Source of the DNA: Artemia franciscana
Lineage: Eukaryota; Arthropoda; Branchiopoda; Anostraca; Artemiidae
Direction of reading: 5' to 3'
Assembly: GCF_032884065.1 (NCBI RefSeq)
Contig: NC_088873.1
Span: 8,691,702-8,755,701, forward strand
DNA: 64,000 bases
The notes beneath the pieces were generated by a model, which had not been told where the DNA came from, searched no databases, and saw only the letters and a list, made by a program, of their open reading frames with translations. Positions 1 to 64,000 of this stretch are shown here, one piece after another. The stretch's first letter is position 1. Each line of letters begins with the position of its first letter. A program made the translations under genes and the position numbers.

Positions 1-358
1 CAATACTTCTATACTGAGAACAAACGTCAGTATAAAGACAATTCATGGCTATGTGGCCTACGAGATGGCATTTGTAGCAATGGCATGGTAAGAAGTGAAA
101 TTCATCTCCATGCAAACGTTCAAAAATTTTCTTTGGAGGATCTTTCATTTTATTTTCCAAAGTTTCTTTTGATGGGAAGTAGAGTCTGAATGTCTGGAAC
201 TTACCCATCTGTTCAGCCCTTTCACATGCTTGGAACAGATTAGCTACATCTGTTGCTTCATACACGTCCAGAATAAAATGCATGATTCCAGAGAAACTCT
301 TTGAATTTAGGTTAGTATCTAGTGAACTATTTCCTATTTCATGGCATTTGCATTCCTC
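1..358 (-). pseudogene. gag-like zinc-knuckle ORF fragment, runs off window edge
   Basis: An open frame of about 119 codons reads from 358 to the left edge with no stop. It is bounded upstream by TGA at 359-361. Near the edge, at 38-79, it encodes a CCHC zinc knuckle (CYKCHLVGHIAMNC, spacing C-x2-C-x4-H-x4-C). The region before it is basic and proline-containing. Such knuckles are typical of nucleic-acid-binding gag-like ORF1 proteins of retroelements. Stops and apparent frame changes lie upstream (359-730), and another open block in the same frame lies at 731-976, so this looks like a decayed ORF1. The rest of the protein would lie left of the window. Family assignment rests on the knuckle alone; a cellular CCHC protein is possible. 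Confidence 0.45.
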
Positions 359-730
359 TCAGCTGAGTCCTTTGACTTAACCATTACTTTTTATTCATTC
401 TAATTTGTCTTTAACTCAACAACATCATTGCTTAACTTTTCACATGTTGACAGAAAAAAGTCTTTATGGGTATCTGGCGTTTCAAGGGGCTACAGGGGGC
501 TTTTCCACAACCACCGAGTATGGTAATTGAGTAGAAGGCTGTCTTAAAGTACCATTTGGTGGCCACAAAATTTGAGCTTGTTTAATATGTTTTGTGATGC
601 TATCTAGCTTTCTACACATATGGTTTACTTTAGTTGTTATACACGTGCCAACTGCTTTGGCACACTAGGGTACTTCCTCAGGCTCATAAATGACAAATTC
701 TAGCAAAATTTTCTTATCTTTAGAACACTT

Positions 731-976
731 CTAGACACCCTTTGCTGTTTCCAGAACGTTTTCAGAATCCTTGTTAGCTGTTTTCATTGTATCATCATAT
801 CCAAAACTCTCAAAGAAAGTCCACATTATTTTCTGTGGTTCAATAATAGATTCATGGCTGAAAAACTCTACCTCTCTATTCACATAAACTTCTGTTTTTA
901 AACCACATGCTAATGATTGAGAAATATAGTTCAATAGCAGGTTCCAGAGAAGTTCAGCTTGACCAAATTCATCCAT
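731..976 (-). pseudogene. upstream fragment of the decayed gag-like ORF
   Basis: An 81-codon frame from an ATG at 974-976 to TAG at 731-733. It is in the same frame as the zinc-knuckle block at 1-358. The acidic, aromatic-rich sequence has no domain I recognise. Between the blocks, short open stretches alternate between frames and are cut by stops, as expected for a decaying single ORF. Assigning it to the same gene is inference from strand, frame and spacing. Confidence 0.3.
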
Positions 977-1440
977 TCAACTAATTAATAAGTTCAAGTC
1001 CAAACTAGTTAGATTTCATTAGCACCAATTTCTATTCAATTTTTGCTTAAATATTCACCTATGATTTACAGTCCCAAGGAAATTTGAAATAGCCAGCAAA
1101 AGAGTAATCTGCTTATCAAAATAAATCCAAAATAAAGATCCACAGGGAAATTTCACAGTTTGAGCATTGCTATATCTGAAAAAACTAAGGTCTTCATGCA
1201 ACAAAATGCTTGGGTTTCATATTTCCTAAAAGATAGGTCACAGAATGTTAGGGCTGGTGATCCTTTGCTTAAACAGTGCAGTGTTTTGAGTGTAGTTCCC
1301 TATTGTAGTTGCTTGGAACCAGTTTCAATTTGTATATTGAGTAATGATACACCACAGGAAATCCAACATAGCGCAATTGTTTGCAAATGATATAAAGCTT
1401 TATAGATGATATCTTCCTCAGGTGAACGTTTATTAATTAG
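977..1440. other. unrecognised AT-rich sequence
   Basis: I see no recognisable coding region here. A 76-codon frame at 1160-1390 has no familiar motif and was not accepted. The tandem array begins at the right end. Confidence 0.4.
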
Positions 1441-4400
1441 GGGAAATTCCCCTTTTTAAGAGTCAAAAGTGATCAGAGGGCAACTAGCTCCTCCCCTTTA
1501 CGCCCTTTTTTCTGCAAATAGGCTACATCCAATAAAAGTTCTGAGGTGGCCATTTTATTAGAAATAGTTCAAAGATCATATAATAAAAACTCCTGGGTTG
1601 ACAAAACCCCTGGGGTTGGTGGTAGGCGTTTTAAGTTATGCCCTTGGGACAAATCAATTTCTTATAGAAGGGGATACTTATATGAACTTTAGCTCATTTG
1701 ATCGGAACTTTCTAGTTCCGGAAGTTCTAGTGTACTTTTTGTTCTAGTTTACTAGTTTCGCTAGAACTCGGAAGTTCTAGTTCACTTTTTAAGAGTCAAA
1801 AGTGATTGGAGGGAAGCTCTCCCCCTGCCCTTTTTCTCCAATTGCTTTACATAAAAATTTTGAGATAGCCATTTTGTTAAAAATAGTTCAAGGGTCAGAT
1901 AACAAAACTCCAATGTGGGCACAGCCCCCCAGGGTCCAGGGGCAGGTGTTGTAAGTTATGTCCTGGGGGTATATAAGGTTCTTATGGAAGGGATGCTCGT
2001 AAAAACCTCAGAGAGGGCTAATTTGATTGGAAATTAGAAGTTCTAGTTCAATTTTTAAGAGTTAAAAGTGATTGGAAGGCAGCTGCCCCCCCCCCCTGTC
2101 CTTTCCTCCGAAATCTGTCAGATAAAAAATTTGAGATAGGCATTTGGTTAAAAATAGTTCAAAGATCAGATAACAAAAACTCCGGTGTTGACACAGCCCC
2201 CAAAGGCCCGAGGGCAGGTGTTGTAAGTTATGTGCTGGGGGCATATGTGGTTCTTATTAAAGGTATGCTTGAATGACTTAAGAGAGGGCTTATTTGATTG
2301 GAAATTGAAAGTTGTAGTTTACTTTTTAAGTGACAAAAGTGGTCAGAGGGCAGCTAGCATCCCCCACGCCCTCCCCCCCCCCCAAATGTATCAGAGAAAA
2401 TTTTGAAATAGCCATTTCGTTAAAAATAGTTCAAGGGTCCCAAAAGTGATCATCAAAGTAAAGGCCATATGGCTCCACTGTTTTTTTTATTTATATTTTG
2501 TTTCCAGAGGTACTTCATATGGAAGGATCTGTTGTATAAACCTCAAAGTGGGCTCATTCGATTAGAAATCAAGAGCTCTAGTGCGTCAAAAGTGATCATA
2601 GGGTAACAACCCTCCCCATCCACCCATGCCCTTTTTTTCCTAAATACATCCGATAAAAATTTGACATAGCTATTTTGCTAAAAATAGTTCAAAGGTCTTA
2701 AAACAATTGTCTCCAAAGTCGACACAACCCTCCAGGGCCCGGGCAGGTGTTGTAAGTTACGCAATGGGTAAAATATGGTTTTTATAGAAGGGATGTTTGT
2801 AAAAACTTCCGAGAGGGCTCTTTTGATTGGAAATTAAAAGTCCCAGTTCAGTTTTTAGAGTCAAAAGAGATCAGAGGGCAACTTGACTCCTCCCCCCCCC
2901 CCCCTCAGACCTCTTTTCCCCAATTGCATCAGATAAAAATTTGAGATAGCCATTTTGTTAAAAATAGTTCAAAGATCAGATAACATAACTCCAGTGTCGA
3001 CACAACCCCCCAGGGCCCAGGGCCCATTGTAAGTTATGCCCTGTGGGCACATAAGGTTCATATGGAAGGGATACTCATATAAACTTCAGAGATGGCTCAT
3101 TTGATTGGAAATTAAAAGTTTTTGTTCCCTTTTTAAGAGTCAAAAGTGACCAAAGGGCAGCTATTCCTTCTGCCCTATTCCCCCAAATGTATTAGATAGA
3201 AATCTTTAGACATACATTTGTTAAAAGTAGTTCAAAGGCCAAATAACAAAACCTCCAGTGACGCCACAGCCTCCCAGGGTCCGGGGGCAGGCATTGTAAG
3301 TCATGCCCTGGGAGCATATATTGTTCTTATGGAAGGGATGTTTATATAAACCCCAGAGAGTGCTCATTTTGTTGGACGTTGAAAGTTACAGTCAAAAGTC
3401 ATTGGAGGGCAGCTAGCTTCCTCCTTCCGCGCTGCTTTTCGTCAAATTCGTCAGATAAAAATTTTGAAATAGCCATTTTGTTGAAAATAATTAAAAACTT
3501 AGTTAACAAAAACTCTGGTGTCAACACAATCTCCCAGGGCTAGGGCAGGCGTTGTAAGCTATGCAGTGGGGGCAAATGTGTTTCTTATAGAAGAGATGCT
3601 TGTATATAACTCAGAGAGGGCTAATTTGTCTAGAGAATAAAAGTTCTTGCTTACTTTTTAAGAGTCAAAAGAGATCGAAGCCACTAACCCCCCACGCCTT
3701 TTTTTCCCAAATGTATGAGGTAAAAATTTTGAGATAGCGATTTTATTAAAAATAGTCAAAAGGTCAGATAATAAAAAACTTGTGTTGACACAACCCCTAG
3801 GGCCCGGAGGCAGTCGTTGAAGGTGTGCCCTTGCGCCATATGTGGCTCGTATGGAAGGGAGGTTCGTATAAACTTTAGAGAGGGCTCATTTGATTGGAAA
3901 ATGAAAGTTTTAATTCACTTTTTAAGAGTAAAAAAAGATCCAAGGGTAACTATCCTCTCCACCCCCATGTCCATTTTTCCCCAAACTCATGCAATTAAAA
4001 TTTTGAGAAAGCCATTAAAAAAAAACAGTTCAAACATCAAATAACAAAAACTACGAAGTCAACACAACCCCCCAGGGCTCGGGGGCAGGCGTTGTAAGTT
4101 ATGCCCATGGGCATATATGGTTCTTGTAGAAGGGATGCGCGTATAAACTTCAGAGAGGACTCCTTTGATTGGGAATTAAAAGTTCTTGTCCACTTTTTCA
4201 AGAGTCAAAAGAAATTGGAGGGTAACTAGCCCCTCCCCCCTCCACGCCTTTGTTCCCCAAACCCATCCGATAAAATTTTTGAGATAGCCATTCTGTTAAA
4301 AATAGATCAAACATTTGATATTAAAACTCCAGGGTCGACAAAAGCCTTGGGCCTGGAAAAAGGCGTTGTAAGTTATGCCTTGGGGGCATATATGGCTCTT

Positions 4401-5830
4401 ATAGAAGGAATGATCGTAAAAACTTCAGATAGGGCTCATTTGATTGAAAATGGAAAGTTCTAGTTCACTTTTTAAGAGTCTAAAGTGACAAAGGGCAGCT
4501 AGCCCCCCTGCCGTTTTCTCCCAAATGTATCAGATAGAAATTTTGAGATAGAGATTTGTTAAAAATAGTTAAAAGGCCAAATAACAAAAACTTCATTGAC
4601 GAAACAGCCCCCCAGGGTCCGGGGGCAGGCATTGTAAGTCATACCCTGGGGGTATATATTGTATTTATTGAAGGGACGTGTGTATAAACATCAGAGAGTG
4701 CTCATTTAATTGGAAATTGAAAGTTATAGTCAAAAGTGATTGGAGAGCAGCTAGCTTCCTCCCCCTGCGCCCCTTTTCGCCTTAATGCATTGGATAAAAA
4801 TTTGAGATAGCCATTTTGTTAAAAATAATTAAGAATTTAGATAACAAAAACTCTAGTGTAAACACAACCTTCCAGGGCCAGAGTAGGCGTTATAAGATAT
4901 GCACTGTGGGCATATACGGTTCTTATAGAAGGGATGCTCGTCTATACCTCAGAGAGGGCTAATTTGTCTTTAAAGTGAAAGTTCTTGTTTACTTTTTAAG
5001 ATTCAAAAGAGATCGAAGGGTCACTAGCCCCCCCCCCCCCTCCCCCCTATGCCCTCTTTTCCCAAATGTATCAGGTAAAAATTTTGAGATAGCTATTTTG
5101 TTAAAAATAGTTAAAAAGTCAGACAAAGAAAACCGGCGTTGACAAAACCCCCAGGGCCCGGGGCAGTCGTTGTAAGTTATGCCCTGGGGTCATATGTGGC
5201 TCCTATGGAAGGGATGCTCGTATAAGCTTCAGAAAGGGCTCATTTGATTGGAAATTAAAACTTCTAGTTCACTTTTTAAGAGTCAAAAGAGATCCAAGGG
5301 TAACTAGCTATCCCCCCCCCCCCCTCCGTTCCATTTTTCATCAGATATTAAAACTTCAGGGTCGACAAAACCCAATGGGCGCGGGGACAGGCGTTGTAAG
5401 TTAGGCCCTGGGGGCATATATGGTTCTTATAGAAGGGATGTCCGTTTAAACTTTAAATAGGGTTCATTTGATTGAAAATTGAAAGTTCTAGTTCACTTTA
5501 GAGATCAAAGGACAATTAGCCCCCCCCACGCCCTTTTTTCCTCAAACCCATCTGATAAAATTTTTTAGATAGCCCTTTTGTTCTAAATAGTTCACACATC
5601 AGATAATAAAAACTTTGGGGTTGACACAAACCCCCTGGGCCCTCGGACAAATGTTTTAGTTGTGTTTTAATGCTTAAGTTTGCTTGAAGTAGTCCAAAGA
5701 TTAGATAAAAAAACTTAAGGGTCAACATAATCGCTCTAGGGTCTTGGGGAAGGGCTGTAACTTATGTTGCGGGGTACATAAGATCTTAATAGAAGAGGTG
5801 GTCGTATAAACTCTGAAGGGGACTCAAATG
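1441..5830. repeat. tandem array, monomer about 270 bp, about 16 copies
   Basis: A landmark segment related to ctttttaagagtcaaaagtg recurs near 1452, 1781, 2050, 2319, 2579, 2848, 3128, 3390, 3651, 3917, 4191, 4466, 4728, 4990, 5269 and 5495. Each is followed by a C-rich tract, the block gagatagccattttgttaaa, a cccagggcccgggg-like block, the phrase gcaggcgttgtaagttatgc and a region like ggttcttatagaagggatg. Copies differ by substitutions and small indels, so the array is old. From about 3128 onward the copies repeat as blocks of five (see findings). After 5500 the copies degrade. Frames of 60-75 codons inside it are by-products of the repeat. Confidence 0.9.
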
Positions 5831-6440
5831 ACACACAACCTAGCATTAAATCTGACCCCCTAATGTCCTCGCATTTGCAGCGCAAATGGGGGGATAGCTC
5901 TGTATAGCCTGCTGCTTGTGAGTTGTTATCTCTTATGTAAAGTTATTTTTTTTGTAATTGATTTTTTTTTTCTGTTACTAAGTTTCAGACAATAGAAAAC
6001 GAAAGGTCATAAAGGCAATAAGGTTTTGATGTTTGATTATTATTATTATTTTTTTTTTTTTTTAGTTGTGCACTAATATTAGTGAAAACAAGGCCACCAC
6101 GATTTGGTTGTTCACGGGTAGCCCCATCCACCCACTAGCATTAAACCCAATCCTCTAATGTCCTCCCATTTGCAGCGCTGTTACTAAGTTTTAGACAATA
6201 GAAAACCAAATGTTATAAAGGCAATAAGGTTTCGATGTTTCATTTTTCAGTTGTCCACTAAGATTAGTGAAAACAGGGCCACCACGAGAAGGCTGTGCGC
6301 AGCCAGCCCCACCCTCCCCTTTATATACTGCTTATGAATGGTTATATCTTTTATAAAGTTATTGTAGTTTTTTCAATTATTATTTTTTTGTTATTAAGTT
6401 TTAGGCAAAAGAAAACTGAAGGTCATGAAGACCATAAGGC
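5831..6440. repeat. short tandem repeat, period about 200-240 bp
   Basis: The block containing ttactaagtttcagacaata, followed by gaaaac..ggtcataaaggcaataagg and then a ccactaatattagtgaaaac-like segment, occurs near 5973, 6180 and in part near 6390. It is preceded by a repeated phrase ending aatgtcctcccatttgcagc (about 5860 and 6155). A T-rich microsatellite sits at about 6036-6064. No coding potential seen. Confidence 0.75.
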
Positions 6441-7420
6441 TCTGCTGTTTTATTGGGTCTTTTTCTAAAAACTCCTGCTTCTGATCAAAAACTAAAAACT
6501 GAATTCTTCTGATCAAAATTTTTAGTTAGCCATTTTGTTCAAAATCGTCCAAATGTCAAACTGCTACGGTTTCGGGTTTGAGTTCCCCCATCGCTTGTGG
6601 AAAAGTTTGTAAGTTATACTAGCAGCTCATCGTAAATATATAAAGCTTCTATGGAAAGCGAGATCAGATAAACTTTGGAGGAAGTCCATTCGACCAGAAA
6701 ACGAAATTTATTATCCCCTTTTTAGAAGCAAAAGTGACCAAAAAGTAGCAAGCATCTTATTTAAATTTTGAAATAACCATTTTGTTCAAAATAATCCAAA
6801 ATTCAAATTACTATAACTTAGGGGGTTGAGAAATCCTCCATAGTCTCCAGGGCAAGGATTGCCACTTATGTAAGTTGCCTATTTTAGATTATAAGGCTTT
6901 TATGGAAGGAATGGTTGTATTAACTTTGTAGGGATTTAATTTGATCGGAAATTGAAACTTTTAGTTTTTTTTTAGGAGTCAAACGTGGTCAACGGGCAAC
7001 TAGCCCACGCCCACATTTGTAAAGGACGTCAGGTCAAAATTTTGACTGTCATTTTGTTCAAAGAAGTTCAAAGACCAAATAATTATGCCTCCGGGGCTGA
7101 ACTTTGCCCCGGGGAAATGGCTCTGCTATGGAACTTGCTTATTGTTACTTTGACACTTTGTTTACTTCAATACGTGGATCTAGTGATTTACCTGAAAACT
7201 TGAATTTACGGTGCAATGGCTGTAAGTTATCAAAGTTGCTTATTGATGCTTTGATACCTTGTTTACTTCGATGCTTTCTTTGCTTTGATATTGTTACTTT
7301 GACACTAGTTTTGATAATTGGATGAACATTTGATGTTGAGAAAAAAAAAGTTGGATTTTGAAATAAGAATTTTTTAAAAACTTGAAACATTTTCCAATAA
7401 AAAACGAACATGAAAATTAA
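6440..7420. repeat. degenerate copies of the 270-bp monomer
   Basis: Two diverged copies of the array monomer are recognisable, with agtgaccaaaaagtagcaag near 6728 and gtcaacgggcaactagccc near 6987. Each follows or precedes a segment like agccattttgttcaaaat. The tail (7100-7420) is an AT-rich run with internally repeated ttactttgacac. Small frames here are not convincing genes. Confidence 0.6.
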
Positions 7421-7479
7421 TTTGAAAAACCATTTCGAAAAAGATGTTTTTCAAAGGAAATTAAAGGTCATTTTAAATT

Positions 7480-8820
7480 TAAGGGAAGCAGATTCAAAAC
7501 ACCTGTTAAAATTCCAACTCAAAACGACCAGAAATTACTATAAAAGAATTAATGAAACCCAAAACGAAAAGAAATCAAATAAATAATCATAGCAAACAAA
7601 CATACAGCAAGTAATAATATAAATGAATAGATAAATCTTAAATCGAGTAATGCTTAAATTGAAACACCAAATCAAGCTTAAAACGAAAAAAAATTGGCTA
7701 TTGTAGCATAAATGAACAGAAATTGAAACCCGAAACGAACAGAAATTGAATAAACAATCAACGCAAACAAACATACATAGATAATAATATAAATGAGTAA
7801 ATAAATCTTAAAACAAGTGAAACTTAAATTTATATGCAAATTAAGCTTGAGACGAACAAAAATCACTACAAACAAGAGTTTGTGTATCACCCCCTTCTCT
7901 CACTGTAAAAGTCTAAAACCTACTGCGTCGCTGGCGCTTTACTGAAAACAAATTATATTACAAATATTTCTTTTTGTACTTGATATTGAAAATAAACATT
8001 AAAATTACGGTAAAAATTTGAACTGATGAATTTACAGCAATCAATGTCATTATGCATCAAATATTCAGTTTAATTTATTAGTTCTTTCTAAGATTGTTCA
8101 AGACGAATATAGTTGCACTACAACCAAGATTTTGAATACTGCCCCCTTCCTTAGCTGTAAAAACATAAAAAAAAGTCTACTGTGTCTTTGGCGCTTCATT
8201 AAAAACGAATCATATTACAAATATTTTCTTTTCCAGCTCCTACAGTATTGAAAATGAAAATAAAAATTACAGTGAAATAAAATCTTGAACAGATTGATCT
8301 TTCAACAATTAATATCATGATATATCAAATATTCAGTTTGTTTTTGTTTGTACTTTCCAAGACTGTTCAAGAAACATAGCCTTCAGTAAAGTGCCAATGA
8401 CACAGTAAGTTTGTGAGAGAAGGAGGCAATACCCGAACTCTTGTTTGCAGTGATTTTTGTTCATTTCAAGCTTAATATGCATATTCAATTTGATTTTCAT
8501 TTGTTTTAACATTTATTTACTCATTTATATTATTATCTATTGTATGTTTGTTTGCATTGATTGTTTATTTAATTTCTGTTCGCTTTGGGTTTCATTTATG
8601 CTTCAATATTGAAATATTTTTTGTTTCTATTAAGCTTGATTTGCATATTCAATTTAAGCATTACTCGCTTTAAGATTTATTGATTCATTTATATTATTGC
8701 TTGTTGTATGTTTTTTTGCTGATTGTTATTTAATTTCTTTTCGTTTTGGGTTCGTTTATTCTGTAATAGTAATTTGCGGTCGTTTTGAGTTTGAATTTTG
8801 ACAGGTATTTGTATCTGCTG
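7480..8820. repeat. fold-back element: inverted arms around a direct repeat
   Basis: The left arm (about 7482-7900) contains caaacaaacatacagcaagt, taatataaatgaatag and caaatcaagcttaa. The right arm (about 8370-8815) contains their reverse complements in mirrored order. Between the arms is a direct duplication of about 260 bp: tactgcgtcgctggcgcttt near 7921 and tactgtgtctttggcgcttc near 8181, each followed by a tattgaaaat..aaaattac block and a tcaaatattcagttt block. No transposase frame is visible, so it is likely non-autonomous. Confidence 0.8.
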
Positions 8821-9170
8821 ATCAAGCAGTTCGTGGTAGTGAACTGTAGTAAGGAGCGACCCGGCTAAATAGTAACCGAAACTCTAAAAAATGGAATTTC
8901 ATATCAATAGTTACATCCAAAGAATTGTATTTTAATGCTGATTTCATATATATAAGTTTCATCAAGTTTAGTCTTATCCATCAAAAGTTACGAGCCTGAG
9001 AAAATTTGCCTTATTTTAGAAAATAGGGAAAAAACCCCTAAAAGGCATACAATCTTAACGAAAATCACACCATCAGATTCAGCGTATCAGAAAACTCTAT
9101 TGTAGAAGTTTCAAGCTCATATCTACAAAAATGTGGAATTTTGCAATTTTTGCCAGAGACAGATCACGGA
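8821..9170. repeat. dispersed repeat block
   Basis: A block starting gtaaggagcgacccggctaa and ending near agacagatcacggatgcg. It follows the fold-back arm directly and leads into a degenerate 270-bp monomer. It contains no frame of useful length. From memory it resembles an abundant dispersed repeat, but I cannot verify its copy number from this window. Confidence 0.5.
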
Positions 9171-9690
9171 TGCGTTTTTATTTTATTTTTTATTTATTTA
9201 TTATTTTTTTTCCAGGGGTGATCGTATCGACTCAGTGGTCCTAGAATGTCATGAGAGGTCTCATTCTAACGAAAATTAAAAGTTCTAGTGTCCTTTTTAA
9301 GTGACCCAAAAAATTGGGGGGCACCTAGACCCCCTCCCACGCTCATTTTTTCCCCAAAGTCACCGGATCAAAATTCTGAGATAGCCATTTTATTCATCAT
9401 AGTCGAAAAACCTATTAACTATGTCTTTGGGGCCGACTTACTCCCCCACAGTCCCCGTGGGAGGGGCTGCAAGTTACAAACTTCGACTAGTGTTTACATA
9501 TAGTAATGGTTATTGGGAAGTGTACAGACGTTTTCACAGGGATTTTTTTGGTTTGGGGGAGGGAGAAGTTGAAGGGGGGTTATGTGGGAGGATCTTTCCA
9601 TGGGGGAAGAGAATTTCAATGAAAGAGGCGCTGGATTTTCTAGCATTATTAAAAAATAATGTAAATATGAAAAAAAATTTCAACTGAAAG
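9171..9690 (+). repeat. 270-bp-type monomer plus adjacent dispersed block
   Basis: The first half (about 9240-9480) has the order of the tandem-array monomer: ttaaaagttctagtg, ctttttaagtgaccc, a C-rich tract, ttctgagatagccatttta, and a ctcccccacagtccccgtgg block. The second half (9440-9690) recurs in reverse orientation at about 24000-24250, including the phrase ggaagtgtacaga. The array monomer is therefore probably derived from part of this larger dispersed element. Confidence 0.65.
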
Positions 9691-10520
9691 TAAAGAGCAG
9701 CATTAAAACTTAAAACGAACAGAAATTATTACGCATATTAGGGGTTCAGCTCCTCGTAATACCTCGCTCTTTACGCTGAAGCATTTTTAGTAATTTCAAC
9801 TATTTATTCTACGGCATTTGTGATTCAGGGGTCATTCTTAAGGAATCTGGACAAAATTTAAGCTTTAGTGTAAAGAGCGAGGTATTGACGAAGGGGTGAA
9901 CCCCCTCATATACGTAATAAAAACATACGAATATAGAAGTTCGCTACGTCAGTCAATTCATAAGTTATGTATAGTTTTTACTAATAGAAACGTTCGTAAA
10001 AAATTAAAAGTTCTAGTTGCCTTTTTAAGTAATCCAAAAATTGAAGGGCAACTAGGGCTCTTCCCCCGCTGCTTTTTTCTAAAAAAAATCTTCCGATTAA
10101 AACTATGAGAAAGCCATTTAGCCAAAAAAAAATAATATGCAAATTTAGTTTTAATTATTTATGTGCGGAGAGTCAGAATCAAAACATGTATTAATTCAAA
10201 AACGTTCAGAAATTAAATATAAAAAAAACAAGTTTTTTTTTAACTTAAAGTAAGGAGCGACATTAAAACTTAAAACGAACAGAAATTATTCCGTGTAGTA
10301 AAGGGGTTGTCCCCTCCTCAGCACCTCGCTCTTTACGCTAAAGTTTTTTTATGGTTTTAAAAAGTAGAGTTGTGACAAAGAGTCAAACTTTAGCGTAAAG
10401 AGTGAGGTGTTGAGGAGGGGACAACCCCTTTACTATACGGAATAATTTCTGTTCGTTTTAAGTTTTAATGTCGCTCCTTACTTTCAGTTAAAAAAACTTG
10501 TTTGTTTTTTTATTTAATCT
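9690..10520. repeat. fold-back repeat copy 1 with terminal hairpin
   Basis: Blocks with taaagagcagcattaaaac, a cctcgctctttacgct-like motif and cctttttaagtaatccaaaa run from 9690 to about 10200. The right end is a long hairpin: arms about 10211-10347 and 10385-10518 are nearly perfect inverted repeats (attattccgtgtagtaaagg against ctttactatacggaataatt) with a loop of about 37 bp. The same blocks recur at 23040-24290 as a composite palindrome. No long frame is present. Confidence 0.85.
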
Positions 10521-10994
10521 GAAGTTTAAAATGACCTTTACTTTTCTATAAACCTTCCTTTTCGTAAACTTTTATTTTAAATTAATATTTGAAATATCTA
10601 AATTCTGAGTGTAGACTGGGCTTTTTAGTCTGCTATTTCTGCAATTTAGGAGGGATAGATTATATTTAGTTAAACGTATTTTGAATTCTTAAAGACATTG
10701 ATAATTTATTTTGTAGTGATTCCTTTCAATTTAGTTATTATTCATCGATACAGTAGAACTCATTAAAATTTCACCAGCAAATGCCTCGTATGCGGTGCAA
10801 TAGCTGTGCTTAAGTAAAGAGCAATTTGGACACGATTTTTTTTCACCAAGACACTTTGTATCGGAGTTGTTGTAGAAACTTTTGAAGGAGCTCATTCAAT
10901 TGGAAATTTAAAATTCTAGTCCACTTTACATGCTACTTTTACAACTACTACCACTGATTTTACTTTTCGAGTTCAAGTTTTTTATTTCAACATT
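10521..10994. other. unrecognised AT-rich spacer
   Basis: No gene or clear repeat structure was recognised here, apart from a short segment near 10895-10925 that resembles the ttaaaagttctagt part of the 270-bp monomer. Confidence 0.4.
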
Positions 10995-11020
10995 CACAAA
11001 TAAATAAATAAAATACAACA

Positions 11021-11066
11021 CTTTCGCGCTGGGGTAAACCTATGAGGGTTTGTATTCGCGCGAAAG
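11021..11066. other. 3' UTR hairpin of the CR1/L2-like LINE
   Basis: The arms ctttcgcgc (11021-11029) and gcgcgaaag (11058-11066) pair perfectly. Inside, aaacc (11036-11040) pairs with ggttt (11047-11051). It lies beside the (ATTT)n tail of the minus-strand LINE. Such terminal stem-loops can be the RT recognition structure in this type of LINE; the role here is inferred. Confidence 0.6.
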
Positions 11067-11266
11067 TCCACATATCTACTTACCTATAATAACAAATCCT
11101 ATCTCTCTTACTCAGTTCTTAATCATTAATATAAATACTCTCCCTGCCCCCTTTCATTCCTCCCAACCCCACCTTACCCCCCTGCCCACCCTTGCCTCCC
11201 CAGCCCCACTCTTACCTCCCGAGCCCACCCTTTCCCCCCTAATCACCCTGCCACCCATAAAAAAAT

Positions 11267-11989
11267 TCAACATTTATCCCCCAAAAAATAATCTTTTAAT
11301 TTCTTTTGAAACTGAGGTACGAGTTCCGCCACCCTAATGTTCACTGGAAGTCCATTCCGTACACTTGGACCCAGATATTTCATTAAGAATGAAGACCGGG
11401 TACCATGACGTAAATCCACAACTATATCACTACTATGCCTTGTTCCATATTTATGTAGATCACTATTTCTTTGGTAAAAACTCTTAAAGATATCCGGGGC
11501 TAGGCCATTCATACATCGAAACACAAATACAGCAGCCTGGTAATCTCTTATCTGACCGACATTAAGGAGCTTCAGCGACGTAAAGCAAGCACAGGTGTCA
11601 TGCACATCCTAGACATATCTACCTATTGTTCTAACAGCTTTATTTTGTAGAATTTGCACTCTTCTATAGTTGGATAAGAAGTTGCTGCTCCATAGGAGGC
11701 AGCCATAGGAGATATATGGATAAACCAACGAATCATATATTGTTAGAAGTATCCTCTGTGGGAAAAAGTGCTGCAGACGCCGAAATATGCCAACCCCACG
11801 GGTGATTTTTGATGAAATAGCGTCACTGTGACATCTCCATGACAGGTGGCGATCCAGATAAAAACCAAGATAGCGGAGATGGTCAACTTGCTGAATTGGT
11901 TTACCACATAAAGTTACGAGTCCATGCACATCTAGCGGTGTACCAACACTGCAGAACGTCATTAAAATGTCTTGCGCACATTTACGCAC
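11267..11989 (-). pseudogene. CR1/L2-like LINE ORF2 C-terminal fragment
   Basis: One frame reads from 11989 to 11267, interrupted by a single TAG at 11609-11611. Upstream of the stop are the reverse-transcriptase thumb-type segment HLRYLGFYLDRHLSW and the conserved SLVYPYISYGCLLWSS. Downstream are LKLLNVGQIRDYQAAVFVFR and the GPSVRNGLPVNIR motif near the C-terminus, typical of the domain after the RT in CR1/L2-type ORF2 proteins. The FADD/YADD catalytic box lies in the missing 5' part. The protein ends FLGDKC at 11267. The element is dead: 5'-truncated, with an in-frame stop. Confidence 0.8.
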
Positions 11990-12058
11990 AGTAGACTTAA
12001 TGAGGTAAAGACCTCTAGCCTTTCTGTAGCAAGTACTACCAAGGCTGAGGATATTTAA

Positions 12059-12769
12059 GTGAAAATTTGAGGGTAAAGTTCAACTGAATTAAAACTAACT
12101 ATTTGCATTCATATTGTAAAAAGGGCATATCAGCAATATCCTTGGAATATCTTGCAGTATAAAGAGGAAATTTCTTCACTTTGCTTGCAGTGATAAATCA
12201 AAATAAAGGGAACGAAATCGGGAAACTTTACATGTGCATGGGTTACATTAAGACATAAAGAGCCATGGGGACAGGAATACATTTAAATTGGAAGTAACTA
12301 AAAGCAAACAATCAAGTATTTTTTTTCTGGATTTAATGAAGAATTTTTACACTTTGTATGTGCTCATTTCTGATCAGCAGTTGGTTGTTTTGGCTACTAA
12401 TGCCAGTACAAACAAGAGCCCAATAGAATCAGTATTTGTTTCTTTGTTCTGCATAGGAATATATTCAGATATCAGGTTAATAACTCTGGAAACAAATTTA
12501 CAGCATTCTATTTGTTCTAATTTAACACACTGACAATTTCTCTTCATAGTGTTTAGTTTGAATGCAGTCATATATGTGAATGGCACTAACAGGTACATAT
12601 TTGTAGGATTTATCTGGATGGGAGCAATAATGCATAAAAATTATAATTAGAATCAGAAGGGGGGGGGGGCAAAAAGTTAATTCTTCAAAAAATTAGGGTT
12701 ATGAGTTAACTTTTCTATATCATTAAGTAGGAAAAATTCATAAAAGAGATTTTTCAAAGAAAGCTAAAG
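12059..12769. other. unrecognised sequence
   Basis: This lies upstream of the truncated LINE. It holds an 11-G run near 12660 and a few frames under 90 codons with no familiar motif. I see nothing I can assign. Confidence 0.4.
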
Positions 12770-13345
12770 AGCTTCATTAAACTAAAGATGAGACGAAATA
12801 AAGTCAAACAAATTTTCAAGCATAAAATGGCCACAAATTACCATCAATAAATAAATGAAACCCAAAACAAACAGAAACTACGATAAATAACCAAGTCAAT
12901 CTTAAATAAAAAGAAATTGCCACGAAGTGCCGTGGGGTTACGCCCCTGTGCCTTCCAAGAACTGGAATTCAGCTTTTTATCTCTCATAAAATAAACTTTC
13001 AAAAAATCTCTATTGTAACCAAGATTTCTGAGAAAAGGAATGTGAGTTGGAAGTTTAATATATACTGATATTCATTCCTGAAAGTCTTTATATTTTAAAT
13101 TTATTTAAGCTAAAAAAGAAAATATAAGCTGTTTTGTATTCTAGAAAGTGAAAATTATGTTCTGGTTTTTAGAAGGCATGGAGGGCACTATCCCTGCTCC
13201 TCTTTTTTGTACTTTCTACTTGTTTTGAGCATGACTTGGCTTTTCATTGTAATTACCATTTATTTTTGGTTTTATTTATTTATTGATGATGTTTTATAGT
13301 ATTTTTATGCTGAAAAAACTATTTGATTTTACTACTACTCATATA
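12770..13345. repeat. fold-back repeat
   Basis: The left arm (about 12800-12880, with caagcataaaatgg, ccatcaataaataaatg and aacccaaaaca) is mirrored by the right arm (about 13240-13335, with tttggttttatttatttatt, gatgatg and atgctgaaaaaac). The centre carries gttacgcccctgtgccttc followed by aagaactgg and a run with tctcataaaataaac. A related centre occurs at 63690-63960. Similar arm sequence also appears at 61690-61860. Confidence 0.6.
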
Positions 13346-13549
13346 TGAGTTAATTTGGGAATATTGTTTGGGGTTGGAGGATTTTCAGTGGTTGGAAAAT
13401 TTCCAGGGGGGGGGGAGATTGAAAGGGATCTATTGAAATGGTTTAAAGTATGGTCAAAAATTGAACAAATAAATAATAAATATCAGCTGGAAGTTCAGAG
13501 CCATATTAAGACATAAAAAAAAAAAAAAAATTTATATTTCAGGGAAGAG

Positions 13550-14660
13550 GGGCTACCGAGTCCTCAACCCTTGCTCTTTATGCTAAAATTTAGCGTTTTG
13601 TTCATAATTCTTTAAGGAATGCTGCTCTAACCCAAGAGGCATTGACTTTGAAAGATAAGTATTTTAATGGACTACAAGCCTTAGGATTAGCATTAGTTTT
13701 TAGTCACAGTAGCAGGGGTATTGGGAGTAATAATACTAGCATTAGTGTACACATTTTTTTTTTTTTAGTTCAAAATCCCTCATCATGCCATGATAGCTTA
13801 AACTTAATAACCTTATTTATTTCTAAGATATTGCTGGTAAACCATTTTGACAATTTGCATGCACACAGTGTGTTCTGATTTAGCCCATCAACCCTGTAAC
13901 AATTCCTGAGTATTTCACCTTCATACATTAACATTAGTAATATTATTAATAGTAGGAGCAGTAGTAGTATGTGCCTAGTTCAATTTAAGTAGTTCAACGT
14001 GCCCTGAAAGTCTGAACTTAATGCTCTAAGGTAATCCTGATATGCCCTTTTGACAGTCTGTGTACACATGGTATGTTCTGATTTAATTGGAAATCCGTCT
14101 CAGCATGGGATGTAAGCTTCAACATGATATTCTAAGCTACTTCTGGGATATAGGTGTTCTGTCCTTCTGATAACCTACATTGACATAGTGTGTTATGTTT
14201 TAGTTCAATATTCCTATCTATATTTCATTGAAGTTTCACCTTAATACCTTAAGTCTCAGTCAAGGTGATAATAGTGATATTAGTAGCAGTTATAGTAGTT
14301 GTACTAGTCATAGTAATAGGAATAGTATTCACATATTGCCTCTTGGTTAGTTAAATATCCCCCTTATCATGCTTTGGAAGGTTCAACTTAATACCCTAAA
14401 CTATTCCTGGGATATTGTGAACTCACTATTTTGACAACCTGCATGCACACACCGTGTTTAGATTTAGTTTGACATCCTCCTAAATATTTCCTGAAAGTTA
14501 CCTTTAGTGTCAGTAGTAGTAGCCTAGTAGTCGTAGTAGCAGTAGTAGTTGCAGTGGCAATGCACAAAGTGGCTTTTGGGTTACTCGACAGACCCTGAAA
14601 GTTTCTACGTAACTGCTCTGAGCTGTTCTGAAATATTAGTTGTTTATACTGCAAACTTTG
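13550..14660. repeat. tandem repeat, unit about 590 bp, with AGT trinucleotide tracts
   Basis: The phrase gacaatttgcatgcacacag (13846) recurs as gacaacctgcatgcacacac (14433), 587 bp later. Diverged versions occur at about 14051 and 14168. Each major unit includes a ctgaaagt..aacttaat..ctaa segment and an (AGT)n-like tract (13940-13970, 14270-14330, 14505-14560). No coding sequence. Confidence 0.7.
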
Positions 14661-17428
14661 CCTACCTGAAAACTGGTTCTACAAAAAAGGAAAAAAAGAA
14701 GGAAATATCAGCAAATTTATTTTAAATTTTTGATAATAAGATATTGATGTGTTGAATCCTTAGGTTTTTCCCATGCCTCGTCATAAGTAATGTTTAAAGT
14801 TTTCTTAACTCAAATTTGACATGTCAAATCAAATGGACAAATTTGACAGGGTGTATTTTTCGATTTTGTTTTCAAGTTTGTGTTTTTCATTTTTGTCAAT
14901 TACCTTCATCCATTTTCATGATTTTTGTCTATCTTTTTGTAGGTTTGATACTTCTCCTCTGCTACATAAAGAATGTTTAAGTTTGTCTATATTCTTTGAA
15001 TTTTCTGAATTACCAGGAGGTAGTGAACGTTACTAAAAAGCCACCTTAGTATTTGACTGGACTCCTGGAGCATGGATACAACAGACCCCTCTGATTGTGG
15101 CGTCATTAAGGAAGGTAACTGATATATTTGCAAGCCGTGATAATTAGTATTTTTAATTTATTTATGATGCTATTGATTTAAATAATTAAATACAAACTTC
15201 TATAAAGAATGTTAAACTTAAAAAAAAAAGGAAAAAAAATGAACTACTAAGTCACATCATCAATCACACAGAATTATTTGTGTGTATGGTCTTAATATTC
15301 TTATTATCAATTAATTTTCAATGGTCTTAATTTTGCTTAGATCTTTTGTACTTTAATCAATTGTTTGCAAATGATTATTTAACCCATCGGTTGTTTTGAA
15401 ATACTTATCAGGAAGATAAACAAAAAGCTAATCAATCTTAGTTTCATGTTTTAAGTGCAATGCCTAATGAATTGCATTTTTAATAATTAAAACATATCCT
15501 TGAAAAATCCCTGATCACAGTAAGGTATTTGAAAATGAAAAACAAATATATCCTTGATGAAATTTGTCAAAAGAGGATTTTTTGGTTCAACTAGAATCGG
15601 GACTAATAGTTTTGTTCTACTTATAGTTCAAAAAGTGACATCCTATACCCATTATGGTTCATCCAATTCTACGTCCCAATCGTTTCTGCGATTTGTTGAA
15701 AAGGCAGAAACCTCCTTTTCTAGTTAGTTCTCCAATTTTTGTTTTGTTCCACTTTTGTTCTCTTTCCCTCTTCTAGTTGCGAGCTAACAAAAGTGATTCA
15801 CCGTAAATATTACTGTCAGCCAGGGCTAACCGAATTTTCAAATTATGTGTCGTTTTTAGTTCCTTTTTTCTCCCTTCTTGTTTTTACTTTCGTAGTGGGC
15901 AAGTCATCTTCGAATACAATCTGAACAAAATATCTTTTTGCTTTGTTTGAATTTTCAGATAATGTTCCTTTTTTGCAAGTCCCTTTCTTTTACTTTTTGT
16001 ATATTTTTAATCAAGCTATAGAATTATCTTTAAATGGCAAGTCAAACTCTATTGTCTGCTATCCCTCAGATAATAGCATTAAAGAGAAATCATTATTGAA
16101 TTATAACTGATTTCCTACAATACATTTTCTGAGGGAAAGCACATACATACCCTTATTTCAAGACATAGCAGAATTTGTATAGCAAATTCTAGAGCTCATA
16201 CTCATTCTCTGTTTTTTCTGTGTTACACTATGTCTTTGGAATATAGGTTTGAAGAATTGTCATTTTTTCAATGAAGGTGATGAGAAAAACTGAATTTAAA
16301 AAGTATTTTATTTTCGAACCATAATACCTAAGGTTTAATTTTAAAGTCAGTCCGGTTTCACCTTTCTTGTTTACTCATCTCGCAAGAGTTGCTACACACT
16401 CCCACTGTTATCGAAATCACGTGTGTTTCCTCCCTTAGACTGATGGGCGTGGCTTTTACTGTATCCTGTCCCCCTAATCCACCTCTATTAGTATGGTAAT
16501 TTATACCATAAGTAATGTAGAATCGGTGCATCTTATGGTCTTGAAGTCGATTATAAGGAAAGCCTTCTTGACAACTCCAAGGAGGCCTGTAAGTTGTCTT
16601 TGCTCAAGTACCACTCAGAAATGCTCTGAGAAACTTTTCTAGCTATAAAAAAGATCTTTCATATGAACCCTCAGGCTTTTAATAGCTCTGTTCCAAACTT
16701 GGACCACACAGGCCATTCGGTTAGGTATCTGAAGCCAACTGAGTCTGCAAGGAATGACATAGTCCTTCGGATAGAAGAGTCTATGTAGTCTGGTAGTTTT
16801 ATGGTCCAATTTTTAGTAGCTCCACAAGCATTCGGAGACATACAAATACCCTTTTTTCTTATTCTTCATCTCCATCCAAAGTGTTTCCTTCCTTCCTTCC
16901 TGTTGCTACAGCCCTGTTTCATGGACAGACTGAAGGTTCTTCTTTTTTATGTGCGCGAAATAGCTTTGTATTCCGAACCTGGACAGCGCACTCCCTTTGG
17001 ATCCCAGGACACACCTTTCTGCCTAATATCTATTCTCAGCCCAAGTTCAACGTATTCCTCCTTGCAAATCTCAATTAACTACCTACACCACATTAAACAT
17101 GGTGCAGGTAAATATATTTCTTGAACATATTTTTTTTTACATATAGTCATATCCTACTAATGAATTGTAATTACCGAAAAGCATGAGGGAACTGACCTGT
17201 TTTTCTCTACCTTAAGACAGGGCATATACTCATTTTCTTCTAAACGTCATAAGCTTGACTTTTTTTTTCCAGTTTTGACTTTTTAGTATATAAATCTATC
17301 ATTTCCGCCGACCACCTGCTAACATAAGTCTGCGCTGTGTCATGAGGGACTCATGCCTTTACCGTGTCAATTGGCTCACCCTCTCTTAAACCTTTTGGTC
17401 CTACATATAGTCCCGGTTCCCGAAATTT
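14661..17428. other. unrecognised region up to the assembly gap
   Basis: No domain, splice-flanked open segment or clear repeat was recognised. Frames of 61-107 codons at 15739-15924 and 16801-17124 have low-complexity or overlapping alternatives in other frames and no motif. Single-copy intergenic DNA or unknown repeats are equally possible. Confidence 0.4.
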
Positions 17429-17528
17429 NNNNNNNNNNNNNNNNNNNNNNNNNNNNNNNNNNNNNNNNNNNNNNNNNNNNNNNNNNNNNNNNNNNNNNNN
17501 NNNNNNNNNNNNNNNNNNNNNNNNNNNN
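17429..17528. other. assembly gap (100 N)
   Basis: A run of exactly 100 N. The round length suggests a placeholder for a gap of unknown size, so distances across it are unreliable. Confidence 0.98.
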
Positions 17529-18110
17529 ATCCCAAGAGAAGAAAGATCAAATCTTTAGAAGAGAGATCAGATCTTTAAGAAGAAAGATCAGATCTTTAGA
17601 ATAAGAGATCTGAGTTACGAGGTCCTCCTAAATATGAAGTTTCATGAAGATCCGATCACTCCTTTGTAAGTTAAAAATACGTCATTTGATCTAATTTTTC
17701 ATAATTATCCCCCCCCCCCAATAGAGCGGGTCCGTTCCAATTATGTAAATCACGTATCTAAGACTTCTGCTTATTTTTCCTAACAATTTTTATCCCAATC
17801 CCTCCAATCTAAGTGTTTTCCATGATTTTAGGTTCCCCCAACCCCAACCTCCCTCCAATGTCACCAGATCCGGTCGGGATTTAAAATAAGAGCTTTGAGA
17901 CACGCTATCCTTCTAAATATCAAATTTCATTGAGATCTGATCACCCATTCGTAAGATAAAAGTACCTAACTCCTCCCCCCAATGTCACCAGATCCGGTCG
18001 GGATTTAAAATAACAGCTCTGAGACACGATATATTTCCAAACATCCAATTTCATTAAGATCTGATCAACCATTAGTAAGTTAAAAATACTTCAATTTTTT
18101 CTATTTTTAT
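17529..18110 (+). repeat. dispersed repeat R, tandem units (forward)
   Basis: The unit gtcaccagatccggtcggg, followed by atttaaaataagagctttgagacacg-like, tcaaatttcattgagatctg and atcacc..ttcgtaag segments, appears at about 17860-17970 and 17978-18100, with a partial unit near 17590-17680. At the left edge a short unit like gaagaaagatcagatcttta repeats three times (17535-17600). The family recurs reversed at 57535-57945. No frame of interest. Confidence 0.8.
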
Positions 18111-18830
18111 GGCACCAAGTGCCATAAAAAGGCAAAGAGGAGGGAGTTTTAAGAGTTGAAATAAAAAGGAGTTTCTTGCTTGGTATACCTCTTAAAAGCG
18201 TTGGCAGATTTATTAGAAAATAAAACCAGATATGCCTTGCATTGTGACACATTCAGTTATGATATGAAGACTCTAGCTCAAGTAGGGCAAGGAAAAGTCG
18301 GATTTAAACATTGAAAAAGTTTAAATATTGATTTAGTTTATTCTAACTTATGGAGTTGTAACTTTGATCAAGAATTTGAGAAAATATGCCCAACATGACA
18401 CATAATTCCAAGTTCTGAGATGAATAACTCAAATAGGGCGAGGGGAAGGGTGTTTAAAGAGTTAAAAAAGTTGAGTTTTTTGCTATGTTTAGAATAATTA
18501 ACCAGTGGAGTGATGGCTTTGAATAAAATTTAGATTCTGTGATTTAGATCCCAGGTCAAAAAGGGAGAGGGAGGTATGGTTTTAAGTTTTGTTTGATAGC
18601 ATAGTAGTGAATGGAGTGCCAGATTTAAATGAAACTTGAAACAAAGATGCCTGACACCATTAATAATATTAAACTCTGATATGAAGACCTTAAGTAAAAT
18701 CAGGCAAACGCTGAGTCTTTCAGTGTGTTTGCATTACTTTTGAAAGGAGTATCAGATTTGAATGAAAGTTGGAAGAAAAATTCCTAGCAAAATGCCACTC
18801 CACTGGGTCCAGCTAGAACTTGCCACACTC
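18111..18830. repeat. degenerate tandem repeat, period about 120-160 bp
   Basis: A motif like gatatgaag..ct..aagtagggcaagg recurs near 18260, 18417, 18540 and 18677, each followed by a tttaaa- or tttgaatgaaa-type stretch and a gga-gtg-cagat phrase. Divergence is high. It opens with the small palindrome tggcaccaagtgcca (18110-18124). Confidence 0.45.
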
Positions 18831-18955
18831 GTTTAATCAGAAATAACTAAAACAATTTCTCCATGTTTATTATCATGGTAAGAAGTGTAAAGTAGGGCAT
18901 AATTTTCTACCTTCACATCATATTTACTAATTAACAAACCGCTGAATTTACTTAC

Positions 18956-19149
18956 CCTAATTGGTAACTCAAAGTTTGACTGTGTTGGTCTAAATGAAAT
19001 ATGGTCACTCAGGAAGATCATGTGGTTGTACCATTTCCAGGGCTTCTTCTCCTTCACTGCTGCTGATCCACTCTTTGTCAGCATCTGAGAGCGTTTCTCT
19101 CTCATATATCCGTCTCTTAGGGAACGCCACATTTTTTGACATTCTTGCA
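18956..19149 (-). CDS. MADF-domain protein, exon 2 (C-terminal half of MADF)
   Basis: On the minus strand an acceptor (tatcatttgtttcag) precedes 19149 and a strong donor (gtaagt) follows 18956. The 194-nt exon enters in phase 1. It encodes QECQKMWRSLRDGYMREKR, then a linker with SGSAA, then KPWKWYNHMIFLSDHI. This matches the second half of a MADF domain (the Adf-1-type Myb/SANT-like DNA-binding fold), with its C-x2-RW-x2-LRD-x2-R core (K-M-W here) and the closing W-x6-FL. Its phase fits the donor of exon 1 at 22275. MADF proteins are sequence-specific DNA binders, some of them encoded by or derived from PIF/Harbinger transposons. No downstream exon was identified. Confidence 0.72.
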
Positions 19150-22100
19150 CTGAAACAAATGATAAAGAATGTCAACTTTAGCAAAAGAAAACCAGCCATA
19201 CTGCCAGGGGTAAGCTGGCTTTTGTATCATCCATGACACTTATTATTTGAATTACTTACATCCTTGTTAAATATATTTAAATCTTACACTATAACAAACA
19301 TTTTCCACTAGTTTTTGTGCTATAAGTGTTGTGTATGCAACTTTTTCCTTTCTGCTTTTCAGCAGTTTTCAAGACTTATGATGAAGCAGGAAAGTGTTTC
19401 CAGGAATCTTACAAAAACCTGCCTCATGTACAAGGCACAAAATGAGTATTTTGGGCTAATTCTGTGTACAGGGCAAATAGTAGATAGAAAACAAGGAACA
19501 TGGGTAGGCCTACTTATAGGATATAAATTAGATAAGGGAAAAATGAGATATTCTTTATATCTACTATTTAATTCCCTAAAATAGTAAGAACTAGAGCTAG
19601 GGCTCCTCTGAAGGAAACATATTAATACAAAAAAACTAGTGTCATAAAATTCCTTACTTTATGCTCCTTCCAAATATCATAGCTACTTTTCTAACAATAT
19701 ACCTCACCCCCTGAAGGTTCCAGGTAAGTTTTGTATTTCCCTAAGAAATATACAACTAAAAGAAAACAGTAAAATAGCAAGATTCTTATTTATGATATGC
19801 AACAAATTTTCTATTAAATAAATTATAAAATTTCCTTCATTTATTTAAATCCAATATCCAATAGCCTACATAAAAAAATAATAATATGCAATTCGATATA
19901 GGTCTAAAGGTTTTGATATGCCAAGAAACCCATTCACAAGAATAGAATTGATTTTGTAGATTTGCTACTTAAGGTTTACTATAGGGCAGAAATCAGTTAG
20001 GAGGAAAATCAAGTATATTATTAGATTATCTGTTCAGTTCTCTTTTCAAATAAAATAACCACTACCATTGCAATTAAACAACATACTATAGCATACCCTA
20101 GAATATGCTACTAACATTGCTGATTTTGTCAATTTGCTAGCTAAGATTTAATATAGGGCAGAAATCAGATAAGAGGAAAAACATGTATATTATCGCTTTA
20201 TCTATTCTGTTCTCTTCTAAAATATAACAACAAATACCATTACAATTGAACAACAGCACCCTCTAAATGCAGCTAAGTATAGCTCCACATTAGGCATATA
20301 CAAGGATTAACTGTTCATTTTACCAAATTAAGGCAATGTAACAAAGAAAAAAAACATACACAAAACCTATACATTTAATCTCTGGTTAGATCTGGCAGTT
20401 AGGGCCAGGGATGGATCTAGAAAAAAATCATGGGGGGGACTGGACCAAGTGCACCAATGTGATGGATATATCTTGCAATTGGAAAACCCTATGCCTAAGG
20501 AAAAATATGTTAACACAGAAAATTGACAATTTGAGTAACACTTGGAGACCAACTAATCAAAATAAATCTCTAGTGGAGTAGGTCAGGGTCCTGGTGCCAG
20601 AAGGCCATCAGCATTTGACATGGAGTATCTAAAGTTGGCAGTGGGGCCCACAACTTTCTTATGACAGCAATAGAGATCAAAGGTTGTCACTAGATTCAAG
20701 GGTTGAATTTTCTTTGACCATTAAATCTATAGCAAGACCTGGATGGCAGACCCTTTACTGGTATAGCCATTAAAAGCAGGTTAGGCTAGGAGCCGAATAG
20801 AAATGGTGGCAATCAACTGATGGTTTGAGGTTTCCTGGGACATCACTCCAAGATCCAGGTAAAGTTACAAATCTACCAATATCTAGTCTGAAGATGATCT
20901 GGTAAAATTCTAGTTGATTGACTTCTTGTTATTTCAGAAATTGGTTAGGTTAGGAAAATGAAACTTTTGGGGATGAATCTACAGACTAAAGTATGTCCCA
21001 GAAAGGTGTTTTGAAGTACCATGCTCTACTCCTTGTCACTCTAGAGAATTCACTTTCCTAACCTAATCACTTTCTAAGATAGCAAAAGTTATGTGAGATA
21101 AGCAAAAGTTTCTAAGATAGCAAAAGTTGTGAAGCTGAAAACACTTTTGTTGTACTTCATTCAAGCAGAAGATCTATTTTATAAGATTTCACTTTTATAA
21201 CATACATATTTTCAAAGGTCAGGGCCCTCTAGAGGGAGAAGGAGTAGAGGTAGGTACTTCAAAATACCTTCCTGGGACATACTTTAGCCTGTAGACCCAT
21301 CCCTGAAAGTTTCATTTTCCTAACCTAACTCATTTCCAAGATAGCAAGAAGTCAAATCAACTAGAATTCTACCAAATGTTGTTTTGTCAAATTTTCAATA
21401 GGCATAGAACTGTCATGTAAGCAAATTTAAGGGCTCTCTAGAGGGAGAAGGACTAGAGGTGGGTACTTTAAAATACCTTCTCCAGATATACATTAGCCTG
21501 TAGACCCATCCCTGAAAGTTTCATTTTCCTTACCTAACCCCTTTCTGAGATAGCAAGAAGTCACTCAACTAGAATCTTACTAGTGTTTTGTACAAGAAAA
21601 GTAAAAGATGACTCACTTAGGGTTCCCCAATGATAATAGCCTACCAAGTATCTCAAGCTACGTATAATAGCAAGACTTGTTAAGGAAATAATTGTATCAA
21701 TAACTAAGTGTTGATTATTGACTTACATGAATAAAGATAATGACTATACAAGAATTTAACTAAAAGGTGGTAAAATATATGACAGATCTTATTGGTCTAA
21801 ATATTCAAGACCTATAAACACAACTGCTTTCTAATCTCAATTCTTTGTGTTTCTGATTCTTAGCAGCAGCTTGGCAATGGAAAATCTCAGTTCTATTGGC
21901 CTACTAGATATGGTCTAGATAGGTCTGGAGACATTTAAATTTTATTTTCTCTACAGTTAGATTTAGATATAAGGGGATATACATTATGTTACAAATCTAG
22001 TGATCCCCCAATTTGCATGATCACTAGATTTTCAAAGGTCAAAGAAAATTTGATCCTTGAATCTAGTGAAGACCTTTGATCTTGATTGCCATCATAAGAA

Positions 22101-22274
22101 AGTCATGGACCCAACTTATTGTTAGGCATAGGCCTACCAAAGAGTATAGTAAATGCTAGATAAACCCTGTGTCTGACCTAAGCCATTCAAAATCAGGGTT
22201 TTGTTGTAGGTTGCTAGAGACCCTTAGAAATTTGAACTAAATATAGCCTACAAAAAGTTAGTAGACATGCTTAC
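19150..22274. other. inferred MADF intron, mostly unrecognised
   Basis: No exon or transposase frame was found. It contains the small repeat cluster at 20940-21545 (separate entry). The boundaries follow from the phase-1 donor and acceptor. Confidence 0.45.
20940..21545. repeat. three copies of a palindrome-arm repeat, one inverted
   Basis: The segment with gggacatactttagcctgta, gacccatccctgaaagtttc and attttcctaacctaac lies forward near 21275-21335, forward again near 21485-21545 (with a modified start), and reversed near 20945-21010. The same segment occurs in both arms of the giant inverted repeat (about 40750-40820 and 49675-49740). It is therefore a dispersed repeat and not unique arm sequence. 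Confidence 0.7.
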
Positions 22275-22414
22275 CACTAACACCAACTTCCCCTGAGACC
22301 ATTTCCCAGGCCTCTAACACAAGGTGTTTTTTGGAGTGATCATCTCATATTTTTTGAAAATAATATGGGCTGGCACCTAACAGCCATAATTAGTTTCTCA
22401 GTCACCACCTCCAT
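22275..22414 (-). pseudogene. MADF-domain protein, exon 1 with a frameshift
   Basis: From the ATG at 22412-22414 the minus strand reads MEVVTEKLIMAVRCQPILF, the start of a MADF domain (L-I-x2-V-x3-P-x-L). It then hits TGA (22340-22342). Shifting one base restores SKKHLVLEAWEMVSGEVGVS, the expected A-W-x2-(I/V) core, up to a donor gtaagc at 22269-22274. The donor is phase 1 and matches exon 2, giving a continuous MADF domain across an intron of about 3.1 kb. The one-base shift means the copy is broken or the assembly has an error. The ATG lies about 220 bp from a candidate transposon end at 22634. Confidence 0.6.
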
Positions 22415-22429
22415 TATTTTTTTTTTTTT

Positions 22430-22634
22430 CTTTTTTAAATAAGAACAAGGCATGCGACTTGTCGCAAAAAGTTGAAATTATTGAACTCATGCGATTTGTC
22501 GTAGGATTCAAAATTATGAACGCATTTTTCATTGCAGCAAAACGTATGGTTTTGCTTCGTATGTCGCATGATTTTTGTCATTATCATCAATATCGCACGA
22601 TTTTGCGCGAAATCGCAGCAGTGTGAACTAAGGG
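22430..22634 (-). mobile_element. candidate DNA-transposon terminal region
   Basis: Read on the minus strand from 22634, the sequence begins cccttagttcacactgctgc and continues with gcgatttcgcgcaaaatcg and repeated cgacaaatcgcatg-like motifs. A CAC/CGC-rich end of this kind is common in PIF/Harbinger- and hAT-like elements. It abuts the Helitron frame exactly, with a TTA triplet at 22635-22637 that could be a 3-bp target duplication. I did not find the opposite terminus, so the family is inference. Confidence 0.4.
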
Positions 22635-23040
22635 TAAGTGTCATGTGTAGTACCGTTTACAGTTCTCAATTACTCAAAGGACGTCAGACCGGGTATATTC
22701 ACCAAAGGCAGGTGGAGATAGAAGCATTCACGTTGATTGGGGTGAATGGTGTAGAGTCTTCCTATTGCGGTATCTTTGAAGATGGTAAGTTGGCCGTCGA
22801 CTGACTTACCCTGTTTTCGACATTCAAATGATTTATTTTTAGCATTCCACGTGTAATACGTAGGTACTTCAGTACACTGCAGTTTTATTGCAAACGATTC
22901 ATTTTGACATAACGAAAAGAAAGCAGTTAACGTTGTATTTGGTGGATTCAGGGCTCTCTGCTGCACGTTGGATTTCGAAAAATAAAGACGTTGACTATTC
23001 TGTAAATTTACCGCTAAGTGAACAACAAAAGAACGCAAAT
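22634..23040 (-). pseudogene. Helitron RepHel fragment (helicase region)
   Basis: The minus-strand frame from about 23050 encodes FVVHLAVNLQNSQRLYFSK, then NTTLTAFFSLCQNE, EVPTYYTWNAKN, AIGRLYTIHPNQRECFYLH and VNIPGLTSFE. After a TAA at 22670-22672 it continues as LRTVNGTTHDTY to 22634. These are hallmark segments of Helitron Rep-helicase proteins just upstream of the PIF1-type helicase core (Y-x-WN; R-x-YT-x-HP-x4-E-x-FYL; G-x-TSFE-x-LRTV-x-G). The fragment is cut on the left by the candidate transposon end at 22634. On the right the palindromic repeat starts near 23040; the first few codons of the frame lie in that repeat. No Rep or helicase catalytic motif remains. Confidence 0.8.
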
Positions 23041-24290
23041 TCTTACGCATGTGAGGGGTTCATCTCCTCCTAAATACCAGCTCTTTACGTTAAAATATTT
23101 TTAAAAATTTCAACTATTCCTTCTACGGCCTTTGTGATTCAGGGGTCATTCTTAAAGAATTGGGACAAAATTTAAGCTTTATTGTAAAGACCAAGGTATT
23201 AAAGAGGGGGCAAACCCTTCATATACGCAATAAAAATATACGAATATAAAAGTTTGCTACGAAAGTTAATTCGGAATTCACTTATATTTTTATTAATAAA
23301 AACGTTCGTAAGAAGTTAAATGTTCTAGTTGCCTTTTGAAGTAACCAAAAGACTTAAAGGCAACTGAGCCTCCTCTCCCACTCTTTTTTTCTAAAAAAGC
23401 ATAAGATCAAAACTAAGAAAAAGCCATTTAGCCAAAAAAAAAATGCAAATTCCGTTCTAAGTGCGGGGAGCCAAAATCAAAACATGCATTAATTCAAAAA
23501 CGTTAAGAAATTAAATAAAAAAAAGTCGTTTTTTAACTGAAAGTGAGGAGCAACATTAAAACTTAAAACGAACAGAAATTACTCCGTATATGAAAGGGGC
23601 TGTTCCCTCCTCAGCACCCCGCTCTTTATGCTAAAGTTTGACTATTTCTCTCAATTCTACTTTTTAAAACAGTAAAAAACTTTAGCGTAAAGAGCGGGGC
23701 GTTGAGGAGGGAACAGCTACATTCAAGGAGGGAACAGCGAACTTCTACATTCGTATGTTTTTATTACGTATACGAGGGGATCACGCCCTCGTCAATATCT
23801 CACACTTTACACTAAAGCTTAAATTTTGTCACAATTCCTTAAGAACGACCCTTGAATCACAAAGGCTGTAGAATAAATAGTTGCAATTAATAAAATTACT
23901 TTAGCGTAAAGAGCGAGATATTAGGAGGAGTTGAACCCCTCATATGCGTAATAAATTCTGTACGTTTTAAGTTTTGATGCTGCTCCTTACTTTCAGTTGA
24001 AGATACTTCTTCATATTCATTTTTCATTGTTCTTGAAAAAAATGCTAAAAGATCCTGCGCCCCTTCTCGAAAATTCTGTTCCCCAATGAAAAATTCCTCC
24101 ATGGAAGAACCCCCGAATAACTGTCTCCCCTTAACCCCTCCTTCCAGTCAAAGTGTCTGTACACTTCCAAATAACCATTACTTTGTGCAAACCCTGGTCA
24201 AAATTTATAACTTGTAGCCACTCCCACGGGGACTGTGTGCACAGCCTCCAATATTTTTAACTCCTTATCTTTACTAACACAAGTGAAACC
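23040..24290. repeat. fold-back repeat copy 2, composite long palindrome
   Basis: 23040-23530 matches 9740-10250 in forward order (tgattcaggggtcattctta, tttaagctttattgtaaag, aaaaacgttcgtaagaag). 23530-23720 is a hairpin like 10211-10518. 23740-24290 then matches 9990-9440 in reverse. The whole is a large palindrome centred near 23660. A 14-bp duplication (aaggagggaacagc) marks the join near 23720-23735. Frames inside, such as 23896-24102, are by-products. Confidence 0.85.
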
Positions 24291-24327
24291 TAAAACAAGA
24301 GGAGTGGACGTCTTCAGGCCCAATGAT

Positions 24328-25074
24328 TCAATTTTTCTGATTAATATTTCTCTCAGTTGTGAAACAAGGGCATTCTGAGAGAACGTGATCTATTGTTTCA
24401 TCAATATTTACACACCTATAAAAAGGGCATGACTTGCTATATGAAAGACGATATAGTGCTTGACGAGATCTGGTCATTGCATGACCAGTTCTCAGACGGA
24501 AAATACAGATTGCAATTTTCCTATTTGGGTGGATAAGGTGATGTGGGATATAATGCCCCTCAAAAGACAAAACATAAATATTTGTTGTTGCAATACATGT
24601 ATTATCAATTCTAAGAGAACTTGCAGCAGAGGTTATTAACTTTAAAGTTTCATTTACAGTGAGAGCAACCTTCCAAGCAATTGGGTGGTGGATAGCCTGT
24701 TTTGCAATACTGTCAGCAATTTCATTTCCCTTAATCCTTATGTGAGAAGGAACCCAGACCATTTTCAGTTGAAGAGCATCAGAAGACATTATTTTCTGAA
24801 TCTTTCCCTGTAAATGAACAATAATTGGAATAACTTTTCCTTGCCTCTTTTTTAGATCAGAAAGAACACTTTTAGAGTCAGAAAAGATAACAAATGCGCC
24901 TGATCCTACTTCCAGCACTGTATCCAGAGCTTTTTGGAGAGCAAGACATTCTGCATGGAAAATGGAGATTCTGTCTGAAACTCTAATCCCAACTGATGAA
25001 CCATTCCACTCAGAAAAAATGCTTATGGATGCCTTCCCATCATTTGAGACAGATCCATCACTCAATATATTTTT
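24328..25074 (-). pseudogene. LINE A RNase H and C-terminal motif
   Basis: A continuation of ORF2 after one in-frame stop. The four RNase H acidic positions are present: SDGSVSND, FHAECLALQKAL, FSDSKSVLSDL and KGNEIADSIAKQA. The WVPSHI segment precedes the last one. A C-terminal cysteine/histidine motif (CPFYRCVNIDETIDHVLSEC) follows, as in other I/Jockey-type ORF2 proteins. RNase H removes the RNA strand after first-strand synthesis. Its presence separates this element from CR1/L2 LINEs, which lack it. The frame ends at TAA/TGA-rich sequence at 24328. Confidence 0.9.
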
Positions 25075-25771
25075 CTAATTATAAAATTCAACCATTTTAG
25101 CTAATGTAAGTTGATGAAGGATTAGACTATTCATTTTATTCTTAGGACAATCCATGCCAGGGATTTTTATATCTATAACATTATCGATTCTATTAGGAGG
25201 GTTGGGAGATAACTGGGTCTGACAAGAGAAGATTAGGTTTTCAGGAACACCTATACCATTCAGCAAGGAGACCAACTTGATAATGGCTGGACTACTATAT
25301 GTCTTTTGATTTTCATAGAGAAATGTATGATTTATGAGACACTCCTTGAGAACATGGAGGTTTTGGTTAGTATTTACTTTCATAAAGTAATTAGAAGAAA
25401 GTTTCAAGAATCTTTCCTCTAAAGAAGGTATATTAACCTCATTGAACAGAGCTGCAATAGGAGTACTTTTTAGTGCACCTGTGATTAATCTCAGGCCATG
25501 GTGAACTATTGATTCCATTTTAGAAATCATCTTTTTAGAAGCTGAGTAATAGACAGGGAGACAATATTCAATCTTTCCATATATTATAGATGTGAATAGT
25601 TTTTGAAGACCATCTCGGCTAGCTCCCCACTTTTGCCCAGCAACAGCACGCATAAAATTCAGTCGTTTTTCAAGTGCATCACAAAGATAAGAGATATGAT
25701 CATTCCAATTTAACTTACTATCCAGCCACATACCAAGAAATTTCACATTCCTGGCAAAATGAATTAGTTGT
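25075..25771 (-). pseudogene. LINE A RT thumb and linker to RNase H
   Basis: The frame reads FARNVKFLGMWLDSKLNW, the usual RT-thumb motif, followed by LTSIIYGKIEYCLPVYYSAS and a helical linker. TAA at 25075-25077 then separates it from the RNase H block in the same frame. Relative to the RT block it is shifted by one frame near 25750-25785. It is part of ORF2, not a separate gene. Confidence 0.85.
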
Positions 25772-26992
25772 TTATATAGTCAGATCAATTGAGGGACAAT
25801 CTTGCCTAGGGTCAATTTTCCTAGAAAAAACCATGCCAGTGGTCTTTGGGATAGAAAAAAACAGATTTTTTGTATTAAGCCATATTGACAGTTTATCAAT
25901 TGCTCCCTGGAGCTTGGGTTGACAAGCTTCAGGAGAGGAGCCTTCAATCCAAAGGGCTAAGTCATCTGCATATAAGGCAAAAGGCATATCAGTCAAAATA
26001 ATATCATTAATCAGTATGTTGAAAAGCAGAGGACTCAAAACTCCTCCTTGAGGAACACCTAATGAGACAGTACTAGCAGAGGAGCATATGGATCCAACTC
26101 TGGTTTTAATAGTCCTATTAAAAAGCACTGCCCTGCACCACTTCCAGAAATTATTTCCAACATTAAACTTATGAGCCTGTCTAAGGATTGCAAAGGGGTC
26201 CAATGTATCATAAGCTTTCTTAATATCAAAGAAGACTGCAGAAACAACTCTCTTTCTTGTAAAAGCTTTCTTAATATCATGATCAAGTTGAATTAGGTTA
26301 TCAAGGGTTGATCTACCTTTCTGAAAACCTGCTTGTTCAGCAATAAGAGAAATATCAATAAGGGGTTCAAATCTCAGCTTAATCATTTTCTCATAGAGTT
26401 TAGCAATGCATGAGGTTAAGGCAATTGGGCGGTATGAAGCTGGGTCAGAACAATCCCCTTTACCTTTATATGTTGGGACTAGAATAGAAGACTTCCAAGC
26501 AGATGGGACAGAGCCACTTTCCCAACATCTGTTAAACAAGTAAAGAAGAGGGACCAAGAAAGTTGGTGGAAGAGCTCTAAGCATTTTATTGTGGACCAAA
26601 TCTTCACCCATTGCTGAGTCATTTAGAGACTGTATTGTAAAAGTTAGCATATCCATATCATAATCTTTGTCAAGATTAGTGACAGACCTTGGGGGAAACT
26701 GAGCTTCCATAAACAGAGAGTTATTATATGTACTACTATTTGAAGATTGACCTGCAAAATAACCATTCAAAGACTCTACCACTTCATATGGCTTGTATAT
26801 AATTGAACCATCATTGGACTTAATCTCTTGAATAGACTGTTCTCTATGCTGATAACCTGCAAATTTTCTGAAATTTTTCCAAAGTGTTTTAGAAGGAGTT
26901 GACTGATTAAACTGATTTTCACAGATATCTTCCCAAGCTGCTTTTCCTTCAGCTAGGACATGTTTCTTAAAAGTAGCTTTGGCCTTTCTCAT
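25772..26992 (-). pseudogene. LINE A reverse transcriptase
   Basis: A 406-codon open frame covers the pre-RT linker and most of the RT. Landmarks by residue: SYRPIALTS at 186-194, AGFQKGRSTLDN at 221-232, FFDIKKAYDTL at 254-264 (motif A aspartate), LGVPQGGVLSPLLFN at 311-325 (motif B) and YADDLALW at 341-348 (catalytic motif C). All catalytic residues are intact, so this segment has decayed less than its neighbours. It ends at 25772; the thumb continues in another frame from about 25785 (KFLGMWLDSKLNW). Confidence 0.92.
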
Positions 26993-27069
26993 TTCAATTT
27001 TTTTGTAAAGGTTGCTTTTATCTGAAAGCCAGATTTTTCTAGCATTACACTTATTTTGTTTTAGTAATT

Positions 27070-27922
27070 CTAAATTATTATTCCAAAAGTGTACATTTTT
27101 TTTCTATTTTTTACTAGCTGTGTTTGGAGTTTAAAAAATAATTTTGAAGCATCAATGATGCTTTTAGTGATATTTTCATTTAAAACATCAATCCTCATTG
27201 AAAATCCATCTAGGAGCGATGTTAAATTTAGAGAGAACTGGTCTTTTTGACAGTTCTGTAATAAGTGGGTAACGCTGGCTGCCAAGATTGTCTTGGAACC
27301 TGGACACCTTACTATAAGCAGATAGTCTGCTACCAACAAAACAAAGATCAATGGTTGAGTTTTTACCATTGGAGGAGTGCACATAAGTTCCTAAATTCTT
27401 AGGTGTGATTAGTGTGTGGGAAATCCGACTGATAGAGATTGAATCCAAGAGCAACAATGATTGAGGGTCTCTAAGGTGGGTTGACTCCCACAGGGGATGG
27501 TGAAGATTGAAATCTCTAAGTATTAGTTGGTTTGGGGAAAGATCTAGTAATTTCTTGAAGGTTGGGTTATTGAAAGAAGAGGGTTTATTTATATAAATAT
27601 TAACTACTGACAAGGGGGGAAGGTCATCCATCTCAACCTTTATAACTAGTATTTCCATTGATGACTGGACATCAATATTGACAACAGAGCTAATCAGATC
27701 CTTTCTCACAAGAGTCAATAGGCCTCCACCTTTTTGAGAAGAGGAATTTAGGACCCTATCTTTTCTATGTGATGTATAATTTTTAACACTAAAATTTCTT
27801 CCAGGGGACAAATGGGATTCTTGGATGCAGACAATTTCTGGGGATTCAATGTCCAAAAACCTTTTTAACTCAACCAAACAATCAATGGGTAGACCTGTAG
27901 TGTTAAATTGAACTATTTTCAT
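27070..27922 (-). pseudogene. LINE A endonuclease (APE-type), mutated
   Basis: ATG 27922 opens the ORF2 N-terminal endonuclease that nicks target DNA for reverse transcription. Visible motifs are VQFNTTGL, CIQESHL (catalytic Glu), HRKDR, QKGGGLL, LRDFNLHHPLWES and NSTIDL. Two active-site motifs are altered. The usual GDFN reads RDFN, and the usual SDH box near the C-terminus reads SQR, so the Asp-His pair is lost. The frame ends at 27188; the protein continues one frame over (NENITKSIIDASKLFF, to about 27070). This is direct evidence of a dead endonuclease. Confidence 0.85.
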
Positions 27923-28054
27923 TCTAAACTGTTAGCTGTCTTTGATATTAAGGATTGTTTCCGTTTGTTTTTAGTTGCTTTCTGTTTTGAGATAGGTGAG
28001 AGAGCACTTGCATTTCTTTTAAGGAATTGATTTTTTTCTGGAGAGGTTTTTTTT

Positions 28055-29365
28055 TTAGATTTCTGATGTTGGTTTTACAGGTGGAATAGAGATTGGGACA
28101 GAGTCAAGAGATTCCAAATCATCTTCAGAAATAGAATGATTTGAGGTGAGATCTGTAAAAGTTCTAACAGATGGTGCATGTGAGGAACTAAAGTCTTGGA
28201 ACATTTTTTTCAAACAGCTTGAGATAGAATCTTCAATTTGTTTGAATTTTGAGGATAGGAATGAGCTGATCATTTCAGGAATTTAAACCGTTAAGATATC
28301 ATCAATTATTTTCTTAATTAGGGGGTTTTCAGACTTTTTGTTGAGTTGACATGAATGGGCTTAGAGTGGGGTTTTCAGGGGATAGAATGGGAGGAAATTC
28401 TTCATTAGAAAGATCTGGGGTTGTGTCATTCAGTTGCATGTTGGATTTAAGGATATCTGCATACTTTTTTTTAGAAGCACCAATAGTGATTTTTTCTTGT
28501 ACTGCCTTAACAATAACCTTTTCAACATTTCTTGTTACAGAACATGCTTTGTCTTTAGCATGATGGTTGCCAAGACAATTGGGGCACTTGAATAGTGTAA
28601 TATTATCTCTCTTAATAGTACAAGAAGATGTTAGATGGTTGTTACCACATCTTGAACATCTAGGTTTACTGCAACATACTTTGACAGTGTGGCCATGCCT
28701 TTGGCAGTGATTGCAGATCATGACACAGGGAATATATGTCTTGACTTTTTTTCTATACCCAGAATAGAAATAAATTCAGGAAGGTCAAGTGAAGGAGAAA
28801 GGATAAACCCATCAACATTCATCTTGTCAGACATCTACTGACCAAATAGTGAACGTACTCTTGTGAAACCTTGATCCATCAGTTCATCTAATAAGGTTTC
28901 ACTTGTAAAAATACCCTTGTCAAAGAATACCAGCCCCTCAGGCATGAAGCCCTTGGGGGAGTTTGAGTGCAATCCCTCAGAGCCTTGAGCTGAGGAATCC
29001 TTCTCACAGGAAAATGTTAATGATTGGTTATTATCCAAAACTAGCTTCCCTAACTCTAGTATCTTGTTCAATACTGCTTGATTTCTGATCTTAAGGCAGT
29101 TAAAACCATTTGAGGATTCTACCAAAATTCTATATTTTTGGCATTCATCAAATTGGTTTCTCAACAACATAATTCCTTTCATGATTGCACCCAGTGGTGG
29201 ATTATGGAGACCAGGCTGCCCTGTTTTAGTCAACCATACTCTAATGATACTGTCCTCACCCGTGAGAACACCAGATTCCCCTGAATCATGGGGGTTAGGC
29301 ATGGTGAATGCCTTTCCAAACACAACAGAAATATCAATAGAAAGAAATTCCACAAAACCAGTCAC
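28055..29365 (-). pseudogene. LINE A ORF1 (gag-like, zinc knuckles)
   Basis: It starts at ATG 29365 and reads 176 codons to TAG 28835-28837. It continues in the same frame (MSDKMNVDGFILS), then shifts frame in an A-run near 28750 to VKTYIPCVMICNH. The next block carries three knuckles: CNHCQRHGHTVKVC (28674-28715), CSRCGNNHLTSSC and CPNCLGNHHAKDKAC. A second shift near 28325 and a TAA precede the last open block (28055-28273), which is rich in serine and acidic residues. ORF1 proteins of this kind coat the element RNA and take it back to the nucleus. Family-typical gag architecture is clear; the N-terminal half has no motif I can name. Confidence 0.82.
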
Positions 29366-30031
29366 AGGGTGAAAAGAAGAGAAGGAAAAATATCTTAAAT
29401 ACCTTAATATTAACTGTTTAAACAGTAAACAAATAAAATAAAAAATTAGAATTTAATCTTCTTCTTCTTAATCAGCAGACGGGCTTTTCAGTCGATACTA
29501 TTTAGCCCTTTTCCTTTTGGCTCACTCTGTGAGATCGACAGAGCTATGGAGCTGGTTTGTCTTATATGCTTTGTATCTGCTCAGATTTCTTGAAGTATAT
29601 CTTTTGATACCAGCAGTTGAATTATAAGAGAGCATATATTGATCTCTGTGCTCTGCGAGAGAGTATGGTCAGCAAGACTCTTGGCTGTTAGTGGAATTTT
29701 GTGGTGTTTGAAGCATTCTAACATTTTACATCGCAGGGTATACTGTGCAGACGTCAGCATATTACATTCAAATAGGCAGTGATCTATTGTTTCATTCTTA
29801 AGATTAGATGACCTGCAAAGGGGGGACGAGGGAACTTCGCCACTTGAATTAGGGATCTGATATGAAAAATGCCTGAAAATTTAGCCCATTTGAACCTGAC
29901 CGAATTCTATGATAAATCTTGGAAAGGTGCTTACTTGGGAAAGGTGATAGGGTAGGATTCTTATTATTTATCAGTACCTCTGTAAGTCTCCAGGGGTAAA
30001 TATCTCTAATGGGGATTGGTCTCCCACTTGG

Positions 30032-30440
30032 CTAGTCAATATTTAAAGCATTTTTTGCTATTTCATCTGCCTTATGGTTACCTATTATACCCGAGTGGCT
30101 TGGAATATACTGTATATGAGTTAAAATACCTTTTGAAGCAAAAAAATCAATAATCCTAAGACAAAGAAATGTGTCAATATCCATCTTATTTTGAGAAGCT
30201 GACGAAAGAAGCTCAAGGCTTGACAAAGAGTCGGAATATATTATAATATTTTTAATATTAACATTCATATATTCATTAACCATGAGGAAATCTAATGCCA
30301 TGATTATGACATTTAGCTCGGCAGACATTACAGATGAATTATCTTGTAATCTCTCTCCTAAAGCGATATTATGGGTTGGGAAGAATGCTCCGCTTGCCAC
30401 TTTCTCATTCATTTTGGACCCATCTACAAAAATTTGGAAA
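30032..30440 (-). pseudogene. LINE B RNase H
   Basis: The frame includes IFVDGSKMNEKVASGAFF (first Asp), SAELNVIIMALDFL (Glu), IYSDSLSSLELL (second Asp), IPSHSGIIGNHKADEIAKNA (last Asp) and ends LNID at 30032. All four acidic residues survive. Sequence down to 29500 holds the C-terminal extension with several stops. Confidence 0.88.
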
Positions 30441-30537
30441 TGGTTTTTATAAGCAACATTATTTAGCTCGGCAAATTTTTTCTGAATAAAAGAAATGGGG
30501 GTAAGTTCTTTGGTCCACTTTGAGAAGTCAGTCTTTA

Positions 30538-31100
30538 TTATGGGGGTTGACCAGCTCCAAGGGGGGGGGGGGTTTGGGGGAATGTGGGTGCAATTGATTT
30601 TACTGGCACTGGGAACTTCTTCTGGAAATTTGCATAATCATTTGCAACGCCTCCACACATAGATGGATTTCTTAACCAGTTATGCAGGGTATGAGAATCA
30701 TTGGCTTCAATTTTTGTAAGGTACTTAATTAGTAGAGATCTTCTTCTTTCATTTATTGGTGATAGTCCACTCTCAGTAAGCAGAAACTTAATTTTTGTTG
30801 GTTTCCTAAGACCAAATATAAGACGAATTATATCATTTTGTGTCGTTTCGATTTTTTGCATGTGGGTCTTGGCACAACCACCATAAACTATGAGGCAATA
30901 ATCAATATGGGGTCTTATATATGATTTATAAAATTGGAATAGTGTTTTCTCATTACAGCCCCAAGCTGTGGCTAGTAGCCTTTTAATTATTCTTATTTTT
31001 CTATAGCACTTTTTATTGTATTTGTGATGTGGAGGTGGAAATTTAGTTATTGGTCAAGTATGAGCCCTAGATAATTAATTTGATTGTCCTCTGGGATAAG
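30538..31100 (-). pseudogene. LINE B thumb/linker fragment
   Basis: The open block 30538-30861 reads KIETTQNDIIRLIFGLRKPT and LLTESGLSPINERRRSLLIK, which match the post-RT linker also seen in LINE C (ALRIAYGARKSTPIGF, LSESGLEDLQTRR). Sequence to about 31100 has the preceding thumb in broken frames. The block ends in a proline-rich stretch over a 10-base homopolymer (ggggg) near 30560, a likely frameshift site. Confidence 0.75.
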
Positions 31101-31114
31101 TATTCCATTTAATG

Positions 31115-31888
31115 TTAGCCTAGCATCATAATGATTTCGCTTATGGTAGAATTGGATAATTTTGACTTTGTGGGTGCAGTAGGTAAAATGGACTTTTGGG
31201 AGAACTTTTCAAATTGGAAAAGTGCATTTTGCAACTTTGATTGCGCAATCTCGAAGGTATTGCCAGTTGCCCATAATACCAGATCGTCAGCGTACTGTAG
31301 ATTGGTATGTGGGAGGTTCATGTCCCACAGAAAAAGTGAAAATAGGAGGCAGCTCAGGACTGCACCCTGTGGAAGGCCTTTGGTTATTGAAGTTTTGGGT
31401 GAAGAGGCTGAACCTACACAAACAATGAAACTTCGGTTTTCTATGAAGGATTTTATGAAGGATACAAGTTTGGGGAGTAGTCCAAGATTTGTAAGTTTAA
31501 CAAAGAGAATCTGGTGGTCAACATTATCATAAGCTCTTTCAAAATCTAGGAATGCAGCAGTTAAGACATTATTTTTTGATAGGGAGTCATTTATTGCATT
31601 TGTTAACACTATGAAAGTATCTGTTGATGAGTGGTGTTTCCTGAAGCCAGTTTGAGTATGAGGTATCAGATTATTCTTCTCAACAAACCAAAGCAGCCGA
31701 TGGTAAATCATTTTCTCCATTAATTTTCCCAGCACTGGGGTAATCATTATGGGTCTATATGACTGAGGGTCATGTTTAGGTTTGTTTTTCTTTAAAATTG
31801 GTATGAGAGATGAACATTTCCAGTTATTAGGGAATGTGGATGTAGCCCATGTATGGTTATAGCAATTTAGGAGCTCCTGTTTATACAA
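31115..31888 (-). pseudogene. LINE B reverse transcriptase
   Basis: A 257-codon frame with SYRPIMITPVLGKLMEKM at 43-60, TGFRKHHSSTDTF at 80-92, FLDFERAYDNVDH at 113-125, GLPQGAVLSCLLF at 171-183 and QYADDLVLWATG at 198-209. Catalytic aspartates are present; the usual Pro after LS in motif B is Cys here. After about 31160 the thumb moves to another frame (INYLGLILDQ). The RT clearly belongs with the endonuclease upstream and the RNase H downstream. Confidence 0.92.
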
Positions 31889-32040
31889 AGGGGTAAGATT
31901 CTTTATCCATATAGGGTGTATATTATCATAGCTACTTGTAGCATTTGCCCTGATATGTTGTATTGCATTATTAAGTTTATGTATTGAGAATGGACGGTTT
32001 ATATACTCTGAACCTGGTCAGGGCTAGTAAATAGGATTTG

Positions 32041-32988
32041 TCATGATTTGTGTGGTGATATTTTTGTTTTTGATGTTAGCTTTTTTGAGAAAAGGAAGGC
32101 AAATAATTTTGTCTTATCAATGTCATTATCATAGTGGGAATTCTCATATATTAGTTCATACATAAGAGGGTTGGAGGATGTTTTTTTCCCACAGATTTTG
32201 CTTATAAGTCTATGTATTCTTGGCTCAGATGTTTCTCTGGAAAGATTATTTGCAAAATTATTCCAATAATTATATTTGACATTAGTTATTGTTCTCTTGA
32301 GGTTAGCCTCTGCTTGTAATTTACTTAAATATGTGGCAGGGGATGGTTTTCTTAGGTATGCTCTCCTAGTTGCATTTCTTATTCTCCACATAATTTGGCA
32401 ATCTTTTGTCCACCATGCTTTAGGGGTGTGTTTAGGGATGGTTTTCCTAGGTGAAGTTCTGGGGATAGCTTGATTAGCTGTATTTGTGAATATTGATGTC
32501 ATAGCTTCAGCACGCGTGTCAGCAGTTACAACTGAGGTATGAGATTTATGGGTGAAACTTAGGACATCTTCATTAAGTTTATTTCTAAACATGGTCCAAT
32601 TTGCTTTGGTGTTGACATATTTAGGGATATGTGGGAGAATGCTGGCTGGTTCATTTAAAGAGGATACTATTGCAAAATGGTCAGTGCATAGATTTTCAAT
32701 TTTCTTAATATAAATTTTATTTAGTATATTTATTGAAACAATTTGTACGTCAATAGTTGAGAATTTGCCACTTGTGGGGTTAAAATATGTATTTAGCTTA
32801 GGAGGGGTAGCAATTGCTAAATCGGCATTATTTGAAATCAATCTTTCAATAAGCTTACCAGCTTTATTTGCTGGCTTATCTCCCCACAGAAGACTGTGGG
32901 CATTAAAATCCCCGCAGATGATTATGTTTTTTAGCATATTAGAATTAGTAATATAAGTGAAAAATCCAGGCATCTGTAGTCTGGCCAT
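32041..32988 (-). pseudogene. LINE B ORF2 endonuclease C-terminus and RT lead-in
   Basis: The second endonuclease half shows CGDFNAHSLLWGD, FSTIDVQIV and CTDHFAIV, so the catalytic Asp and His are kept, unlike LINE A. It is followed by WWTKDCQIMWRIRNATRRAY, a conserved linker of I/Jockey-type ORF2 proteins, and a basic helical region before the RT. The frame stops at 32041; the RT resumes after a stretch with stops (SIHKLNNAIQHIRANATS). Confidence 0.87.
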
Positions 32989-33358
32989 TAGGGTTATAAA
33001 GACTTAATATGTATGTTTTTGTATTATTTATCCAGACATTGATACCAATAACATCAACATCATTTGAAAAATCTGGGAAATTAATACCGCAAAATTTAAT
33101 ATTATTATTTAAAATTATAGCTACGCCACCTCCTTTTCTCTGTGAAGACCTATCCTTTCTCAGGATAGTATATCCTGGAAACTTTGTTTGTTGGTTATTA
33201 GTCAAATGGGTTTCTTGAAGGCAAGCAATATCAATGGAATTATTATTCAGAAAAGATAAAAGTTCATTTAACTTATTTTTTGAAAGTGATCTTACATTCC
33301 ACTGAAGTATTGAAATATGCTGCTTTGTTGTTATAATTTTCATTTTGCTGTGTATCAA
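32945..33358 (-). pseudogene. LINE B ORF2 endonuclease, N-terminal part
   Basis: Begins at ATG 33358. Motifs: ILQWNVRSLSKNKLNELLSF (N-terminal strand), CLQETHL (catalytic Glu), LRKDRSSQRKGGGVAI and SLYNPNGQ. A frameshift at about 32960-32988 passes the reading to the next block. All expected residues in this half are present. Confidence 0.88.
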
Positions 33359-33525
33359 TCTTTAGCTTTGCTAGGAGCAGAGCAAGATCTTTTTTTGCTT
33401 GGATATGCATGTGATTGGGTAGGTACAATTTTGCCAATTCGCTTATTATTTTGCTTTTTGTGGTTGTTTTAGGTTCATTGACTGTACTGCATTAGAATTT
33501 AGTATAAACAGGCACATGTTAGGTG

Positions 33526-34009
33526 TTAATTCATTTGGATTTTCATCTGGCTTTTTGTTGATATTTGATTAATACCCGTTAATACTTCTGATTCATTTCT
33601 ACTTGGGAGAGGTGGCCATTCTGATCTTCTATCATTACTTGTAGAGGCTAGAAGGTTTGTCCAGGGTGAATCTCTCTTATAGGAATGTGAGCTTGGTTGC
33701 TTTGAGGAAGGAGTCTTATTGGGAGTGCTTGATGCTTTTGGTAGAATGGTTGGTCTGTGGGTGAGAGGGTTGGGTGGTTTCATAAAGTTTTTGGTCAGGT
33801 GTGATTGAGCTGCATTTGCTTCCAATGCTGCAAAAGGTTAAGGTATGTTTTTTTCTGTTGCTATTTGGAGTGTTAGTGCTCGTTTTTTATAAACAGGGCA
33901 TAAAGTTTTATTAGTAGAATCGTGGGGAGCATTGCAGTTGATACATTTTGGCTGATTGTTTTTACAATTTATCATTCCAGTGGGGTGGGAGTTTTTAACA
34001 AGAATTGCA
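33526..34009 (-). pseudogene. LINE B ORF1 C-terminal part
   Basis: The frame enters from the truncated 5' end with MINCKNNQPKCINCNAPHDS and NKTLCPVYKKR, a gag-type cysteine/histidine cluster. A TAA follows in the text NIP-stop-PFAALEANAAQSHL, after which the frame runs to the stop at 33526. The last 100 residues are rich in Pro, Ser, Thr and Lys, as in many ORF1 C-termini. The N-terminal gag and the earlier knuckles are missing. Confidence 0.7.
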
Positions 34010-34035
34010 GACAAGTGACATAGACGTCACTTGTC
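34010..34035. repeat. small hairpin at the LINE B 5' junction
   Basis: gacaagtgac (34010-34019) and gtcacttgtc (34026-34035) are perfect inverted repeats around a 6-base loop. They sit at the point where LINE B coding similarity stops. Confidence 0.6.
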
Positions 34036-34118
34036 CTCAATAATTTTTTTTTTTCGGGTTAGAAAGTGCAAGCTCAAGGACAAGTAATCCTGAGCGTTCG
34101 AGAGGGTAATCTTTAGTT

Positions 34119-34231
34119 GCGTTTGATTCGACTCGTAAAAGTTAACTTAAAAGTTGACTTTTTTCTCTGCTGCCGTTTTATTTAGTAAGAAGTTGACCCA
34201 GAAAGTCAACACAGAATTGCGAATCGAACGC
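34119..34231. mobile_element. candidate MITE in the left flank of LINE C
   Basis: Ends gcgtttgattcg (34119-34130) and cgaatcgaacgc (34220-34231) are inverted with one mismatch. Inside are ttaaaagttgactttttt and gttgacccagaaagtcaac segments, partly inverted. Related sequence (ccgagttaact, aatcgaacgc, gaatcaaacgcaac) lies in the centre of the giant inverted repeat at 45160-45340. It has no coding capacity. Confidence 0.5.
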
Positions 34232-34272
34232 TTCAGTAGCAAAAAATTTAGATATGTGAAATCGTTTTGTTT

Positions 34273-34289
34273 AAAGACAAGACAGGGAA
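34273..34289 (+). repeat. left candidate target-site duplication of LINE C
   Basis: aaagacaagacagggaa, identical to 40350-40366. Sequence to its left (atgtgaaatcg) continues in the opposite palindrome arm next to the same motif, as expected for an empty site. Confidence 0.7.
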
Positions 34290-34651
34290 TAAGAAGAATG
34301 GCAAGGAGAGAAAAGATTAAAGCAAGTTATTGGATGCGAATTTTAAACAGTAAGAGTTATCCAATTCAATCGTCACAGAAACAATTCACCGGCTGAGCTC
34401 TGGTTTAACCAAAACTGAATTGTCGCCGCATTGTATTGTTAGAATATAGCGTATCAGTTGGTTTTAGATTTTTGTGACCGAGTTTTAAAGACTGTTTCTT
34501 TCTCGGACAATACTTTTTGTGACCGAGATATATTAACAGCTTATAGTAATGAAGAGAGGACATTGATAAACGAATTTTTATCAGAGAGAGATTCGTGTAA
34601 CTGTGAGCTACATTTTGGTGTATAATTTGTGTAGACCCTCAAGGGACAATC

Positions 34652-36418
34652 ATGGATTCGGGCCTAGTGCCCCTGGTGGACCTTGGTCCAGTGCAATACC
34701 CGAATGTGAGAAGCCCAAGTGGGTATATGAACTGCACAGCCAACCAACATCAGTTGCCAGTGGACGAAAGCAGAAGTGAACATGTCCAGGCTGGCCAAAC
34801 CCAGCTTTATTATAATACTGTGTACCAGGGACAAATGCAACCTAGTAATGTGTATTCAAATCAAGGACAGATGATGATGCAAAATCCCAATGCAGGATCA
34901 GTAAACTACCCCCCACAAATTTATTACACCCCGGTCCAAATGCAATGGCAGCAACCACAGCCACAGTTGATAAGAAACACGGTGAGAGACAATGTGAGAA
35001 TGATGCCATACGCCAGACAGAACACAAGAACAAAGCATGACCCAGTGTCAGTGTCCACTAAGAACAGGTTTGAAATCCTTGAAAGTGACGAAACTGCAGG
35101 GGCAGAAGACAATATGAGTGATATTGGAGATACTGTGAATTGTGCTGTTGCAGAGGGTATTATTTCAGACGAGGACTAACCTAAACTTGGACAGAACCCT
35201 AGTACAAGTGCAGTTTTCAAAAGAAGAAGGACTGAAAACATACCACCCCTCCCATCACCTACTGTAACTGAACAGGTTTCAAGCAGGGTCAGAGCAGTGG
35301 GAGAAATGGACATTCCAGAGAAGGAACTGAACAGTGAATGTGTGATCTTCACACCAGTGGAAGAAGATCAGACCTTTCCAAACGATATGATATTGTTGAG
35401 AATACTGAAAGGAGTTGTGACAAAAGAGGACTTAGAATTTGTGTGCAACAAGGAACGGAAAAAATTAAGTGTACACATGAAGAAAAGTGAAACAAAAGAC
35501 AAACTACTTGCAACAACCAAGCTAGGCAAAATTGATGTGATGTGTCAAGAAAGGAAAAGGCACTCTAGAGGAGTCATCAGAGGAATTGACAAGGAATATT
35601 CAGTGGAAGACATTAAAGCAGAAATTGTCAGTGAAGCAACAGTTTTGGAAGTAAGACGACTCAAGAGGTTCAACAAGGAATTGAAAAAATTAGAAGACAG
35701 TTTTGCAGTGATGGTTATTTTCGAAAGTATGTCTCTGCCTGAGTCAGTGGGATTCATTGGACGTAAAAGAACCGTTTCTCAGTATAACAGACTAGTATTA
35801 CAGTGTTTTATGTGTCAGAAATTTGGACATAGAAAAAATGAGTGCAGAGCCACAACCCCAACGTGCTTAAGGTGCAGTAAAGCACACCATTCCAAAGACT
35901 ACCCCCTCAAAAATGAAGAAGCTACAGTTAGAAAAGAGTTGTATTACTGTAGGAATTGTGGTGGAAAGCATGCAACAACCTCGGCTCAATGCCCAGCGAG
36001 GAACAAATCTCAGATGGTCAATAGGATTGCTGAGCAGCAGCAGATTGGCATTCGTAGGGCAAATGTGACTTATCAGTCATATGCAGCAGCTCTTAATAAA
36101 AAAGCAAGTACTCCACATGCTCACATAACGACGATAACTGCAAGAAGCTCGCAGACAATGGTACCCGTTGAAAAGGTGGAACAGATGAAAAAGGATGCAG
36201 TGCAGACAGCACTTGAGACAGTGACTGCAGCATTGGTGATAAAGCCAGATCTCGTTAATATCACCAATCTGACAGTGGACCAGAGTGTTTTAAAAATATG
36301 TACAGCGTTAGAGTTCATAACGGGTGTAAAACCAGATGCCACCAAGATTGCTGCAGGAATTGCAAGATCTAACAGCATTGGAAGCAACTCTCAGGGAGTC
36401 ACAACCTCAGAAAAATGA
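34652..36418 (+). pseudogene. LINE C ORF1 (gag-like), one nonsense codon
   Basis: One frame from ATG 34652 to TGA 36416-36418, 588 codons, broken only by TAA at 35177-35179. The N-terminal part is rich in Gln, Asn, Pro and Tyr (low complexity). The middle is basic and includes a possible RNA-binding region (VLEVRRLKRFNKELKKLEDS). Knuckles: CFMCQKFGHRKNEC at 35804-35845; then CLRCSKAHHSKDYPL, where Tyr replaces the usual last Cys; then CRNCGGKHATTSAQC. The C-terminal part is alanine- and threonine-rich. This is the expected role of an RNA-binding gag-like protein. The stop codon overlaps the ORF2 start as ATGA. Confidence 0.88.
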
Positions 36419-39400
36419 ACTTGTCCCTACTATCTTGGAACGCACAGTCGATACTCACATATAAAAAGGACATGCTACTAGAATACTCATCAAAGAATGA
36501 TTTGGATGTATTGTGTATCCAAGAAACTTGGCTACACCCGTATATACAAATGAAGTTCAAGGGCTACAGCGTGATACGGAGAGACAGGATTGATCAGAAA
36601 GGAGGAGGAGTGATAATAGGGATAAGAAAAGGAATAACTTTCAAGAAAATAAGTTTCAGAAATTCAGGATTGTTGGAGAAAAATGGAATAGAATTAGTTG
36701 CTGTGAAAGTGTTTTCGAAAAACCTACATGCATTGAATATTATTAACATTTATAATCCACATGGAAATAACAAATCAGTAGGTACTTCAATGCAAGCTAT
36801 TATAGACGAAACTCCAGGTAACGAGAAACATATCATTGTAGGAGACTTTAATGCTCATTCTGATGTTTGGTGTGGTTGTGGAACAAATAATGAGGCAGGA
36901 AATAGCCTTCAAAGATTCATGTTAGATACCCCTGAATCGTGCCTGTTAACACCCAAAGACTTCCCGACACGCATTAATTATTCCAATGGTTCATACACAA
37001 CAATAGACTTGGCTTTTGCCTCACCAAGTTTGGCAAATAGTCATACAATATATACTGTGAACGAACCCACACTTTTCAGCGACCACAACCCATATGTCAT
37101 CCAGTGGAAACAACAAGACCAGGAAAGTGAACCATCAAGCCCCAGATTTTCGATCCAGAAAGCTAACTGGTCAGAATTTGATGAGGCACTGAAATCCATG
37201 GAGATAGATAAAATGCTTATGCTTGCAGAGGAAGTAGACCAAAAAATAGAAATCTTTCAGGGGAAATTGCTGGAGGCAGCAGAAAAAACAATTCCAAAGA
37301 ATAAGCATAACCTGAAAGGACAGAAAAGTACACCCTGGTGGAATGAGGACTGTGAGGAAGCTAAAAAAGAACTGAAGAAGAGAAGACAGAAGTATGACAG
37401 AATCCCAACCCTAGACAGATATATAAAGGTGAAGCGAGCTCATGCTAGATTTAGAAAGAAAGTGAAGGAGGCAAAACGGCATTCCTGGCACACATTTGTG
37501 GAAAATCTAGATTTTAGAGAGTCCAGTGCAAAAGTATATAGATTCATCAAGTGCATGAACACAAGAAACCAAGCTAGGGAGGATAATCCGCCAACTGTCG
37601 TAAATGGGGAAACGTTAGTGGATAACATAGATAAAGCAAATGCTGGAGCAGAATATTTGAAGAATGTAATAGGAAGACAGGACCCCTTCAAAGACGACCA
37701 TAACAGAACAATTTGGAAGGTCAAGAAAGTATCCCAAAAGAAAAGAATGGAAGATTATAACAGACCATTCACAGAAAGAGAAGTAAATGAGGTCGTGAAA
37801 AACCTGCCAAACACCACACCAGGAGATGACCTTATTTATCCAGAATTTGTCAAAAGATTGCCTGAAATATGGATGAAGGAACTGCTGAAGATCATAAATA
37901 TAGCATGGAAATCCGGATATTTCCCCAAGATTTGGAAAAAAGGGACAGCGATTATGAAACCAAAACCAGGAAAAGACTCAGAGAAGATTGAGAATTTCAG
38001 ATTCATAACCCTTTTACCAGTATTGGGGAAAGTCTATGAAAGGCTAGTAAAAAATAGACTCTAATGGTTGATAGACGAAAAGAAAGGCCTCAAAGATTAT
38101 CAGTGTGGATTTCGGCGTAACAGAAGCACTTTGGAAAAATTGGTCTTACTCCAAAGAGATGCATTATATGTATTACAGAATGGCAAAATAATGATAGTGG
38201 TACTTTTGGATGTGCGAGGAGCTTTTGACAATTTGGTTCATCGAAAAATACTAGAAGGAATGATGGCAATGGGATTGGTTGGAAACATTGTATAGTTTGG
38301 AATGAGTTACCTGACAGAACGTACTGTTGTTGTAAAACTTGGCCAATCAGTTTCCATAGTTGAAGTAGAACCAAAGAGAGGAGTTCCGCAGGGGTCTGCA
38401 CTTGGGCCAGATTATTACAATACTGGAGTATATGACATGCCATTAGATGATGATGAGTGCAGACCATCCATTTTTGCTGATGATAATGCATTCTGGGTAA
38501 TTGGAGATAATATGAAGGAAGTAGTAAAGAAAGCACAGGCAATGATGACACAGTTAGAACATTGGGCAACGTCAGCTGATCTGCAATTCTCACCAGACAA
38601 AACCCAGGCTATGATGATAAGCAACGGAAGAATCGAAACACCGGGGAAGTTGACAATGTGTGGAAAGGAAGTGCAATACGTAACAAATGCGCGTTTCTTA
38701 GGATACACAGTAAACAACAAGATGACTGGAAAACAACACGTACAACAGACAAAGAATAGTTGTATCCGAAGAATGAACTTACTACGAATGATCTCAGGAG
38801 CAAACTGGGGACCTAAACCGGAATTTCTCCTAGAGTTCTGTACTAAGTACATACGGGCAAAACTCGAATAAGCGTCAATAATCAGCGCGTCAGATTGTCA
38901 ATCAACATTGTCAAAGTTGGACACAGTACAAAATTCAGCACTTCGGATTGCATACGGGGCAAGAAAATCTACACCCATAGGCTTCATGTTATCAGAAAGT
39001 GGCTTAGAAGATCTTCAGACAAGAAGAAATATGCATATCCTCAGATATACGTCAAAAGTATGGTTGGCAGACAAAAATCATCCAGTTAAGTCCCCGATTG
39101 TAAAGCCCGGACTAGTATACGCCAACAACCAAACAAAGAAAAGGAAAAACTACTATGTCCTTGAAAAGGCTGAAGAACTGATGAAAAATCAAGGAATGCG
39201 ACTAAACTATTCAGAAATGCTGAGTGTGTGCAACCCTCGACGTCCACCACCATGGGAGGTGGACAAGTTGGTTTGCGAGACCAATTTTGAAGAAAGAAAG
39301 ACCATTGTACCAGCATTTTCAGCAATGAAAGCTGAAAAATATCATGGGTATCTAGAAATATATACGGACGGTTCAAAAACGGAAAACGAAGTTGGTGCCG

Positions 39401-40214
39401 CCTTTGTCATCCCTAAATCTCGGATAGCTGAAAAATATAAGCTGCACCCCAGGACCTCCATCTTTCAAGCAGAACTCCTGGCAGTCAATAAAGCAGCAGA
39501 GCACCTCATTCAACACAGATATGGCTGCAACGCATTCTGAATATGCACTGATTCGAAGAGTGTGGTATCAGCATTGGAGAATATTCACGCAAAAATGTAA
39601 CAAGGGAAGTCCTCATTACATATGGAACGATAAGTAAATTGATTGATGAAGGAAGCAGTGTGGTTCTGCACTGGATTCCAGGGGATAGAGGGATCGAAGG
39701 AAATGAAGGGGCAGACCAGGAAGCCAAAGATGCACTTGCAAATGGAACATATGTGGAAGAATTCGCACCAACAGTCATCAACAACATTCGATCGGCCATG
39801 CAACAGATGCGAGTAGCTAGAGCACAACATATCCAAGACGTTACTGGAAATATATTTGCTCTTAAGAAAACAAAACTTCAGCCTACTAAAATCTACTTGA
39901 AGCTCAGTAGAAAGCAAATAAGAATAATCTTCAGACTACGTTCAGGTCATGCTGGATATGGAGTATTCAAAACAAGAATGTTTGGTGAAGATAGGAATTG
40001 CAGCATATGCAGAGTACCAGAGACAAGGGAACATCTACTCCTGAGGTGTCCTGCGCATGAACAACAAAGACTAGAAGTGAAAAGATATTGTCGGACTAGG
40101 AATATCCATCTTACAGTGGAAACTATGTTGGAAGAATGCGAAAATATTGAAGACAGTGTAGAGATGTGTAAGCTGACATGTTCATACGTATCGAAAATTA
40201 AGTCAGTGATTTAG
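36415..40214 (+). pseudogene. LINE C ORF2: endonuclease, RT, RNase H
   Basis: Starts at ATG 36415, overlapping the ORF1 stop. Endonuclease by residue: LSWNAQSI 6-13, CIQETWL 34-40, RRDRIDQKGGG 55-65, VGDFNAHSDVW 142-152, TTIDLAF 195-201 and FSDHNPY 221-227; all catalytic residues are kept. RT: LLDVRGAFDNLVH, KRGVPQGSALGPD and FADDNAFW (F for the usual Y). RNase H: IYTDGSKTENE, FQAELLAVNKAA, ICTDSKSVVSAL and GNEGADQEAKDA. C-terminal motif: CSICRVPETREHLLLRC. One frame runs to about 39595 with stops at 38062 (TAA), 38293 (TAG), 38869 (TAA), 39538 (TGA) and about 39598. A shift in an A-run near 39593 leads to the last frame (39639-40214). Confidence 0.92.
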
Positions 40215-40349
40215 TAGGAAGTTATATAATTAAGTGAAGTGGCGGACTGTAAAGCTCAATTTATTTCAATAGAAGAGAAGGAATCAACCAAGAGAACAAG
40301 GTCCTGAGGCTCGAGAAGAAGCAGAAAGGACCTTAATTCGACGACGACA
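40215..40349 (+). other. LINE C 3' UTR with trinucleotide tail
   Basis: About 135 bp without a long A-tail. It ends ttaattcgacgacgac, immediately followed by the 17-bp repeat. Short simple-repeat tails instead of poly(A) are common in the I superfamily. Confidence 0.6.
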
Positions 40350-40366
40350 AAAGACAAGACAGGGAA
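40350..40366 (+). repeat. right candidate target-site duplication of LINE C
   Basis: An exact copy of the 17-bp motif at 34273-34289, directly after the trinucleotide tail. The giant inverted repeat's left arm resumes immediately to its right. Confidence 0.7.
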
Positions 40367-40817
40367 ACAATCTTGGAAACAGGGAAATAGTGGAAATAAT
40401 CTTAGCTTTTCAGTGACCTGTAAGTAATTTTATGCATATTCCTTGGGATTTAAAGGGTTTTGGTGTTCTAGGCCCATCTTGCATAGGCTAAGCTTAATAA
40501 GGAATCAGAAGAAGATTTTTATGTTGTTAAAAACGTTGGTTCTTTGGAGGGCAGCTATCACATTGGTTAGTTATTTAAATATTACCAAATCAAACAGGCT
40601 TAGTTTCTAAACCAACCTATAATTTTTAGTTGAAAAAAATTAGAATGGTTAGGTCAATGCCCATATTGTATAATATATATTCATTGAGATTGCTGTCTAA
40701 ACTGGATTTTTAGCATAAAGTAGGGGTAAAATTTTACTTTAGCTACTTTTGGCTATCTTTGAAAGAGGATAGGTTAAGAAAATGAAACTTTCAGGGATGT
40801 GTCTAGAGGCTAGAGTA

Positions 40818-41715
40818 TTGGTAAATTTGTAGCAAACAGTATTACTGGCTTTTGTATAAAGTGAATATACCACTTGATGCGTTTTTTATGCTTTTTACAA
40901 ATATAATAATTGCTTCTACCGGAAATTCATATTTTAAGCACTTTTTGATTTCTTAAAAATGACCTAAATATGGAGTATAAAACGGCTTAAAACATTGGTC
41001 TCAAACTTTATAACATTGGACTCAAACTTACTGTTTCATTATATATCCATTTTTTTTAATGATATATTATCCACAAGCACTGAATGTTATGGCTTTTTCT
41101 TCTTCCTTGTTGCCAAAATTTCAATTAAAGCATGTGTTTTTGGTCTTTTTTTTACAAAATAATAAGATAACTGAAATCACAAGTCTGTAATAGTTTAGAA
41201 ACAAATTTGGGCTATGTATTTGTACATCAGGGGGGTGGGGGTAAAGCATAGCATATATTAAATATGTAAACTAACCATTACTGCATTTAATATAGTTAAA
41301 TTTACAGCAAACAGTATAACTGGCATTTGTAATAGCCAGCTTTCATATTTTGACCAAAAACACATGCTTTTATTAAAAATTTGCTGTCAAGGAAGAAGAA
41401 AGCACCATAACATTGATAAAATTTATTTATCCAATTTAATTGTGGAAAATCACTGCTTGTGGATTTTGTAACATTAAAAAATGGATTCATAAATGAAATG
41501 GTAAGTTTGAGCCCAGTGTTTTAAAGTCTGAGACCAATATTCTAAACCTTTTTTATACCCCATATTTAGGTCATTTTTAAGAGGTCAAAAAGTGCTTAAA
41601 TCTGAATTTCCAATAGAAGCAATTATTATATTTATAAAGAGCATAAAAAAACGCATCAAGTGGTATATTCACTTTATACAAAAACCAGTAATACTGTTTG
41701 CTATAAATTAACTGA
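40818..41715. mobile_element. fold-back element FB1, copy 1 (left arm only)
   Basis: An 898-bp element whose halves are inverted repeats about 41265. The left end ttggtaaatttgtagcaaac is mirrored by gtttgctataaattaactga. Inner arms contain aaagtgaatataccacttga. A direct AGTA flanks it (40814-40817 and 41716-41719). The right arm of the giant repeat has one uninterrupted TACT (49687-49690) at the matching place, giving an empty-site reference. No transposase frame. Confidence 0.82.
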
Positions 41716-43749
41716 AGTATGTCCCAGGAAAGTGTTTAAAGTACCTACCTTCACTTCTTTCTCCTCTAGAGGGTCCTGAAATTTTTGGCTACATCAATTT
41801 TTGGTTATCAGTTTCTTTCTCTCTGGCCTTAGTTCTGAAAAGACAATTCCTGTCGATTTAACAGAACTTTAAGCAATAACACTGAGTTTTTCTAAATTTA
41901 GAAATAATATTTTATGCCATCTGATTGTAGGTTAAATATATGGCTGATATTATTTATTCTCCATGAATTTCTGTTTTATTTCATTTCATTCATGTCTGTT
42001 GCTTTCTGTTAAAAATACAATTTTTTTTTAAATCAATCTTCTCTTGTGAAAACAAAATTTGAATTGTTTTTCTTTTTACATGTTGCATAAAATGAAAAGG
42101 AATGCCTGGCCCTTCATTTCATATATTTTAACTAAAAGTTTTTGAGGCAGCTTCTATCAAAACACTACTGACACATTTTAATGTTTTTTTTTTTAGAATA
42201 CATTAGGACACTATTAAAGTTTTGCATTTGCACAGCTAAAAATTGTCTTAAAAAGTGCCAAGTTTAGAGAGTTATTTTAATATTCTTCTTGCTGATAAGT
42301 ATAATTGTTTTAAAAATTCCTTCTGTTTAAAGTATTTTAAAGGGATTCTAAGCCAACCATGGGTATATTTTTGTCACAAATGATTTTGCTCAAGTGAGTA
42401 GGTGGAAAACAAATAGAACATATATTTTTTCTTTTTTTATTATTTCAAGGCTAGAATATCACAAAACTGAGCATTCATATTGCTATTTGTATTTTAAGTA
42501 AATACAATCCCTGATGGGAGTTTTGTTGATACATGTCTCAAAATTAATTTGTCTAAATAAAACAGATATTGTTTATGGGACAGCAGTGAAAAATGGTAGG
42601 AACTATGAATTGAGTTGTTTTTTTTCCAATATTTTCATTTTTCAAATAATTTTTTTCTGGTTACATTTGTCTTCCTGCTTAAGTGGCTGGCACTCTAGGT
42701 TGAGAATACTTTGTCCAAAGGACACAGGTTTAATTCCTGGCATTACCAGTTTATTTGGTTTGGGACAAAGGTCAGTGATATGACTATGTAGATTGAGCCA
42801 GAATTGGCCCAACCTTGAAAGGTTACCTTGAGAAATCTAAGGTCAGTAAGCAGGAAGGGCTTGCAAAGCATTGGATGACTGGTCCCTAGCTTCCTGGCTA
42901 AAGGACCACCTGGTTCTTTACTGGGCTATTGACTTAGCCATAGATGATTTCTTTTAATCCCATTAAATATAAGTACAAAGGAAAGAATGCCAGTAAGATG
43001 GCCCTTCCTTTTCAATGAATTGTTGATGTATAGACAAGAGTGTACATCATAAGAAATGGCTTGTGAATGTTTTGCAATGTTTAAAAATTTGAGACAATTG
43101 CTCAGGTTGGCAACTGAGCACAAAAGTAAAATTTTGCAAATGGTGTTTCTTTGTGACTGTTATATTTATGTAGCCTATTATCAAGTATTTTAAAGTTAAT
43201 CTTCACTGTTTTGTTTCAGTTGCCATTGCCTTAGGAATTTAGTGTTAACAGACAGGAGTCATTGCCTTAGGAATAACAGACAGGAGTTCTCTGTTTCCTA
43301 GCTTCAATAAATTTATATGCAATTTTTAGACCAGGGGTTACAAAGTAGGTCAAAACTTGCAAATGGAACTGTGGTGTGACTAATTAGTTTGTAAGAAATG
43401 TACATCAATTTAAAGATTCAAAAAAACAATCATGTCGAAAACAAGACAAATAAATAAAAGTATCCCTTTACAACCATTTAATGAAGTGTCACAAATGTAG
43501 GTCACCCTTAAGATTGAAATTAACCAAGTTTCAGTTTGAATCTGTTTTCTTTCAACAGACTAAAGGGGCAAACCTCCAAGCTATGACAAATTCAATCTTA
43601 CTTTTGGGCTCTTTCTTTTTCAATAGGAACTTTCTTTGGATTTTTCTTCCAACCAAGTAAAAACAGTAAGGACAGGATCAGGTGTAAGTGACCTCCCATT
43701 TAACCTACATACCCAGGAGAAAATTATGCAACTCTATGCTAATAATTGG

Positions 43750-44010
43750 TAATTTTTTGTTGTTAATATATTTGACTTATAAAGTGAACATACCCCTTGA
43801 TGCCTTGTTTTGTGTTCTTTACAAACATAACAAGTGCTTCAATTGCAAGTTCAAATTTAAGTGCTTTTTGAGCTCTTGAAAATTTGTTTGCTTAGGTCAA
43901 AAAGTGCTTAAGTTTGAATTAGCAATATAAGCAATTATTATACTTGTGAAGAACATACAAAAAGGCATCAAGTGGTGTATTCACTTTATTTGTAAGTCAA
44001 AATGTAAACA
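43750..44010. mobile_element. fold-back element FB1, short copy 2
   Basis: Inverted halves: gtgaacataccccttgatgc (about 43783) against gcatcaagtggtgtattcac (about 43966), with agtgctttttgagctcttg in the middle. Its mirror in the right arm is at about 47150-47650, which keeps a longer centre, so this copy may have lost its middle part. Confidence 0.7.
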
Positions 44011-44019
44011 AAAAAATTA

Positions 44020-44235
44020 CTCCCAACCTGCCTAATTTGCAAATATATAGCCCAAATTATACATTTTCAATGTATTCTGCCACCTTTTAGCCTACTTGTT
44101 TTTCTTTTGCCACAGTTGCTTCAATTCTCAGGTTCTAGGGTTGAGGGATAGATTTGCAGAATCAATAGGAAATATGTAATTCCAGCTTTAGATTTCCATA
44201 TTAGGAGGGTTGGGGCTAAAGTAGAGCTGGGTTGA
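44020..44235. repeat. fold-back repeat FB2, copy 1
   Basis: Inverted halves around a tttgccacagttgcttcaat centre: caaatatatagcccaaatta (left) against a diverged ggaaatatgtaattccagct (right), each followed outward by a ctaaagtagagc- or ggggctaa-type end. Mirrored at about 46925-47150 and related to 50820-51065. Confidence 0.55.
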
Positions 44236-44990
44236 ATATAGAACATGTTAGCTATAATTATTATGTAAATAATAAAGAGTCACCTTTTTTTAACAGGTTT
44301 TCTTCTATAGGCCTACAGGTCCTCCTCTTGGCTTTTACCACATAACATTGTATACCCAGAGAAGAATAAGTAGCGACAAGCTATATATAGGCTACATAAG
44401 CACATGTTGTTTAACAATGACTTCTCAAGAGCCTAACTATGAACCCTTAGTAATATTGACAAGAAATGAGTAACAGAAAAAATTAAATTTAGGCTAAATG
44501 GGCAATTAGGAACTGGATACAGGCTAAAGGGGGCCAAAAACAGGGCTGTATAATTGGAGTTCAAAGAACTCTAATTATACAGTGAATTTTGAAAAATCAC
44601 TGTATACAAGTTATTTTTTAGTGAAGTAAACACTTCCCTTGCTAATTTAGGACTTTAAATTGATCAGCCTTCTGAAATTTTCCTATCCTATGCAATTGAA
44701 ATATTTTCCCTTTTCAGAGCATTAAGACAATCTATCACAATAAAAAAAATATCCAAAGCATCTTGAATGGAATGACTAAAAGAAGACATAAGAAAATCAC
44801 AATCTGCAATCTAACAATTAAACTTCTGGCCATACAAATTGTATTAGGATAACCAGCTCTGAAATAATTGCTCAAGTTGCTTAGTAGTAACTTTAACTAA
44901 TATTGCATTAACTTTATAAGATTTTTCTTAACCATTTTATTATCTACCTATCCCACCCACCCACCTACACAAGAAAAAAGCCAGTTTTAA

Positions 44991-45639
44991 CTAGGCTAAT
45001 AACATAGTTTTTAAGTCTATTTTAGTGCAACCTACCCAACAACATAAAATCAAGCTCAATAACTCACCACACTAGTACACAAAAGTGGTGCCTTCATCTT
45101 GGATCCGTCTGAAGACCTACTCCATGGTTAGCTATAATTGAAACTTCTGCCTTCTTTCCGAGTTAACTTGAGACGAACGTACAAAATGTAAATGTAAAAT
45201 GTAAAAGTTGTTAAAAGTCAACTTTTACAAATCGAACGCTAAAAGTTAACTCGGAATCGCAAATAAAACGTCGGAATGCTGGTTTCAACAACTTGAAAAG
45301 TTTTAGTCAACTTGAAAAGTGAATCAAACGCAACTTTTGTAAGGCTTGTAACTTTTGAAGGTAATCTTGAGTAGGCTTTGACGTCAATGTGCATCTCATA
45401 AAACGCTTGGATTAGTCAGATAGGTAATCAGACAATTAAAAGAACACAGGGGGTGCGTTTGTTTACTTGTCCAATGGGATTTTTACTAATCGAGGTTTAA
45501 CCCCTAAAAGATAGCAACAAATACTTGTCTGGCCACGTGTCACTTAAAACGGCAAGATTAATTGCGAATAATAACAACATTGGTCACGTGTAATTATTGT
45601 TTTAATGCTATGTGAAGTTTTGACAAGGAAGAGGCTAGG
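44991..45639. other. central spacer of the giant inverted repeat, with MITE-like pieces
   Basis: Arm pairing stops here. The sequence holds an inverted motif set (ccgagttaact near 45158, aaagttaactcgg near 45243; gaatcaaacgcaac near 45322) related to the MITE at 34119-34231. It also has acgcttggattagtcagata near 45401 and gggtgcgtttgtttacttgt at 45451, related to 50240-50363. No coding sequence recognised. Confidence 0.6.
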
Positions 45640-46076
45640 ACTTTGGGCCTGTTTCAAATTTTACAGGCAAATACAGCTTCAGCAATTATTTCAGAGCTAG
45701 GTAGCCTAATACAATTTGTGTGGCCAGAAGTTTAATTGTAAGATTTCAAATTGTGGTTGTCATTTGCCTTTTTAAGTCATTCCATTCAAGATGCTTTGGA
45801 TATTTTTTATTGTGATAAATTGTCTTAATGCTCTGAAAAGGGAAAATTATTTCAATTGCATAGGATAGGAAAATTTTGGTAGGCTAATTAATTCAAAGTC
45901 CTAAATTAGCCAGGGAAGTGTTTTTTTTTTTTTTTTTTCACTAAAAAATCACCACGTTCTTTGAACTCCAATTATATAGCCCTGTTTTTGGCCCCCTTGA
46001 TCCAGTTCCTGATTGTCATTTACACTAAATTTCACTTTTTCTGTTACCTATTTATGTTTGCACCAGTTTTACCATT

Positions 46077-46700
46077 GGGTAAAACTGGTACAAACAGTAT
46101 TACTGGCTTTCATATAAAGTGAATATACCACTTGATGCCTTTTGTAATGCTGTTTACAAATATAATAATCGCTTCTACTGCAAGTTCAGATTTAAGCACT
46201 TTTTGACCTCTTAAAAATGACCTATATATGGGGTCATTACAAATCTGTAATAGTTTAGAAACAAATTTGGGCTATATATTTGCACATCAGGGGGTGGGGG
46301 TAAAGTGTAGCATATATTAAATATGTAAACTAACCATTGCTTGAATTTTTTTATGTGTGTGCTGTTGCACTGGTGATTTCTCTTTTCATTAAAATTTGAT
46401 GTGCACAAACACATTAAAAAATAAACAGCAATGGTTAGTTTATGTATATAATATATGCTATGCTTTACCCCCACCCCCCTGATGTGCAAATATATAGCCC
46501 AAATTTGTTTCTAAACTATTACAGATTTGTAATGACTCCATTTATAGGTCATTTTTAAGAGGTCAAGAGGTGAAAAAGTGCTTAAATCTGAATTTGCAGT
46601 AGAAGAAATTATTATATTTATAAAGAGCATATAAGAAGGCATCAAGTGGTATATTCACTTTATATGAAAGCCAGTAATACTGTTTGCACCAGTTTTACCC
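46077..46700. mobile_element. fold-back element FB1, copy 3 (right arm only)
   Basis: The ends gggtaaaactggtacaaaca and its mirror ttgcaccagttttaccc enclose inverted halves centred near 46390. The outer arms (agtattactggctttcatat; aaagtgaatataccacttga) match FB1 copy 1. The left arm of the giant repeat lacks it: gtaatattgacaagaaatga there runs straight through. A second, isolated terminus (gcaccagttttacc) directly precedes the element. Target duplication unclear. Confidence 0.78.
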
Positions 46701-46924
46701 TTGTTTCTTGTTAATATTACTAAGGGGTCATAGTTAAGCACTAGAGAAGTCATTGTTAAATAACATGTGCTTATGTATATATAGCTTTTTGCTACTTATT
46801 CTTCTTTGGTTATATAATGCTTGATGTGGTATAAGCCAAGAGAAGGACCTGTAGACCTATAGAAGAAAACCTGTTAAAAAAAGATGATTCTTTGTAATTT
46901 GCATAATAATTATAGCTTTCTACA

Positions 46925-47150
46925 TGCAGCCCAGCTCTACTTTAGCCCCAACCCTCCTAATATGGAAATCTATAGCTGAAATTACATATTTTCTATTGAT
47001 TCTGCCAATCTATCCCTCAACCCTTGTACCTGTTAATTGAGGCAACTGTGGCAAAACAAGAACTGGAAAAACAAGTAACAGGTGGCAGAAAACATTGGAA
47101 ATATATAATTTGGGCTATATGTTTGCAAATTAGGCATGTTAGAGGTGAAT
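46925..47150. repeat. fold-back repeat FB2, copy 2
   Basis: The mirror of 44020-44235 in the right arm. It carries ctactttagccccaaccctc, the aattgaggcaactgtggca centre and gggctatatgtttgcaaatt. Confidence 0.55.
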
Positions 47151-47650
47151 TTCTTGTTGTTCATATTTTGATTTACAAATAAAGTGAATATACCATTTGA
47201 TGCCTTTTTGTATGTTCTTTACAAATATAGTAATTGCTTATTTTGCTAGTTCAAGTTTAAGCACTTTTTGACCTTACTTAACCTAACAAATTTTGGCAGT
47301 GAAAAAAATCAAAAATGACCAAAAACATGTACCTTAATTGAAAATTTGGCATCAAAGAAGAAGAAATACAGCATAATATTGTAAAATTTATTAATCCAGC
47401 CTAATTGTGGAAAATCAGTGCTCATAGATTATACAACATGTAAAAAATGGATTAATAATGAAACAGTAAGTTTGAGACCAATGTTTTAAGCTTTCTTATA
47501 CCCAAAAACTATTTGAGTATACTTTGGTCATTTTCAAGAGCTCAAAAACTTGTACTTGAAGCACTTACTATGTTTGTAAAAAATAAAAAAGGGCATCAAG
47601 GAGTATGTTCACTTTATTTGTAAATCAAACATATGAACAACAAAAAAATT
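47150..47650. mobile_element. fold-back element FB1, copy 4
   Basis: Inverted halves: aaagtgaataccatttgatg-like sequence near 47180 against catcaaggagtatgttcact near 47595. The centre (about 47300-47510) resembles the centre of FB1 copy 1, with gaagaagaaatacagcataa and gtaagtttgagaccaatgtt. It mirrors copy 2 in the left arm. Confidence 0.7.
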
Positions 47651-50229
47651 ACCAATTATTAGTATAGCTGCACAATTTTCCCCTGGGTATGTAGGCTTAG
47701 TGGAAGATCACTTATACCTGATCATGTCCCTACTGTTTTTACTTAGTTGAAAAAAAATCCAAAGAAAGTTCCTATTGAAAAGGAAAGAGATCAAAAGTGA
47801 GATTGAATTTGTCATAGCTTGGAGGTTTGTCCCTTCAGTCTGTTTAAAGAAAACAGATTCATAATTGAAGCTTTGTTCATTTCAATCTTAGGGATAATCT
47901 ACATTTGCTACACTTAATTAAATGGTTGTAAAGGGATACTTTTATTTATTTGTCTTGTTTGTTTTCTACATAATTTTTTAATCTTTAAATTGATATACAT
48001 TTCTTACAAATTAATTAGTCATATCATAGTTCCACTTGCAAGTTTTGACCTACTTTGTAACCCTGGTCTCAAAATTGCATATAAATTTATTGAAGCTAGG
48101 AAACATAGAACTCCTCTCTGTTTAAAAGAAAATGGATGGACATAGGTAGGTTTTAATACACTAAAGTCCTAGGGCCATGGAAATTAAAAAAAAACAAACA
48201 ATGAAGATTAACTTTAAAATTCTGGACATGACATAAATATAACATTCACAAAGAAAAACCATTCACAAAATTTTACTTTTGTGCTCAGTTGCCAACCTGA
48301 GCAATTGCCCTAAATTTTTAAACCTTGCAAAACATTCACCAGCCAATTCTTATGACCTACACTGTTGTCTGTACATCAAAAATTCATTGAAAAGGATGGA
48401 CCACCTTACTGACATTTCTTCCTTTGTACTTATATTTAATGGGTTTAAAAGAAAGCTCCTATGGCTAAGTCAGAAGCCTAGTAAAGGACCAGGTAATCCT
48501 TTAGACAGGAAGTGCAATAGGAAGCTAGGGGCCAGTCATCCTATGCTTTTGCATGTCCTTCCTGCTTACTGACCCCAGATTTCTCTAGGTAACCTCACTA
48601 CATCACTGACCAGTTACATCACTGACCTTTGTCCCAAACCAAATAAACTGCTAATGCCAGAAATTAAACCTGTGCCCTTTGGATAAAGGATTCTCAACCT
48701 AGAGTGCCAGCCACTTAGGAAGGAACACAAATGTCACCAGAGAACAAAAATTATTTGGAAAAAAGAAAATATTGACAAAAAAAAAATAATAACTCAAGTC
48801 ATAGTTGCTCATTGCTGTCCCACAAACAATATGTATTTCATTAAGACAAATAAATTTTTAAACAGGTATCAACAAAACTCCATCAGGGATTGTATTTACT
48901 TAAAGTACAATCAGCAATATTAATGCTTAGTTTTGTGATATTCTGGTTTTGAAATAATAAAAAAAGATAAATTATATGTTCCACTTGTTTTCCACAAGCC
49001 CATTTGAGAAAAATTATTTGTAACAACAATATACCCATGGTTGGCTCAGAATCTCTCTAAAATTCTTTAAACAGAAGGAATTTAAAAAAAATTATACTCA
49101 TCAGCCAGAAAAATATTAACATAACTCTCTAAACTTGGCACTTTTTAAGACAATTTTTAGCAAAGCAAATGCAAAACTTTAATGGTGTCCTATGTCATCT
49201 AAAAAAAAAACATTAAAATGTGTCAAATGAATTTTGATGTAAGATGCCTCAAATACTTTCAGTTGAATCTGTGAAATGAAGGGCCAGGTATTCCTTTACA
49301 TTTTATACAATATAAAAAAAAAAACGGTTCAAATTTTTTCACAAAAGAAGAAGCTTGATGTAAAAAAAATAAATGTATTTTTAACAGAAAGCAACTGACA
49401 TCAATGAAATCAAATAAAACAAAAATTCATGGAGAATAAATAATATAAGCCATATATTTAACCTATAATGAGGTGGCATAAAAGATTATTTCTAGAATTA
49501 GAAAAAAACAGTGTTATGGCTTAAAGTTCTGCTCAATCAACAGGAGTTGTCTAAGGCCAGAATAATTAAGAACTAAGGCCAGAGAAAAAGAAACTGATAA
49601 CCAAAAAATAAGGCACCCAAAAATTTCAGGACCCTTTAGAGGGAAAAGAAGTAGAGGTAGGTACTTCAAAATACCTTCCTGGGACATACTTTAGCCTGTA
49701 GACACATCCCTGAAAGTTTCATTTTCCTAGCCTAACCTCTTTCAAAGCTAGCCAAAAGTAGCTAAAGTAAAATTTTACCCCTACTGTATCTTAAAAATCC
49801 AGTTTAAATAGCAATCTCAACAAATAGCCTATAGACTATATAAAAGGCTATAGGTATTGGCCTAATCATTCTAAATTTTTTCCAACTATAGGATGGTTTA
49901 GAAACTAGGCATGTTTGATATAATAACATTTGACTAACTCACCAATGTGATAGCTGCCTCCCTAAGAATCAACCTTTTTAATAGGCTAACAAAAAAACTT
50001 TTCTTCAGACTCCTTATGAAGCTTAGCCTATGCAAGACAGGCCTAGAACACCAAAAACCCTTTAGATACTAAGGAATATGCATAATATTACTTACAGGTC
50101 ACTGAAAAGCTAAGATTATTTCTATTATTTACAGTTTCCTTGTCTTTTCTCTAGACTTAACGATTTCACATGTTTATCCATTTAAAAAAAGATATAGCAT
50201 TGACGTCACAATCCTCAAATAATCTTTTT

Positions 50230-50363
50230 ATTTGGGGTTTGCCCACGGACAAGTAATCCTGAGCGTTTGTGGGGATAATCCGACTAACCTCTGACGTCAT
50301 ATGTGTCTCAAAAAACGCTTGGATTAATCAGATTAGTAATCGGACAAGTAAACAAACGCACCC
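50230..50363. mobile_element. candidate MITE at the outer edge of the right arm
   Basis: A palindromic segment: taatcctgagcgtttgt (about 50254) pairs with aaaaaacgcttggatta (about 50311), and the right end is gtaaacaaacgcaccc. Related pieces occur at 34079-34100 (ggacaagtaatcctgagcgt) and at the palindrome centre (45400-45475). No coding capacity. Confidence 0.5.
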
Positions 50364-52588
50364 AGGGATAGATTGTCAATCCAAAGCAAAACATTTCAAA
50401 TTATAAGCATGATATGTAACCCAGAAAATATAAATAGTGTTTCTTTATATTTGTCTAAGGTATTTAGATTTTATCATATAAACTTCACAATAGTAAGTTT
50501 TGAATAGAAAGTTAAGACATAATTCTCTAGTACTCTAGGATTATGAGTTTTATTTCGTCACTGGGCTTAGTAACCACTCTACGTTTGTACTAGTTATTAT
50601 TAGTATTGATAAAATGATTGATGATTTATTCAATCCTCTAAATTGGCTGTAACCTAGGCCTAAAAAACATACTTCAGCCTGTATTGTTTTTTATTCATAG
50701 AAACAAGTTTCAAAATGTTTGCTTTTTAAAATGTGTGTGCTAGGATTTTGCTATCTTGATAATTTTATGGGTTTTAGGTTGTTGATTTTGATATAAGCCT
50801 AGAGAACAATATGTAGTAAAGGAGACTTGCTATACTTTACCCCCCACCCTATTGTACAGATCTAGATAGCCCAAATTGTATATTTCCAGTTCATTCTGCT
50901 ACCCATTACTTGTTTCTCTGGTTTTTGTTTCACTGCAGTTGATTTGGTTTACTGGTACATGGGTAGAAACAAGATAGAGAAATTTTGAGAATAGATGGGA
51001 AATATACAATTTTGGCTAGTTATTTGCACATTAGGAGGGGGGGGGGTAAAATGTAGCAAGGATGCACACAAAATTGCTAGCTTCAATTTATTCTGGGTAC
51101 CTTATTCTGCACATTATGAAGTAGGCTATGAATTGTTTTCTTAACATATTTCCTTCTCTAGCCATTTTCTTTTTCATGTGGTTTACCTAGGAAGAAACCC
51201 TGTTGGCTACATTACTTGATGTTTTATGCTCTTCAGGATTTTTGATTTTCAAGGTAATGTACTGCTTCAGGTACTTTGTCTTCATCATTTCCTCTTGTAT
51301 CCCTTTTTTTCAACACTCTGGTTATACAAGTCAAAATCTTTAGGTTCAACAAAGGTTTCTGAATGATTGATTTGGTAGAAAGCATTGTTTATTGCTGAGT
51401 TCTGACAGACCAGGGTAGGCTCCTCAACAGTTACTGTTTATTATTGGATGCAGCTGTATATGTGTACATAACCAGAGTCCCATAGTCCTGTCTCAAAGTC
51501 TCATCACCTTCTAGGAAAATGACTGTAAAAGCTCTTTGGCAGACCTGCTCATTTCCTAGAGTATTGAAATTTGGCTTAGAGATCTATTTATATTTCCAAT
51601 GAATTAATACACTTTAATCTATTCTGATAATAATACCCTCACCTCCTATGGGCTCCTGGTTTCTAGCCCAGTTTTGTAGTATCTCACTTCAAAAAGATCT
51701 CTAGTCCCCACTTGCATAGGATGCAATTGGTATTTGTTGTTCTTATATAACAAAATGATGGTCCCATAAGTCCCTTTAAAAAAATGATAAATGCACAGCA
51801 TTAATTTCATTCTCATGTTGCTCTGGCCAAAGCTAATCTCCATTTAAGTTCCAATTACAAAAAAAAACTTCCTACTATTCTACTGAACAGCAAGGGTGAG
51901 AGGGACCATATGGTCACATTTTTCCTAAATCATATGTGTTAGTCCTTAGTGATTCCAGTTCAAACAAGGTATATCATGCCTACCTGTCATGTAGAATTTG
52001 TTGATGTGGTTGGCAAGTTGGGTTGTTTAAGGACTCCGTGGCTTACTTTTGTTGTCAATTAATATAGGTTTAAAATCTCTATAATGTTTTGACTCAAAAA
52101 GGTACTAGATGTCTATCTTACTGGTAGAAATTTGGTTAGAAGGGGCATATATTACTTTTGTTCAAAGTCTCTGAAATTCAACAGTTTTGATTCAGTCAAT
52201 TGGAAGTCCATAGCTGGTTTTGAGCCTAGGGGAGTATTGTCCCAAGTTTTTGGAAAAAACCTGGGGCCTATTTTTAGATTACCCCCTTCTTTGACCACTG
52301 AAGTTGCAAGCCTCAAAGTGCATTTTTGATATGTCCTTGGATGAAATTAGCTCTTTATTAGATGTTGACTATTGCAAAACACTCCAAGTGGAGCTATTCT
52401 AGAGAGAAAAAAAGTAGAGTTGCCTTAATTAAATGCCTAAGCTCCACTATAACCACATCTAGGCTATCTTAAAGAATTCTATATTCAGGCATTGTCTGGG
52501 TTCTTCATTGAGTCAACATCTCTTTCGTGCTACATAAATTGACTTACTTGACTAAAGTCCCATTCAGCCTTGGTGTTTGTCTTGGGGC
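50364..52588. other. unrecognised region with one FB2-like repeat
   Basis: At 50820-51065 a fold-back resembles FB2: ctatactttaccccccaccc with tagcccaaattgtatatttc on the left and ggaaatatacaattttggct with ggggtaaaatgtagc on the right. Elsewhere I recognise no gene; frames of about 65 codons (51646-51843, 52132-52329) lack motifs. Confidence 0.45.
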
Positions 52589-52912
52589 CTATCTCCTCAC
52601 AAGCAAATATATTTGTTGTTTAAACTGCTCCCTGTTTTGTGCCAATCTTAGAAGACCAGGGAGGTTGCAGTCAAAGTTCCCCTTCCAGTGCTTTGGAGGG
52701 TGACTGCAAGGGCAATAACCATGGATACAACCTTTGAAGGCGATTTTTGGTATTTGGTTGTTGCACATGCACTGGACATGGCCAAGCCACCTGAATTGTT
52801 GGACATAGACCCAGTTCAGGATGGTAGTGTTATGCTGAAGTCTTTTGAGTAGGTTGGCATTTGAGACTTCATTGAGATTTGTGTATGTAATGCCAGCAAT
52901 TTGATGCAGCAT
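52589..52912 (-). pseudogene. RTE-like ORF2 C-terminal fragment
   Basis: A 107-codon frame containing FRWLGHVQCMCNNQIPKIAF, then HPPKHWKGNFDCNLPGLLRL and an AQNR-type ending. The RWLGH-x-x-M and IPK-x-A motifs mark the C-terminus of many RTE-like ORF2 proteins. The frame begins with an alternative part of the linker (LLKRLQHNTTILNWVYVQQ). It is cut from its RT. Confidence 0.7.
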
Positions 52913-52958
52913 TGTCTCAAATGTGGCAAGTTGCCAGTATTTATTTTATATTTATCTT

Positions 52959-53107
52959 ATTTGAACTCAGTAAATTATCACAAATTGAATTTAATCCAAA
53001 TTCACCTGTATCTCTATTTATGGAATTATTCTCGAATAAATTTTTTTTAATTTCTAATAGGTGAATTTGGATTGAATTCAATTTATGATAATTTATTGAG
53101 TTCAAAT
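52959..53107. repeat. near-perfect hairpin, 49-bp arms
   Basis: Arms 52959-53007 and 53059-53107 are inverted copies (ttgaactcagtaaattatca against tgataatttattgagttcaa) around a 51-bp AT-rich loop. A MITE or palindromic insertion inside the RTE-like fragment is likely; no target duplication identified. Confidence 0.75.
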
Positions 53108-53544
53108 AAAGTAAATATCACCTCACCTAAAAGCTATGACCTCTGTCCACATAATATGTCAGATAAATCTAATGAACTGGAACTGAAAAGGACAAAGAGA
53201 CTGGCTTCTGCTGTTGCATTGAAAAAAATCAAGAGCAGTAAACTATATGTAATTAGTTTATTAGGTATAAATTTTGTTTGGTTTTAGTCATGTCTTTTAG
53301 TTTTACTGCTGATGATGAACACTTATATGTGTTCAAAATATCCAGTTAAATTTTAAATCTGTTCAGTGTCAATAAAAAGGTTTCATCCCTATTTTGAACT
53401 GTTTTACTTTTGTCAATACAGAATTGATGTAGGTTTTGGTGGTTCTTTCAGGGGATCTCCACATGACTTTTCATTGCTCTCTGTGTTTGAAATAAGTGTT
53501 GGTTACTACCAGCTTGTTGTCTTTGCAGTATTCCAGAAGGCACT

Positions 53545-54030
53545 CACCTTTTTTTGTTTCTGGTGCCATGTCAAAATTTTCATAATTCAAGCCCACTACT
53601 GCATTAAAGTCTCCAATAATGAGAATTATGTCTTATTTTGGAATAGAGTCTGTGATGCTTTGGAGTTGGCTGCAAAATTCATCTGAGTCTTCATTGCTAT
53701 GAGAAGAATCCAGCACATAAACCTGGATGATGCTCAGGTTTGCAGTCAAACCTTCAAGCCGGATAGCAATGATACATTCAGAGGCTAGAGTTGTAGAGAT
53801 GAGTGATTTCTTTGCTTTCTTAAAAAGAATAGATCTAACTCCTCAGCAATGAATTCCATCATAACAACCTGACAAAAGTAGTGTTGTGGCCCCAATCCTT
53901 TCAACACCAGTTACTGGAAGATGGGTTTCTGACAGACCAATGATGTCCCATTTATACCTGTTGATTTCTCATACAAGTAGATCCTTCTTTCCTTCCTTAG
54001 CCAGGATCCTTACATTTAGATGTCCTATTG
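53545..54030 (-). pseudogene. RTE-like endonuclease fragment
   Basis: Read from about 54030, the frame gives IGHLNVRILAKEGKKDLLV, EINRYKWDIIGLSETHLPVT (catalytic Glu in SETH), then ECIIAIRLEGLTANLSIIQV and ILIIGDFNAVVG, interrupted by several stops (after LLV, after GIHC and after SIPK). These are APE-type endonuclease motifs of RTE-like ORF2 proteins. A sister copy with the same wording (VNIRTLAKQ, EINRYNWDVIGLSEIHL) lies at 60160-60436. The His box and everything downstream are missing. Confidence 0.72.
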
Positions 54031-54851
54031 CCAATGTTGTCTTAGGGATAAAAAGGGTAAAAATGTTGTCTTAGGGGTTAAGGGTAAAAAGTGAGATTGG
54101 TTTAAAGGTTCCATGACTTGGTTTAACTTGGTTTAAAGGTCCTGACTTGGTTTAAAGGTTCCATATCAACAGCAATGAAAACAATCTGCTTTTTTATTGT
54201 TTTAATTCTGTTTGTTCAACTTTTTTCAGTTTAGCTTAGACTTTGCTTCTTTTACAGTGAATCATCACTTTTTTTTAAACAGTTTCTTTTGATCTTTCGT
54301 GAATGTTACTTGCCAAGTTTTCTTTGGATGTTCTTGTTTGGCAATATTAGCTTAAATATTAATATAACTTGTTTTAATTATTGTTGCAGCAATAGCTGCA
54401 ACATAGTAAAGCACAAACCATGACTCATGGTAACCAAAAATTTAGATAAGTTTAAAAAAGAAACTGTAAGTGAGAAAAATTGCCATTATTTAACTTATTC
54501 TTAATAGTAAAAAGTTATTTTGAAAACAAATTTAATGGAATTTCTAAAAAAATACTCTGAACCCTTTAAAAAAAGGTGTTGGATCAAAAAAGAAATTACA
54601 CTATTGGAATCACCAGGGCCAAAAACCCTATTCAGGAAACATATGCTCTCTTGGCTTGAACAATAAGGATGATCCCTTTTTTTCCATGGGTAGCACTGAT
54701 TTGTCCTCATTTTTTTCCTTTTTTTTTCTCCATTGCTAGCAGGACACTGAAACATCATAGAAAGGTGTTTAGACTTCCCTGTAGAGCAAATGGCTACATC
54801 TGCATACTTTTGTAATTAACAAAACACAATATTAAAAAAAAAATCTTTCAG
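54031..54851. other. unrecognised sequence before the coiled-coil exon
   Basis: A short direct duplication of ggtttaaaggttccatgac- and ttggtttaaagg-type sequence occurs at 54095-54165. Otherwise nothing recognised; the last 30 bp form the acceptor region of the next exon. Confidence 0.4.
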
Positions 54852-55022
54852 GAACTCTCATCAAATGGATTTGATAGTTTTGTTGAAGATAACAGACTAT
54901 GTACAATCAGCTTAATAAATTCGACCATAAGTTTATACCATTCATATAGAAACCTACATGAGCTACGAAAAGCTGAAGATGATAAGGTTCAGAAACTGGT
55001 GATTGAACTTTCTGATTATCAG
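54852..55022 (+). CDS. coiled-coil protein exon (tentative ADIP/SSX2IP-like)
   Basis: An acceptor (aaatctttcag) precedes 54852 and gtatag follows 55022. The 171-nt exon is fully open in phase 0, 57 codons: SSNGFDSFVEDN, then CTISLINSTISLYHSYRNLH and ELRKAEDDKVQKLVIELSDY. The second half has a heptad-like charged pattern. The order, a GF-x-S-F segment, a hydrophobic L-(I/V)-N-S/C-x-Y stretch, then RK/RNL-rich helices, recalls the N-terminal region of ADIP/SSX2IP (afadin- and alpha-actinin-binding, centriolar-satellite and junction protein). The next recognised exon (62201) continues in phase 0. No exon upstream was identified. Identity is tentative; that it is an exon is better supported. Confidence 0.55.
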
Positions 55023-55246
55023 GTATAGTATTATTTCAATATTTCTCATAACTTTGATAATTAGATAATTTTGAACTGTTTTACTTTCGAGCAAAATTAG
55101 ATCAAGGGGAGTGCTTAACTTGTACTGGTTAACTTAATTGTCAAAAGGACACTTAGGAACATCCCAGGAATGGTCAAGGGTTTTAAGTTGAAACTGTTAA
55201 AGGAAGATGTTGAGCTAAACAAAATGCATGGTAAAGTGGTCAAAGT

Positions 55247-56110
55247 TCAGTTCTCAATTGCCAGGATAACAGAATCAAGGGGGATGTGCTCCCTATTTTC
55301 CTGTTTTATCATTCTTAATTGTCTATCTATGGTATTTTCAATAAAGTTAATTTGGTAGCCACTAGAGAATAGAATATCTTTAACATGATATAAATCAGAA
55401 TTTACATATTTACATGAACTGATTTTTAGAACTCTTTTGACTAAAGAGATTATTACCCCTCTTTTCACAGTAAGAGTGTGATTTAATGAGACATGTAGAT
55501 GCCAATCATTATGGGCTGGTTTTCTATGTATAGAAAATTCAAGACTAGGAATGTTTTTATAATTAAAACATCCAAGAAAGGGAGCTTTCCTGAATCATGC
55601 ATTTGTATTATGAATTGGAGATTTGAATCAAAAGAGTTCAAATGTGCCGAAAAATCTTTTAGAGACTCCTGTCTATTGATCCAAAATAGAAAGAATATCA
55701 TCAATTAAGCAAAACCAGAGAGAGTGTTTTAAGTGGAAACTATTCAAAGAAGATTGTTCTATGAAATCCATGTAAAAATTTGTCAAATAAGGAGACAAAG
55801 CAGTGACTATGTCTAGGCCCATGACTTGAAGGAAAAGTTTTTAGAACTTGTTGTAAAGACGAACTAGTATCATTATTGTGTAAGCAGATTGTGCTATGAG
55901 ATGCCTGTAAAAATATGCCAAATAAGGAGTCAAAACAGTGCCCATGGGTAGGCCTATGATTTGAAGGAAACATTTTTCTTGGAACTTAAAAATACAAAGA
56001 AAACTTGTTACAAAGACAAGCAAGTGTTGTTAATGTGTCAATTTACAAGGTTTTGTAATCTGACCAAGCAGAATTTTCCACTAATTTTCTTTGTAAGGCC
56101 TGCTCACATT
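55247..56110 (-). pseudogene. Penelope-like element reverse transcriptase remnant
   Basis: In minus-strand order and mixed frames: LQRKLVENSAWSDYKTL, TLTTLACLCNKFSLYF and FQEKCFLQIIGLPMGTVLTP (the G-x-PMG-x3-(S/T)P motif). A second, diverged copy of the PMG segment follows (LSPYLTNFYMDFIEQSS), then LWFCLIDDILSIL (the DD motif), then LNSFDSNLQFIIQMHDSGKL and PFLDVLIIKT with a KP-T-like box, then KRGVIISLVKRVLKISS (thumb). This is the RT order of Penelope-like elements; no GIY-YIG domain was seen. The PMG segment is duplicated in tandem (55735-55850 and 55870-55990). Many stops and frame changes show it is inactive. Confidence 0.75.
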
Positions 56111-56124
56111 TATGGACATTGCAG

Positions 56125-57012
56125 GAAGTAAGTTGTTTGTCTGTGTGTCTGTCTACTGACGTCATGTTTGTGTGTCGACTGACGTCATATTTGTCAACTG
56201 ACGTATCTATCTATATATATAAAAATAAGTTGTATGTGTGTCTGTCGAGTGACGTCATGTTTTTATGTCGACTGACGTCATGTTTGTGTGTCGACTGACG
56301 TCATGTTTGTCGACTGACGAAATTACAGACCGGGACATCAGGACACGAATGACGACCGGGACACCGGGACATAGGGAATATAAATGACGACCGGGACACT
56401 CAAAGAGAAAGCGACTGGGACATAAATGACGACCGGGACACAGGGAATATAAATGACGACCAGGACTTACGAATATACAACATTCTTCGCTGTCCCAATG
56501 TCTGTGCATATAAATAGATCGTCAGGTTTACCGACTCTTGAACATGCAACATATAATTGTCCATGGGAAAAATAATCCGTATTCAGATCTATACCTCATT
56601 ATTCTAATGATTGCCCTTGAGCTTTGTTGATGATGATTGCTAATCGAACATTCCCTGTGTCCCAGTCGTCATTTATATATTCCCCCTGTGCCCTCCGCGT
56701 CCCCATTGTAGTTTTGTCCCTGTGTCCCGGTTGTGATTTATATTCCCTGTGTCCCGGTTGTTATTTTTGTCATGGTGTCCCAGGCTGTAATATCCCTTTA
56801 TATCCCTGTGTCCCGGTCGTCATTTGTGTTCCGGTCTGTAATTTCGTCAGTCGACAAACATGACGTCAGTCGACAAAAAACTTCATGACGGCATAATGCT
56901 CAATCCTTATAATGACGTCAGTTGACAAACATTATGTCAGTTGATTCGACAAACATGACGTCAGTCGACAGTCGACAAACATGACGTCAGTACACAAACA
57001 ATTTATATATAG
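56125..57012. mobile_element. Helitron remnant inside an inverted satellite
   Basis: The left part (56125-56466) repeats gtcgactgacgtcatgtttg many times and then gacgaccgggacac..gggaatataaat. The right part (56653-57012) carries the reverse complements (ttccctgtgtcccggtcgtc; cagtcgacaaacatgacgtc). Between them is a helicase C-terminus (next entry). An AT-rich block, ctatctatatatataaaaat, at about 56206 and atttatatatagat near 57001 may mark the borders. Such short repeat arrays often occupy Helitron ends; the exact termini are not fixed here. Confidence 0.65.
56467..56652 (-). pseudogene. Helitron helicase C-terminus (PIF1-type motif VI)
   Basis: One minus-strand frame reads NVRLAIIINKAQGQSLE, two adjacent stops, GIDLNTDYFSHGQLYVAC, SRVGKPDDLFICTDIGTAKN, VVYS, then TAA at 56467-56469. 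INKAQGQSL and GQLYVACSRV are the closing motifs of the PIF1-like helicase domain of Helitron RepHel proteins, and the NGTAKN-VVY-like ending is typical of their C-terminus. The rest of the protein is gone. It may belong to the same family as the upstream-domain fragment at 22634-23040, but the two do not overlap and cannot be compared. Confidence 0.85.
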
Positions 57013-57534
57013 ATGTGGACATGTTGTCTTAAATTAGAGAAGGTGAAAATATTGATTGAATCTTTTAAAATTAAGTTGTTATAAATTGGGCTTAAGGAAA
57101 TATCTCCTGTGTCCCTATTTATAGCCAAATTTCTGTTTATATACTTTGTGATCTGAATTGCCTCTTTAAAAGATTATAGTTGGCCATTTACAGTAGATAT
57201 TAAAGTTTCCTACTCAAAAAGAACCAATTGTTCAGGATTTTCAAAAATATGGAGGCCAAAGCAGAATCATATTTGTCATTTTTATTTTTGAATCTCAGGG
57301 ACTTATCTATTGAAATTTTGCGTACATGCAAACATTCCCTCAGTTGTTGATGGGTCCTACAATGAAAAAATTCAGTAAAAAACTCAGTAAATTCAGTATA
57401 AAATTCTAGTATAGGTTCAGTTTTATTCTTTCCCGATTTGAAAACATGTTCAACTTTTTGTTGAGTTTTGAAAGAAAGAGAGATATAATGTTTTTTTTAC
57501 CAGATTAAATTAGAAATAGTCGTTTTCGCGATTT
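57013..57534. other. unassigned, possibly 5' part of the Penelope-like element
   Basis: The minus strand has a stop-free stretch of about 50 codons near 57010-57165 (KEAIQITKYINRNLAINRD, TGDISLSPIYNNLILKDSIN) and a second open block near 57250-57480 (FKTQQKVEHVFKSGKNKTEP). I recognise neither. Strand and position suggest they could precede the Penelope-like RT, with the Helitron inserted between. A C-tract lies at the right edge. Confidence 0.3.
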
Positions 57535-57948
57535 GACCATCTGGGGGGGGGGAGTGGGGGTCGGTTAATTTGGAAAAAATGAAGTATTTTTAACTTACGA
57601 ATGGGTGGTGAGGCATTACTAAAATTTGATTTTAGGAAGAATATCCTGTCTCAGAGATGACGTTGGGGGGAGTTGGGGGAACCTAAAATTTTGGAAAACG
57701 CTTAGAATAGAAGGATCGGGATGAAACTTGGTGGTAAAAATAACCAGAAGTCCTATATACATGATAAACTTAACCGGAACAGGTCTGCTCTGTTTTGGGG
57801 GAGTTGGAGAGGGGAGAGAAAAAATGAGGTATTTTTAACCTACGAAGGAGTGATCGGATCTTTATGAAATTTGATTTTTGGAAGGATATCGTGTCTCAGA
57901 GCTCTTATTTAAATCCTGACCGGATCCGGTGACATTGGGGGGGGGCCC
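57535..57948 (-). repeat. dispersed repeat R (reverse copies)
   Basis: The minus-strand counterpart of 17529-18110: cctgaccggatccggtgaca near 57915, preceded by cgtgtctcagagctcttatt and aggagtgatcggatctttat. A second unit lies near 57580-57680 (cttacgaatgggtggtgagg, cctgtctcagagatgacgtt). The two sites share C- or G-runs at the unit joints. Confidence 0.78.
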
Positions 57949-58223
57949 CACAATGTCCAATGTTGGTGCAGCTTTATTTTGTCAAGTATGGTGTGTTTGA
58001 TCTTGAGCCTTTCAAACAGCCTAATATTAGAGATCTTGTCCAGGTATATAATGTCTGTAATACGGCGAAGTGACTTTGTTTCGAATGCGGCTAGGCGACG
58101 TTGGTCATCTAATTTGAGGGCCCATGATTCACAAGCGTTAATGGCAATAGGGACAACTAGTGTGTTGAAGAGTCTTGTTTTTAGCACTGTCGACAAATTC
58201 CTTTTCCTCCAGATCAGCATCAA
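57909..58223 (-). pseudogene. RTE-like ORF2 C-terminal linker
   Basis: A 104-codon frame with LSTVLKTRLFNTLVVPIAIN, ACESWALKLDDQRRLAAFET and KSLRRITDIIYLDKISNIRL, the conserved post-RT region of RTE-like elements. It continues to IKLHQHWTLWG, where a RWLGHV-type motif would be expected, and then runs into repeat R. Confidence 0.78.
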
Positions 58224-58444
58224 GGCTTCAAAGCTAGAGTGGGTAAGCGCCAGTTGCCTCTTAATATCTTTCGAGTGGTTGTTATCGGACGTTATAAGCC
58301 TACCAAGTTAGGTGAAATCTTCAATCCACTCTATGTTGTCACCACTGAACTGGAGGCTTAAGCTTTCTTGGTTTTCCGGCTTTCGCGAGCAGAGCACGGC
58401 TTTCGTTTTTGAGGAATTGATGGTCATTCCACAGCGGCTGGTGG

Positions 58445-59000
58445 TTAATTAGATGTTGTCGGCCTGGGACTGAAGATCCCCAAGGCTCTATTTATTTGGT
58501 CTATGTCGTCTGCATAAGCTAATTTATCAATCAATATCCCCCCCCTCCATGAGAACACCCGACGATTTGTCAAGGAGTGTAAGAACAGGCGTAAGGAACA
58601 GGTTAAACAGTTCCAGCGAAAGCAAGCAACCCTGCAACATACATGTCGATGTTTCAAAGCTGTCGGAAAGTCCCTCTCCCGTCATGATCTGGATTCTGAA
58701 CTTTAATTACATACCCTTGATCAATGATGCCAAGTTTTGTGGCACACCCTAGTGGAGAAGAATGGGCCACGTACCTTCTCTCCATGTGAGGTCGAAACCC
58801 TGCTTCAAGTCAATGAAAAGGTGAAAATACTAAGTTCAAGCTCTAGATATTTTCAATAATCTGACGAAGCGTAAATATCTGATCAATCGTTGACCTGTTT
58901 TGGTGGAAACTGGCATAATATTTTGGAATAACAGTTGAAGCTTTAGCTCTTAGACGCTCCAGCCTTACTCTAGTGAGTATTCTAGTATCGTAACTCATAA
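58445..59000 (-). pseudogene. RTE-like reverse transcriptase remnant
   Basis: From about 59000 leftward: ILTRVRLERLRAKASTVIPK, YYASFHQNRSTIDQIFTLRQ and IIENI (motif like AGFRQNRSTIDQI), then a damaged motif A region. The catalytic LAYADDIDQINRAL follows, in another frame, at about 58490-58530. Stops occur every 20-60 codons. Confidence 0.7.
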
Positions 59001-59817
59001 GGCTTATAGTCTGGTAGTTATCACAGGTTTCTTTCGAGCCTTTCTTATTGAGTGGAACTATTGTGGCTTCACACCATGAGGAGGGGAAGTGAAATTCCTC
59101 CCAAGCAGCATTAGCAATTTTTAGGTACAGGTTTACAAGAGGATTGTAATTTACTTTTAGTAACTCTTGTTAGATTCCATCTGGGCCTGCAGCTTTGTTT
59201 GTCCTTAAACCTCTATTGCCAATTCTGTCTCAGACCCAAGTGGGGGTGAACTTGGGTCTGCGGTTATTACGCCGAGAGTGTTAAACGGCGATGGGTCTGG
59301 AAGGATCATTGAGTTTAATTTGCTCTCAAAGTCTTCTTTCCATCTGGTTTAGGTCCCGTCTGTAGTTTGGATCTGGTTACCATCTTCATCGAGGAGGGTA
59401 CAGGCTTTCAGTCCCTTTTTTAGGTTACTTCCTGCACTCGTCTGTACATGAAGTGAGTGTCATATTTCTTGAATACCATTTCGCATTGCTCGCTTTGTTC
59501 TCTTACATTGGAGCGGTGAGCACGGTGAGTTGCTTTCTCTCAATTGTTTGTACAGGTCCCGATTTTCTCTATCTAGTTTGTTAGTATTTTTGCGGTTTTC
59601 TTCGCATAATGTGATTATCTCTCATCATCAATTTTGACTCCCAGGGTTGACTTGGCGACATCGTATATAACCTGCGAGCTAGTCTCCACAAGATTGTCGA
59701 TGTCATCCTTTGATAGAGTATCCGGGAATGTAGAGAGGAGTTATGAAATTCTTTCGGAAAGAGTAGTGGTGTATTTGTCGGATACTGTAGTCTTCTAAAA
59801 GGTCTAAATATAATCTA

Positions 59818-60436
59818 TTAGATTCTGAGTCCTTCTATCTGGGGAGGTTTAGGTTGTTTTATGACGGGCTCTGTGTTTGAAGAATGTTTTACAATAATAA
59901 AATCACTATCTCGGCAAAGTTTGAATAAGCGCCCAACTCTTTTGTTCATCCGGCCATTGCCAAATTCACCCATCACGACCTGGTTGTCAGATTGGTCGTC
60001 ACCGACAACGACGTTAGAGTCCCTGATGACAAACGCTATATCTCTTTTGGCACGGAGTCCACTAGACACTGAAGTTGGAGATATGAATTTTCATATGTTT
60101 CATCATCTATTCTGGAGTCAGGTGCATATTCATGGTTAATTGTGAGAATTGCGTGCGAGTCTTTCAGGCGTATCATGATCGGATGTTCAAGGATGGCGTG
60201 TTGCTGCGATTACTGATCTCCTAGTCATACTGGAGAGCAGGAAGCCAAATCCCTGCCGGTGTTTCTCATCAATACGTCCTCACAGTATAACGGTAGCGTC
60301 ATCAAGTTTTTCTTTGCTGGTGAGTAGGAGGTGGATTTCGGATAGGCCGATTACGTCCCAGTTGTAACGGTTTATCTCTCTCAGAAGGGCTTCCCTTTTT
60401 CATTGTTTTGCAAGTGTTCTGATGTTGACGGCACCG
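59818..60436 (-). pseudogene. RTE-like endonuclease (second copy)
   Basis: Start of domain: VNIRTLAKQ, then a stop, KREALLREINRYNWDVIGLS and EIHLLLTSKEKLDDATVIL. The later block (59818-60069) reads RDSNVVVGDDQSDNQVVMGE, then FGNGRMNKRVGRLFKLCRDS and DFIIVKHSSNTEPV. In intact relatives this is a GDFNA-x-(I/V)G box followed by an N-x-NG-x2-L motif; here GDFN reads RDSN, so the box is mutated. Confidence 0.65.
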
Positions 60437-60694
60437 ATTGATAAATTTGATTAAGGCGATATAATGGCCTCTAATGGTGGAGTTCTCAAAAGTTGAGGTA
60501 TTCACGCGATTTGCAGTCGGCGCATTGTTGGCTACCCCGGACCTAGTAGTATCGCCGGTTTCCCCGGACGCGGTAGCATCATCAGTTTCCCCAGACGCGG
60601 TAGCAATGGTTCTCACATTCATTTGTTTCCTCATAATCATCATAAAAGTGAAAAAAGGGGTTTCTTGGCAGACGTCAGGACTCTGGTAAGCCAC
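60302..60694 (-). pseudogene. ORF at the 5' side of the second RTE-like LINE
   Basis: A 130-codon frame overlapping the endonuclease start in a different frame. It contains a short repeated phrase (TASGETDDATASGETGD) encoded by two 27-bp direct repeats (about 60550-60605). No domain is recognised. Position and strand suggest it is the leader region of the LINE, upstream of VNIRTLAKQ. Confidence 0.35.
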
Positions 60695-60699
60695 TCCTC

Positions 60700-62200
60700 T
60701 CTGTCGCTAGCAGGGGGTGACTATATCTCTTACAGATAATGCGCCCTTATGGCATCCTGCGTTTCAACAATTCACTCATTGCTGGGGGGTGGATTAAGAC
60801 TGGTGGGACGTGTCCACACGTCGGTGAGCCCTGCCCAGTACACATCAGAGGGACCATCCTCGTCCTTCATCTGTATTTATGTCCCCCGGATGAGGGTGTT
60901 CCAGTTGTATTTCTAAACCCCCAGAACTGGGTCCCCCTTTGGCCCGCTCCTCCCATCTCTATGGAGGTATCCTACATATCTGCAGGATATTCTCCGATCT
61001 GCCACTTGGGGACGCGCTAAGTGGCCTGGAGAGGCTCCTACTGAGAAGGTAACTCAGAAGGTTGCAAATAAACTCAATTGAAAATTTAAAAAAATATATA
61101 TAAAAACAAAGACAACCGACTTGTCTTCTGAAAAAATGAGTTCCTTCTGAGGCTCATGAACTAGATGGATTTTAGGGTGCATTGGCCACCGTTTTTTATT
61201 CATAAGCAAACGAAATCTTGTTTAACTATGAATGGCTCTCAAAATCTCTTTCAACTTTGGTCCCTTTTTCGTCCATAGAAGTCCCTTTACAGGTTGTCAA
61301 GTCCCTTTTCTAATGAGCAGGAATCATTCTGAGTCCTGAGATAGTTATACCTTGGACATGTCCTCCGTATGCCTGATTATAGACTTCCTAAAATGCTCCT
61401 TCACTGGTAACCGGAAGGTGTCCATTAGCGAGGAAGACCAAAGAACACGCGAAGTATAATGTACGAACGTGACTGAAGAGCTTTTCAGACGAGTCTCGTC
61501 GAAGGGTGGGAGAATATCTACGCTGAAGCCCAGTTAAGGGAAGATTCGAGGCTACCCACTGACGTCCTATTTGCCACTGACGCCCTGTTTGCCTCTGGAG
61601 GCACTGAAGGAGTTAAGATCTAAGGCAAGGTCTTTAGAAGGGACAGAGGGTGTTAGCCCTACTCCTATCAGTTTTGTTCGTTTTGAGTTTGATTTTGTTA
61701 TTTATTGTAATTTCTGTTTGTTTTGGGTTCCAATATTTATTGATAGTGATTTATGATAGTTTTACGCTTGAAAAATTATTTGACTTTATTTCTGCTCATA
61801 TTTGGTTTAGTATAGCCCTTTACTTTTCTTTGCAAAATTGTTTTGTTGAAAAGTTTTTTTAAATTAATTTACTTGAAATAGCGGCCTGAATAAAGGTTAT
61901 GTCAACGTGATTTGTTCTTTCCTAGGTTCTTGTTAAGACAAAACCAAAGGTTTTTCCTTTGTGGGATAAATTTATTTGAAATATAAACTAATTTCTGGAT
62001 AAGACAGACCGCATATAGAATGTATAGTGTGTGGGTAGAGTGTCGGTTCGTTCATTTTCCGTGTAGAGTTTGAAATTGGGCTTGAATTATTAAAAATACC
62101 AATTTCAAGAAACCTAAAATTCTCAAATACAAAAGCTGACATATTAACTTTGTTAAACACTGATTTATTGCAAAAATTTTGAAATATTTATTAATTCCAG
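60700..62200. other. unrecognised; possible LINE 5' UTR and an AT-rich repeat
   Basis: 60700-61080 is unusually GC-rich for this window and may be the 5' UTR of the RTE-like LINE in reverse. 61670-61880 has phrases (gttttgttatttattgtaat, ttgttttgggttccaatatt) like the fold-back arms at 12770-13345 and 7480-8820. No gene recognised; 62160-62200 is the acceptor region of the exon at 62201. Confidence 0.4.
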
Positions 62201-62535
62201 AGAAAATGTGCCAAGCTGTCAAGTGAAAATGCAAAACAGTCCCGGATTCTTTCTGAAGCTGGCCGAAAAGAAGCAAAATTACAACAATCCATTAAAGATC
62301 TGGAGACAAGCTTACGCCGTGAGAAAGAAGAGAGAAAGCGGACCAAGACTGAGGGGCAATCCAGAGTACAATACCTTGAGACTGCCTATAGGCGGATACA
62401 AGCTGAACACGAAAAACTATCTAATCGAATAAAGAAAACCCATAGAATAGTGCCACCAAATATGGAGGTTTCATCTGTCATACCACTGCCTGAATCTCAT
62501 GTTAGACGAAAATGGCCTGAAGAAGAACAGAAAAA
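62201..62535 (+). CDS. coiled-coil protein exon, downstream (tentative ADIP/SSX2IP-like)
   Basis: The acceptor ttaattccag ends at 62200. The frame is open for 112 codons to TAA at 62537-62539, with a possible donor gtaagc at 62536 instead. It encodes a long, highly charged helix: AKLSSENAKQSRILSEAGRK, SIKDLETSLRREKEERKRTK, VQYLETAYRRIQAEHEKLSN, then a proline-containing tail (RIVPPNMEVSSVIPLPESHV). Phase 0 fits the exon ending at 55022. The RE-x-E..QY..R..E-x-KL pattern agrees with the ADIP coiled coil, but coiled coils match loosely. Whether TAA is the real stop or the donor is used (leaving phase 2) cannot be settled here. Confidence 0.6.
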
Positions 62536-62539
62536 GTAA

Positions 62540-63689
62540 GCTTCCGATGAACTTTTGTGAATATTTGGCTAGTAGAAGTAAAAATGACAATTACAGTTAC
62601 CCAGAACCTGATTAATATTTTCCGGGTAGTCAAACAGTTAGTTCATACCATAGAAAACGAGTAGATTCCTAAACAAATAAAGGATATACTAAAGGTATTA
62701 CCGCCTGAGATTGGTTGAGTTCTGTATGCAAGATTTTTAGATTCTAACCTGTAAATTTCTTATCCAATAGCAGCCTTATTGGTAGGCTCAAGAGAGACGG
62801 CTTCAGCCGTCAAGCTATTTGATTATATATTTTCCTGGTTGTTAGTCTTTGTGGCTTTTTAGTCTTCAAACGACTCTTTTTTTGCTTTTTACATTTTCAG
62901 GCTTTGGCACTGAAAATGAGTCCGAAAACATATCATATCCTTTGAATATTATCGCCATGGTTCCGCTGTTCTCTGTTGAAAAGTCTATCTACGGGGAAGT
63001 AGTAGGGTGTAGTATAGGGGGAAATAGACAGAAAAAAGTTAATTTACCATTCAATTTCCTTCCCAAATATAAAAATTGCTGCCCTCACAATTGCGTAATT
63101 TCTTTTGATATAATTAGTATTCATTGTTTTGGGAACTTGACCTTTCGCCACTGTGTTGTGGCAACTAAACATGTATTTTATCGGATTGATGAAGTTTCTT
63201 GATTACTAAGGTCCTTGTGTCGACACTGTAGTCTCTGAGTGATTTTCGCTTAAAACATTTGATTGATCCGCCTTTTTTTTTAAATGTGAATCAATCTTTT
63301 TTAAATTTCTTTTTTAAATATTTTTTAATAATAAAAAATAACAATATGATAACAATAAGATATGATAAAGATAAAAATAAAAAAATGATACCAATCATTT
63401 TTGAATATCTATTTGAAGTCTAAATTTAACATGGGCTCTTTCCGATTGAAAAAAAGAAATTCGACACTTCACAATCAAGGCCGTATCCAGGGAGTAGGGG
63501 AGAGGTGTTGCCGGTTTTGAACCCTCCTCCCTCTGCCGTCGTCAAATTTTTGTTCAACTAGTAAAGAATTAACAAATGTTCATTTAGACAAATTTTTTGG
63601 ATGTGTTTTTTTGTTTTCTATGATAAACCACCAACAATAAATAGAAATTATAAGAAATTATAAATATAAATTATAATTAATAACCAAAT
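62540..63689. other. unrecognised downstream region
   Basis: A 117-codon frame at 62849-63202 begins near an acceptor-like tttttacattttcag (62900) but does not continue the coiled-coil frame and has no known motif. The rest is AT-rich with runs of aataaaaaataacaa type. Confidence 0.35.
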
Positions 63690-63960
63690 CAAATTGCAAA
63701 TGATCAAAAACTAAGAGGAGTAGGGCTGTCGTCCCCTGTGCCTTCTGAAGACCAGAACATAATTTGAACTTTATTGAAAACCATCTTATTTCAAGCTTTG
63801 TGTTTTTAATTCTCATCTTATAAATAAAAACATCACCATCATAACCAAAATTGCTGAAAAAATAAAACATCACCATCATAACCAAAATGGCTGAAAAAAA
63901 ACAAATTGATATGGATTCACAATGTACAGTATATATACTGACATTCACGCTTGAAAGTTT
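63690..63960. repeat. repeat related to the 12.77-13.35 kb fold-back
   Basis: It shares the gtcccctgtgccttctgaag, gaccagaac and tctcatcttataaataaa sequence order with 12940-13000 and has a direct repeat of aaaacatcaccatcataacc (63825 and 63866), 41 bp apart. Only the left part of the family may be present. Confidence 0.5.
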
Positions 63961-64000
63961 TAATAATTTTAAATTTATTAATGTTTAAAAAAACTTTTAA

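Follow-up and report, generated by a model that had tools for sequence, protein, structure and literature searches.

The large inverted repeat in the DNA analysed here (the window: the whole stretch of 64,000 nucleotides, C11:8691702-8755701) is very probably the result of adjoining insertions, in opposite orientation, by members of two related, distinct families of large cut-and-paste DNA transposons that lack genes, with a nested history that involves an older R-type element (R2), element L, LINE C, and element R1 (Table 1). In the history proposed, L would have inserted into the end of the older R-type element, LINE C would later have inserted into L, and R1, either before or after L, would have entered the tip of this older R-type end, putatively mobilised in trans by the PIF/Harbinger-type DDE transposase of longer elements with the same ends. 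The apparent palindrome would then be a by-product of two insertions with a common 4.5-kb core.

Table 1. Coordinates of features in the window and of related places in the genome
Feature	Position	Strand	Basis or remark
R2, older R-type terminus, left piece; L inserted into R2	34019..34111	+	73% to 50198-50280
Element L, non-autonomous TIR transposon	34115..45335	+	ends mapped against 20 genomic loci
LINE C, inserted in L; endonuclease and RT segments	34290..40349	+	Pfam, TSD
L-family segment with inverted-repeat ends, without counterpart in right arm	40820..41711	.	self-comparison
R2 terminus, right piece; R1 at tip	45353..45450	+	45353-45448 77% to 50267-50360; empty site
Element R1, non-autonomous PIF/Harbinger-type transposon, 4,913 bp	45451..50363	+	ends compared with 8 genomic copies
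Core common to R1 and L (40386-44879 in L), nearly CpG-free	45674..50171	-	alignment, CpG count
R-family palindromic segment, without counterpart in left arm	46077..46700	.	self-comparison
Seven further partner places	C1, C2, C6, C10, C13 (33.05 Mb), C16, C18		compared in interior DNA

Inverted similarity between the two arms

Self-comparison of the window revealed that 40375-44879 and the reverse-complemented 45674-50139 match in collinear blocks, which pair 40375-40818 with 50139-49686, 41712-43851 with 49694-47547, 43879-44466 with 47294-46704, and 44464-44879 with 46053-45674. An additional outer piece, 34254-34289, matched 50171-50136 in inverted orientation. Over the 3,467 ungapped columns of the four main blocks, the arms were 89.3% identical (K2P 0.116), with values of 86.5%-91.5% across successive 200-column blocks. 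When gaps were counted, BLAST gave 80-90% per block and 84% for the block containing the piece used in the left-arm search. The first-pass annotation had described arms that are reverse complementary over more than 4 kb and a right arm whose outer end matches the left flank of LINE C, with no LINE C at the corresponding place, and both observations were borne out by the self-comparison and alignment.

The arms were compared by local blocks, and a whole-arm global alignment failed at both ends because of arm-specific segments. The segment found only in the left arm was present in 15 or more of the 20 L loci and missing from one (L026), and the palindromic segment of the right arm recurred in other R copies as self-inverse matches. 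Of the arm layout originally described, the inverted similarity therefore stands, but each arm contains an internal palindromic segment of its own, the stretch between the arms (44880-45673) has no symmetry, and the transposon units extend beyond the symmetric part to the limits of L and R1 given in Table 1. No hits were obtained when the window was scanned with Rfam (gathering cut-offs) and for tRNAs. The inverted similarity is real; a true palindrome is not, and the 11% divergence of the arms reflects how far apart two families are rather than how old a palindrome is. Inverted arms that are ∼10% diverged should be compared with dispersed repeats before a duplication is called; here, a false palindrome is removed.

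Genomic copies and ends of L and R1

The genome searched was the host assembly (1.27 Gb). A 1.5-kb left-arm piece had 24 or more other matches at 90-95% identity, each covering 1,476 or more of its 1,501 bases, and 4 or more further matches at 89% over the whole or nearly the whole length, these counts being lower bounds (42 matches reported; 40 of 2,324 first-look candidates scored). With an identity of 90-95% to dispersed copies and of 89% (ungapped) to the right arm, the left-arm piece has nearer relatives at other loci than in its supposed partner. The ends of L were taken from 20 left-arm loci (L009-L028, with L026 and L027 representing a single locus). Excluding LINE C and one copy of the 17-bp target repeat, L is 5,144 bp long and has the TIR AGTTGCGTTTGATTC and the 3-bp TSD TTT. 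Both tips were found in the window and in 8 of the 20 loci, and identical 3-bp flanks were present in 8 of these 9 copies (CAG, CTA, CTG, TTG, CTA, TTG, TTA, and TTT), the flanks of L015 being different (CTG/CCG). At the other 12 loci, both tips were not found in the searched form. The chance expectation for identical 3-bp flanks is 1/64 per copy.

A 1.3-kb right-arm piece had 37 or more other matches at 95-99% identity, each covering 1,326 or more of its 1,327 bases, again as lower bounds (93 matches were reported and, of 4,130 candidates, 40 were scored). Among scored copies, the R family was more uniform (95-99%) than the L family (mostly 90-95%). R1 has the TIR GGGTGCGTTTGTTTACTTGTCC and is bounded on both sides by the 3-bp TSD AGG. 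R ends were taken from eight right-arm copies (loci L029-L044), in two of which both tips were not found. Identical 3-bp flanks were observed in five of the remaining six, as well as in the window, yielding the TSDs CCC, CAT, AAA, CTG, TAG, and AGG; the flanks did not match in L034/L033. A six-frame Pfam search of R1 gave no convincing match (one hit, E = 0.044) and no trace of a transposase gene lost by deletion. Among stop-to-stop frames of at least 90 amino acids in the L and R cores, the longest encoded 93, 99, and 109 amino acids.

The site of R1 was also found empty. A query comprising 51500-53000 had a 99% match at C725:19232-20735, and the exact L 3′ end was located at C725:17952-17982, which is 4,915 bp nearer to that match than in the window. 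C725 runs through the position of R1, which is absent, and AGG is present there as a single copy. The C725 flanks were 98% (45293-45451) and 94% (50289-50619) identical to the window, the latter match starting inside the R1 end because the old R-type end resembles that of R1. Upstream of 45293, C725 had no match to the window, and a second C725 piece, at the place expected for L and LINE C, was of different sequence. Since the R1 flanks are joined in C725, with R1 absent and a single AGG, R1 arrived alone. Whether C725 is an allele or a duplicated locus, the 4,913 bp of the right arm came in as a single unit.

LINE C is 6,060 bp long, terminates in a short CGA repeat, and has on its two sides a perfect 17-bp target duplication (34273-34289 = 40350-40366). 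Pfam matches to Exo_endo_phos_2 and RVT_1 were obtained, together with a weak RNase_H match (E 1.1e-4) under the Pfam curated cut-off. The L loci were contiguous across the LINE C site in 15 of 20 cases, each being 12-23 bp shorter at the site than the joined window flanks; at the remaining five, one of the two sides was not located. LINE C inserted into an already existing element, with the opposite arm as a paralogous empty site. The suggestion that LINE C had entered the arm of a pre-existing palindrome is thus upheld for a pre-existing element, but not for a palindrome.

Weighing of alternative origins

An old inverted segmental duplication, i.e. a true palindrome that diverged and then received LINE C, accords with the collinear inverted similarity over 4.5 kb. 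It is nevertheless extremely improbable, given that the left arm is nearer to dispersed copies than to the right arm, that each arm has its own TIRs and TSD, that C725 provides an empty site for the right arm alone, and that the R-type sequences flanking the arms are direct rather than inverted. The sequence of events put forward in the first-pass annotation (palindrome, divergence, LINE) accordingly survives in one part: the element in the left arm preceded LINE C, but the separate TSDs, the dispersed copies, and the empty site argue against the palindrome with which it began. The persistence of a gene-free palindrome, a structure that can be unstable, had also been thought notable; with the arms being independent insertions of two dispersed families, no long-lived unstable palindrome is left in need of explanation.

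Foldback elements such as Tetris and Galileo are examples of long inverted DNA tied to mobile elements. That TIRs and separate TSDs are present at both ends of each arm, that elsewhere, copies having both tips occur as single units of ∼5 kb with their own TSDs, and that R1 has its own empty site together leave almost no probability for a single giant foldback transposon with the arms as its terminal repeats, even though the arms are long and inverted, the middle is short, and both arms carry mobile-element ends. Tetris and Galileo are foldback elements (PMC4079207, PMC4168063); in the present case, by contrast, two separate insertions account for the inverted symmetry. Assembly can go astray in repeats of this type, and C725 differs structurally from the window, as a false inverted join or a collapsed haplotype might predict. 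Such an artefact is very unlikely, however, because the arms are 11% different and have different internal segments, the only run of Ns in the window (17429-17528) is far from the arms, and the junctions of R1 have a clean TSD and a matching empty site. Adjoining insertions of the L and R families are retained as the very probable origin of the inverted pair.

R-type termini around L

The sequences on either side of L, 34019-34111 and 45353-45448, resemble overlapping parts of the R1 3′ end in direct orientation. In a test of 16 of the 20 L loci and the window with a mapped end, R-terminus sequence was present in 15 of 27 L flanks of 250 bp (13 of 25 without the window) and in 0 of 337 control tiles, and it lay within ∼25 bp of the junction in 10 of 17 L copies (9 of 16 without the window). 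R-terminus sequence was found in 3 of 13 flanks of R copies, the difference between L and R not being significant (p = 0.09). The control tiles came from this window and the transposase loci rather than from matched repeat-rich sites, and the two flanks of a copy are not independent, so that targeting of R ends by L is only suggested. For the flank, orientation, CpG, and C4-end comparisons, the ends of L in the window were set at 34113-45315 or 45317, which places the flank test off by at most ∼20 bp. As judged by eye, the nearest other core copy at the 20 L loci was in the opposite orientation in 10 and in the same orientation in 3, with none of at least ∼250 bp in 7; an orientation bias among L loci was not established (p = 0.09).

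A candidate transposase for the R family

The exact R TIR occurred 263 times in the genome, compared with 0 occurrences of a reversed control. Among the 100 R TIR places listed, 18 opposite-strand pairs lay ∼4.9 kb apart, and one pair only enclosed a scored transposase. This longer pair, at C4:52000323-52016301, surrounds a DDE_Tnp_4 transposase, and has the TSD TAA; its two ends aligned with those of R1, one at 91% over 174 bases and the other at 96% over 142. At seven more places (Table 1), a scored DDE_Tnp_4 match was bracketed, in unchanged order, by DNA matching that just inside the ends of this partner. Across C4 and these seven places, the gaps between matches, determined by hand, ranged from 6.1-9.3 kb to one side and from 3.1-4.8 kb to the other; at a ninth place (C13, 4.59 Mb), the order was the same and the spacing wider. 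Partner places are a minority of the 150 scored transposase matches, among which no other transposase family was tied to R. Neither kind of TIR was found, with up to two mismatches, in the top eight transposase loci and 1.5 kb around them (L045-L052).

Because the ends of R1 match those of a longer element with a DDE transposase, R1 is best read as a non-autonomous transposon of PIF/Harbinger type. The shared ends and 3-bp TSDs lead us to infer that R1 was moved in trans by this transposase, a putative link that draws on one element read at both tips and on common interior DNA. Among the transposase loci compared, none was found for the L ends, and a fetched 403-amino-acid transposase locus (L053) had no end in common with L or R. 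L is probably also a non-autonomous PIF/Harbinger-type transposon and, judged solely from its 3-bp TSDs and similar TIR tip, was probably mobilised by a related transposase. Autonomous PIF/Harbinger elements have a second open reading frame with a Myb/SANT-type DNA-binding domain; among the sequences read here, a BESS-motif open reading frame was seen only in L053.

The CpG-poor core

The core of R1 contains 4 CpG dinucleotides versus 112 expected (observed/expected 0.036); the corresponding ratios were 0.80 and 1.13 for the two ends of R1 and 0.07 for the L core. In a survey of 1-kb tiles from the window and loci from L009 on, with tiles of 10-90% core left out, the median ratio was 0.048 for tiles of >90% core (58 of 88 below 0.1) and 0.534 for tiles of <10% core (15 of 136 below 0.1). 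TpG was raised in the R1 core (1.25), consistent with methylation decay of old date that took place before the core was captured; selection against CpG is a possible alternative cause of the CpG-poor core. Given that R copies are 95-99% alike, most of the CpG loss must have preceded the spread of R. In the comparisons made here, the core was common to L and R, and their ends were unrelated except for the TIR tip. No match to a 27-base core pattern was obtained in one scan of viral contigs.

A broader and rather doubtful proposal is that this CpG-poor non-coding 4.5-kb core spread between two families with unrelated ends, with L favouring R ends, and that repeated clusters and large inverted repeats would have resulted. 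The CpG-free body may have helped both families to escape methylation. Were the spread and targeting parts of this proposal true, the families would offer a tractable case of transposons nesting in each other's ends and an example of a CpG-poor body spreading between families.

Relation to known systems

R1 and L resemble PIF/Harbinger (PHIS) elements in having 3-bp TSDs and short TIRs that start with A or G, and for R alone the likeness extends to the DDE_Tnp_4 transposase of a longer element with the same ends. They differ in their body, which is 4.5 kb, non-coding, and almost CpG-free, and the R TSDs do not conform to TWA, only the C4 partner having TAA. PHIS groups are distinguished by TSD as TWA, CWG, ANT, and TNA in one account (PMC4482050). 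As related PHIS groups use other triplets, R1 is placed at the level of PIF/Harbinger-type rather than in the TWA group. For Medicago PIF/Harbinger, non-autonomous members and nested insertions are described in a further source (PMC2213677). Pack-TYPE transposons (PMC8903248) are non-autonomous DNA transposons with other DNA between their ends; R1 is like these in being non-autonomous with other DNA between transposon ends but differs in that a six-frame Pfam search of it gave no coding fragment. The L and R families were not met in the literature searched, a scope outside which Repbase lies, and their absence from print is not claimed.

Overall, the locus is ordinary, consisting of nested and neighbouring non-autonomous DNA transposon insertions with one LINE on top. 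Mildly unusual are the nearly CpG-free core between unrelated ends and the frequent location of L in R-type ends.

Further R-type Elements and Nested Insertions

A pair of exact R terminal inverted repeats, that is, the ends of the family of the right-arm element R1, was found to enclose 9.2 kb at C4:44018543-44027766. The inner end of this element matches the interior of the longer, transposase-encoding partner element, and no transposase was scored between its exact terminal repeats, which together suggest an additional non-autonomous R subfamily. Nesting of the two arm families was observed at locus L025 (C13:4.57-4.58 Mb), where a copy of the left-arm element L, flanked by a 3-bp duplication, lies within an R-type element at its 5' end; R5 4-97 precedes the L copy and R5 94-142 follows it. 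This locus also adjoins a partner-type end.

The small contig C206 carries a 4.9-kb inverted pair (L026, C206:29018-33890, and L027, C206:36467-41334) of 99.75% identity, built of the same elements as the window arms and with a partial L copy in between. The pair represents either a recent true palindrome or an assembly artefact.

Another Transposase Family and Other Repeats

A second, different DDE_Tnp_4 family is present at L053 (C7:37708700-37714700), where the opposite strand carries an ORF with a BESS motif. Within the window, the MADF frame is possibly derived from a Harbinger-type element.

Additional features of the window
Feature	Window position	Strand	Remarks
Degenerate tandem array	1448-5640		unit ~275 bp
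Partial MADF DNA-binding domain frame	18836-19171	-	Pfam E 1.5e-07
At least 2 further LINE-type elements	24328-33003	-	endonuclease and RT, split over several frames

Another CpG-poor stretch (observed/expected 0.07) lies near R1 at window positions 50800-56000. A genome search with positions 51500-53000, which contain a dispersed repeat of ~400 bp, returned a single 99% copy at C725, the contig on which the flanks of R1 are joined without it, and a single partial 91% copy at C11:10.74 Mb.
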